Below the pieces are notes generated by a model. The model was not told where the DNA came from. It saw nothing but the letters and a program-made list of their open reading frames with translations, and made no database searches. Shown here piece after piece: positions 1-36,606 of a stretch of 36,606 nt of DNA (positions are counted from its first letter, which is position 1; every line of letters begins with the position of its first letter). Source of the stretch: Candidatus Peribacteraceae bacterium (GTDB lineage: Bacteria; Patescibacteriota; Gracilibacteria; JAHISY01). The DNA lies in NCBI GenBank assembly GCA_021734705.1, contig JAIPIJ010000004.1:1-36606 (forward strand), written 5' to 3'. The position numbers and the translations under genes were made by a program.

Positions 1-68
1 TCCGAGAGGAGTCGAACCTCTGACCTTCCCGATGTCCATCGGGACGCTCTAACCAATTCGACAAATCT
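1..68 (-). pseudogene. Decayed tRNA-Val-like copy, cut by the window edge
   Basis: Read on the minus strand this resembles the neighbouring tRNA-Val from the D-loop (GGTTAGAGC) through an intact T-arm (AGAGG-TTCGACT-CCTCT). The D-stem 5' half has lost pairing and the 5' acceptor strand does not match. The anticodon arm is replaced by a palindromic stretch (CCCGATG / CATCGGG), giving an abnormal loop. The acceptor 3' side lies outside the window. It is probably a non-functional duplicate; a functional but unusual tRNA cannot be fully excluded because the end is missing. Confidence 0.6.
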
Positions 69-86
69 ATTTTATCGAAATCAAAC

Positions 87-163
87 TGGTGGGTCCGAGA
101 GGAGTCGAACCTCTGACCTCATCCACGTCAAGGATGCGCTCTAACCAACTGAGCTACGAACCC
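87..163 (-). tRNA. tRNA-Val (anticodon GAC), CCA encoded
   Basis: A full cloverleaf can be drawn on the minus strand. The acceptor stem pairs GGGTTCG with CGGACCC, the D-arm is GCTC/GAGC, and the anticodon arm is CATCC-TTGACGT-GGATG, which places GAC at positions 34-36. The T-arm is AGAGG-TTCGACT-CCTCT. The discriminator base is A, followed by a genomically encoded CCA at 87-89. It lies between two decayed copies of itself, and the five bases upstream of its 5' end match those upstream of the 186-251 copy, so the cluster arose by tandem duplication. Confidence 0.95.
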
Positions 164-185
164 GTGATTTCAAAGTGTTTTAATT

Positions 186-251
186 TTGCTGCTTTAGAAC
201 CTATGACCTTCCCGCAAAGCGGGACGCTCTAACCAACTGAGCTAAGAACCC
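186..251 (-). pseudogene. Decayed tRNA-Val-like copy with palindromic anticodon arm
   Basis: The 5' half (GGGTTCTTAGCTCAG and on to GGTTAGAGC) is nearly identical to the tRNA-Val gene at 87-163. The anticodon arm is replaced by the mini-palindrome CCCGC-TTT-GCGGG. The T-arm is destroyed: the 3' half of its stem no longer matches, and no acceptor 3' strand or CCA can be found. The sequence just 5' of it (CACGGG boundary, AAATCAC) is shared with the true tRNA-Val. A pseudogene made by tandem duplication and later insertion or conversion is the best reading. Confidence 0.75.
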
Positions 252-266
252 GTGATTTTAAGGCGA

Positions 267-341
267 TGGCAGGGCCAAGGGGAATCGAACCCCTGTTACC
301 AGGATGAGAACCTGGCGTCCTAACCACTAGACGATGGCCCC
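267..341 (-). tRNA. tRNA-Glu (anticodon CTC), CCA encoded
   Basis: Minus-strand cloverleaf with acceptor GGGGCCA/TGGCCCT (first pair G-U) and anticodon arm CCAGG-TTCTCAT-CCTGG, which puts CTC at positions 34-36. The T-arm is CAGGGG-TTCGATT-CCCCTT. The discriminator is G and CCA is encoded at 267-269. CTC reads GAG codons; no TTC-anticodon tRNA-Glu is visible in the window. It lies downstream of a predicted promoter (435-463, minus) with a heptamer-period repeat in between. Confidence 0.95.
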
Positions 342-344
342 GTG

Positions 345-380
345 GAGTTGCTAGTTACTAGTCGCTAGTAATTAGTCGTT
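345..380. repeat. Heptamer-period tandem repeat (CTAGTAA/CTAGCGA family)
   Basis: Five 7-nt units can be read on the plus strand: GAGTTGC, TAGTTAC, TAGTCGC, TAGTAAT, TAGTCGT. They lie in the 5' leader of tRNA-Glu. The same family recurs upstream of tRNA-Gly (16894-16921) and between the two RND-pump genes (6686-6720). Confidence 0.75.
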
Positions 381-434
381 ATGGCTCCTTAAGGCTCTTC
401 ATAATCTTTATCATCCTTTAACAAGAGCCGCGGA

Positions 435-463
435 ATTTTAACGAAAGATTTTTTTTCTAACAA
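435..463 (-). promoter_or_regulatory. Predicted promoter of the tRNA-Glu/tRNA-Val cluster
   Basis: On the minus strand a TTGTTA -35 (458-463) is followed after 17 bp by a TAAAAT -10 (435-440). It points toward tRNA-Glu, whose 5' end is about 95 bp downstream. A GGCTCTT...AAGAGCC inverted repeat and a heptamer array lie in the leader. Confidence 0.55.
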
Positions 464-1820
<1,357 letters not shown>

Positions 1821-1849
1821 ATCAAAAAGTAATAAAATACCTCTCGCGG

Positions 1850-1858
1850 ATTTTAACA
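1850..1858 (-). promoter_or_regulatory. Predicted extended -10 promoter of eno
   Basis: TGTTAAAAT on the minus strand, 72 nt before the ATG. This predicts a leader of about 65 nt that contains the GATTAAG heptamer array. No good -35 is visible, as expected for an extended -10 promoter. Confidence 0.45.
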
Positions 1859-1880
1859 AATTACATAAAAATCTTATTGT

Positions 1881-1909
1881 TTAATCCTTAATCCTTACCA
1901 ACTTAATCC
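1881..1909. repeat. Heptamer-period repeat upstream of proB (TTAATCC family)
   Basis: Units TTAATCC, TTAATCC and TTACCAA, then CTTAATCC, ending 8 nt before the proB ATG. It is inverted relative to the array next to eno. Confidence 0.65.
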
Positions 1910-1917
1910 TCACAAAA

Positions 1918-2679
1918 ATGAGTCGCGTAGTCATCAAAATCGGCACTAATCTCCTCACCCTCGAGGACGGCTCGTTAAATTCTGAATTTATCGAGAAAAT
2001 CTCGCGGGAAATTAAAAAGCTGGTTACTAATGGCTCTGAGGTGGCACTAGTCACGAGTGGTGCAGTCGCTGCCGGTCGGGGCGAGTTGAAGATCGACCGC
2101 GTAGATAATGAGACTCTGCACGAAAAGCAGGCTCTTGCCGCCGTCGGCCAAGGCAGCCTGATGCAGAAGTATTACAAATACTTCACCCTCGGTGAAGATA
2201 TCCGCATTGCCCAAATCCTGCTCACGCCACTCGATTTCGAGAATCTCGACACACTACAAAATACGCATAACACTCTGAAACTCCTCCTCACCCGCAAAGT
2301 CCTGCCGATCGTCAATGAAAACGATGTAACCTCGACCGACGAACTGAAATACATGGCCAACGACAAACTCGCTGCCCGAGTCGCGAACCTAATCGGTGCG
2401 GATTCAATCATCCTGCTGACTGATGTAGACGGAATGTTTGAAGAAGAACCTCACGAAAATCCCAAAGCAAAATTGGTAAAAACCATCGACAAACGGCATC
2501 TCAAGAAGTACTTCGAAATGGCCGGAGCGGCCAAAGCCAACGGCCACGGCGGTATGCAGACCAAGCTCGAAGCCGCCAAGCTCTCCGAGTGTGAGGTCTT
2601 CATCGCTAACGGCAATACGAAAAACGTGCTATCAAAGATCGTGCTGAATAACGAAAATCCGGGTACAGTGATTCGCTAA
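1918..2679 (+). CDS. proB: Glutamate 5-kinase, catalytic domain only
   Basis: Phosphorylates L-glutamate to gamma-glutamyl phosphate, the first step of proline synthesis. The 253-residue protein is an amino-acid kinase fold with VVIKIGTN at the N-terminus (phosphate-binding Lys), LVTSGAVAAG, VNENDVTST, LTDVDGMF and the lysine-containing GHGGMQTKLEAAKL. The C-terminal PUA domain of the long (E. coli-type, about 367-residue) form is absent, and the protein matches the shorter class of the family. The ATG at 1918 gives the expected N-terminus; no Shine-Dalgarno is seen, only a heptamer tract. No proA partner is in the window. It is divergent from eno across 140 bp. Confidence 0.95.
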   Translation: MSRVVIKIGTNLLTLEDGSLNSEFIEKISREIKKLVTNGSEVALVTSGAVAAGRGELKIDRVDNETLHEKQALAAVGQGSLMQKYYKYFTLGEDIRIAQILLTPLDFENLDTLQNTHNTLKLLLTRKVLPIVNENDVTSTDELKYMANDKLAARVANLIGADSIILLTDVDGMFEEEPHENPKAKLVKTIDKRHLKKYFEMAGAAKANGHGGMQTKLEAAKLSECEVFIANGNTKNVLSKIVLNNENPGTVIR

Positions 2680-2689
2680 AGACCTGGCA

Positions 2690-2710
2690 TTACAAAGCAG
2701 AGCTTTGTAA
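2690..2710. repeat. REP-like hairpin A of the RAYT unit
   Basis: Perfect 9-bp stem TTACAAAGC with an AGA triloop, followed by CGAGGAG. It lies 160 bp upstream of the RAYT gene, in the same orientation as hairpin C and with the same downstream GAGGA tag. Confidence 0.75.
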
Positions 2711-2816
2711 CGAGGAGCGGTGGTTTCACAATGGGGGACAAGAATACGCTTCGCAAAAAGAAGGAGAGGGTGGACTTCACGACGAGAGACGGAGCAGCTG
2801 CTATACTTACCTCTTG

Positions 2817-2837
2817 TTCCCAAGCTCTGCTTGGGAA
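2817..2837. repeat. REP-like hairpin B of the RAYT unit, inverted
   Basis: Perfect 9-bp stem TTCCCAAGC with a TCT loop; read on the minus strand it has the AGA loop and a CAAGAGG tail, so it is the inverted partner of hairpins A and C. It ends 32 bp before the transposase start codon. Confidence 0.75.
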
Positions 2838-2869
2838 TACTCCGTTAACCACCTCGCTAACCGAACAAC

Positions 2870-3403
2870 ATGCGCAGTAGATACCGCTGGGCCGAAGAGG
2901 ATGCTCCTCATTTCTTAACTATGACGATCGTAGAGTGGCTGCCTGTTTTCAGAAACCAAAAATACTTTGAAATCATCACTCATTCTTTGGAATTTTGCCG
3001 TAAAAATAAAGGTCTCAAAATTCACACCTATGTCATCCTCGATAACCATTTGCACTTAATTGCTTCAGGAAAAAATCTGGCGAACACAATCAAAGAATTC
3101 AAAAGCTTCACTGCTCGAGAAATAGTAGACAATCTGCAAAAAGATAAAAAAGCTGAAATATTGGAAAAATTGGCTTTCCACAAAAAAAGCTATAAGCAAG
3201 ATAGTGAACATCAGGTTTGGCAAGAAGGAAGCCATCCTCAGCTAGTTGTCAGCGATGATATGCTCGATCAAAAGATTGATTATATTCATCTAAATCCCGT
3301 GAAAAGAGGCTTGGTAACAGATTCTGAAGATTGGGTGTATTCCAGTGCAAAAAACTATGCTAGCAGGAAAGGAGCTATCGAAGTAGATTTTTTGGAGGCT
3401 TAA
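2870..3403 (+). CDS. REP-associated tyrosine transposase (RAYT, Y1/HUH family)
   Basis: The 177-residue protein belongs to the IS200/Y1-transposase superfamily, single-strand nucleases that recognise hairpins. Visible motifs are the HUH pair in DNHLHLIA (about residues 62-69) and the family signature DYIHLNPVKRGLV (about residues 137-149), then SSAKNYAS. A catalytic tyrosine is expected in or near these segments. RAYTs are usually single-copy, domesticated, and move or maintain nearby REP hairpins. Here three such hairpins (2690, 2817 inverted, 3426) frame the gene, which is a classic RAYT/REP layout. The N-terminus (RYRWAEEDAPHFLTMTI) is complete and no frameshift is seen. ATG start; no clear Shine-Dalgarno. 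Confidence 0.9.
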   Translation: MRSRYRWAEEDAPHFLTMTIVEWLPVFRNQKYFEIITHSLEFCRKNKGLKIHTYVILDNHLHLIASGKNLANTIKEFKSFTAREIVDNLQKDKKAEILEKLAFHKKSYKQDSEHQVWQEGSHPQLVVSDDMLDQKIDYIHLNPVKRGLVTDSEDWVYSSAKNYASRKGAIEVDFLEA

Positions 3404-3425
3404 ATGGCGCGTGATAAAAAAAGAC

Positions 3426-3448
3426 GTTACGAAGCAGAGCTTCGTAAC
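3426..3448. repeat. REP-like hairpin C of the RAYT unit
   Basis: Perfect 10-bp stem GTTACGAAGC with an AGA loop, followed by GAGGA. It differs from hairpin A at the third stem position from the loop side, with both stem strands changed together, so pairing is conserved. It sits between the convergent RAYT and RND-transporter genes and may also act as a terminator. Confidence 0.75.
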
Positions 3449-3464
3449 GAGGAAAATCCTTTCT

Positions 3465-6400
3465 CTATTCTAAATGCTCGACTTCCCGAATCTCTTTTTC
3501 ATTTTCGAGCGCGTTGTAAAAAATCGGCACCATCACCAGAGTCAGGACCGTCGCGAAGATGATTCCGAAGAAAATTGATAGTGCCAGGTCAATCCACATC
3601 TCATCGGCCCACACTAGTGGCAAGACTCCACAAGCTGTCGTAACCGTCGTGAGGATAATTGGCTGTAGGCGGTCGCCGGCCGAGCTGACAATTGCCTCAA
3701 GTTTTTCCATACCATCACGGATCTTGTTATTAATCCGGTCGATCAAAACAATCGCGTCGTTCACAACGACACCCAGTAGCGCGACAATGCCTATGAAACC
3801 CGGGAAAGAAAAATTACGCCCCAGTAGTGTCAGTCCGGTAAACACACCAATCAGAGCTAGTGGCAGGGTAAAAGTAATGATGAAAGGCTGGCGGTAGGAA
3901 TTGAACTGCAAAACTAAAATCAAGACGATCAGGAAGAGCCCGAAGATCATGGCTTGGCCCAGCGAAGCAAAAGACTCAGTCACGTCCTCCGTCTCACCAC
4001 CCAGCTCGATTCGCACAGCGTCTGGAATCTCCATCTGATTTACTTGGGCGAGAATCTCGGCAGAGATTTCACTAGCTAGGAAGCCCTCTTCGACATAAGC
4101 CGTAGCACTCACAATCGTCTCAGTATCGCGGTGGTGAATCGCTGTGACAGCTGGATTCAGCTCAATCGTTGCCAACTCGGAAACCGGCACTAGGCCTTTG
4201 GGTGTCGAGATCAACAAGTTTTGAATTTGGGAAATATCGCGCGGCGAATTCCGACAGATAGTAATTTTGTCGCGCCGCTCAATCAAAGTAGTTTCTAAAT
4301 CATTCTTACAGTCTTCTGTGCGGAAATCGAGCGAAACCACTATCGGAGTTTCCTCACCACTACGTAGGATTTTGACCGAATCGTTGCCGAAAACAGCCGA
4401 GCGTAAGTCACCCGCTACGCTCGCGGCTGACACTCCGTAGAAATTTAAGCGGTCGCGCTTGAGCTTAAAGTGAAATTCACCCGTACCGTGTTCGATATTA
4501 TTATCAACATCGCGTGTCCCTTCGATTGATTCAATGACCTGTGTGAGATCTGACGCGACCCGTTCAAGCTCAGCGATGTTTTCTCCGATCACCCGTAGCT
4601 CAACCGGAGCGCCAGTCGGCGGACCAGCCTCGATTTCAGAGACCTCGACATCCGCCTCAGTGATTGATCTAACTTCATCACGCATCTGGTCTGCGATCTC
4701 CCAGCTTTTTAGCATCCGCTCGCTTTCGTCGAGCAGATTAACAGTAATCGAGGCCTTGTTGGATCCACTTGCAGAACTAGAAAAAATCGAAAGGCCAGAA
4801 GAGGTGCCACCGAGAATAGTCACGAAATTATCTACCTCCGGCAACTTCATCACCATCTGCTCAACGGTATCGACAGTTTTAGCTGTCTCTTCCAGCACAG
4901 TCCCAACCGGACGCTCAATATTGACCGTGAAGAATTCAAAATCAACCGACGGGAACATCTGGACTTTGAGAATGCCGATAATCGGAAAAGTGACCGTCAC
5001 CAACGAAGCGATGATCATTCCGATGATCCAGCTGCGGCGCCTTTTCTTCGAGCTTAAAATTCGGCGGATCTTGACTAGGTACCATCTCCGCAGAGGATTA
5101 ATCCAGCGGCTCAAAATCGGGTCTTTATCTTTCTTGTGTTCGGGTCGTTTGTGGTAATCCCGAAAAACTCGCGCCGCTATCGCCGACAATATAAAAAGTG
5201 CAATAAAGAGCGAAGACAGCAATGTAATCGAAACCGTAATCGGGATATGTTTGACGAATTCACCCATGATGCCAGTCATCATCGCCATCGGGATGAAGAC
5301 CGCAACAGTCGTCAAAGTACCCGAGATTAGCGGAGCCCGGTAGGTTTTGATCGCCAAAAGTGCGGCCTCCCGCCCACTCAAATTTTTAGTCTTCACTCCC
5401 TCGTAAACCCCTTCCATTATCACGATTGAAGTGTCGACCACCAAGCCGAGAGACAGCACTAATGAAAAAAGTACTAGGTCATTGAGAGTCTCTCCGGCAA
5501 AGCGCAGGAATATAAAAGAGATCAGAAAAATCAGCGGGATAGAGAAACCAACCATCAAACCCTCTTTGAGCCCCAGCGCCAAAAAGAGCACGATAAAGAT
5601 AATCGCAATGGTCTGAGCGCCACTACGGCCTAGCGTCGTAACACTCTCGTAGATATATTTGGACCAGTCGTTGGTGATCAAGATCTCCGCAGAAGGCGGC
5701 AGCTTCTCTTTTCGGAAATTCTCAGCTGAATCTTTAACTTCTTCGGCAATCTCGATGATGTTGGCGCCAGTTTTTTTCTTGACCTGCAGGGTAACCGAAT
5801 CTCGAAAGGTCTGGTCATCAAAGGTGTAAACGCGAGCATCACTGCTTTTTTCGGCAAAAACTTCGCGGACTTCAGCAACATCCCTGAGGAGAATGTTTTG
5901 GCCACCGAGTGAAGCGATCGGCAAATCAAGCAATTCATCGGCCGAAGCGAATTGGCCTTTGAGCGAAGCCGTGTAGTAAAAATCATTAACCAGCAGCGAG
6001 CCGATCGGCGAATCAATATGATTAGCTGAAATCGCTGAGACGATTGAGGAAAGTGAAAGGCTGTAGCCCTCCAGCTTTTGAATATCGACAATCACCTGAA
6101 CTTCCTCATTCTGAATACCGGAGAGCAAAACTTCCGAGACTCCCGCAATCGCTTCTAGCTCGTCCTGTAAATCCTCACCAAAATTTTTGAGGTCGCGCGG
6201 TGGCAGGTTCGAGAGGATCGAAACGGTGATAATCGGCTGATCGTCAATGCGAATCTCGGTCACGACCGGATCAGTCGCATCTTCGGGCAAATCCGATTTG
6301 GCGGTCTCGACTTCATCACGCAAATCCCGAATCGACTCTTCGAGATCGGCGTCGGCCTCAAACTCGACTGAGATCGAGCTGATGCCCTCCCGGGAAGCCG

Positions 6401-6683
6401 AAGTCAGCTCTTCTAAGTTTTCGAGGTTCTGCAGCTTCTCCTCCATCCGGTCTGTCACCAGCTTCTCGATGTCTGCTGGTGAAGCGCCCGGATAGGCCGT
6501 CGTCACCATCGCAAACGGAATCTTGACCTCTGGATCAGACTCCAGCGGAAGGCTGAAAAGTGAGAATAGCCCAAAAGTAAAGAGTGTGATGATCACAAGC
6601 ATGGCAACCCGCCAGTTATTCACGAAAAAGCCCCAAAACGATTCGCTAGTTTTCGCGATGGCTTTTTCTTCTTGCGGGGTCAA
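3465..6683 (-). CDS. RND-family efflux transporter (AcrB/HAE-type)
   Basis: Proton-driven inner-membrane pump subunit of 1072 residues, close to normal family length. It has the internal duplication of RND proteins: one TM helix near residues 24-48, a large extracytoplasmic loop, TM bundles around residues 340-500 and 880-1060, and a second large loop between. The helix-4 motif is GLVVDTSIVIMEG: one Asp is kept where AcrB has Asp-Asp. The helix-10 motif is GVVVNDAIVLID, with Asn where AcrB has its relay Lys. This pattern is common in non-AcrB RND branches. The start codon is TTG; no in-frame ATG gives a better N-terminus. It lies downstream of the membrane-fusion gene in the same direction. 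No outer-membrane factor gene is in the window. The substrate cannot be told. Confidence 0.93.
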   Translation of the reverse strand: MTPQEEKAIAKTSESFWGFFVNNWRVAMLVIITLFTFGLFSLFSLPLESDPEVKIPFAMVTTAYPGASPADIEKLVTDRMEEKLQNLENLEELTSASREGISSISVEFEADADLEESIRDLRDEVETAKSDLPEDATDPVVTEIRIDDQPIITVSILSNLPPRDLKNFGEDLQDELEAIAGVSEVLLSGIQNEEVQVIVDIQKLEGYSLSLSSIVSAISANHIDSPIGSLLVNDFYYTASLKGQFASADELLDLPIASLGGQNILLRDVAEVREVFAEKSSDARVYTFDDQTFRDSVTLQVKKKTGANIIEIAEEVKDSAENFRKEKLPPSAEILITNDWSKYIYESVTTLGRSGAQTIAIIFIVLFLALGLKEGLMVGFSIPLIFLISFIFLRFAGETLNDLVLFSLVLSLGLVVDTSIVIMEGVYEGVKTKNLSGREAALLAIKTYRAPLISGTLTTVAVFIPMAMMTGIMGEFVKHIPITVSITLLSSLFIALFILSAIAARVFRDYHKRPEHKKDKDPILSRWINPLRRWYLVKIRRILSSKKRRRSWIIGMIIASLVTVTFPIIGILKVQMFPSVDFEFFTVNIERPVGTVLEETAKTVDTVEQMVMKLPEVDNFVTILGGTSSGLSIFSSSASGSNKASITVNLLDESERMLKSWEIADQMRDEVRSITEADVEVSEIEAGPPTGAPVELRVIGENIAELERVASDLTQVIESIEGTRDVDNNIEHGTGEFHFKLKRDRLNFYGVSAASVAGDLRSAVFGNDSVKILRSGEETPIVVSLDFRTEDCKNDLETTLIERRDKITICRNSPRDISQIQNLLISTPKGLVPVSELATIELNPAVTAIHHRDTETIVSATAYVEEGFLASEISAEILAQVNQMEIPDAVRIELGGETEDVTESFASLGQAMIFGLFLIVLILVLQFNSYRQPFIITFTLPLALIGVFTGLTLLGRNFSFPGFIGIVALLGVVVNDAIVLIDRINNKIRDGMEKLEAIVSSAGDRLQPIILTTVTTACGVLPLVWADEMWIDLALSIFFGIIFATVLTLVMVPIFYNALENEKEIREVEHLE

Positions 6684-6685
6684 AT

Positions 6686-6759
6686 TAGTTGCTGGTTACT
6701 AGTTGCTAGTTGCTGGTAGCCAATGCCGCAATTCTCCAATTGCACATTGCACGTTGAAA
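6686..6759. repeat. Heptamer-period repeats between the two pump genes
   Basis: Five units (TAGTTGC, TGGTTAC, TAGTTGC, TAGTTGC, TGGTAGC) are followed by a second set with a different consensus (ATTGCAC, ATTGCAC, GTTGAAA). Almost the entire 77-bp spacer is made of these repeats, so it holds no visible promoter or Shine-Dalgarno for the downstream transporter. Confidence 0.75.
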
Positions 6760-6760
6760 A

Positions 6761-8512
6761 TTAATTAACGACTTCGATCGCAATCTCGTCTTTAGCTTCG
6801 TCAAGTACGCGACCACCTTCGACAATCACCTCTTCGCCCATCTCAAGTCCGCTGATAATTTCAACGTACTCCCCTTCTAAAGCGCCAAGTATGATCGGCC
6901 GCTTAAGCGCTTGGCCGTCTTCGACCACCCAAATGAAATTACCCGAAGCCAAAATATTAATCGCCGTAAGTGGAAGAAAAATACGCTTATCGTTCTCGGA
7001 ATTGCCTTCGCCAATCTGGAAACGCAATTTTACGAATTCTCCCGGTTGGAGATAGGGGTTCTGGTGGTAAATTTCGACAGCGTATTTCTTGGTTACTGGG
7101 TCGGCCGAAGGGGCAATTGATGCAATCACGTCAGAACTTCTGGTAGCAATCTTGACTTCGTCTCCGACGTGGACCTTACGGACTTCGGCAGCCGAGAGAT
7201 AGGCGACAATTTTGAGCTGCGAAGCATCCTCCACTCGGACCAGCGTCGCCCCAGCCGCAATCTCATCACCCGCTTCGACTTCGACCGCCGTCACTTTGCC
7301 GGTGAAAGGTGCTCGAATCGTGAGCTTCGATACAGAAATTTGAGCCTGGTTCAGGTTGCCAGCAATAGAATTCAGCGAGGCTGCCGCTGAAGTTTTTGAA
7401 AGTTCGGCAGATTTTTGCGCCGATTCGAGCGCCGCCTTGGCTGACTCGACTGCCTGGCGGGCTGATTGCTCATTGGCGGAAAGTTGGGCCAGCGTGGCAG
7501 CGTAATTCGCTTCAGCCGAAAGCACTGATTGGGAAGTTCCGTTCGAATTTTGGGCAGCTGAATCCAGTGCCGCTTTGGCTGAATCCAGAGTCGAGATCGC
7601 TGTCCGAACAGTCGAGATTTGGGTATTGATTATCGAGATATCGGAATTCAAAGTAGTCTGCGTATAATCTGAACCGACGTTTGAATTATTAAGCACATCG
7701 AGTGTCTTGATTGCAGCATTCTCCGCTAACTCCAATAATTTCCGGGCCGAATCGTAATCCGTCGGAGAAGTATTCAGAGCGATCAGCGCTGTTTCAATCG
7801 CATTTTCTGCAATTGGCTTGGACGCGGACTTAAAGGCACCAAGCAAATATTCGTAATCATCATTCGCATTCTTATTAATTGGCGAAACACCGATGATCTC
7901 GTCACAATCTGTCACAGCTGCATCAGCCGTCGGAGAAGCCGACCGGACTGCGTTATCGAGCGTAGTCTGCGCGGAAGAAACTGAAAGCCCACTGGAAAGC
8001 TTGGCCGCATTCAAAGTCTCTTCGGCCTGCAAACGCAAGGCTTCGTTCTGGGCCAAAGTGTTGGCAAGTGAGATTTGAGCAGTTTCGAGGCCAACCTGAG
8101 CTGATTCAACTGACTTCTCAGCCGAAAGCTGCGTTTGGGTCAGCGAATTCTGTGCATTGACGTAGGCCGCCCCAGCCGTCGAACGGCTCGAACTGACGCT
8201 GGCCGAAGATAGCTGAAGTAAAGTTTGTCCCGCCCGAACTTCAGCACCGACTTTCACGAAAACATTTTGCACGTCAGCGCGGACCTCAGAGGTCAGCGTG
8301 GCTGATTTCACGGCTTGAACTTCACCGGTTGTCGTGATCTCTCGGGAAAGGCCCGGAGCGACTATCGCCGTTTCGACCGATGGTATGTAGGTCTCATCTA
8401 CTACAGAGTCTTCTGAGTTGTCTCCGCAACCGACAGCGGTGAAAGCAAACACAATGGTAAGCCCGACTGCAGTAATCTTGCCGTAATTTCGCTTTAGAAT
8501 TTTGTAAATCAT
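6761..8512 (-). CDS. Lipoprotein membrane-fusion protein (HlyD/AcrA family) of an RND pump
   Basis: The 583-residue protein has a hydrophobic leader ending in the lipobox-like AVGC with Cys29, so it is likely lipid-anchored. A lipoyl/barrel-sandwich half follows (VEVEAGDEIAAGATLVRV-type repeats near residues 85-105 and 405-430), split by a very long Ala/Ser/Gln-rich coiled-coil hairpin (about residues 115-390). A beta-barrel and membrane-proximal domain end the protein (GALEGEYVEIISGLEMGEEVIVEGG). AcrA has about 397 residues, so the hairpin is much longer than usual. Proteins of this kind bridge an RND pump to an exit duct or the cell wall. It has its own promoter (8520-8548) and probably a leaderless mRNA. 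It is followed by the transporter gene and preceded by marR. Confidence 0.9.
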   Translation of the reverse strand: MIYKILKRNYGKITAVGLTIVFAFTAVGCGDNSEDSVVDETYIPSVETAIVAPGLSREITTTGEVQAVKSATLTSEVRADVQNVFVKVGAEVRAGQTLLQLSSASVSSSRSTAGAAYVNAQNSLTQTQLSAEKSVESAQVGLETAQISLANTLAQNEALRLQAEETLNAAKLSSGLSVSSAQTTLDNAVRSASPTADAAVTDCDEIIGVSPINKNANDDYEYLLGAFKSASKPIAENAIETALIALNTSPTDYDSARKLLELAENAAIKTLDVLNNSNVGSDYTQTTLNSDISIINTQISTVRTAISTLDSAKAALDSAAQNSNGTSQSVLSAEANYAATLAQLSANEQSARQAVESAKAALESAQKSAELSKTSAAASLNSIAGNLNQAQISVSKLTIRAPFTGKVTAVEVEAGDEIAAGATLVRVEDASQLKIVAYLSAAEVRKVHVGDEVKIATRSSDVIASIAPSADPVTKKYAVEIYHQNPYLQPGEFVKLRFQIGEGNSENDKRIFLPLTAINILASGNFIWVVEDGQALKRPIILGALEGEYVEIISGLEMGEEVIVEGGRVLDEAKDEIAIEVVN

Positions 8513-8519
8513 TCTTATT

Positions 8520-8548
8520 ATTTTAACTTAAATTCGATAAAAAGTCAA
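8520..8548 (-). promoter_or_regulatory. Predicted promoter of the membrane-fusion gene
   Basis: TTGACT (-35, 8543-8548) and TAAAAT (-10, 8520-8525) are exactly 17 bp apart on the minus strand. The -10 ends 7 nt before the ATG, so transcription would start at or next to the start codon. This is the clearest sigma70-type promoter in the window. Confidence 0.7.
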
Positions 8549-8552
8549 CTAA

Positions 8553-9020
8553 TTACTTATCAAAAAGCTTTGGGATTTTCTGTTCATTCTCATCTATCGC
8601 TTTATTCAATTTCTTTAAGAAATTCATACAGCCCGCAATTTCTTTAGCCGAAAAGTGCTCTTCCAACTCGCGGGAAGACTTCTTGAATTTGTCACGCAGC
8701 TTCGTAAAAAGCTTTCTCCCTTTCGGAGTCACCGCCACAAAAACACTGCGCAGGTCTCCGCCCTTTTTACGCTGCAAGCGGTAGACCAAGCCCTCCTCCT
8801 CCAGCATGTTGATCCGCTGGCTAACGTTAGACTTAGTTCCCCCGGCGTATTTCATAATGGCACTCGGACGCTGTGGACCCTCATTCGACAGTAAACGCAA
8901 AATCCGAAACTGCGAACTAGTCGTGCCATTCGGAGAGAAAACAAAACGATTCGCGATCGTCTTCAGGCGGATAGCAGTGACGACAATCAATTCACCGACG
9001 GTAAGGGGAACTTTGGACAT
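8553..9020 (-). CDS. MarR-family transcriptional regulator
   Basis: A 155-residue winged helix-turn-helix protein. The HTH core is FRILRLLSNEGPQRPSAIM with the recognition helix in GTKSNVSQRINMLEEEGLV. The wing follows (RKKGGDLRSVFVAVTPKG), with the Asp-Leu-Arg turn typical of MarR. Terminal helices would form the dimer. These proteins usually repress an adjacent drug or stress gene and their own gene. It lies 40 bp upstream of, and on the same strand as, a membrane-fusion/RND pair, so control of that pump is the likely role (inference). A 10-bp inverted repeat at 9080-9103 is a candidate operator. Start codon ATG; no clear Shine-Dalgarno. Confidence 0.92.
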   Translation of the reverse strand: MSKVPLTVGELIVVTAIRLKTIANRFVFSPNGTTSSQFRILRLLSNEGPQRPSAIMKYAGGTKSNVSQRINMLEEEGLVYRLQRKKGGDLRSVFVAVTPKGRKLFTKLRDKFKKSSRELEEHFSAKEIAGCMNFLKKLNKAIDENEQKIPKLFDK

Positions 9021-9053
9021 TGTTTTAAAAATTAATTACTCAAACGGTTACCG

Positions 9054-9103
9054 ATTTTACGAAGCTGAGTGTAGAAAGCAAGTAGTTTACCCATAAACTA
9101 CTT
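9054..9103 (-). promoter_or_regulatory. Candidate marR promoter and operator
   Basis: A TAAAAT -10 lies at 9054-9059 on the minus strand. Overlapping the expected -35 zone is a perfect inverted repeat of 10-bp arms (AAGTAGTTTA / TAAACTACTT, 9080-9103) around a 4-bp spacer. Its size and place fit a MarR dimer site. Plus-strand transcripts would also see it as a hairpin followed by T's, so a terminator role is an alternative. Confidence 0.45.
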
Positions 9104-9165
9104 TTTCTGGCAACCGAAAAAATAAGGGCTTTAATCACCAACCCTATCACAAAAAGCGAAATTAA

Positions 9166-9183
9166 TGGTGCGCCCGGCAGGAT
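9166..9183 (-). pseudogene. tRNA-Arg 3'-end fragment
   Basis: Eighteen bases identical to the 3' end of the tRNA-Arg gene (its 9377-9394, including the CCA and the acceptor 3' strand), then divergence into the mini-hairpin AATCCGCC-TTT-GGCGGATT (9185-9203). It is a partial duplicate of the tRNA about 210 bp away. The rest of 9104-9310 holds short palindromes and no convincing gene. Confidence 0.7.
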
Positions 9184-9310
9184 AAATCCGCCTTTGGCGG
9201 ATTGGCCGGCTGCGTCGCTCACAATCAAGCTCAAGCAAGCTTGGCTTGTTGCTCGCTATCCTCGCCGAATGAACCTTCGCTAGCGCGAGTAAATTCTCAC
9301 CGTACCGACA

Positions 9311-9381
9311 CACCAAACAGAACCTTCTCCCACCACAAAGCGGCCCCTTTGGGGCTTCGTGGGAGCAGAACCTGTTTGGTG
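9311..9381. repeat. Nested inverted repeat at the 3' end of tRNA-Arg
   Basis: Three nested arms share one centre: CACCAAACAG/CTGTTTGGTG outside, CTCCCAC/GTGGGAG in the middle, and GCCCC-TTT-GGGGC inside. The outermost arm includes the ACCA of tRNA-Arg, so in the precursor the tRNA 3' end could be base-paired. The inner 13-mer recurs at 14218-14230. Confidence 0.7.
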
Positions 9382-9453
9382 CGCCCGGCAGGATTTGAAC
9401 CTACGACCCCCAGCTCCGCAAGCTGATGCTCTATCCAACTGAGCTACGGGCGC
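9377..9453 (-). tRNA. tRNA-Arg (anticodon GCG), CCA encoded
   Basis: Minus-strand cloverleaf: acceptor GCGCCCG/CGGGCGC, D-arm GCTC/GAGC, anticodon arm TCAGC-TTGCGGA-GCTGG with GCG at 34-36, and T-arm GTAGG-TTCAAAT-CCTGC. The discriminator is A and CCA is encoded at 9377-9379. Most bacteria read CGN codons with an ACG (inosine) anticodon; an unmodified GCG reading CGC/CGU is less common. Partial copies of this gene lie on both sides. Confidence 0.95.
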
Positions 9454-9480
9454 ACAATATGAAATGAAAGATGTTAATCG

Positions 9481-9547
9481 CTATCCAGCTGCTTGTCCGC
9501 CGTAGTCCCGAGCGAAGTCGAGGGGCGAAGGTGGAAGCTACGGGCGC
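9481..9547 (-). pseudogene. tRNA-Arg 5'-half fragment split by an insert
   Basis: The plus-strand pieces CTATCCAGCTG (9481-9491) and AAGCTACGGGCGC (9535-9547) match contiguous parts of tRNA-Arg. They are separated here by about 43 bp that contain GTCCGCCGTAG and the CCCGAGCGAAGTCGAGGG-type palindrome. It looks like a decayed tRNA copy invaded by a small dispersed palindrome. Confidence 0.65.
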
Positions 9548-9562
9548 GCGTGAGAAAATTAA

Positions 9563-9604
9563 CTAGCCCCTAGAACCTAAAACCTAGAACCTGAAACCTA
9601 AAAG
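9563..9604. repeat. Heptamer-period tandem repeat (CTAGAAC family)
   Basis: Six exact 7-nt units: CTAGCCC, CTAGAAC, CTAAAAC, CTAGAAC, CTGAAAC, CTAAAAG. The same family recurs at 15680-15728. It lies between the predicted tRNA-Arg promoter and that tRNA. Confidence 0.85.
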
Positions 9605-9614
9605 AAGCCGGTGG

Positions 9615-9620
9615 ATTTTA
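9615..9620 (-). promoter_or_regulatory. Candidate -10 box for tRNA-Arg
   Basis: TAAAAT on the minus strand, with a weak TTGGCG -35 about 18 bp upstream. The predicted transcript would run through the CTAGAAC heptamer array and the broken tRNA copy before reaching tRNA-Arg. Confidence 0.35.
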
Positions 9621-9672
9621 AAACAAAACTTCCGAAGCCGCCAACCTTCCGCTAAACTCACGGGGTAGATTT

Positions 9673-11130
9673 ATGGCTGAAAACAATCCCCCTTCGGAAG
9701 CAAAAATGCGCCGTGAGCGTACTGCGAAGCTGCGTGAGGCTGGAGTGAACCCTTTTGCCGACAGCTTTGTGTCAACCCATAAGCTCGATGCCGCCCGAGA
9801 GCTCAAGGATGGCACGCAGAAAGTCGCCGTTGCGGGACGAATTTTGCAATTGCGGCTAATCGGCAAATTGGCCTTTATCAAACTTTCTTCACTAGCTGGT
9901 GAATATCAAATCGTCATCCAAGACGGCAAAACCGAAGACTTCAAACTTTGGAGCAAAAATCTCGACCTCGGTGATTTCGTCGGCGCGCTGGGCGAGACTT
10001 TCACGACCAAGCACGGCGAACCGAGCCTGCTCGTGGAGCAGCTCACCATTCTGACGAAATCCCTCTCCCCGCTCCCCGAAAAATTCCACGGGCTTTCCGA
10101 TATCGAAAAGAAATATCGCGAGCGGCACCTCGATCTGGCGACAAATAAAGAAACTCGCGAGCGCTTTTTATTCCGCTCGCAGCTCGTCAAAACTCTGCGC
10201 AATTTTTTCGAAGACGAAGGCTTCCTCGAGGTCGAAACTCCCATCCTTCAAAGCAAACCCAGCGGCGCTGTCGCGACCCCTTTCCGTACCCACCACGAAG
10301 CGCTGGATTTCGAATGCGTCCTGCGCATCGCGCCGGAAACCTACCTCAAACGCTGCCTCGTCGGCGGTTTCGAGCGGGTCTTCGAGTTCGCCCGCTGCTT
10401 CCGCAACGAAGGCATCGACCCAACCCACCTGCAGGATTTCACGATGCTCGAACTTTACGCGGCTTACGAGAATTATGAATTCCTAATGCAGCTCGCCGAA
10501 AAAATGTTCGGCGCGATCACGAAACTGCTGGGCAAAACCGAAATCGAATTCGGCGGCCAGCAGATCAGCCTCAAAACACCTTTCCCGAAAGTCGATATTG
10601 TCGAGGCTATCTCGCAAGAAACCGGACTGGATCTGGAGACTGCCAGCGACGCGGACATTCGCGCCAAGATCAAAGAGCTCAAAATCGAAGTCGCCAATCT
10701 GCCCAAACTCGGCCGCGGCAATCTCATCGACGCGCTCTACAAAAAAGTCCTCCGCGAAAAAATCATCAATCCGACTTTCGTCACTGGCCACCCCGTCGAG
10801 CTCTCCCCGCTCTCCCGCCGCAATGACCAGAACCTCAAACGGGTGGACCGCTTCCAGCTCGTCATCGCCGGACTCGAAGTCATCAACGCCTTCAGCGAAC
10901 TCACCGACGCCGACGACCAAGCCGAGCGTTTCGCGAATCAGCAAAATGCCCGCGACGGCGGAGATCAAGAAGCGATGGAAAACGACGAGGAATTCGTAAA
11001 AGCACTGTCTCACGGCATGCCACCGGCAGCCGGCTGGGGCATCGGCATCGACCGCCTCGTCGCCCTGCTAACAAATTCGGAAAACCTGAAAGACGTGGTG
11101 CTGTTTCCGTTGATGAAGCCGGAGAAGTAA
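9673..11130 (+). CDS. lysS: Lysyl-tRNA synthetase, class II
   Basis: Charges tRNA-Lys with lysine in translation. The 485-residue product is near the usual family length. An N-terminal OB-fold anticodon-binding domain (about residues 50-150, VAVAGRILQLRLIGKLAFIK) precedes the class II catalytic core. Motif 2 is FEFARCFRNEGIDPTHLQDF, the family segment FVTGHPVELSPLSRRN follows, and motif 3 is GWGIGIDRLVALLT near the C-terminus. ATG start with only a weak GGGG upstream. Its stop codon abuts the stop of the convergent UPF0316 gene with no spacer. Identification is secure; a pyrrolysine or other class II synthetase does not fit the motifs. Confidence 0.97.
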   Translation: MAENNPPSEAKMRRERTAKLREAGVNPFADSFVSTHKLDAARELKDGTQKVAVAGRILQLRLIGKLAFIKLSSLAGEYQIVIQDGKTEDFKLWSKNLDLGDFVGALGETFTTKHGEPSLLVEQLTILTKSLSPLPEKFHGLSDIEKKYRERHLDLATNKETRERFLFRSQLVKTLRNFFEDEGFLEVETPILQSKPSGAVATPFRTHHEALDFECVLRIAPETYLKRCLVGGFERVFEFARCFRNEGIDPTHLQDFTMLELYAAYENYEFLMQLAEKMFGAITKLLGKTEIEFGGQQISLKTPFPKVDIVEAISQETGLDLETASDADIRAKIKELKIEVANLPKLGRGNLIDALYKKVLREKIINPTFVTGHPVELSPLSRRNDQNLKRVDRFQLVIAGLEVINAFSELTDADDQAERFANQQNARDGGDQEAMENDEEFVKALSHGMPPAAGWGIGIDRLVALLTNSENLKDVVLFPLMKPEK

Positions 11131-11706
11131 TTACTTCGTTTTATTTGTTTTACGGAAACGAAAGCGTTTGCTGATCGGAGTTTTGTCGGATGAAAGCGCG
11201 TCGACGATGCGCACACCCTCGACCGTCACGAAAGCATTCGGATTGTATTTTTTAATCGTCGCGAAAAGCGGATCGAGATTGCGCCGGGCAGTCGTAATAT
11301 AAAGAATGTTTATTGGGCCATCATTACCGATGCCCTGCACACTGGCAGTTCGTACCCGCCTTTTGCGCAACGCGCGAATCAAATGCGAGGCGGTTTTTTT
11401 GGTGATGACTTGAATGAGGTTCGTCCCGATCGCCAGCCGCTGCTCAATCCGCATCCCGACGTATGTCCCCGCCGCGAAACCGCCAGCGTAAGCGAGATAA
11501 TGTATCCAACTGTCCGCATTTTGCATAACCTGCGCAATGACCACGATCCAAATCAGAACTTCGAAAAATCCGAGAATCGGTGCAATCGAGCCATAACCTT
11601 TATTGAGAAAAATAATCCGCAGTGTCCCGATCGAGACATCGAAAATCCGCGCGACGAAAATGAGGAGCGGGAGACCGACGAGTGCGATGATTTCGGTGAG
11701 TTGCAT
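11131..11706 (-). CDS. UPF0316/DUF2179-type membrane protein
   Basis: A 191-residue protein with three predicted N-terminal membrane segments (about residues 6-24, 40-60 and 66-84), the middle one followed by MQNADSWIHYLAYAGGFAAGTYVG, a recognisable UPF0316 (B. subtilis YebE-like) region. A soluble alpha/beta C-terminal domain of DUF2179 type follows (NILYITTARRNLDPLFATIK...NAFVTVEGVR). A basic tail (KRFRFRKTNKTK) ends it. The function of the family is not known. A TAAAAT box 6 nt before the ATG predicts a leaderless mRNA. It is convergent with lysS, stop codon against stop codon. Confidence 0.85.
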   Translation of the reverse strand: MQLTEIIALVGLPLLIFVARIFDVSIGTLRIIFLNKGYGSIAPILGFFEVLIWIVVIAQVMQNADSWIHYLAYAGGFAAGTYVGMRIEQRLAIGTNLIQVITKKTASHLIRALRKRRVRTASVQGIGNDGPINILYITTARRNLDPLFATIKKYNPNAFVTVEGVRIVDALSSDKTPISKRFRFRKTNKTK

Positions 11707-11712
11707 TCGCCA

Positions 11713-11719
11713 ATTTTAA
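11713..11719 (-). promoter_or_regulatory. Predicted -10 of the UPF0316 gene
   Basis: TTAAAAT on the minus strand, 6 nt before the ATG: a leaderless arrangement. Confidence 0.5.
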
Positions 11720-11813
11720 ATTATTCGGTCGATATGACGAAATTTTTCGCTAAAAAATGGTTTCACCACGCTAATAAACGCAAAGAAATATATTTATTAA
11801 AAAATAATTAAAT

Positions 11814-11834
11814 AAACCATCGCGGTGGTTTTTT
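11814..11834 (+). terminator. Hairpin with T-tract upstream of the second transposase
   Basis: Arms AAACCA and TGGTTT around a 6-nt loop, followed by a run of T's. No plus-strand gene ends just before it, so it may be a boundary of the transposase unit or a protective terminator. Confidence 0.35.
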
Positions 11835-11853
11835 GGGCATAAAATTATTTTTT

Positions 11854-12522
11854 ATGTTCATTTCGTCCGACCAAGACCGCAAATTGCCGCGCATGGACGG
11901 TTTCGATTATTCCGCCGCCGGTATTTATTTCATTACCATTTGCACCGCGAATCGCGAGAAAATTTTCGGTGAAATTCGTAAAGGGAAAATGATTTTGAAT
12001 CCGTTGGGAAAAACCGTTTGGAAATATTGGCGGAAAATTCCGCGCCATTTCCTGCAAACGCAATTGGACGCATTCGTCGTGATGCCGGATCACGTGCATG
12101 GGGTGGTGTGGATTGGGGGTGGGGGTGACGTGGGTGGTGATGGATTTGTAGGGAACGGGCATGCCCGTTCCCTACGCGCCCGTTCCCTACGCGCCCGTTC
12201 CCTACGCGCCCGTTCCCAATCGACGCGTTCCCAGCCAACACGTTCCCCATTCGCCCGTTTCCAACGTTCGGATTCCCACCCCCACCCCCGTTCCCAAAAT
12301 AAAAATCCGAATTTGTCGGTGGTCGTCGGTTCATTCAAATCGGCGGTTACAAAAATCATCCGCCGCCAAAACCCGGATATCCACACCGTCTGGCAAAAAT
12401 CCTTTCACGACCGTATCATTCGCAACGAAGCGGAATTGAAACAGATCCGCGATTATATCCGGCGGAATCCGAAAAATTGGGTAGATAATTCGCAGACAAA
12501 AACAAATTCGCTGGGATGTTAA
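11854..12522 (+). CDS. Second Y1/HUH transposase-like protein with a repeat insertion
   Basis: The 222-residue protein is of the IS200-like/RAYT superfamily. The N-terminal DRKLPRMDGFDYSAAGIYFITICT is a family opener, MPDHVHGVVW holds the HUH motif, and the C-terminal VWQKSFHDRIIRNE...RDYIRRNPKNW is the helix with the likely catalytic Tyr. Between them lies an insertion encoded by a perfect 28-bp palindrome and about eight 15-bp units, translated as an Arg/Ala/Ser/Leu 5-residue repeat (RARSL). The repeat unit is a multiple of three, so the frame survives. ATG at 11854 is preferred; an upstream TTG in frame only adds a lysine/phenylalanine-rich stretch. Whether the enzyme is active with this insert is unknown. 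Its stop codon overlaps the recJ -10 box. Confidence 0.85.
   Translation: MFISSDQDRKLPRMDGFDYSAAGIYFITICTANREKIFGEIRKGKMILNPLGKTVWKYWRKIPRHFLQTQLDAFVVMPDHVHGVVWIGGGGDVGGDGFVGNGHARSLRARSLRARSLRARSQSTRSQPTRSPFARFQRSDSHPHPRSQNKNPNLSVVVGSFKSAVTKIIRRQNPDIHTVWQKSFHDRIIRNEAELKQIRDYIRRNPKNWVDNSQTKTNSLGC
12148..12175. repeat. Perfect 28-bp palindrome inside the transposase gene
   Basis: GTAGGGAACGGGCA followed by its exact reverse complement. GTAG at its end is reminiscent of the tetranucleotide found next to REP hairpins. Its right half is the founder unit of the adjoining 15-bp array. Confidence 0.9.
12163..12282. repeat. 15-bp tandem array, eight decaying units
   Basis: Units of 13-mer GCCCGTTCCCTAC plus a GC spacer: three are exact, then they decay to the right while keeping the CGTTCCC core and the 15-bp step. 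It encodes a 5-residue repeat. Confidence 0.85.
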
Positions 12523-12525
12523 AAT
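12517..12525 (+). promoter_or_regulatory. Predicted extended -10 promoter of recJ
   Basis: TGTTAAAAT, 7 nt before the recJ ATG; the TAA inside it is the stop codon of the upstream transposase gene. Confidence 0.6.
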
Positions 12526-12532
12526 CGCCAAT

Positions 12533-14143
12533 ATGGACAACCTTTCGCTTCTCGGCAAAAAATGGGTCCTTCCGCAGGATAATTCGGGTGGAGATTTTTT
12601 GGCACGTTTGCGGAAAATTCGTGGAATTGATGCCAGCGAGATTCACGCCGGCGAGGCGATGTGCGACCTGCAGAAAGCGGCGGAACGGATCACGCAGGCG
12701 ATCGAAGATAAAGAAAAAATTCTCGTCGTCGGTGATTACGATGCGGATGGTATCACCGCGTCCGCGATTTTATTTAAAACGATTCAGCATCTCGGCGGGA
12801 CGGTCTCGGTGCGCCTTCCCCATCGGATCCACGACGGTTACGGTTTGAATCAGAAATTTATCGAGGAGGCAAAAAAGTTGGGCGTGAAATTAATTGTAAC
12901 CGTGGATAACGGCATTTCGGCCTGCGCGGAAGTCGAGCTGGCGAATAGCCTCGGAATGGATGTAATCGTGACCGACCACCACACCCCGCCCGCGAAATTG
13001 CCCCGCGCTTTCGCGATCGTGAATCCAAAAAGGAAGGATTGTAAGTATCCGGATAAAAATCTGAGCGGTGCAGCAGTCGCGCTGAAATTGGCCGAACACC
13101 TCGGTGAATTGCCGGAAGATTTGCGGAATGAACTCTACGCGCTGGCGGCGATCGGGACTCTGGCGGACGTTTGCCCGCTGACCGGTGAAAACCGCGCGCT
13201 GGTCGCGATGGGATTGGAAGCTCTGCCGAAGATTCAAAATGTGGGCTTGCGGAAGATCCTAGCGAATGCGGGAGTCCACGGCGGCAAAATCTCGGCGGAA
13301 GATATTGGCTTCCGCGTGGCGCCACGGATTAACGCGGCCGGAAGGTTGGACGATCCGCTGATGGCTTTCCAGGCTATCGCCAATGGCAGCGGCGAGAAAT
13401 ACGCCGATGAGTTGGAACGGCTGAATCGCGAGCGGCAGGATTGGACGGCCAAAACTCTGGCGGAGATCGAGGAACGGCTGGGTGAGCTCGGCACGGAAAA
13501 AATCCTGATCGCCAGCGGCGATTTCCACCCCGGCATTATTGGCCTGGCAGCCGGCAATCTTGCCGAGAAATATTTTCGCCCGGCGATCGTGATGAGCCGG
13601 CGCGAAGGCAAACTGGTAGGCAGCTGCCGCTCCCCACTCGCGGAATTCGACATCACCGCGGCTTTAGCCGCGAGCGCGGATTTACTGGAAAAATTTGGCG
13701 GCCACCGCGGCGCGGCTGGATTTACTGTGAGTGAGGCGAATCGACCCGAATTTGAAAAGCAGCTCAGCGACTTCGCTGAAAAAAACATCGAACAGATTGA
13801 GCTGACTCCACAACTCGAACTTGATTTGGAAGTCGGCGAAAAAGATTTAACCGAGAAATTTTTAAGCGAGCTAAACTCACTGGCACCTTTTGGAGCGGGT
13901 AATCCCGAGCCGAATCTACTTTGGCGCGATGCTCCGCTGGCGGAAGTCCGGGCAATCGGTGAAGATGGCAAGCATCTCAAACTTGGTGTCGGAACAAATA
14001 AATTAGCTGCGATCGCCTTCGGTTTCGGTGAATTTGCGGATGAGTTGGGTAAGCGCGGACGGGCCGATTTAGTTTTCAACTTCGGCGAAAACGCCTGGAA
14101 CGGATCACGCGAACTCCAACTCAAAATTATCGACGCCCGTTAG
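12533..14143 (+). CDS. recJ: Single-stranded-DNA-specific exonuclease RecJ
   Basis: A 5'-3' single-strand exonuclease of recombination and mismatch/base repair. The 536-residue protein is compact compared with E. coli RecJ (577). DHH-domain metal motifs are in order: LVVGDYDADGITASA (about residues 64-78), VTVDNGISA, VTDHHTPP, and ALAAIGTLADVCPL. The DHHA1 domain has FGGHRGAAGFTV. A C-terminal OB domain follows (LNSLAPFGAGNPEPNLLWRD). Start ATG with an extended -10 box 7 nt upstream, so the mRNA is probably leaderless. It is convergent with the GAPDH gene across a palindrome-rich gap. Confidence 0.97.
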   Translation: MDNLSLLGKKWVLPQDNSGGDFLARLRKIRGIDASEIHAGEAMCDLQKAAERITQAIEDKEKILVVGDYDADGITASAILFKTIQHLGGTVSVRLPHRIHDGYGLNQKFIEEAKKLGVKLIVTVDNGISACAEVELANSLGMDVIVTDHHTPPAKLPRAFAIVNPKRKDCKYPDKNLSGAAVALKLAEHLGELPEDLRNELYALAAIGTLADVCPLTGENRALVAMGLEALPKIQNVGLRKILANAGVHGGKISAEDIGFRVAPRINAAGRLDDPLMAFQAIANGSGEKYADELERLNRERQDWTAKTLAEIEERLGELGTEKILIASGDFHPGIIGLAAGNLAEKYFRPAIVMSRREGKLVGSCRSPLAEFDITAALAASADLLEKFGGHRGAAGFTVSEANRPEFEKQLSDFAEKNIEQIELTPQLELDLEVGEKDLTEKFLSELNSLAPFGAGNPEPNLLWRDAPLAEVRAIGEDGKHLKLGVGTNKLAAIAFGFGEFADELGKRGRADLVFNFGENAWNGSRELQLKIIDAR

Positions 14144-14181
14144 GGCATTGCTATTTTTTAGAGTGAACTTAAAAAAGCATT

Positions 14182-14230
14182 GCTTCATGCTACATGCTTC
14201 ATGTTTCCCCGAAGGGGGCCCCTTTGGGGC
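14182..14230. repeat. Heptamer repeat plus double hairpin between recJ and GAPDH
   Basis: Units GCTTCAT, GCTACAT, GCTTCAT and GTTTCCC are followed by a near-palindrome of CCCC-GAA-GGGG and GCCCC-TTT-GGGGC, then one more heptamer-like GTTTCAT. It lies between convergent genes and may act as a bidirectional terminator, although it lacks a long T-tract. Confidence 0.65.
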
Positions 14231-14235
14231 ATGTT

Positions 14236-15255
14236 TCATGCTCCCAGCATTTTCACCAAATCAACCACCCGCGCCGAGTAGCCCCACTCGTTGTCATACC
14301 ACGACAGCATTTTGAGTAATTTGCCGTCAACGATCTTGGTGTTTTCGGCATCTACGATTGAACTACGGGTATCCCCACGAAAGTCCACAGAAACTAGCGG
14401 CACATGTTCGATACCGAGAATACCTTTTAACTTGCCTTGCGCAGCTTTTTCGACCGCAGCATTCACCTCTTCCGCTTTGGCCGATTTTTCGAGTTCGACT
14501 GTCAGGTCAACCAGAGAAACAATCTCGGTCGGCACCCGCAGGCTCACGCCGGAAAACTTAGCAGCAAGCTCCGGAATCACGCGACCGAGTGCAGAAGAAA
14601 CTCCTGTTTTGGTCGGGACAATCGAAGGGATGAAGCTGCGCGCCCGGCGCAAATCTCCGCCAGAATTATCGAGAATATTTTGATTGCCCGTGACCGAGTG
14701 CACAGTCGAAAGCTGTGCCCGGCGGATTCCGAAATTTTCGTGGATTATCTTCGCGAGCGGAGCCAAACAGTTAGTCGTACAGCTAGCATTGGAGACAATT
14801 TTGAAATCAGAACTGAACTCAGAATCATTCACGCCGACAACAAAAGTCGGGATGCGAATATCGTTGCAGGGCGCGGTAACTAGGACTTTCTTGGCTCCAG
14901 CCTTGAGGTGCCGTTCTGCGCTGGAATAATCAGTCAAGCGCCCGGTCGCCTCTATTACAATATCAACATCAAGATCCTTCCAAGAAAAATCTTTGCCAGG
15001 TTCCCCCATGAGAACAACAATCCTTTGGCCGTTGACCGTGATCGAATCTTTGTCAGAGGAAATTTCGGCCTCGCACTGTCCGTAAATCGAATCGTACTTG
15101 AGTAGATGCGCGTGCATCTCAGCCGGCGAGCGCGAATTGACCGCGACAATCTCTATGCTGGGATCAGCGAGAGCCTGGCGGTGGAAACAGCGGCCGATCC
15201 GCCCATAACCATTAATGGCGACACGAACTTTACGGCTGCCAGATTTCACACTCAT
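14236..15255 (-). CDS. gap: Glyceraldehyde-3-phosphate dehydrogenase
   Basis: Oxidises glyceraldehyde-3-phosphate to 1,3-bisphosphoglycerate with NAD(P). The 339-residue protein has the Rossmann motif INGYGRIGRCFHRQ, the catalytic-cysteine motif SNASCTTNCLAPLAK, the base histidine in STVHSVT, SLRVPT, and the C-terminal WYDNEWGYSARVVD. Length and motifs fit the standard tetrameric enzyme. It ends in TGA. An extended -10 (TGCTAAAAT) lies 9 nt before the ATG; the divergent zinc-ribbon gene has its own box in the same 46-bp gap. With enolase and phosphoketolase it makes up part of the central pathway in this window. Confidence 0.97.
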   Translation of the reverse strand: MSVKSGSRKVRVAINGYGRIGRCFHRQALADPSIEIVAVNSRSPAEMHAHLLKYDSIYGQCEAEISSDKDSITVNGQRIVVLMGEPGKDFSWKDLDVDIVIEATGRLTDYSSAERHLKAGAKKVLVTAPCNDIRIPTFVVGVNDSEFSSDFKIVSNASCTTNCLAPLAKIIHENFGIRRAQLSTVHSVTGNQNILDNSGGDLRRARSFIPSIVPTKTGVSSALGRVIPELAAKFSGVSLRVPTEIVSLVDLTVELEKSAKAEEVNAAVEKAAQGKLKGILGIEHVPLVSVDFRGDTRSSIVDAENTKIVDGKLLKMLSWYDNEWGYSARVVDLVKMLGA

Positions 15256-15264
15256 TGTGCCGAG

Positions 15265-15273
15265 ATTTTAGCA
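15265..15273 (-). promoter_or_regulatory. Predicted extended -10 promoter of gap
   Basis: TGCTAAAAT on the minus strand, 9 nt before the ATG. Confidence 0.55.
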
Positions 15274-15285
15274 AAACGCCGGAAG

Positions 15286-15294
15286 TGTTAAAAT
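15286..15294 (+). promoter_or_regulatory. Predicted extended -10 promoter of the zinc-ribbon gene
   Basis: TGTTAAAAT, 7 nt before the ATG. It lies only 12 bp from the divergent gap -10 box, so the two polymerase footprints must overlap. Confidence 0.6.
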
Positions 15295-15301
15295 CTCAAC
15301 A

Positions 15302-15652
15302 ATGAAAAACTGTCCTGCCTGCGGCGAAAAAATCAAAGACGACGCCCTCAAGTGTAAGTTTTGTGGTGTCGATTTGAATTTGAAGAAGTGCCCCTGGTGC
15401 GCAGAAATCATCGAGAAACGTGCCAAAAAGTGTAAACACTGCAAAAGCTTTGTCGAAAAAATTAAGTGTGCAGGCTGTAGTGAAGCAGTCGAAGCCAGCG
15501 AAATGCGCTGTTCGGATTGCCTAGAAAAAATGGTTGAAGCGGAAGTCGAAGAACGTGTGGCTGACGTCAAAAGCAAGCTAGATCTCAAAAACTGGCTGAT
15601 CCTAGGCCTACTGGTCGCGCTTGGCGCTTTCGCGCTTTCACAAATTTTCTGA
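15302..15652 (+). CDS. Small tail-anchored zinc-ribbon protein
   Basis: A 116-residue protein made of three cysteine-rich modules, each with two CxxC pairs: CPAC/CKFC, CPWC/CKHC and CAGC/CSDC. This predicts three zinc ribbons in about the first 80 residues. A charged helix (residues 78-95) and a C-terminal membrane segment LILGLLVALGAFALSQIF follow, which would leave the ribbons in the cytoplasm. Such proteins are common in small genomes and no function is established. ATG start with an extended -10 box 7 nt upstream. It ends in TGA and is followed by a long heptamer-period array. Confidence 0.8.
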   Translation: MKNCPACGEKIKDDALKCKFCGVDLNLKKCPWCAEIIEKRAKKCKHCKSFVEKIKCAGCSEAVEASEMRCSDCLEKMVEAEVEERVADVKSKLDLKNWLILGLLVALGAFALSQIF

Positions 15653-15653
15653 A

Positions 15654-15728
15654 CAAGGCAAAAGGCAAAACAATCAATTCTAGATCCCATTCTCTAGAAC
15701 CTAGAACCTAAAATCTAGAACCTAAAAA
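15654..15728. repeat. Heptamer-period tandem repeats between zinc-ribbon gene and rnhB
   Basis: Starts with CAAGGCA, AAAGGCA, AAACAAT, then seven units of the CTAGAAC family: CTAGATC, CCATTCT, CTAGAAC, CTAGAAC, CTAAAAT, CTAGAAC, CTAAAAA. It fills the whole gap and supplies the TAG stop codon of rnhB on the other strand. Confidence 0.85.
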
Positions 15729-16306
15729 AGTCGTCCCTGGACCGACCAAGTCTTGAGCGGCTCGAAACTTCGGCGGTGAATTGCGGTTGGACGCAGTTTT
15801 AATAACTTTCTAATGTGGTGCAGCGTACCGTAGCCTTTGTGGTTAGCGAAAGAGTAACCTGGATACTTCTTGCCGAATTCGCACATCAGCCGATCCCGCC
15901 AGACTTTCGCCACGATTGAGGCTGCCGAAATGACTGGATAGATTGCGTCTCCTCGTACAAACTCACGCGCAGGAATTTCAAAGCGAAAACGATCACAACC
16001 ATCCACCCAGATTTCTTGAGGTTGTGGATTGAGACTCTCGACAGCGACTTTCATCGCCAGATTCGTTGCTTTTTTGATTCCAATCTTGTCAATCTCTCTG
16101 GCTTCCACCTCCCCTACTCCAAAAACAGCATGGCGCTCGATTTCTATGAAAGCCTCTTCACGTTGTTTTTCGGAAAGTTTTTTGGAGTCAGCGAGAATCT
16201 TAGTTGGAAAATTCTTCGGCAAAATCACAGCCGCGGCCACTACCGGACCGGCTAGGCAACCGCGCCCGGCCTCATCCACACCGGCGATGATCTTCGCAAC
16301 TGGCAC
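15722..16306 (-). CDS. rnhB: Ribonuclease HII
   Basis: Removes ribonucleotides and RNA from RNA-DNA hybrids. The 194-residue protein has the family opening IIAGVDEAGRGCLAGPVVAAAV with the first catalytic Asp-Glu pair (DEAGRG), a later catalytic Asp in IWVDGCDRF, and ISAASIVAKVWRDRLM, then YPGYSFANHKGYGTLHH. GTG start, with TTAAAAT only 6 nt upstream, so the mRNA is probably leaderless. The last codons and stop lie in the heptamer array, which suggests the array has grown into the gene end. Confidence 0.96.
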   Translation of the reverse strand: MPVAKIIAGVDEAGRGCLAGPVVAAAVILPKNFPTKILADSKKLSEKQREEAFIEIERHAVFGVGEVEAREIDKIGIKKATNLAMKVAVESLNPQPQEIWVDGCDRFRFEIPAREFVRGDAIYPVISAASIVAKVWRDRLMCEFGKKYPGYSFANHKGYGTLHHIRKLLKLRPTAIHRRSFEPLKTWSVQGRLF

Positions 16307-16312
16307 GCGAAA

Positions 16313-16319
16313 ATTTTAA
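16313..16319 (-). promoter_or_regulatory. Predicted -10 of rnhB
   Basis: TTAAAAT on the minus strand, 6 nt before the GTG; a TTGTTC -35-like hexamer lies about 16 bp upstream. Confidence 0.5.
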
Positions 16320-16370
16320 CTAAAATCGCGACGTGAACAAACTCCTGCTCAATTTTCTCGAACAAAACAT

Positions 16371-16835
16371 TTATTTGTGGTATTTCCGATTTCCCAAGAT
16401 TGTGAAGGCCCGATAAACCTGTTCCAGCAGGATCACACGAAAAAGTTCGTGCGGAAAAGTCATTTTCGAAAAAGCTACTTTGAGGTCAGCGCGGTCGAGA
16501 ACTTGCGAATCAAGCCCGTTGGATCCGCCGATCACGAAAACGATTTTCTTGGCCGTATCACGAGCATTTCGAAAAACTTCGGCTAGATCGACCGAGTTGA
16601 ACATTTGGCCCGCCAGATCACAGGCCACGACAAAATCGTCATTGGAAATTTTTGCCAAAATTTTCTCAGCTTCGAGTTTCTTGGCTGGGGCAGCCTGGAA
16701 TGAGTTCTCATCAACCGGGGCGAGTAAATTGATTTCCAGATCAGTGAAGCTCTTTAAACGCTTGATGAAATCCTCCTCGGCGTCGATAGCCCAGTTGCGC
16801 GGTTTTCTAGCGACAGCGAGGACTCGAATTTTCAC
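16371..16835 (-). CDS. rlmH: 23S rRNA pseudouridine-1915 N3-methyltransferase RlmH
   Basis: A SPOUT methyltransferase that modifies helix 69 of 23S rRNA. Motifs are the N-terminal KIRVLAVARKPRNW, the SAM-knot region FVIGGSNGLD, and the C-terminal LLEQVYRAFTILGNRKYHK, which is highly characteristic. The GTG at 16833-16835 is chosen: it gives a 154-residue protein, almost the E. coli length (155), and a TTAAAAT box stands 7 nt upstream. A longer in-frame reading from 16907 would add 24 unrelated residues and would run through that promoter. Confidence 0.95.
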   Translation of the reverse strand: MKIRVLAVARKPRNWAIDAEEDFIKRLKSFTDLEINLLAPVDENSFQAAPAKKLEAEKILAKISNDDFVVACDLAGQMFNSVDLAEVFRNARDTAKKIVFVIGGSNGLDSQVLDRADLKVAFSKMTFPHELFRVILLEQVYRAFTILGNRKYHK

Positions 16836-16842
16836 TCTTGTA

Positions 16843-16849
16843 ATTTTAA
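16843..16849 (-). promoter_or_regulatory. Predicted -10 of rlmH
   Basis: TTAAAAT on the minus strand, 7 nt before the GTG start; back-to-back with the tRNA-Gly promoter. Confidence 0.5.
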
Positions 16850-16877
16850 TTGAATTCAGAAAAAGTTTTGTTAAAAT
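16850..16877 (+). promoter_or_regulatory. Predicted promoter of tRNA-Gly
   Basis: TTGAAT (16850-16855), 16 bp, then TAAAAT (16872-16877) with an extended TG at 16869-16870. The predicted leader holds the CTAGCAA heptamer array and ends at the tRNA. Confidence 0.55.
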
Positions 16878-16893
16878 TCCTCCACTCTGAAAA

Positions 16894-16921
16894 CTAGTTA
16901 CTAGCAACTAGCAACTAGTAA
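16894..16921. repeat. Heptamer repeat in the tRNA-Gly leader (CTAGCAA family)
   Basis: Four exact 7-nt units: CTAGTTA, CTAGCAA, CTAGCAA, CTAGTAA, ending 7 nt before the tRNA. Confidence 0.85.
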
Positions 16922-16928
16922 TTAAAAT

Positions 16929-17005
16929 GCGGATGTAGCTCAGTTGGCTAGAGCGCCACCTTGCCAAGGTGGAGGTCGCCGGTTCGAACCCGGTCATCCG
17001 CTCCA
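16929..17005 (+). tRNA. tRNA-Gly (anticodon GCC), CCA encoded
   Basis: Plus-strand cloverleaf: acceptor GCGGATG/CATCCGC, D-arm GCTC/GAGC, anticodon arm CCACC-TTGCCAA-GGTGG with GCC at 34-36, and T-arm GCCGG-TTCGAAC-CCGGT. The discriminator is T and CCA is encoded at 17003-17005. Its last 14 bases (GGTCATCCGCTCCA) recur at 17101-17114 and 25331-25344 as the ends of a repeated block, the pattern left by integration at a tRNA 3' end. Confidence 0.95.
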
Positions 17006-17028
17006 TTATCCGGAGTTCCAACAGTCAC

Positions 17029-17115
17029 ACCAGTTTTTGAATATTAGAAAATTTACCCGGCCTGCCCTCCGAAGCCTGAATGAAATGAAGGCGAAGGACG
17101 GGTCATCCGCTCCAC
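17029..17115. repeat. 87-bp direct repeat, copy 1, ending in tRNA-Gly 3' sequence
   Basis: Identical over 87 bp to 25259-25345. The 23 bp to its left are related between the copies but diverged. It ends with GGTCATCCGCTCCA, the 3' end of the tRNA-Gly gene next to it, so a 109-bp unit is flanked on both sides by that 14-mer. Likely an att-like or small mobile element; no recombinase gene is present. Confidence 0.9.
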
Positions 17116-17132
17116 CCCGCCACAGCGTTGTT

Positions 17133-17161
17133 CCCTGAGTCCGCCGTAGCGGACCGAAGGG
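17133..17161. repeat. Small dispersed palindrome (CCCTGAG...CGAAGGG family)
   Basis: CCCTGAG and CGAAGGG frame an inner hairpin GTCCGC-CGTA-GCGGAC. The same outer ends occur inside hom at 35554-35572. The remaining sequence up to 17229 shows only a tRNA-3'-end-like scrap (GAACCCGGCGCAATCC). Confidence 0.55.
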
Positions 17162-17229
17162 CTAATGGCTTTCCCGTGAAATTGATGGTCGGTGAGAACT
17201 AGCACGAACCCGGCGCAATCCACCCCATT

Positions 17230-18669
17230 TTACTGTTTAATAACAATCTCTCTGCCTTCTCCCATCGCCATCACTTCAGGATAATACATCTCAAGAATTT
17301 TTGACGGCAAAGCCTCGTAGATTCCCTCGATGCGTGCCAGAATAACATAATCAATCTCGTGTGTACCTGGAGTGAGACGATCGATAAAGAAACGGGCAGA
17401 ATCAAAACGGGATTCGCGATGAGAGACCACCGGACGACACCAGCCATAGCACTCATCAGAACTAATATCTACAAATTTTTCCAAAGTTCGATCAACATTA
17501 TCAAAATCAAAATTTACAATCTCCGTACCGGAAACTATGGGATCCTCCACCACCACCTGACGATGAGTAGAGTTGGAGACGATCTTTAGGCGAACGAGAT
17601 AATTTTTACCAACCTCCAACTCATCTAGCGGATGCTCAAATTCAACATCGTTCAACCCAAAAATCTCCCGCTCAATCCAAAAACCATGAGATATCGGCGC
17701 TAAATCTTTCGCTGCAAAAATCTCATGCAATTCAACATCAGCATAAAAACTCTTATCATTCGGTGAGCTTAAAGAGAACTGGTAGTTCTCATCTCGCTCC
17801 AGCGTAAAGTTTTCCTCTCTTTGATCAAGCGGATTTTGCAAAACGTCAGAAAAGTCTAGATCAGCTGAACTAATCACAAACTCAGCCGGATCATCCTCAC
17901 CCGGCAAATCTTCGTCGTAATCACCCAAAGCCATCAAGACGCGCAGCGCGGTATTACCTGAAATTCGTGATTTAGTATCAGCCAGATAACGGGCAATCTT
18001 CGGATGCAGATTGTCGCGAATATCATTCGCGATCCAGTGCTGAAATAAAATTGCAGTCAGACGCTCATTTTGCGAGTAAAAACTACGAAGGTCGGCCTCC
18101 TCTTCCCAGAAAACATAACGATCCCGGATATTCACCAAGCGATCAAGATCTTCCTCAAAGTTTTTGATAGATTTTCGAACTCCTGGCGAAAGCTGGGATT
18201 TTTTGAAAAAACCAGTCGCTCGTAAAAACCAGGCTTTTGCCTCTACTGAACGTGCTCTAGTCAGGAAAAAATCAAAATCTGAAGCTGCCAATATGCCACC
18301 ATCTCGCGCCAGCACAAAAACTCCATGCTGTCGCGTTGCGTCATCAAGGCAGAGCCAAGTTTCTTGTGGGTCACACTGATCACGCACCTCCTTGTTTAAC
18401 CAATTCCGAGCCTTAATTAAAGAAGCTTTAGAAAAACTAACTTCTTGCCACTGTGGCGCAAATTCCAGTACATTCGCTGTCAACCAGGCATTTGGTTTTG
18501 TATCATACATTTTCCAAGTATTCCAAAAGTGGAATCCGCCATTGTCATCTTGAGCGTCAATAATATATTTCAGATTTGCCTCCAAATCTGTCTGACTTGG
18601 CGGAATCGTCTCACGACCAACTTTTTCTAGTAAATTATTTTGCAAAATTAGACTAGTCCAATAACTCAA
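17230..18669 (-). CDS. Alpha-2-macroglobulin, C-terminal part after an in-frame TGA
   Basis: This 479-residue reading continues in the same frame from the alpha-2-macroglobulin N-terminal part; one TGA (18670-18672) separates them. It starts inside the thioester domain. TGA is followed at once by TTG AGT TAT, and residues such as ANLKYIIDAQDDNGGFHFW and AWLTANVLEFA are typical of the alpha/alpha toroid. The receptor-binding-like C-terminal beta domains follow (VGKNYLVRLKIVSNSTHRQVVVEDPIVSGTE; FDSARFFIDRLTPGTHEIDYVILARIEGIYEALPSKILEMYYPE). The TTG just after the stop could allow restart, but no ribosome site is seen. Either the gene is broken by a recent nonsense mutation, the TGA is read through, or the base is wrong in the assembly. 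No other frame damage is visible. Confidence 0.8.
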   Translation of the reverse strand: MSYWTSLILQNNLLEKVGRETIPPSQTDLEANLKYIIDAQDDNGGFHFWNTWKMYDTKPNAWLTANVLEFAPQWQEVSFSKASLIKARNWLNKEVRDQCDPQETWLCLDDATRQHGVFVLARDGGILAASDFDFFLTRARSVEAKAWFLRATGFFKKSQLSPGVRKSIKNFEEDLDRLVNIRDRYVFWEEEADLRSFYSQNERLTAILFQHWIANDIRDNLHPKIARYLADTKSRISGNTALRVLMALGDYDEDLPGEDDPAEFVISSADLDFSDVLQNPLDQREENFTLERDENYQFSLSSPNDKSFYADVELHEIFAAKDLAPISHGFWIEREIFGLNDVEFEHPLDELEVGKNYLVRLKIVSNSTHRQVVVEDPIVSGTEIVNFDFDNVDRTLEKFVDISSDECYGWCRPVVSHRESRFDSARFFIDRLTPGTHEIDYVILARIEGIYEALPSKILEMYYPEVMAMGEGREIVIKQ

Positions 18670-21600
18670 TCACTGTTCCGTGCAGCCGTAATTCATTTCA
18701 CGCGCCTCATTTACAAACTTCTGCAGACGATCCAACAAAGTACCAAACACTTTGAAAGTCAGGACAGATTCCAGGGCTCGCTCGTCAGACTTCACAGCCA
18801 AAGACTCCGGATCCTCGATACGGAAAAATTCTGCTGCAGTCGTCGATATTGTCGGCGGCATAATCCTGCGCTGAATCTCAACAGCATCGCGTAAGCCTGA
18901 TTCTGCTGCCTCAATTTCAAATTTCAAAGTAGTGTCTTTGCCCTCCAACGGCCAAGTAAATTTGTCACTTCGAGCAATTTCGACTGGGAAAAATATGCGT
19001 ATTTCATCCTCAACCGAAACTGTCTTCTCATATTCCTGTTTAACAAAATCCTCTGATAAAGTTAGTTTCACCTGAACTTTTTCTGATTTTGGTGAACCTA
19101 TATTGCGACGAATAAGTAAACCAACTTCACTCTCGTCTCCAAAACGGAAAATATTTGGCATTATCGGTGCGATCAAGAGTGGCAAACTAGTACTAAACTC
19201 ACCTTCTGTTTCGCCAAAAGCATTGTCATTCGTACTACCAATCACCCAAATGTGCCAAGTGGTGAGATTATCCGGCAACTTAAATTCAGCAACTGCTTCA
19301 CCATTTTGATCAGTCCGAATGGTGGCAATCCACTCTGCTGTATCGCGAAATTCACCACGTGGCTTCACGTCATCACCCTTACCACCACCACCGAAAGCAC
19401 TATCCATCACTGCTTTGATTTCTTCAACTTTTTCATAAATATCCTCGAGATCAGCCCGAGAAATGAAGTTTGCCAGCGTGTGTGAAGTATAAACTCCCAG
19501 CGGCAATTCTTTAAGAAATTTTTGAAATAAAGTCCCGATCTGATCACGCGAGCGCAGAGCCAGCAAGGTCTGATCGACAACAGCAACCGTCAGTTCAGCG
19601 GAAACCGGCTGACCGTCTTTCGCTGTTTTTAAAAACAACTTAACTGTATCTTGCGGTTGGTAGTCGTTTTTTTCCGGTTGCACAGAAATATCTAGCTCGT
19701 GATTCGGATCGTAAATCGGTATATTGATCGCTCCAAATTTCACCTTCGGAGAACCTTTCTCATCCCTACCTTCCAACACAATTGAGACAATCACATTTGG
19801 CGCCATCCAAGATTCGACCGGAAAGGAAACTGTCTGATCCGCAATATCCGGCGTCAGTGTTTCCAAAACTTTACCGCGCTCAAGCGTCACATGCGCCCGA
19901 TCAATTTCCCACTCGGTATGCGGAAAAAGCACAGTCGCCATCTCACCAATCTGGTATTCATCTTTCTCGACGAAAGGAACAAAAGTTTTATTTTCTGGGT
20001 TCTGCTGCATGGTAAATTCATCGCGCCGACTCGTCCAAATGTAAAAATTCTCTTCGGCTACAGCCGAACGTTTTTTAGGGTCATAAGAAGTCACGCGAAG
20101 AATATATTCTCCCGAATCCTCCGGACGCAGAAAACTACTAGAAAACTGACCACGCTCGTCTGAGCTGATATCAATCTTCCTAATCACTTCCTCAACCGCA
20201 TGCCACTCAGAGCTGTAGTCGCCGACAGCATCTTTACGATCATTACGCACCCATTTTTTACGAATTAGCTCTGCTTCAAGGCTCTTTTTCAGAGCATTGC
20301 CAGACAAATCCTCCAGCGTACCCGAAAACTCAATTTCGCTCTCGTTCTGACCAAAGAAATAAGGTAGGCGCCTCAATTCAACCTGCTCAGTAGAAACAAA
20401 GAAAGGAATCGACACTGTCGTGCTGGAAGAATCTCCCTGAGCTGCTTCTACCGTTAAATCCAGATTAAGTAGATCCCAGTCAATGTTTTCTTCATCCAGC
20501 TCAAAGTCGAGATCAACCGGAATAATAAACTCGCCATCCTTATTTAAAACACCCGAACCATTTAGAATCACCCGATCCTGCTTGTCAGGAGATCCCCACC
20601 ACCACTGTATGGGTTTGTAACCGAAAAGCGAGACTGTATAGTCAAAAGACTTACCTGCCAAAGCACCACCGAAAGCATATTCAGAGGAAATCGTAGCCTC
20701 ACACTCATCCTGCCAAATCGCCTGCCCACAATTCCAGCTGCCATCAACCAAAAAATCCGGCTTGCGGTATTCACCGACATAAAAAATACTTTCCGCTCTG
20801 TTGCGATAATTCTCTCCATATTGTGGAAAAGTAATTTCGATATTATATTCACCAAAAACTAAATCTTCGGGAATATCCCAATAGCCGTCCAAAGAACCAC
20901 CTACAATTTGCATGTTGGTTTGAAAAACACTCTCGTGTCGCGAATCAAAAATCTCTAAATTACAACTAAATGTTTCTTTTGGATCAATTGTCTTGAGTGG
21001 AAAATCTTTTTTAAAAAAATTCGTTTCCCGGAAAATTGACTTGAAATAAATTCGATCACCCGGCTGAAACAGAGGTCTGTCGGTAAAAACCACGCCACGC
21101 ACATCAGTCTCGTATTCGTATTGATTTACATTGACCGGCAAGTCCCCATAAAGGAAACCATCCTGGAAACTACGTGAACCAATTCCGATCTTTTTTTCGG
21201 CGGTCACTGCTACTCCCCAGAAATTGTCCACTGTCGTAAATTCGGAAACATATTTCTGCAATGGTCCAAAATTAAATAATTGCCCGTCACGACCCTCCCA
21301 GGAGCTGGTAATAACTTGAATACCGTCCGGAACAATTTTCACCTTCTCACCTGGAAAACTCTGTACCAAAATCTGCACCGTTTCGTCTGCCGCCGACTTC
21401 TGCTCAACCAGAAAATCCACTACAGAGAAATTTATCAAGTACGTATCCGGAGCATAGTTATTTTTGTCATCATAAGAAAGCTTAAGTTTAAAAAATCCAG
21501 CGTAATCAGTGCCCGTGAAAAAACCCGGGAAAATACGCTCCAAGTCCAACTCCTCGATTCTCTGACGTAGATTGGAAAATTCCCAGTCAAGGCTAGCTGT

Positions 21601-22791
21601 CGCTGATTTGTATTTAGGGTACAGCCGAGTAATTGTCAGTGTGACCGGATCTATATCTCCCGAGTGTTTAACAAAAAATTTAGGCAGCTCTCCATTTTTA
21701 AATACCTTATGCGAATAAGGGAAGAAGAAAGATTCCAATCTGTTCGAAAAAAATGATTTGAAGGTGATCAGCTTATCCGCACCAAGCTGACGTCCAAATT
21801 GATCTTCAATCTCGGCCGAAACATTGAATTCATAGCCCTGTCCAGCCTGCCAACGACCACCCGGCGGGTCGAAATAAAAGTCGCTACGAGTGTCATCCTC
21901 GGCGATTTTTTCCAGTTTATCATCGATATAGGCCTCCCAAAGCTCTGCATCAATGGGTTCCAGGGTGATTTTTTTTAGAAAATCATGAGCATTCACTTGA
22001 TAGGAAAATTCTAAACGTAAAGAGCTAAAAACATCACTCGGCTCATCGATATTGATTATTTGAAATTTTTCTATCGTCGAAAAACCCTGTTTTTGATCTA
22101 CTAATGTGGGTAAATCACCCTCTTTGCCTACAGCACCTTTTGGCAAAGTTAAAGTAAAGCTCGCCTGCTCATCCCACTCAGTTTTTGGAATAAATTCAAT
22201 TATTGACTCATTGGTTTCTTTTATCATCTTTTCATTTTCCCAGCGCTCAACTTCCCCATAAGCAATATCAAAATCTTTATCCGGATCAAAACTAATTTTA
22301 TTGGCCTCAGACAAATCAATCGGCTGGTTCAAAAAAATAGTCAGTGGGGTTTGGCCTCCCAAGTTTTTTGAGTGAATATCTTCAATTTCCACACGTGGAG
22401 TATTAAAGGCATAATTAATTCCTAACTCCGGTATGTCAAATTCATAATGTGTCGAAAATTTCCAGTCTTCGCTCGGCTCAAACAAAATCCCTGTCGTGCC
22501 TAGAAGCTGCCAACTTCCTTCAATAGACGGCATAATTTCAATGTTTTTCTCTAAAAATTTTTGAGCGCTCTCTGGATTTTGCAAAGAGAAAACTGGACTA
22601 TCCCAAATGAAAGTCACTGGCGTACGACCAGCAATATCCTTTGCCTCATTCTTAGGAGAATAAAAAACTGATGCAGCTTGTTCTTTTTCAGGATTTAAAA
22701 AATCCTCTCCTTCATCTAAATCGGTCTTGCAGGCTATTAGAGTTAAAAGACACAAACCTATCAGAAACAAAAATTTGAATTTTTTGTTCAT
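18670..22791 (-). CDS. Alpha-2-macroglobulin-like lipoprotein, N-terminal part through the thioester motif
   Basis: Bacterial alpha-2-macroglobulins are envelope protease traps. The 1373-residue part begins with a lipoprotein signal (hydrophobic run ending LIAC, Cys21). It then runs through many beta-sandwich MG domains, with the conserved ELTVAVVDQTLLAL and a following FRDTAEWIATIRTDQNGEA / LPDNLTTWHIWVIGST block, and stops right after NYGCTEQ, the CxEQ thioester motif. The usual family continues for several hundred residues, and here the continuation lies in the next 1440 bp in the same frame, separated by one TGA. The full product would be about 1853 residues, somewhat longer than E. coli YfhM. 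pbpC is upstream on the same strand, the partner gene also in E. coli. The segment is visibly more AT-rich than lysS or recJ and lies inside the repeat-bounded block. Confidence 0.9.
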   Translation of the reverse strand: MNKKFKFLFLIGLCLLTLIACKTDLDEGEDFLNPEKEQAASVFYSPKNEAKDIAGRTPVTFIWDSPVFSLQNPESAQKFLEKNIEIMPSIEGSWQLLGTTGILFEPSEDWKFSTHYEFDIPELGINYAFNTPRVEIEDIHSKNLGGQTPLTIFLNQPIDLSEANKISFDPDKDFDIAYGEVERWENEKMIKETNESIIEFIPKTEWDEQASFTLTLPKGAVGKEGDLPTLVDQKQGFSTIEKFQIINIDEPSDVFSSLRLEFSYQVNAHDFLKKITLEPIDAELWEAYIDDKLEKIAEDDTRSDFYFDPPGGRWQAGQGYEFNVSAEIEDQFGRQLGADKLITFKSFFSNRLESFFFPYSHKVFKNGELPKFFVKHSGDIDPVTLTITRLYPKYKSATASLDWEFSNLRQRIEELDLERIFPGFFTGTDYAGFFKLKLSYDDKNNYAPDTYLINFSVVDFLVEQKSAADETVQILVQSFPGEKVKIVPDGIQVITSSWEGRDGQLFNFGPLQKYVSEFTTVDNFWGVAVTAEKKIGIGSRSFQDGFLYGDLPVNVNQYEYETDVRGVVFTDRPLFQPGDRIYFKSIFRETNFFKKDFPLKTIDPKETFSCNLEIFDSRHESVFQTNMQIVGGSLDGYWDIPEDLVFGEYNIEITFPQYGENYRNRAESIFYVGEYRKPDFLVDGSWNCGQAIWQDECEATISSEYAFGGALAGKSFDYTVSLFGYKPIQWWWGSPDKQDRVILNGSGVLNKDGEFIIPVDLDFELDEENIDWDLLNLDLTVEAAQGDSSSTTVSIPFFVSTEQVELRRLPYFFGQNESEIEFSGTLEDLSGNALKKSLEAELIRKKWVRNDRKDAVGDYSSEWHAVEEVIRKIDISSDERGQFSSSFLRPEDSGEYILRVTSYDPKKRSAVAEENFYIWTSRRDEFTMQQNPENKTFVPFVEKDEYQIGEMATVLFPHTEWEIDRAHVTLERGKVLETLTPDIADQTVSFPVESWMAPNVIVSIVLEGRDEKGSPKVKFGAINIPIYDPNHELDISVQPEKNDYQPQDTVKLFLKTAKDGQPVSAELTVAVVDQTLLALRSRDQIGTLFQKFLKELPLGVYTSHTLANFISRADLEDIYEKVEEIKAVMDSAFGGGGKGDDVKPRGEFRDTAEWIATIRTDQNGEAVAEFKLPDNLTTWHIWVIGSTNDNAFGETEGEFSTSLPLLIAPIMPNIFRFGDESEVGLLIRRNIGSPKSEKVQVKLTLSEDFVKQEYEKTVSVEDEIRIFFPVEIARSDKFTWPLEGKDTTLKFEIEAAESGLRDAVEIQRRIMPPTISTTAAEFFRIEDPESLAVKSDERALESVLTFKVFGTLLDRLQKFVNEAREMNYGCTEQ

Positions 22792-22950
22792 AAAAATAGA
22801 ATTAAATTTAGCTCATTTTTGCTGTGTTTTATTTAAAAATCAAAATTACCGAAATAAAAGATACTCCACGTTTTAATGGATTAATCCTCTTCTGATGCCA
22901 ACAACCATAAAGTAGGCAGCACAAATAAGCCTTAAGCCTCCTTCTCAAAG

Positions 22951-25074
22951 TCATTCCACAAGAATAGTAATCTTCGCCCGCTCATCACCAGACAACGCCA
23001 TGATTTCATGCTCTCCAAGTGTAACATCTTCAATAATATCCCCGCTCTCAACTCCATCAAACAAAATCCTCACCTCGCCAATCCCACCCCGAGTCTTCAC
23101 AGAAATCTTGGAATCCGGATGAAAACGATCACCTTCATTCGGAAAAGCAATCGCAAACTCCGGTCTTTGTGTTGTTTGCAAATCTGTCAGCTCCTCTGGC
23201 AAAAGAAACTCCACAATTTTTTCCGAACAATTTGGCATATTTTCAAAAGGACGACGGCAAATCTGCACTTCATCACGCTCAGATGAAAATTTAAAATCCG
23301 GTGGTGAAAATGGATGTAACTCACGCATAATCGCCCGCCAAAAAGGACCAGCACCCTCATTCCCAGAGCTCATGTGCATCGGCGTCCCATCAGCATTACC
23401 CACCCAAACACCCACCGTATACTCCGAAGTGCTGCCAACAGTATAATTATCTCGAAAATCTTGGCTCGTCCCTGTCTTCACTGCCACATCGAATTCCATA
23501 TCTAGCGAGCTAGAACGCGAAAAAACGCGCCAGCGTGCTTCACGATCAGATAAGGCATGTAAAATCCATTCCGCTGTTTCGAGAGAAATTTTACGCTCTG
23601 GCTCCGGAAAAAAATCCTCTGCCTGACAAATTACTGCATCATTTTCGTCACGAACTTCACTGAAAAACCTTGGACTACTTTGAATTCCCTTTTGCTGATA
23701 CATGGAAAAAGCCGAGGCTAAATCCAGCAATCTTGACTCTCCTGAACCTAACACTAGCGCCAAACCAACATCATCAGGAGATTTTTTGAAATGAAAGCCT
23801 AGATATTCTAGAAAGACGAAAAAGCGATCGATACCAATCCGATCCAGCAGAGTCACCGCTGAAATATTGTAAGAACCAGTCAGGGCCTCTCGAAAACGCA
23901 CGTGGCCATATTCCATGTTGTCGCGGTAATTCTGCGGCGCATAGGAACCATCCTCGGTTAGAAAAGATTTCCGTTCATCTATAATTTCATCTGCCGGAGA
24001 AAGACCATTCTCCAAGGCAAGAGTAAAAAGAAAAGGCTTGAGCGTCGAGCCCATCTCACGAGAAGCAGTCGTTAGATTGACATTGCCAGCGATACTCGTG
24101 TCAAAAAAATCTGTTGAACCCAGCATCGTCAAAATCTCATTTTGCTCATCCAGCACTACCGCTGAAGCGTTAGAAATATTTTTATCACTTTTTTTATCCA
24201 AATTATCCCGCGCCAGCTTCAGAACTTTTTGATGTAAACTTTTATCAACAGTCGTCTGAACTCTAATTTCTGCAGCCTGACTCACGTCACAGACAGTAGA
24301 ATTCTCTAGCTGATCTTTCACAAAAAGCACGAAGTGTGGTGCATGAATTTCAATCACTTCGTCTGGTTTGAGTGCAATCTCTTGCTGCTGCCAAAAATCC
24401 CGCTTTTCGGTCGAAATTAAACCCTGCTGCTGCCAAATGTTCAGAACCAAATCTTTACGTTCTTCAGCTTTTTCAGCATTAGCAAGCGGATTCCATGTGT
24501 CCGGTCGTGGCAGGATACCGACCAAAACCGCGCGCTCGCCCAATGTCAAAGCCTCAATATCCTTGGAAAAATAGCGCCGTGCTGCACCATCGAATCCGAC
24601 CGCGCCATTGCCGAAGTAGCTCTGCTTCGCGTAGAGCTGAAAAATCTCCCCCTTGCTCAAATGTGCATCTAGTCGCAGAGCCAGAAGTGCCTGGCGAAGC
24701 TTATACCACAAATCATGACGCTCATTTTCTAGAAAGTTTTGGCGAACCACCTGCATTGTAATCGTCGAAGCACCTGAAACAATATCTCGCTCGCGAACGT
24801 TCTGAATCGCCGCCCGCAGAACCGAGCTAAGGTCCACACCAAGATGTGACCGAAAATCTTGATCCTCGACTGCACTCACCCAGGATTCCAGACTAGAAAA
24901 ATCAACCCCATGAGCCTCAGCAAAAGCCTTCTCGGAAAAAAGCAGCTCCCCTTCCAGATCATAAAAAACCCACTTCTGCTCACTGACAATCTGAAGTGGT
25001 AGAGATAGCCAAACTAAAAATAGGATTAAGATAATCAGCGGAAAAATCCAAAAAAATCTTTCTTTATGCCTCAT
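22951..25074 (-). CDS. pbpC: Penicillin-binding protein 1C (bifunctional transglycosylase/transpeptidase)
   Basis: Peptidoglycan glycan polymerisation and cross-linking. The 707-residue protein has an N-terminal membrane anchor (residues 8-27). The GT51 domain has catalytic Glu70 in EDQDFRSHLGVD and GASTITMQ (101-108). The transpeptidase domain has the SxxK motif STLK (343-346), SYN (401-403) and KTGTS (533-537). A C-terminal PBP1C-type beta domain follows (FPNEGDRFHPDSKISVKT...GEHEIMALSGD). All active-site motifs are intact. A TGTTAAAAT box stands 7 nt before the ATG. The alpha-2-macroglobulin gene follows after 159 bp, as in the E. coli pbpC-yfhM pair. It is inside the repeat-bounded block. 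Confidence 0.95.
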   Translation of the reverse strand: MRHKERFFWIFPLIILILFLVWLSLPLQIVSEQKWVFYDLEGELLFSEKAFAEAHGVDFSSLESWVSAVEDQDFRSHLGVDLSSVLRAAIQNVRERDIVSGASTITMQVVRQNFLENERHDLWYKLRQALLALRLDAHLSKGEIFQLYAKQSYFGNGAVGFDGAARRYFSKDIEALTLGERAVLVGILPRPDTWNPLANAEKAEERKDLVLNIWQQQGLISTEKRDFWQQQEIALKPDEVIEIHAPHFVLFVKDQLENSTVCDVSQAAEIRVQTTVDKSLHQKVLKLARDNLDKKSDKNISNASAVVLDEQNEILTMLGSTDFFDTSIAGNVNLTTASREMGSTLKPFLFTLALENGLSPADEIIDERKSFLTEDGSYAPQNYRDNMEYGHVRFREALTGSYNISAVTLLDRIGIDRFFVFLEYLGFHFKKSPDDVGLALVLGSGESRLLDLASAFSMYQQKGIQSSPRFFSEVRDENDAVICQAEDFFPEPERKISLETAEWILHALSDREARWRVFSRSSSLDMEFDVAVKTGTSQDFRDNYTVGSTSEYTVGVWVGNADGTPMHMSSGNEGAGPFWRAIMRELHPFSPPDFKFSSERDEVQICRRPFENMPNCSEKIVEFLLPEELTDLQTTQRPEFAIAFPNEGDRFHPDSKISVKTRGGIGEVRILFDGVESGDIIEDVTLGEHEIMALSGDERAKITILVE

Positions 25075-25081
25075 CGAATGG

Positions 25082-25090
25082 ATTTTAACA
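25082..25090 (-). promoter_or_regulatory. Predicted extended -10 promoter of pbpC
   Basis: TGTTAAAAT on the minus strand, 7 nt before the ATG; leaderless arrangement. Confidence 0.6.
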
Positions 25091-25258
25091 TTTGATATTA
25101 TTTAGTATTAGAACTCCGTTTGAATTAATAAAATATCACTTACGACGGCTAATCAAGAATGTTGGATTAGCTTGAACCTAAATTACTATTCCTTTTAGAA
25201 AATAATTTCTAACAACCTTTAAGGTTTCGTTCCATTCTTCGGAGCTCCGAACGGCTGT

Positions 25259-25345
25259 ACCAGTTTTTGAATATTAGAAAATTTACCCGGCCTGCCCTCC
25301 GAAGCCTGAATGAAATGAAGGCGAAGGACGGGTCATCCGCTCCAC
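25259..25345. repeat. 87-bp direct repeat, copy 2, ending in tRNA-Gly 3' sequence
   Basis: Identical to 17029-17115 but with no tRNA gene beside it. It is preceded by a perfect 14-bp palindrome TTCGGAGCTCCGAA (25239-25252). With copy 1 it bounds about 8.1 kb that hold alpha-2-macroglobulin and pbpC. The rest of 25075-25364 shows the pbpC promoter and nothing else recognisable. Confidence 0.9.
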
Positions 25346-25364
25346 AAAATTACTCCAAAGACTT

Positions 25365-27149
25365 TCACCCTTTCGGCGTATAGCTAAAGATCCTCTCAAC
25401 GATGCCATCGTCAGCTTTTTGCGCTCCGTCAATCATATTAAAGAGCTCTTTTCGGGAAGCTTCTTTGCTTTGGGCTGAGTCTCCCGGCAACTCTCCTAAG
25501 TTGGCTGCAATACGTTGCTTGAGTAGAGTCGCAGCGTAGAGGAAGCTGATCGGTAAATAGTTATGGGTAAATTCCAAGCGATGGTCCGAACGCTTCACGG
25601 TCTGTAGATATTCCTGCAGCTCGTGCGGCGGCCATAGACTAATGCCGATCAATCGCGTCGTTTCCCACGAGTCAGTTTGGAATTTGGACTGCTCTTCTTC
25701 GCGAATCTCAGCTTGGGAACCGTGAACCTCAATCGCCTCAGTGCTTTGCGCCGCACCAAGCGTATCGACTCCGGCTGGCGTTTCTGCGCCGCGAACTTTA
25801 CGCGCAGTTTTTTGTGCTGCAGTCTGTTTTAGTTCTTCCTCGGCGCTTAGCTCTAAATTTTCCCTCGCGCGCATGTCTTGCCCTTGCACTAGTATTTTTT
25901 GCGTTTCGTTTGCAGTTGAAGTTTGGCCGAAAGCCATCGTCAGAGCCGCAATCTGGATGAACATCCTCCGAATGAACTCATTTTTACGCTGTGCCTGTAA
26001 AAGATTTTCTCGAACCGAACTCGTTGGTTCATCCGCCTCACTCGCAGCTTTCAACTGCATCCGTGAGTGGATTTCTAATTCAAGCGAAATCGGCTTTGGT
26101 TTGACTTTCGCCTCTAACTTAAAGCGCGGATTCAGCCCCAACAGAAATTTTCGGTCTTTTCTTAAAACCGCCGCAGGCTTTTTCTCCGCAAGATGTTGCG
26201 AAATTTCCAGAAGTTGAGTCGAAATTTTTTCTTCGATCTCGCTCCGTACTCTACGAAATTTATCAGCCCACGTTTTAAAAATTTCTAGCTTCTGAATCTG
26301 TTTTGGTGGATTACGAAGCTTGGCTTCTTCTCCCTTGAACGTAGCCCAAGCATCCGAAGGAGGTAGTCCCTTGGCCAAATCAAGCTTTGACTGCAACTCT
26401 GCAGAGAAATCTTTTTCTTGCACACCTAAAAAATCATCCACCCCTTCATCCGCACGAATTTGATCTGCAATGCGCAGTAAAATATTACGCCGCTCTTCAA
26501 AAGTAGATCGCGCAAAAACATTTTTAGAAAAGAGTTTTTTGAAACGCAGCGCTAAGCGCGGATATTTCTCTCGTAGCTCCAAAAAATCCGCAATCTGCTT
26601 TTTGCGTTTTTCAGTCTCAAGCTTAATCTGGTCCATACGCGCAGTCATCTTATTTTTCGTCGCTGTAAGTTCGCTCGCCTGGATCTTGGCCGGATTAGAT
26701 TGGCTCTCGTAGAGCGGTTCGACAAATTCATGCAACCAGAAAATCCTTTCGGTAACGACTTCACTAGGTAAAGTCTCATTTTCGAAGCTGGTCGGCTGGC
26801 CACCCCAAAGCGGAAAATCTTCAAATTTGCCAGAGATAAACCCGTCGCGTTCATAAAGGAAACTAGTCCGCATTCCCAAGACAAATTCTTCGTAGCTCTT
26901 CAGGCTCTCCTCCAAATCATGCAGGCGCTCAAGCGGATTATTTTTATCCAGAACTAACGCAGTTTCTCGGCGGAACTTATCTTTAGCTTTCGGATTAATC
27001 TGGGCGGCTTCAATCCGAGCCGAAAGTTCGGTCCTCTTACGCTCCGCTTCCTGCAACCAATTTGTTCCGTCTTCATCAGTAAGTGCGAAACGCGGGCAGG
27101 ATTGCTTCGAATCAAAATTATTGGCTGGACTCTGAAAAAAAGTGAACAT
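25365..27149 (-). CDS. Unknown protein, charged and coiled-coil rich
   Basis: I do not recognise this 594-residue protein. It is rich in Lys, Glu, Arg and Ala, with long predicted helices and coiled coils (about residues 30-95, 155-205, 280-330). It has one short hydrophobic segment (FIQIAALTMAF, about residue 397) that looks too short for a sure membrane helix, then a low-complexity Glu/Ala/Gln stretch (415-480). A more globular end follows (SLWPPHELQEYLQTVKRSDHRLEFTHNYLPISFLYAATLLKQ). The ATG at 27147-27149 is preferred to an upstream TTG. It lies just outside the repeat-bounded block, and its stop is 20 bp from copy 2. A structural or cell-size-specific role is possible, but nothing shows it. 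Confidence 0.7.
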   Translation of the reverse strand: MFTFFQSPANNFDSKQSCPRFALTDEDGTNWLQEAERKRTELSARIEAAQINPKAKDKFRRETALVLDKNNPLERLHDLEESLKSYEEFVLGMRTSFLYERDGFISGKFEDFPLWGGQPTSFENETLPSEVVTERIFWLHEFVEPLYESQSNPAKIQASELTATKNKMTARMDQIKLETEKRKKQIADFLELREKYPRLALRFKKLFSKNVFARSTFEERRNILLRIADQIRADEGVDDFLGVQEKDFSAELQSKLDLAKGLPPSDAWATFKGEEAKLRNPPKQIQKLEIFKTWADKFRRVRSEIEEKISTQLLEISQHLAEKKPAAVLRKDRKFLLGLNPRFKLEAKVKPKPISLELEIHSRMQLKAASEADEPTSSVRENLLQAQRKNEFIRRMFIQIAALTMAFGQTSTANETQKILVQGQDMRARENLELSAEEELKQTAAQKTARKVRGAETPAGVDTLGAAQSTEAIEVHGSQAEIREEEQSKFQTDSWETTRLIGISLWPPHELQEYLQTVKRSDHRLEFTHNYLPISFLYAATLLKQRIAANLGELPGDSAQSKEASRKELFNMIDGAQKADDGIVERIFSYTPKG

Positions 27150-27243
27150 CTCAAAAAAAACGTTTGTCGGCAAATTGCTCAGAGATTAGCACCCTCTTTT
27201 CATTTGGACAAAAAAATATAAAATCTGACGTAATCAAGTCGCG

Positions 27244-28422
27244 ATGCTCCTATCCCGCCCTCTTAGAATCTCTGATTTCATGAGGCCGCTCGAGTTCGAA
27301 AAAATTAAGAAATTTGCGTTGGGTAAGCCCACGCCTTTTTTGATTTTAGACTTAAAAAAGATCGCCCAAAATTACGATGAGTTGGCTGAGAATTTTCCAA
27401 CAGCCAAAATTTTTTACGCTCTCAAAGCCAATCCTAACCAGCAAGTCCTCAAGACTCTGGCCAAAAAGGGATCTAACTTTGACGCAGCTACGATATTTGA
27501 GATCAAGAAACTGCTTGGCCTTGGGATTCCGCCGGAACGAATAAGTTTCGGCAATACAATCAAAAAAGAAATTGACATTGAGTTCGCCTATCGCAAAGGC
27601 GTCCGCATCTTCGTGACAGACTCGGTTAATGACCTGCAAAAAATCGGGCGGCGCGCACCCGGATCAAAAATATTTTTTCGCCTGATCACAGAAGGCAGCG
27701 GCGCCGATTGGCCCCTCTCACGTAAGTTCGGCGCACACCCGGATATGATTTATGATTTGATTGTTAAAGCTAAAAAAATCGGTCTCACGCCCTTTGGGAT
27801 TTCTTTCCACGTCGGTTCGCAGCAACGCCATATCGGCCAGTGGGACAACTCTATCGCCCAAGTAAAGTACCTTTTTAGTATCGCTAAACGTGAAGGTATC
27901 AATCTGAAAGCAATTAATTTGGGCGGCGGTTTCCCGACAAATTATCTGCAACCAACTCAAAAACTTAAAATCTATGCCCGAGAGATTAAACGTTTTTTGA
28001 AAAAAAATTTCGGTACGAAAATGCCAGAAATTTTCGTCGAGCCCGGACGTATGATCGCCGGAGATGCTGGTGTACTGGTGAGCGAAGTAATCACTGTAGC
28101 GCGCAAATCAGCTACAAGCGAAATTGAGTGGGTTTTTCTAGATATCGGTAAATTTGGCGGCCTGATTGAGACGACCGACGAAGCCATCAAATACCCAATC
28201 TTTGCTGAAAAGCGCTTACGCAACCTACAAGAAGTCGTCCTGGCTGGACCGACTTGCGATAGTGTTGATGTCCTTTACGAAAATTTCAAATACCGCTTGC
28301 CAGCAAATCTGCGTGAAGGCGACCGGATTTATTTTTTCTCCGCTGGCGCCTACACCACTTCCTACAGCGCGATTGAATTTAATGGCATTCCTCCACTCCA
28401 GGAGTACATCCTGCCAAATTGA
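27244..28422 (+). CDS. PLP-dependent ornithine/lysine decarboxylase-type enzyme (fold III)
   Basis: The 392-residue protein is an alanine-racemase-fold (group IV) decarboxylase. It has the PLP lysine in FYALKANPN (about residue 59), SFHVGSQQ, the phosphate-binding GGGFP, EPGRMIAG, and the substrate motif GPTCDSVDV with the active-site Cys-Asp of ornithine-type enzymes, then GAYTTSYSAIEFNG. The CDSxD motif and overall length favour ornithine (or lysine/ornithine) over diaminopimelate decarboxylase; exact substrate is inference. Putrescine synthesis would be the role. Either ATG at 27244 or ATG at 27280 could start it; neither has a Shine-Dalgarno. It ends in TGA. Phosphoketolase follows after 45 bp with its own promoter. 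Confidence 0.88.
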   Translation: MLLSRPLRISDFMRPLEFEKIKKFALGKPTPFLILDLKKIAQNYDELAENFPTAKIFYALKANPNQQVLKTLAKKGSNFDAATIFEIKKLLGLGIPPERISFGNTIKKEIDIEFAYRKGVRIFVTDSVNDLQKIGRRAPGSKIFFRLITEGSGADWPLSRKFGAHPDMIYDLIVKAKKIGLTPFGISFHVGSQQRHIGQWDNSIAQVKYLFSIAKREGINLKAINLGGGFPTNYLQPTQKLKIYAREIKRFLKKNFGTKMPEIFVEPGRMIAGDAGVLVSEVITVARKSATSEIEWVFLDIGKFGGLIETTDEAIKYPIFAEKRLRNLQEVVLAGPTCDSVDVLYENFKYRLPANLREGDRIYFFSAGAYTTSYSAIEFNGIPPLQEYILPN

Positions 28423-28438
28423 AAAAATAGTAAAAAAG

Positions 28439-28447
28439 TGTTAAAAT
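28439..28447 (+). promoter_or_regulatory. Predicted extended -10 promoter of xfp-ackA
   Basis: TGTTAAAAT, 20 nt before the phosphoketolase ATG. The short predicted leader contains AGGA (28451-28454), one of the few Shine-Dalgarno-like sequences in the window. Confidence 0.55.
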
Positions 28448-28467
28448 ACTAGGAAACCAAAACAAAT

Positions 28468-30825
28468 ATGGCTTTAAAAAAGACCGAAATTGCTGCGCTC
28501 GAAAAATTCGTGCGCGCGACGAATTATCTGTCAGTAGCCCAAATTTATCTGCGGGACAATTTTCTATTGGAGCGTCCGCTCCGATCGACTGACATCAAAC
28601 CACGTTTACTCGGACATTGGGGCACTTGTCCGGGAATTAACTTCGTCTACGCACACATCAACCGCCTAATCCAAAAAACCGGCGGTGACTTCCTCTACAT
28701 CGTCGGGCCTGGCCACGGCTTTCCTGCCGTTCAGGCGAATTTGTTTTTAGAAAAATCTCTCAGCCATTTTTATCCCCAAAAAATACCTTTTAATAAAAAA
28801 GGCCTTGCGGAAATTTGCGGCCGCTTCAGCGCACCCTACGGCTACCCCAGCCATTCCAATCCCGAAGCTCCGGGAACAATCCTCGAAGGCGGTGAGCTCG
28901 GATACTCTCTCTCTGTCGCTTTCGGCAGTGTGCTGGACAATCCTAAGCTTGTGACAGTCTGTTTGGTCGGTGACGGTGAATCCGAGACTGGTCCACTCGC
29001 GGCTGCGTGGAATTGTAATAAAATTATGAGTCCGCGTGAGAACGGCGCAGTCCTGCCAATTGTCCATATAAACGGCTACAAAATTTCCGGCCCAACGGTT
29101 TTCGGCCGAATGAGTGATACAGAAATTCTCAAATTTTTTGAAGGCCTCGGCTACCGCCCCCACTTCGTCACTGGAGATAGTAAGCAAGTTTTCACAAAGA
29201 TGGCCCAAAAAATGGATAACGCGTTAAGTGAAATCCATAAAATTCAGCGAGCCGCGCGATCCGGAAAGCAAGTCGAAAAACCGCGCTGGCCAGTCATAAT
29301 TCTGCGCACACCCAAAGGCTGGACGGGGACAAAATTCGACGGCAAAACCAAACTCGAAGGCAACTGCCTCTCCCATCAAGTCATCCTCAAAGAGTCCCGC
29401 GACGATCAGCGCCAATTAGCCGAGCTGGAGAAATGGCTGCGTTCTTATAAGTTTGATGAATTAATCAGCGTTACTAAAAACGGAAAATTAAAACTCGATG
29501 GCGATATCGCGCAATTAATACCCCGGCTCGGTAAGAGTTGCGGCAGTCAGAAATACGCTCGCGGAGGTGAGATTGTTAAAAAATTAAAATTGCCACGGCC
29601 AGAAAAATTCTCAATCAAATTCAGTAAGCGCGGAATGGAAACTCAAAGTTCAATGGCGGCCGGCGGAGAATTCCTGGCCAAAGTTTTCGCGGACAATAAG
29701 AATATCCGACTTTTCTCTCCTGATGAGACGTACTCAAATAAATTGGATGCGATTTTTCGAGCAACTAAACGCAGTTGGCAGTGGCCGCTTGCCAAATGGG
29801 ACACAGATTTTGGCCGTGATGGGCGCGTGATGGAATTGCTTTCCGAACACACGCTGTTTGGCCTGTTGCACGGTTACGTCACGACTGGTCGGCACGGTTT
29901 CTTCGCCAGCTACGAAGCCTTTACTCAGATCGTCGCTAGTATGGCGGATCAATTTTGTAAATTCGTGAAAGCCTCCCGCGGCGTGAAATTCCGCCCGCCA
30001 CTGCCAGCCATGAACTTAATTCTAACTTCCCTACTGGAACGCCAAGACCACAACGGATTTTCGCATCAAAATCCTTCTCTGCTCTCCAGTATGCTCGAGA
30101 AAGACGGTAACCTGATTTCGGCCTTTCTCCCGCCCGACGCAAACTGCTTACTTGCTACTCTCGATGAATCTCTACGTATGCGCAATGCGCTGAACCTGAT
30201 TGTCGTCGGTAAAAAAGACCTACCAGTCTGGCTAAGTCCAGCCGAAGCAAAAAAACAGATGCGTGAAGGGATTCTGGAATGGAAATTCGTTAGCGATCAA
30301 AAACCAGACATCGTACTAGCTGCGAGCGGTGATTATGCGACCAATGAATCCTTGGCTGCAATTAAAATCCTACGGAAGCTGCTACCAAAAGTTCGGATCC
30401 GCTTCGTGAATATCAGCGAGCTGACTGCGCTTGGTGTCGGCGATCCGACCACCGCCACTAATTCTAAATTCCTAAATAAATTTTTTACCACGGATAAAAA
30501 CGTCATCTTCAATTTCCACGGCTACCCGGCCACAATCAAAAAACTACTTTTCGATTATACCGGCAGCCAGCGCATCCAAGTGAATGGCTACGAGGAAGAA
30601 GGCTCAACCACTACTCCGCTCGACCTCGAAATCCGTAACCGAACTTCACGCTTCCACCTCGTACTCGACGCAGCTGAGAAATTAGCTAAGCAGAAGGACA
30701 TCTCACGAACAGAGCTTAGTGCAGTTCAAAAAAACATAGCTAGTAAAATCCGGGAGCATCGCCAGTTCATCCTGCGCGAAGGCGTTGATCCACCGGAAGT
30801 TGAAAATTGGAATCTGCTACCGTAA
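28468..30825 (+). CDS. xfp: Xylulose-5-phosphate/fructose-6-phosphate phosphoketolase
   Basis: A thiamine-diphosphate enzyme that splits xylulose-5-P (and often fructose-6-P) with phosphate into acetyl-phosphate and a shorter sugar phosphate. The 785-residue length is normal. Motifs: LLGHWGTCPGINFVYAH and IVGPGHGFPAVQAN near the N-terminus, GGELGYSL, the TPP motif CLVGDGESETGP, LFSPDETYSNKLDAIF, GYVTTGRHGFFASYEAF, RQDHNGFSHQNP, and near the C-terminus GYEEEGSTTTPLDLEIRN. All are intact. Its stop codon overlaps the acetate kinase start (TAATG), so the two are translationally coupled. Together they make ATP from sugar phosphates. Confidence 0.97.
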   Translation: MALKKTEIAALEKFVRATNYLSVAQIYLRDNFLLERPLRSTDIKPRLLGHWGTCPGINFVYAHINRLIQKTGGDFLYIVGPGHGFPAVQANLFLEKSLSHFYPQKIPFNKKGLAEICGRFSAPYGYPSHSNPEAPGTILEGGELGYSLSVAFGSVLDNPKLVTVCLVGDGESETGPLAAAWNCNKIMSPRENGAVLPIVHINGYKISGPTVFGRMSDTEILKFFEGLGYRPHFVTGDSKQVFTKMAQKMDNALSEIHKIQRAARSGKQVEKPRWPVIILRTPKGWTGTKFDGKTKLEGNCLSHQVILKESRDDQRQLAELEKWLRSYKFDELISVTKNGKLKLDGDIAQLIPRLGKSCGSQKYARGGEIVKKLKLPRPEKFSIKFSKRGMETQSSMAAGGEFLAKVFADNKNIRLFSPDETYSNKLDAIFRATKRSWQWPLAKWDTDFGRDGRVMELLSEHTLFGLLHGYVTTGRHGFFASYEAFTQIVASMADQFCKFVKASRGVKFRPPLPAMNLILTSLLERQDHNGFSHQNPSLLSSMLEKDGNLISAFLPPDANCLLATLDESLRMRNALNLIVVGKKDLPVWLSPAEAKKQMREGILEWKFVSDQKPDIVLAASGDYATNESLAAIKILRKLLPKVRIRFVNISELTALGVGDPTTATNSKFLNKFFTTDKNVIFNFHGYPATIKKLLFDYTGSQRIQVNGYEEEGSTTTPLDLEIRNRTSRFHLVLDAAEKLAKQKDISRTELSAVQKNIASKIREHRQFILREGVDPPEVENWNLLP

Positions 30826-31844
30826 TGAAAATCCTCGCCATCAATCCCGGTTCGGCCACGCTGAAATGTGCTTTTTTCGAAAACGAAAAACGTCTCGTCG
30901 AATTTACCGCTCCGAACCGCCACCACGCGCTTCCAGAAATTTTGCAGAAATTAAAAATTAAAAGTTCAAAAGAAATTGACGTTTTCGGAATACGAATAGT
31001 CCACGGTGGAGAAATTTTCAGCAAGCCAAAATTATTAAACGGTAGCGATATCCGGCAGCTTGAGAAACTCATTGCCTTGGCGCCTTTACACAACCGTCCG
31101 GCTGTCGAGCTCGTCAAAGCAATCCGCGCTGATCTGCCCAAAGCTAAAATCATTGGCGTCTTTGATACGAGTTTTCACAAGACCCTCCCCCTCGCAGCAC
31201 GTACAATCCCAATTCAAAAAAAACTCGCCACGAAATTCGGCATACGCAAATTCGGCTTCCACGGCATCGCTTGCGAGAGTATCCTACGCCAACTCCGCAA
31301 ACGCGGAAAAGTACCGGGAAGAATCCTGATCTGCCACCTCGGCGGCGGTGCCTCGATAACTGCGATTAAAAACGGTAAATCGGTTGAAACTTCGATGGCT
31401 TTCACGCCAGCTGCGGGACTGCCGATGCTTACGCGTGTCGGTGACCTCGATCCGGGAGTTTTTGAATTTCTGGTAGAACAAATGAAAATCTCACCGCGAA
31501 AAGTCCTACAGGTTTTAAATGAAGAATCTGGAATTTTCGGGATAACTGGGGAGAAAAATTTCGCTAAAGTCGTCGCTGGCGCGAAAAAAAACCCGGACTT
31601 CAGGCTGGCGGTAGATGTCTTTGTTGGTCGCGTGATCGAAAAAATCTTCGCCTATGCCGGAATCCTAAACGGTGTTGACTTGTTGGTTTTCTCCGGCGGT
31701 ATCGGCGGAGGCAGCGCCGCAATTCGCCGACAGATCACAAACAAATTGAAGCTTTTAAAAATTAACAAGGTCGAGGTCGTTCGCGCTGATGAGCTCGGCG
31801 AAATCGCCCGGCAAATTCTCGAGACACAAAAAAGAGGGCGGTAA
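30825..31844 (+). CDS. ackA: Acetate kinase, short form
   Basis: Converts acetyl-phosphate and ADP to acetate and ATP. The ATG overlaps the xfp stop by one base and gives a 339-residue protein; typical acetate kinases have about 400. The family motifs are present: INPGSATLKCAFF, VHGGEIF, FDTSFHKTLP, FGFHGIACE, HLGGGASI, TRVGDLDPGV, FSGGIGGGSAAIR. The usual HNPP is HNRP here. The shortening seems to come from compact loops, since no motif is lost. An AAGAGGGC...GCCCTCTT terminator overlaps its last codons. The gene order xfp-ackA indicates a phosphoketolase-type energy pathway. Confidence 0.94.
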   Translation: MKILAINPGSATLKCAFFENEKRLVEFTAPNRHHALPEILQKLKIKSSKEIDVFGIRIVHGGEIFSKPKLLNGSDIRQLEKLIALAPLHNRPAVELVKAIRADLPKAKIIGVFDTSFHKTLPLAARTIPIQKKLATKFGIRKFGFHGIACESILRQLRKRGKVPGRILICHLGGGASITAIKNGKSVETSMAFTPAAGLPMLTRVGDLDPGVFEFLVEQMKISPRKVLQVLNEESGIFGITGEKNFAKVVAGAKKNPDFRLAVDVFVGRVIEKIFAYAGILNGVDLLVFSGGIGGGSAAIRRQITNKLKLLKINKVEVVRADELGEIARQILETQKRGR

Positions 31845-31860
31845 AGCCCTCTTCTTTTTT
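31832..31860. terminator. Bidirectional rho-independent terminator
   Basis: An 8-bp stem AAGAGGGC/GCCCTCTT with a 6-nt loop, followed by CTTTTTT on the plus strand and preceded by a run of A's that serves the minus strand. It ends both ackA (whose TAA lies in the loop) and the convergent zinc-protein gene. Confidence 0.85.
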
Positions 31861-31874
31861 GAGCGAAAAAATTA

Positions 31875-32240
31875 TTAGTTCTTATTCGCTTCGAAGCACT
31901 CACGGCAGTAAACCGGACGGTCACCACTCGGAACGAATGGAACCTCAGTTTCTTTACCGCAGCCTGCACAAGTCACTTTCGTGAACTGGCGTCCGGCAGC
32001 TTTTTTGGCTGCGCGGCACTCTTTGCAGCGCTTCGGAGGAGTAAAACCTTTCTCCTCGTAAAATTCCTGCTCACCCTGGGTGAACACAAAATCCTTACCG
32101 CATTCTTCGCAAGTAAGGCTTTTACCTTCTTCGGCTTCATCGGCCGCTTCCGGTTTTTGCTCCTCAGCAGGAGCAGCCGCGTCATCCGCGGGGGTTGCTG
32201 CGGAATCGTCGTCCGCTGGTGTTGTCTGATCATCAGACAT
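31875..32240 (-). CDS. Zinc-ribbon protein (zf_Tbcl type)
   Basis: The 121-residue protein starts with a low-complexity acidic/Ala/Pro tail (about residues 1-42). A zf_Tbcl-like ribbon follows: CEECGKDFVFTQGEQEF and YEEKGFTPPKRCKECRAAKK. A second ribbon, CAGCGKETEVPF and PVYCRECF, ends the protein. Four CxxC pairs predict two zinc sites. Similar proteins are frequent in small uncultured bacteria; role unknown, nucleic-acid binding is a guess. A TATAAC box lies about 12 nt before the ATG. It shares a terminator with ackA. Confidence 0.82.
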   Translation of the reverse strand: MSDDQTTPADDDSAATPADDAAAPAEEQKPEAADEAEEGKSLTCEECGKDFVFTQGEQEFYEEKGFTPPKRCKECRAAKKAAGRQFTKVTCAGCGKETEVPFVPSGDRPVYCRECFEANKN

Positions 32241-32365
32241 TTTAAGGGGGGTTATAAAACCTTTCCGTTGAAATGGTCGCGGAAAGATGAACCCTCCTTA
32301 AACCGATTTTCCCGAAAAGTAGTGTTATTTTCCACTTTTTCCTTATAAAAAGCAAATCTTTTTCA

Positions 32366-32374
32366 TGCTAAAAT
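32366..32374 (+). promoter_or_regulatory. Predicted extended -10 promoter of the transketolase gene
   Basis: TGCTAAAAT, 7 nt before the ATG; leaderless arrangement. Confidence 0.6.
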
Positions 32375-32381
32375 CCGCGCA

Positions 32382-33302
32382 ATGCAGTCTACTCGCGAAG
32401 GTTTCGGCGACGGTTTACTCGACATTGCGGAACGCATTCCTGAGGTCGTGATAGTTGATGCCGATTTACGGCACTCCGTCCAGACTCTGAAGTTTGCCGA
32501 AAAATATCCCAAACGGGTCTTCAACGTCGGTATCGCCGAACAAAATTTAGTCGGCGTAGCCTCCGGACTGGCCCACGGTGGCAAAATCCCTTTTGCGGCC
32601 AGCTTCGCGACTTTTATCACCGGACTTGGCTACAACCAGATCCGCCAATCGGTCTGTTATTCCGAGAATAACGTCAAATTAGTTGGTAGCCACGCTGGAA
32701 TCTTAACCGGAGAGGATGGCGCGACTCACCAAGCTCTTGAAGACTTAAGTCTAATGCGCGGTTTGCCAAATCTACGAGTCTACGCCCCAGCGGACTACTT
32801 CGAAGCACGAGAAATGACTAAGCAGATTGCAGCTGAAAAATCAGCTTGCTATCTCCGGCTGGGCCGACAAAAAACTCCGACTGTTTATGACTCGAAATTC
32901 CGTGCCAAATTAGGGCGCGCTGATGTTTTGCGCAACGGTAAAGATGGCGTAATTTTTGCTATCGGAACAGAAGTCCCCTTCGCTATCGAAGCAGCTGAGA
33001 TCCTAAAGTCACGCGGTAAAAACTTAGCAGTCGTGAACGTCTCAACCCTCAAGCCGCTTGATCTAAAAACAACTACTTCGCTTTTGAAAAAATTCAAAAA
33101 GGTTTTTTCGGTTGAAGACCATTCGATCACCGGCGGGCTGGGCAGCACCCTAGCCGAACTGATTGCTGAAAATAATTTCGGCTGCCACTTAAGTCGAATC
33201 GGCATGACGGGATTTGGCGAAAGCGGAACCAGTGAGGATTTGCTGAAAAAATATCAGCTTGACGGAAGCGGTATCGCGAAAACAATTTCCGCTAAAATTT
33301 AA
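32382..33302 (+). CDS. Transketolase, C-terminal subunit (split enzyme)
   Basis: The 306-residue protein matches the pyrimidine-binding and C-terminal domains of transketolase: FGDGLLDIAE, RVFNVGIAEQNLVGVASGLA (with the catalytic Glu), GSHAGILTGEDGATHQALEDLSLMR, YAPADYFEA, and a C-terminal GLGSTLAELIAENN. The N-terminal TPP-binding half is not in the window, so this is the split, archaeal-like form in which the two halves are separate genes. DXP synthase and E1 beta subunits share the fold, but the ATHQALEDL and length fit transketolase best. It feeds xylulose-5-phosphate to phosphoketolase. Start ATG with an extended -10 box 7 nt upstream. Confidence 0.9.
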   Translation: MQSTREGFGDGLLDIAERIPEVVIVDADLRHSVQTLKFAEKYPKRVFNVGIAEQNLVGVASGLAHGGKIPFAASFATFITGLGYNQIRQSVCYSENNVKLVGSHAGILTGEDGATHQALEDLSLMRGLPNLRVYAPADYFEAREMTKQIAAEKSACYLRLGRQKTPTVYDSKFRAKLGRADVLRNGKDGVIFAIGTEVPFAIEAAEILKSRGKNLAVVNVSTLKPLDLKTTTSLLKKFKKVFSVEDHSITGGLGSTLAELIAENNFGCHLSRIGMTGFGESGTSEDLLKKYQLDGSGIAKTISAKI

Positions 33303-33310
33303 ATTGCAAA

Positions 33311-33901
33311 ATGTTTGCTCGGCGCAAAAAAAGTTTCGAGACTCGAATGGCCTGGATGCTCTCCGGGTTGGCTTTCTTCGCTGTGATGAGCGCCTATGCC
33401 ATCGTGAAACTCGAAGCAACGATGAACCGGCCACGAGAACTGCCGCTCGAGAACATCAACGCAATCGAAAATTTCACAGCCCCCCTGCCGACTCCGACAG
33501 CTACAGAAAATCCAGCCACGGTCAAAGAAGCTGAACCGACGGACGCAGAAAATTGGGCAACTGCCGAGGCGACACTGGTAGATTTCTTTGCTGAAATCAA
33601 TGCTGGCAACTACGCTGCCGCGGCTGCAATCCGCACGCCCGAGTACCTCATCGGCACACCAGAGGCCTATGCCACACAGCTGCAGAATTCGATGGAGAAC
33701 GATATTTCTGGAAAGTTGAAAATTACAAATATTGAACGCATACCCGAAGAAAGTAAATTGACCACCAAATACTTCCGCTTTCAGAAAGATGCTGTTTGGT
33801 CTTTCGATGGCTCCACCCATTCGGAAATCCGCAAAGCCGCACTCGTACTGCGCGACGGTAAATGGACGATTGATTTCTTTGAAGTCGAGCGGAAGTTCTA
33901 A
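33311..33901 (+). CDS. Membrane-anchored protein with NTF2-like extracytoplasmic domain
   Basis: A 196-residue protein with a basic N-terminus, one membrane segment (WMLSGLAFFAVMSAYAIV, about residues 15-32), a Pro/Thr/Glu-rich linker (about 45-78), and a C-terminal alpha+beta domain (WATAEATLVDFFAEINAGNYAAAA... to LRDGKWTIDFFEVERKF) that looks like the NTF2/DUF4878 fold. Function is unknown; such domains often bind small ligands or partners outside the cell. A TAAAAT box inside the end of the transketolase gene stands 12 nt upstream. Its stop overlaps the convergent glycosyltransferase by 4 nt. Confidence 0.72.
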   Translation: MFARRKKSFETRMAWMLSGLAFFAVMSAYAIVKLEATMNRPRELPLENINAIENFTAPLPTPTATENPATVKEAEPTDAENWATAEATLVDFFAEINAGNYAAAAAIRTPEYLIGTPEAYATQLQNSMENDISGKLKITNIERIPEESKLTTKYFRFQKDAVWSFDGSTHSEIRKAALVLRDGKWTIDFFEVERKF

Positions 33902-34998
33902 TTTTCAGACAGCCGCTTCTCTACAAACTTCAGAATATTTTTCTTGAAGTTCATAACATCGAAACGCTCGGCATTTTTAACGATTGATTTTTTGATCCAG
34001 CGTTTTTTGGAAGCGCGCTGCATCGCATCAGCTAGGCTGGAAACTGTTTGCTCTGCGAAGAAGATTCCCGAATGATTCGGGCGAACTGTCTCGAGTGCCC
34101 CGCCGCCGCGAAAAGCGACTACTGGCCGTCCGCTAGCTTGAACCTCAACAGCAGTTAAGCCGAAGTCTTCCACTTGCGGAAAAATTAACGCCCGGCATTC
34201 ACGGTACATTTTTTGAAGAATTTCCTCGGAGACTTTACCGAAAAATTTAACTGTTGGGCCGGCCATAGCTCGCAAGCGTTTTTCCTCTGGTCCGACACCG
34301 ACAATACGTAACTTCGCCCCCAAAACGTTAGCGGCCTGAATAGCCAAGTCGAAACGCTTATAGGGAATCAAACGGCCGACAGCTAGAAAATAATTTTTAG
34401 CTTTTTCTGTACTTGGCGTAAATTGCTTCGTCTCGACTGGCGGATGAATGACGGTCGCTTCACGCTGGTAGTATTTTTGAATCCTTTTTTGAACGAACTC
34501 TGAGTTCGCAATGAAGTGGTCCACTCGATCCGCTGCGACGCGATCCCAAATCCTAAGCTTCATCAGCTGTCGCGGAATCAGCTTACGAGCTAACCAGCCG
34601 AAATTATCCTGGTGCAGGCGCAGATACTCGTGCGCACCATCCCAAAGTGCTCGGTTCGGATTGTGGCAGTAGCAGACGTGCAGCGTCTCTGGCTTCGTGA
34701 CGATGCCCTTCGCACAACCGGAAGACGAATCTGAGATCACGAGATCGAATTCACTCAAATCGAAAGCTTCGACTGCCGCTGGCATGAAGGGTAGAAACAA
34801 ACGATGGCGATTCTTGGCGAAAGGAATCTTTTGTAAGTAGCTCGTCCGCACATCCGCGTCAGAAAACTGCGGTAGCTGGCTTGACCTGTAGAAAGTTGTA
34901 AAAATCGGCGCATCCGGAAAAACTTCGTGCAGCGCCAGCAAGACGCGTTCCGCTCCACCAAAATCAGTGAGCCAGTCATGAACGAGAGCAACTTTCAG
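33898..34998 (-). CDS. Glycosyltransferase family 4 (GT-B) with probable CTG start
   Basis: The protein transfers a sugar from a nucleotide donor. Family features are the HDWLTDFGGAERVL opening, CHNPNRALWD, NSEFVQKRIQKYY, the linker VGRLIPYKRFDLAI, and the C-terminal donor-site E-x7-E in EDFGLTAVEVQ, then GRPVVAFRGGGALETV. A TTG at 34941 is the first standard start, but it would cut off the conserved KVALVHDWLTDFGGAERV. The frame is open upstream to a CTG at 34996-34998 directly before KVAL, and no ATG, GTG or TTG exists in that stretch. CTG is therefore the probable start (366 residues). Polysaccharide or glycolipid synthesis is the likely role. Confidence 0.85.
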   Translation of the reverse strand: MKVALVHDWLTDFGGAERVLLALHEVFPDAPIFTTFYRSSQLPQFSDADVRTSYLQKIPFAKNRHRLFLPFMPAAVEAFDLSEFDLVISDSSSGCAKGIVTKPETLHVCYCHNPNRALWDGAHEYLRLHQDNFGWLARKLIPRQLMKLRIWDRVAADRVDHFIANSEFVQKRIQKYYQREATVIHPPVETKQFTPSTEKAKNYFLAVGRLIPYKRFDLAIQAANVLGAKLRIVGVGPEEKRLRAMAGPTVKFFGKVSEEILQKMYRECRALIFPQVEDFGLTAVEVQASGRPVVAFRGGGALETVRPNHSGIFFAEQTVSSLADAMQRASKKRWIKKSIVKNAERFDVMNFKKNILKFVEKRLSEN

Positions 34999-35037
34999 TT
35001 TAGAGTGCAGAATTTAAAATTTAGGATTCTTATATTT

Positions 35038-36336
35038 TTATTCCTCAACGTGCAGTAAAAAAGATCGACCACTAACACACTTCAGCTTATCAATCTCGGC
35101 CACGGCCTTCCTGACTTTGGCTTCGGAATTTTTGTGCAACAAAACCGCCAGCGGCACATCACGTTTAAATTCTTTGAGATCCAGCTGCAGAATGTCGCGA
35201 ATGTTGAGCTTATTCTTCGCCAGCACGCGTGAGATGTCACTAATTACGCCAGGCGTATCTTTCACCGAAAAGCGCAGATAAAACTCGCTTTCAACCGCAT
35301 CAATTTTTTTGATCGGAAAATTCTGGAGCGATTTTTCAGGAACACCACGGCTTGGAATAGTCGAACCGCGGGCCGCTTCGATAATATCACCGACCACAGC
35401 CGTCGCCGTCGGGAGACTCCCCGCTCCGGGACCAGCTAGTAACAATTCGCCGAGATTTTTCCCACGCAGGAGAATGCCGTTCGTCACGCCATCGATCTTC
35501 GCAAGCGGTGAATCAGCCGGCAGCAGTGTCGGATGCACACGAATTTCAACTTGCCCTGAGCTTGTCGAAGGGTCGTGTTTCGCGACTGCGACAAGCTTAA
35601 TTTTGCGGTTCAATCGTCGAGCAAATTCGAAGTCAGCCGGAGATAATTTCGTAATACCTTCGACATGAATTTTTTTGAAATCGACTTTCGCGCCGAAAGC
35701 GAGCGATGCAAGCAGAGCAATTTTGTGCGCGGTGTCCCCGCCCTCGATGTCGAGCGTCGGATCCGCTTCTGCGAATCCGTTTTTTTGCGCCTCGGCCAAG
35801 ACTGCTGAAAATTCTCCTCCCTCATTCGCCAGTTTCGTGAGGATAAAATTACAAGTTCCATTCAAAATCCCGAAGACTTTTTCAATTTTCTCGCTAGCGA
35901 GATCAGTCTTGAGCGTGCGAATGATTGGGATCGCCCCACCAACCGCAGCCTCGAAAAGCAGAAGCTTCCCTTGCTTCTCGGCGAGCGCGAAAAGCGGAGC
36001 GCCCTTTTCGGAAAGCAGCGCTTTATTGGCTGTCACGACATGCTTACCGCTACGCAGAGCCGTTTCGATAAATTTCGCGGCGATACCCGTACCGCCGACC
36101 GTCTCGACAACAATATCAATCTTCGGATCCCGGCAAACCGCAAATCCGTCTTTCGTGAGAATCTTGCGATCAACCTTCACTCCCCGATCACTCTTGAGAT
36201 CCAAGTCAGCAATCGCCGCTAATTCGATCTTTTTGCCAACGCGTGCCGAAATCTCGCGAGCGTTTTTCTGCAAAACTTTCACGACTCCCGAGCCGACGAC
36301 ACCAAATCCGAGCAGACCGATTTTGAGCGATTTCAT
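35038..36336 (-). CDS. hom: Homoserine dehydrogenase with ACT domain
   Basis: Reduces aspartate semialdehyde to homoserine for threonine and methionine synthesis. The 432-residue protein has the Rossmann GLLGFGVVGSGVVKVL, TANKALLSEKGAPLF, AAVGGAIPIIRTL, NGTCNFILTKL, EADPTLDIEGGDTAHK, and a C-terminal ACT domain (FYLRFSVKDTPGVISDISRVL). A short surface segment HDPSTSSGQ (about residues 253-261) is encoded by a dispersed palindrome inserted in frame. ATG start; a GCTAAAAT box lies 29 nt upstream. It is divergent from a 54-residue ORF. No other threonine-pathway gene is in the window. Confidence 0.96.
   Translation of the reverse strand: MKSLKIGLLGFGVVGSGVVKVLQKNAREISARVGKKIELAAIADLDLKSDRGVKVDRKILTKDGFAVCRDPKIDIVVETVGGTGIAAKFIETALRSGKHVVTANKALLSEKGAPLFALAEKQGKLLLFEAAVGGAIPIIRTLKTDLASEKIEKVFGILNGTCNFILTKLANEGGEFSAVLAEAQKNGFAEADPTLDIEGGDTAHKIALLASLAFGAKVDFKKIHVEGITKLSPADFEFARRLNRKIKLVAVAKHDPSTSSGQVEIRVHPTLLPADSPLAKIDGVTNGILLRGKNLGELLLAGPGAGSLPTATAVVGDIIEAARGSTIPSRGVPEKSLQNFPIKKIDAVESEFYLRFSVKDTPGVISDISRVLAKNKLNIRDILQLDLKEFKRDVPLAVLLHKNSEAKVRKAVAEIDKLKCVSGRSFLLHVEE
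35551..35575. repeat. Dispersed palindrome inserted in frame inside hom
   Basis: The core CCCTGAGCTTGTCGAAGGG encodes PSTSSGQ on the minus strand. The same sequence type is known to be scattered through many environmental bacterial genomes, in and between genes. It sits in a beta-turn where other homoserine dehydrogenases have a short variable loop. Confidence 0.75.
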
Positions 36337-36397
36337 TTTTGCAATTTAAAAAAATAAGTGAGCTAATTTTAGCGCCTTTCTTTTCACCTCCCAAATC

Positions 36398-36562
36398 ATG
36401 TCAGACCTAGACCCCGCAGAACTAACTCCTCAACAAAGAGCTCAAGCATTGCAAATCGCGAATAACCCGAGCCAAATTGAAAAAGTCGGCAAAGTCGATC
36501 CAAAAATTCTCGCCTTGGTCAATAAAATTCGCAGCAATTTTAGCGATCTTCCCGCAGATTAA
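36398..36562 (+). CDS. Small hypothetical protein of 54 residues
   Basis: Reads MSDLDPAELTPQQRAQ to the end NFSDLPAD, closed by TAA. Composition is protein-like: acidic N-terminus and an amphipathic helix (PKILALVNKIRSNFSDL). A hairpin follows its stop at 36572-36591. No membrane segment or cysteine. No family recognised. It is divergent from hom across 61 bp. Confidence 0.55.
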   Translation: MSDLDPAELTPQQRAQALQIANNPSQIEKVGKVDPKILALVNKIRSNFSDLPAD

Positions 36563-36571
36563 TTAATTCCC

Positions 36572-36591
36572 GGAACTGGAAAACCAGTTCC
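36572..36591. terminator. Hairpin after the small ORF
   Basis: An 8-bp perfect stem GGAACTGG/CCAGTTCC with an AAAA loop, 9 nt after the stop codon. No T-tract follows, so it may be a weak terminator or another dispersed mini-hairpin. Confidence 0.4.
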
Positions 36592-36606
36592 ATCTAAAAA
36601 TAAATT

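Follow-up and report, generated by a model that had tools for sequence, protein, structure and literature searches.

Short units made of tRNA pieces, some with a GIY-YIG endonuclease gene, at tRNA genes of a Patescibacteria family and at the borders of an alpha-2-macroglobulin/pbpC block

The nearest known relatives of the sequences described here are the RtT repeats of Escherichia coli and the islands that are targeted to tRNA genes. Such islands insert at the tRNA 3′ end, which is found duplicated at both of their borders, bring cargo and are absent in relatives, as is also seen for an 8.1 kb block behind the tRNA-Gly gene of a Candidatus Peribacteraceae bacterium. Unlike them, however, this block has no recombinase, its borders are ~110-bp units which are found genome-wide without cargo, and 5′ pieces lie upstream of tRNA genes here. 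Tycheposons are tRNA-linked cargo elements which rely on a tyrosine recombinase and of which cargo-only forms exist; the present case is similar in that cargo adjoins tRNA genes, is variable among close relatives and has cargo-only forms, whereas the dedicated enzyme in the units here is a GIY-YIG nuclease. In fungal mitochondria, e.g. in atp6 of Allomyces, homing-endonuclease insertions come with duplicated gene 3′ ends, such that the endonuclease gene sits at the end of the host gene and brings a replacement end while the old end stays. This resembles what we describe, but concerns mitochondrial protein genes, and not bacterial tRNA genes, for which 5′ as well as 3′ versions exist and arms are replaced by hairpins. 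The RtT repeats of E. coli lysT and tyrT (RF00391) are tandem repeats which follow a tRNA gene and close with a copy of its 3′ end, as do the 3′ units here; in contrast, the sampled E. coli regions have neither a GIY-YIG gene nor upstream 5′ pieces. Finally, rRNA genes of CPR bacteria carry GIY-YIG insertions outside introns (PMC11270868), which share with the present units the host group (Patescibacteria), the location at structural RNA genes and the non-intronic state, but that work deals with rRNA only and tRNA is never mentioned in its text. The literature covered, which left most subscription papers outside, yielded no description of GIY-YIG genes at tRNA genes in CPR, and tRNA-linked units of this kind are apparently undescribed so far.

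The window, i.e. the whole stretch of 36,606 nucleotides analysed here (contig JAIPIJ010000004.1), belongs to an 854-kb, 51-contig MAG of 85% completeness, and its features are collected in Table 1. A first-pass annotation had reported two identical 87-bp direct repeats which both end in the 3′ end of tRNA-Gly. Sequence comparison bears this out, with 100% identity between the copies, and GGTCATCCGCTCCA was found at just three sites in the genome, namely the ends of tRNA-Gly and of the two 87-mers. The proposed genome-wide search for more copies returned only these two in the MAG rather than a scattered repeat, and across 99 genomes there are elsewhere just short partial matches. A chance origin of the repeats and of the tRNA-end copies is excluded. 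Two details of the annotation need correction: the tRNA piece is not 14 nt long but 18 nt, being split by a hairpin in each unit (ACCCGG, hairpin, TCATCCGCTCCA, with ACCCGG of unit 1 at 17055–17060), and copy 1 does not touch tRNA-Gly, as the 87-mer begins 23 bp past the tRNA, although the homology itself reaches it. Because this homology continues leftward to the tRNA end, each repeat is part of a ~110-bp unit. Unit 1 has a hairpin-like left end, an AT-rich middle and the hairpin within the tRNA-Gly 3′ piece. DNA folding of the 87-mer was no better than that of shuffles (z −0.48), and we therefore make no attC-like claim. Both tRNA-Gly units, at 109–110 bp and with no ORF, are devoid of an endonuclease gene, and the sampled genomes showed no GIY-YIG gene at tRNA-Gly(gcc) either; both points count against the explanation favoured below.

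Table 1. Positions of the tRNA genes, units, repeats and block genes in the window
Feature	Position	Strand	Remarks
tRNA-Arg 3′-end copy ATCCTGCCGGGCGCACCA	9166–9183	−	~200 bp downstream of the gene; hairpin before the copy
tRNA-Arg(gcg)	9377–9453	−	pieces upstream and downstream; the window's second case
tRNA-Arg 5′-end copy GCGCCCGTAGCT	9536–9547	−	upstream of the gene, then hairpin
tRNA-Gly(gcc), intact	16929–17005	+	ARAGORN; Rfam RF00005
Unit 1, 109 bp, MITE-like	17006–17114	+	no ORF; sequence comparison
87-bp repeat, copy 1	17029–17115	+	one of only two copies in the genome
tRNA-Gly 3′-end copy TCATCCGCTCCA	17103–17114	+	in unit 1
Cargo block, 8.1 kb	17115–25234		absent at tRNA-Gly of congeners G002 and G004; AT-rich
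C-terminal part of bacterial alpha-2-macroglobulin (bMG10)	17230–18669	−	in frame with the N-terminal part
Alpha-2-macroglobulin (A2M), N-terminal 1373 aa	18670–22791	−	as far as GCTEQ
pbpC-like bifunctional peptidoglycan synthase	22951–25074	−	
Unit 2, 110 bp	25235–25344	+	no ORF; homologous to unit 1 along its whole length
87-bp repeat, copy 2	25259–25345	+	
tRNA-Gly 3′-end copy bordering the native flank	25333–25344	+	
602-aa gene of the native flank	25365–27173	−	adjoins tRNA-Gly directly in G002

According to the first-pass annotation, the block between the repeats held only A2M and pbpC, looked more AT-rich than its flanks, contained no integrase and had arrived, or could leave, as a cassette. 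These two are indeed its only contents, with neither recombinase nor integrase among them, but as assembled the A2M gene is not intact, being interrupted by an in-frame TGA (18670–18672) directly after the thioester motif GCTEQ. The GC content of the block (42.9%) lies below that of all 137 genome windows of equal length (43.1–51.4%, median 46.6%). The search of relatives that the annotation had suggested did find tRNA-Gly loci which lack the block, in two congeners. One of them (G002) has the order SPOUT methyltransferase, tRNA-Gly, a few bp and then the homologue of the 602-aa gene; in the other (G004), three units of 46–47 bp, with TCATCCGCTCCA at the end of each, come after tRNA-Gly, and the decarboxylase of the common flank comes next. 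In a sister genus (G005) both the tRNA-Gly end and the copy behind the tRNA read TTACCCGCTCCA, and the copies therefore follow their own tRNA. Taken with the unusual GC content, the block-free loci indicate a lineage-specific insertion of the A2M/pbpC block at the tRNA-Gly 3′ end, and from the order in G002 the copy that borders the native flank is probably the displaced original tRNA-Gly end. The nearest relative is a pair of the same order in UBA4473 (G032), from another family of the class, at 43% amino acid identity; a broad A2M search found close relatives in that genome only, and the A2M of two congeners (G001 and G004) is only 28% identical and lies at another locus, where pbpC is differently ordered. 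Phage cargo was considered as an origin of the block and rejected, as IMG/VR held no relative of the A2M.

Two explanations bear directly on this junction. An assembly artefact, in which an 8.2-kb circle with one unit was mis-joined to the chromosome at the 87-mer, would suit a MAG record and a repeat that offers a possible point of mis-joining, but we hold it to be very improbable: a repeat of 87 bp is below the usual sequencing read length, and the native neighbours of tRNA-Gly are found on both sides of the block, as an insertion requires. Plain homologous recombination is a more serious, if still less than probable, possibility. Here tandem tRNA-Gly units would have existed beforehand and remained passive, and the block would have been brought in by natural transformation through the 87-bp identity or through the flanks. 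The alignment of the two units, with the right 86–87 bp identical and the left ~23 bp at ~70%, is what would be expected of exchange or conversion inside the 87-mer, and this sharp fall in identity to the left does suggest such an event inside the unit. In addition, pili and competence genes are reported to be prevalent in Patescibacteria (PMC12455944). This explanation leaves unaccounted for, however, how the cargo was originally joined to the unit ends, and equally the other large blocks between a tRNA gene and a 3′ copy.

Units made of tRNA pieces occur throughout the genome, mostly free of cargo, and the 87-mers are part of this class. We took stretches around most tRNA genes of the window's genome (G000) and of G004 and around many of G005, an incomplete sampling, and scanned 1 kb about each gene for exact 12-mers of the tRNA's own ends, with annotated tRNAs masked. 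Among 99 distinct tRNA genes sampled from these three genomes of the family, 16 had a same-strand repeat of the 5′ end upstream and 20 a same-strand repeat of the 3′ end downstream; the six remaining orientations gave one case between them, and a control with swapped tRNAs ~0.1 per class. Flanking pieces were present at 32 of the 99 genes, and in the window's genome at 16 of 32. A fourth genome of the family (G003, 32 tRNA genes) has three 5′ pieces upstream, two 3′ pieces downstream and no others. In other families of the class we found the 3′ kind at 4 of 31 (G007) and 4 of 29 (G041) tRNA genes and the 5′ kind at 1 of 31 (G030) and 3 of 37 (G057), again with no other orientations. All but one of 19 5′ pieces end at or before tRNA position ~60 and most of 22 3′ pieces have their start no earlier than position 54, from which the T-arm emerges as the border between the kinds. 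In many 5′ pieces a TCCCG...CGGGA hairpin replaces the anticodon arm, and in several 3′ pieces the T-arm is replaced; such replacement goes beyond simple insertion and is a point against the explanation favoured below. The Rfam search of the units returned no known RNA, with no match to RF00391 in the window or in eight unit-bearing loci. When six regions of E. coli K-12 were put through the same test, they were positive only downstream of tRNA-Lys genes (the lysT cluster and lysV). The sequence downstream of lysT, our positive control, is called by Rfam as RtT repeats (RF00391), and repeats of the 3′ kind thus have a known relative.

The direction of the pieces bears on the idea that they are decaying tandem tRNA duplications, with the GIY-YIG genes lying in neutral DNA. 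Near-complete tRNAs do occur among the pieces (tRNA-Ile at L111 and tRNA-Val at L113), and E. coli lysT offers a precedent in its tRNA-linked tandem RtT repeats. Tandem duplication followed by decay is nevertheless disfavoured because all four kinds of piece would be expected, and we observed no 5′ ends downstream and a single 3′ end upstream, against the 16 and 20 of the two prevailing kinds; moreover, GIY-YIG subclades track the tRNA isotype across families. We regard this origin as improbable. We also give little credence to a role of the pieces as RNA. In that scenario they would base-pair with strands of the neighbouring tRNA within its precursor and control its maturation, or would serve as decoys, and the GIY-YIG proteins could be toxins which cut tRNA and have RNA antidotes. 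The hairpins in place of anticodon and T arms would keep such a piece folded, and 3′ units in G007 carry one inverted and one direct copy of the tRNA end, but the pieces differ between congeners at the same tRNA, most tRNA genes have none, and several 3′ units sit behind a terminator-like hairpin with a T run.

Orthologous loci show presence/absence polymorphism at the target site. The common flank behind tRNA-Val(tac) lies 504 bp away in the window's genome versus 4 bp in G004, and the corresponding distances are 313 versus 85 bp at tRNA-Thr(ggt) and 193 versus 21 bp at tRNA-Pro(tgg), left side. Between congeners, units come and go.

Several units encode an ORF of ~80–110 codons with a GIY-YIG domain, in one of two layouts: a 5′ piece, the GIY-YIG gene and the intact tRNA, or the intact tRNA, the GIY-YIG gene and a 3′ piece. 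At four loci (L162, L135, L139 and L173) one intact tRNA is preceded by a 5′ piece and followed by a 3′ piece. In a tree of 55 GIY-YIG proteins, built on 91 columns and therefore safe for coarse statements only, 20 proteins, all encoded next to tRNA genes, form a single clade (SH-aLRT 95) in which the catalytic Y, YxG, R, H and E are conserved. As these loci were collected as best matches, the tRNA-linked share of small GIY-YIG genes in the set is not an unbiased one. The clade contains isotype subclades for Gly(tcc) and for Gln, each in two families, and for Pro, Asn, Leu and Ala, and the isotype changes 10 times on the tree, the minimum possible, versus 12–15 times in 300 shuffles. Specificity for the target tRNA isotype therefore appears to be conserved across hosts. 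One tRNA-Gln has a 117-bp unit without an ORF and a 411-bp unit with a GIY-YIG gene in tandem, which have both ends in common, and their relation would be that of a MITE to its autonomous partner. The sparing of the intact tRNA beside a GIY-YIG gene is not accounted for by the favoured explanation. GIY-YIG genes near tRNA-Met (L136, L147 and L185) reflect conserved synteny, fall outside the tRNA clade and were not counted as units.

The reading that we favour, and to which as a whole we give an even chance, is that units of the GIY-YIG/MITE-like type target tRNA genes and that the A2M/pbpC block is lodged between two of them. Behind tRNA-Gly a short mobile unit would be present twice, and the 87-bp repeats would be the right end of each copy. 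Such units would insert within the tRNA gene, supply a replacement end and push the old end outwards; as each unit has, at one of its two ends, a truncated copy of the tRNA beside it, the tRNA gene stays intact. Autonomous units would encode a small GIY-YIG endonuclease specific to one tRNA isotype, whose cutting of tRNA genes would start insertion and confer mobility, and the short units, including the two at tRNA-Gly, would be non-autonomous, MITE-like derivatives. The directional pieces, the isotype-specific nucleases and the presence/absence differences fit units that insert in the tRNA gene and restore it. The A2M/pbpC block would then be foreign cargo which entered using the units, most likely because recombination took place across the repeated units, or because incoming DNA served to mend a broken tRNA gene; homologous recombination, break repair and a recombinase in trans are not separated as routes of entry by our data.

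Given an insertion behind a tRNA gene and truncated tRNA copies genome-wide, many with a GIY-YIG gene, tRNA genes of these bacteria look like docking sites for a mobile unit. We tentatively extend this to a proposal that falls somewhat short of an even chance, namely a recombinase-free mobile class in Patescibacteria, in which isotype-specific GIY-YIG genes and MITE-like, hairpin-substituted tRNA pieces colonize both tRNA ends and form arrays through which cargo for defence and the envelope (A2M/pbpC, restriction systems) gains entry. Conventional mobile elements are few in Patescibacteria, and a class of units at a third to half of one family's tRNA genes, with its own clade of isotype-specific nucleases, would offer a concrete path by which genes could be acquired; cargo blocks that lie at tRNA genes and have no integrase would be explained as well.

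The first-pass annotation had taken the 87-mers for att sites of a tyrosine recombinase, and this is not supported. Each of the four family genomes has exactly one PF00589 (tyrosine recombinase) protein, a number too low and a protein too conserved to account for units beside half of the tRNA genes, and the unit class is mostly without cargo; an integrase as the sole explanation was rejected on the same count. The wider claim of a cargo island moved by a recombinase from elsewhere survives in part, in that the insertion stands and the tyrosine-recombinase att reading is not supported; a recombinase may have acted on the block in trans, by analogy with an island of G005 at tRNA-Ile. The case is a warning that tRNA 3′-end repeats alone are no proof of an integrase island.

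Blocks between a tRNA and its own 3′-end copy occur in two other cases, and tRNA-linked cargo is therefore recurrent here. In G004, 5.15 kb separate tRNA-Lys from its copy and encode a DpnII-type restriction-modification pair, an AIPR/AbiU protein and a SOUL protein, but no recombinase; this block is absent in G003 and in the fetched G005 stretch. In G005, the 10 kb between tRNA-Ile and its copy encode a large serine recombinase together with a trypsin-like protein and a type III restriction system; the stretches fetched from G003 and G004 show nothing comparable next to tRNA-Ile. Given this recombinase, one or more of the tRNA-linked blocks probably moved in the conventional manner. A conventional integrative island at tRNA-Gly as well, with the 87-mers as attL and attR of a serine or tyrosine recombinase acting in trans, is nonetheless rather unlikely. 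The duplicate of the tRNA 3′ end at both block ends, the absence of the block in congeners, its low GC content and the G005 island all speak for it, but the block has no recombinase, a single PF00589 protein exists per genome, the L101 serine recombinase had no tblastn match elsewhere in the fetched stretches (~38% of G000), units are cargo-free at most loci, and tRNA 5′ pieces upstream are not a product of att sites. The large serine recombinase in the tRNA-Ile block of G005, which is also a point against the GIY-YIG reading, abuts the tRNA such that its gene runs into the tRNA-Ile end.

Two further gene blocks were found to lie between a tRNA gene and a partial copy of its 3' end. In a sister genus (G005), type III restriction genes lie in a block 10 kb long; at its border stands a large serine recombinase gene, which overlaps the 3' end of tRNA-Ile by 22 bp, and the other terminus of this block is a tRNA-Ile 3' piece. 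In a congener (G004), a gene set that includes restriction-modification genes is bounded by tRNA-Lys and a 23-nt copy of the tRNA-Lys 3' end; comparison with another genome of the family (G003) revealed no counterpart of this block there.

Partial tRNA copies also occur in tandem. The repeated tRNA-Met 5' piece carries a hairpin in place of the anticodon arm and is followed by the intact tRNA-Met. Each repeat downstream of tRNA-Trp terminates in GGCCTGCCA, the final 9 nt of that tRNA, and a GIY-YIG ORF comes after the repeats.

Features and their coordinates
Feature	Locus	Position	Strand
Large serine recombinase gene	L101 (G005:C6)	8395-10068	+
DpnII-type restriction-modification, AIPR/AbiU and SOUL genes	L082 (G004:C5)	4575-9736	
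Two 82-bp tandem repeats of tRNA-Met 5' piece	L146 (G005:C6)	1734-1897	
Short tandem repeats downstream of tRNA-Trp	L159 (G000:C6)	1337-1445	
In-frame TGA of alpha-2-macroglobulin gene	window	18670-18672	-

Separately, the 3' units of the G007 family (same class) at L204, L228, L235 and L238 contain an additional, inverted copy of the tRNA T-arm approximately 60 nt downstream of the tRNA, giving an attenuator-like A/anti-A/A' arrangement.

The TGA of the alpha-2-macroglobulin gene lies immediately 3' of the thioester motif codons (GCTEQ) and is followed in unchanged frame by 479 more codons, which include the bMG10 domain; relatives have differing residues here, e.g. L, T or V. This codon may reflect a pseudogene, recoding or a sequencing error. 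In-frame TGA codons occur in the GIY-YIG frames at loci of G057, from another family (f10), which is consistent with a TGA-recoding Patescibacteria lineage. Encoded CCA is frequently missing from tRNA genes of the G057 family.

Follow-up and report, generated by a model that had tools for sequence, protein, structure and literature searches.

Several systems bear on the meaning of a TGA codon within an open reading frame. Recoding of in-frame TGA is known for BD1-5 and SR1, and some Gracilibacteria outside the recoded order use the standard code, with RF2 present and the UCA tRNA absent (PMC8629427). In E. coli, TGA is the leakiest of the stop codons and its commonest misreading is as Trp; a T following the TGA raises the accuracy of termination (PMC11126739). 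UGA can be read by a tRNA-Trp whose anticodon stem is 4 bp long, and the Hirsh suppressor is a G24A variant (PMC13092985). In alpha-2-macroglobulin (A2M), the interface that the TED forms with the C-terminal domain normally keeps the thioester shielded (PMC4498604).

Here, we analyzed an A2M gene of Candidatus Peribacteraceae bacterium, in which a TGA directly follows the thioester motif. Everything points to this TGA being an ordinary one, owing to a recent point mutation or to an assembly base error, and to no new kind of decoding.

Results

A single in-frame TGA follows the thioester motif of A2M

The window is one whole contig (JAIPIJ010000004.1) of 36,606 nucleotides; the assembly is 854 kb in size, consists of 51 contigs and is 85% complete. 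As identified by ORF, Pfam and structure alignment, the window contains an A2M frame of YfhM type at positions 17230–22791. The frame is on the minus strand, like all of its parts described below; it is 1853 codons in length, starting with ATG at 22791 and ending with TAA at 17230. It contains exactly one internal stop, the TGA at residue 1374 (positions 18670–18672), which is preceded by N-Y-G-C-T-E-Q, followed by L-S-Y-W and has T as the next base. An earlier sequence-only reading had described this TGA as free of frameshifts on either side and followed by more than 470 further good codons; both statements hold, and we counted 479. Translation and alignment place the C-T-E-Q thioester motif at residues 1370–1373 (18673–18684). 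Cys1370, Glu1372 and Gln1373 are invariant across the 8-sequence A2M alignment.

The TGA divides the frame into two parts. The upstream ORF (18670–22791) is 1373 residues in size; it contains a lipoprotein signal (LTLIAC) and the MG, bait-region and A2M domains, and it ends at the thioester Gln. The downstream open frame (17230–18669) runs for 479 codons from a TTG that abuts the TGA and covers the rest of the TED and the C-terminal MG domain. At the local base composition, the probability that 479 random codons stay open is ∼1e-12. With the TGA read through, the MG2, bait-region, A2M and bMG10 domains all exceed the curated Pfam cut-offs, supporting the A2M identity of the whole frame, and the order of the domains (MG, bait-region, A2M, TED and C-terminal MG) is as in bacterial A2M. 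The read-through protein also aligns to E. coli YfhM structures both before and after the stop. The Pfam match to the TED extends across the stop (residues 1348–1470, positions 18382–18750), and the bMG10 domain (residues 1703–1839, positions 17275–17685) lies entirely 3′ of it. The break is therefore located within the TED fold, and the premature TGA removes the TED remainder together with the C-terminal domain; the first piece ends with the thioester and lacks the rest of its domain, as had been proposed from the sequence.

TGA is an ordinary stop codon in this genome

The occurrence of in-frame TGAs in other families of the class made it necessary to test the decoding of TGA. In lysS, the number of in-frame TGAs in other families of the class reaches 32; genomes with 1 to 32 of them are G014, G016, G018, G025, G027, G034, G036, G043, G044, G050, G051, G057 and G058. 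These 13 genomes represent TGA-recoded lineages that belong to the same class as the studied genome.

In the studied genome, lysS, pbpC and rnhB contain no in-frame TGA. We performed a stop-codon census over stretches totalling 231 kb, window included, in which TGA is the terminator of 35 of the 166 genes called. Within the window, it terminates gap, pbpC, a 602-aa gene and an ornithine/DAP-decarboxylase-like gene, in agreement with the earlier claim that TGA is a true stop elsewhere in the window. When in-frame pairs of long open stretches were inspected in the 231 kb, A2M was the only called gene split by TGA; of the three other cases, one was antisense to a called gene, one was located between two such genes and one immediately preceded a gene start. 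RF1 (353 aa) and an RF2-type factor (362 aa, with the SPF motif) are both intact. None of the 33 tRNA matches in this 85%-complete genome has a UCA anticodon. No tRNA-Sec scored over the cut-off, and the weak matches coincide with loci also found by the ordinary tRNA model. TGA is thus an ordinary stop codon in the studied genome, which does not look TGA-recoded.

Relatives have a sense codon at the position of the TGA

A single-sequence search of the genome contigs gave no A2M relatives, whereas an alignment query gave 70. The closest named records among the A2M relatives are those of Gracilibacteria and Patescibacteria, followed by Peribacteria. Judging from these names and from the TGA-recoded families in its class, the bacterium most likely belongs to the class Gracilibacteria within the candidate phyla radiation. 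In 60 genomes of the class and 20 of another family (f7), no internal stop is present in any A2M match outside family f14, the studied A2M alone having its one TGA. Family f14 is TGA-recoded; its weak A2M matches, in G036 and G058, show 6–7 TGAs.

In the close orthologues, the residue after CxEQ is R in six cases and otherwise K, L, M or T; in 25 distinct wider relatives, it is T (15), R (6), I (2), L (1) or V (1). Several of the orthologue codons are one substitution away from TGA. Neither Gly nor Cys was found at this column in any of the orthologues compared. The orthologue comparison suggested by the sequence-only reading as a check therefore gives a sense codon in the relatives, and never a stop outside the TGA-recoded lineages. 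As no orthologue carries a stop at this column, there is no conserved recoding. That the stop adjoins CxEQ is probably coincidental, and nothing that we found lends its position functional meaning. In the closest orthologue, the A2M of G041 (L003), C-T-E-Q is kept and L-F replaces the preceding Y-G.

Constraint is undiminished downstream of the TGA

At the positions that are invariant in seven relatives, the studied A2M keeps 146 of 152 residues (96.1%) before the stop and 69 of 72 (95.8%) after it. For the positions conserved in the 6-of-7 set, Fisher's test of before versus after the stop gives p = 0.74. The studied A2M and its closest orthologue are 44% identical before the stop and 47.5% identical after it; compared to the latter value, the two nearest orthologues are 43.7% identical to each other. 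Neither the conservation counts nor inspection of the whole 1853-codon frame revealed relaxed constraint or further lesions after the TGA. Since the constraint is undiminished, the TGA must be very young, read through or not real; if the gene is a pseudogene, the lack of relaxed constraint and of extra lesions makes it a very young one. About 4.2% of random point changes downstream of the TGA would create another stop. From the absence of other lesions, the neutral divergence since the TGA is bounded at roughly 1.5–5%, depending on the assumed indel rate.

The A2M-pbpC module and other features of the window

The upstream partner of A2M, found by gene search, is pbpC (22951–25074, minus strand), which encodes penicillin-binding protein 1C and is intact. 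The same pbpC-A2M order is present in G032. A2M is 46% identical to its counterparts in the f7 genomes and 27–28% identical to those in congeners; for pbpC, the corresponding values are 49–50% and 37%. The GC content is 0.39–0.46 across A2M-pbpC, versus 0.44–0.55 elsewhere in the window. The contig itself belongs to the genus, as its lysS is 84% identical to that of a same-genus genome. A2M-pbpC probably represents an alternative module that was acquired or is ancient; horizontal transfer or differential loss is the likely explanation.

For rnhB (RNase HII, 15722–16306), no counterpart was detected in four congeners or in a same-family genome; matches, of up to 54%, come from other families only. 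An RND permease and its periplasmic adaptor adjoin each other at 3465–8512. The radiation that includes this bacterium is usually thought to have no outer membrane.

In 12 of the 20 window genes (background 8%), a TAAAAT-like −10 box precedes the start codon by ∼11–20 nt; these genes include MFP (8512, minus strand), recJ (12533, plus), gap (15255, minus), rnhB (16306, minus), pbpC (25074, minus), tkt (32382, plus) and the gene at 33311 (plus). Hardly any window gene has a Shine-Dalgarno sequence at a usable distance. For a larger gene set, whose starts were called mechanically, the −10 signal is weaker (16/131 versus 5/131). These observations suggest that leaderless mRNAs are widespread in the lineage.

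Discussion

We lean towards one recent nonsense substitution, by which A2M would have been truncated and deprived of a working thioester domain. A very recent point substitution would have made TGA from a sense codon at a poorly conserved position. RF2 would then stop the ribosomes at this TGA, and the product would be a lipoprotein anchored in the membrane, with the thioester glutamine as the last of its 1373 residues. Such a protein would lack nearly all of the TED and also the C-terminal domain that shields the thioester; covalent protease trapping should therefore be lost. In favour of the nonsense substitution, the TGA is the only lesion in the frame, and both release factors are intact. 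The lesion would have to be young, as constraint is not relaxed after the stop, although functional readthrough would likewise leave downstream constraint unchanged. The intact state of the partner gene pbpC argues against the substitution. It is inferred that the population really carries this base, that ribosomes terminate efficiently at the TGA and that the shortened protein is no protease trap. If the mutation is real, gene loss has been caught at its first step, in a module that looks foreign to the genus.

A lesser but substantial possibility is that the base is wrong and the real gene is intact, through a consensus or assembly error, or through the choice of a minority-strain base by the assembler. 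The genome is metagenome-assembled, fragmented and incomplete, as its size, contig number and completeness attest. A single substitution as the sole lesion, the untouched constraint downstream and the intact pbpC would all be expected of such an error. In a DNA search of five genus genomes, only the studied genome matched, and the site was found to have neither a second copy nor a near relative. However, no further long gene is interrupted by TGA within the 231 kb; the assembly is thus not error-ridden in general. Recent nonsense mutation and assembly error, both named as options by the sequence-only reading, each fit all the evidence.

Low-level readthrough appears unlikely. According to this explanation, the near-cognate tRNA-Trp decodes the TGA in a minority of passes, and a little full-length A2M is made, so that the downstream part stays selected. 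The intact constraint after the stop is compatible with it, as is the leakiness of TGA in E. coli, where the misreading is mostly as Trp (PMC11126739). The tRNA-Trp of the studied genome has the D-stem pair U11-A24, in which A24 is the base also found in the Hirsh suppressor (PMC13092985). However, the anticodon stem of this tRNA-Trp is of the normal length of 5 bp, and its sequence does not differ from that in the congener G004; in addition, U11-A24 is common to most other class members recovered. The pair is therefore a background property, and a specialized tRNA-Trp was rejected. The stop context, TGA-T with T-rich sequence after it, is unfavourable to readthrough (PMC11126739), and the stop is conserved in no orthologue. 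A small stem (ATTGGA/TCTAAT) had been proposed to favour readthrough. The repeat does begin 7 nt 3′ of the TGA, but this region forms no better fold than shuffled sequence does; no significant fold was found around the TGA (z = 0.22, −0.54 and −0.65), and hairpin-driven readthrough was rejected with these near-zero scores. Hairpin, stop context and tRNAs thus give the readthrough option no positive support, whereas the downstream constraint agrees with it. The A2M TGA may undergo basal misreading as Trp; for a programmed event, there is no support. We give very little credence to the stronger form, according to which the Hirsh-type (U11-A24) tRNA-Trp routinely decodes the UGA often enough to be of use. 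The cell, which has the standard code and belongs to a class that is recoded elsewhere, would then make two forms of A2M, one containing the thioester domain and one lacking it.

Termination followed by reinitiation at the abutting TTG, with a two-piece A2M as the product, is very improbable. The in-frame TTG immediately 3′ of the TGA does open the 479-codon frame, but neither a Shine-Dalgarno sequence nor a promoter-like −10 box precedes it; 16S rRNA, for the anti-Shine-Dalgarno, is absent from the assembly. The second piece has no signal peptide, as is seen directly in its sequence (MSYWTSLILQNNLLEKVGRETIPPSQ), whereas the first piece is exported; the two would therefore not meet. Moreover, the break lies inside the TED fold, and no A2M among the relatives is split at the same point; the A2M fragments of G002, G062 and G063 stop where a contig ends or close to that point. 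The restart option of the sequence-only reading is thus disfavoured.

Full or ambiguous sense decoding of TGA (as Gly, like in BD1-5/SR1, or as Trp or Sec) is hardly credible: several families of the class do hold many in-frame TGAs, but here Gly and Trp recoding fail on the intact RF2, the absence of a UCA anticodon among the recovered tRNAs, the regular use of TGA as terminator and the TGA-free lysS, pbpC and rnhB, and selenocysteine fails on the lack of a tRNA-Sec over the cut-off and of Cys in the column of relatives, where Gly is missing as well.

In a class with TGA-recoding members, an in-frame TGA is easily over-read as recoding or readthrough, which annotators should bear in mind; genome-wide controls mark the A2M TGA as a plain stop.

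Compared to known systems, the studied gene resembles single-lesion bacterial pseudogenes caused by recent nonsense mutation, in having one stop, an otherwise intact frame and constraint that is not yet relaxed; different from them, its stop looks, at the level of the assembled sequence, the same as an assembly error. The protein resembles E. coli YfhM (ECAM; PDB 5a42, 4ziq and 4rtd) and the lipoprotein A2M 4u48 in its lipoprotein signal, its MG, bait-region, A2M, TED and C-terminal MG domains, its C-x-E-Q thioester motif and its pbpC neighbour (PMC4498604). However, the sequences are remote (profile E ∼1e-29), and only the studied gene has a stop right after CTEQ. With the BD1-5 Gracilibacteria and SR1 Absconditabacteria, which decode TGA as glycine, the studied genome shares the class in the genome collection and the presence of an in-frame TGA. 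Different from these lineages, it has kept RF2, a UCA tRNA was not found and TGA is a stop; its A2M contains one in-frame TGA, whereas genes of BD1-5 and SR1 contain several to many each.
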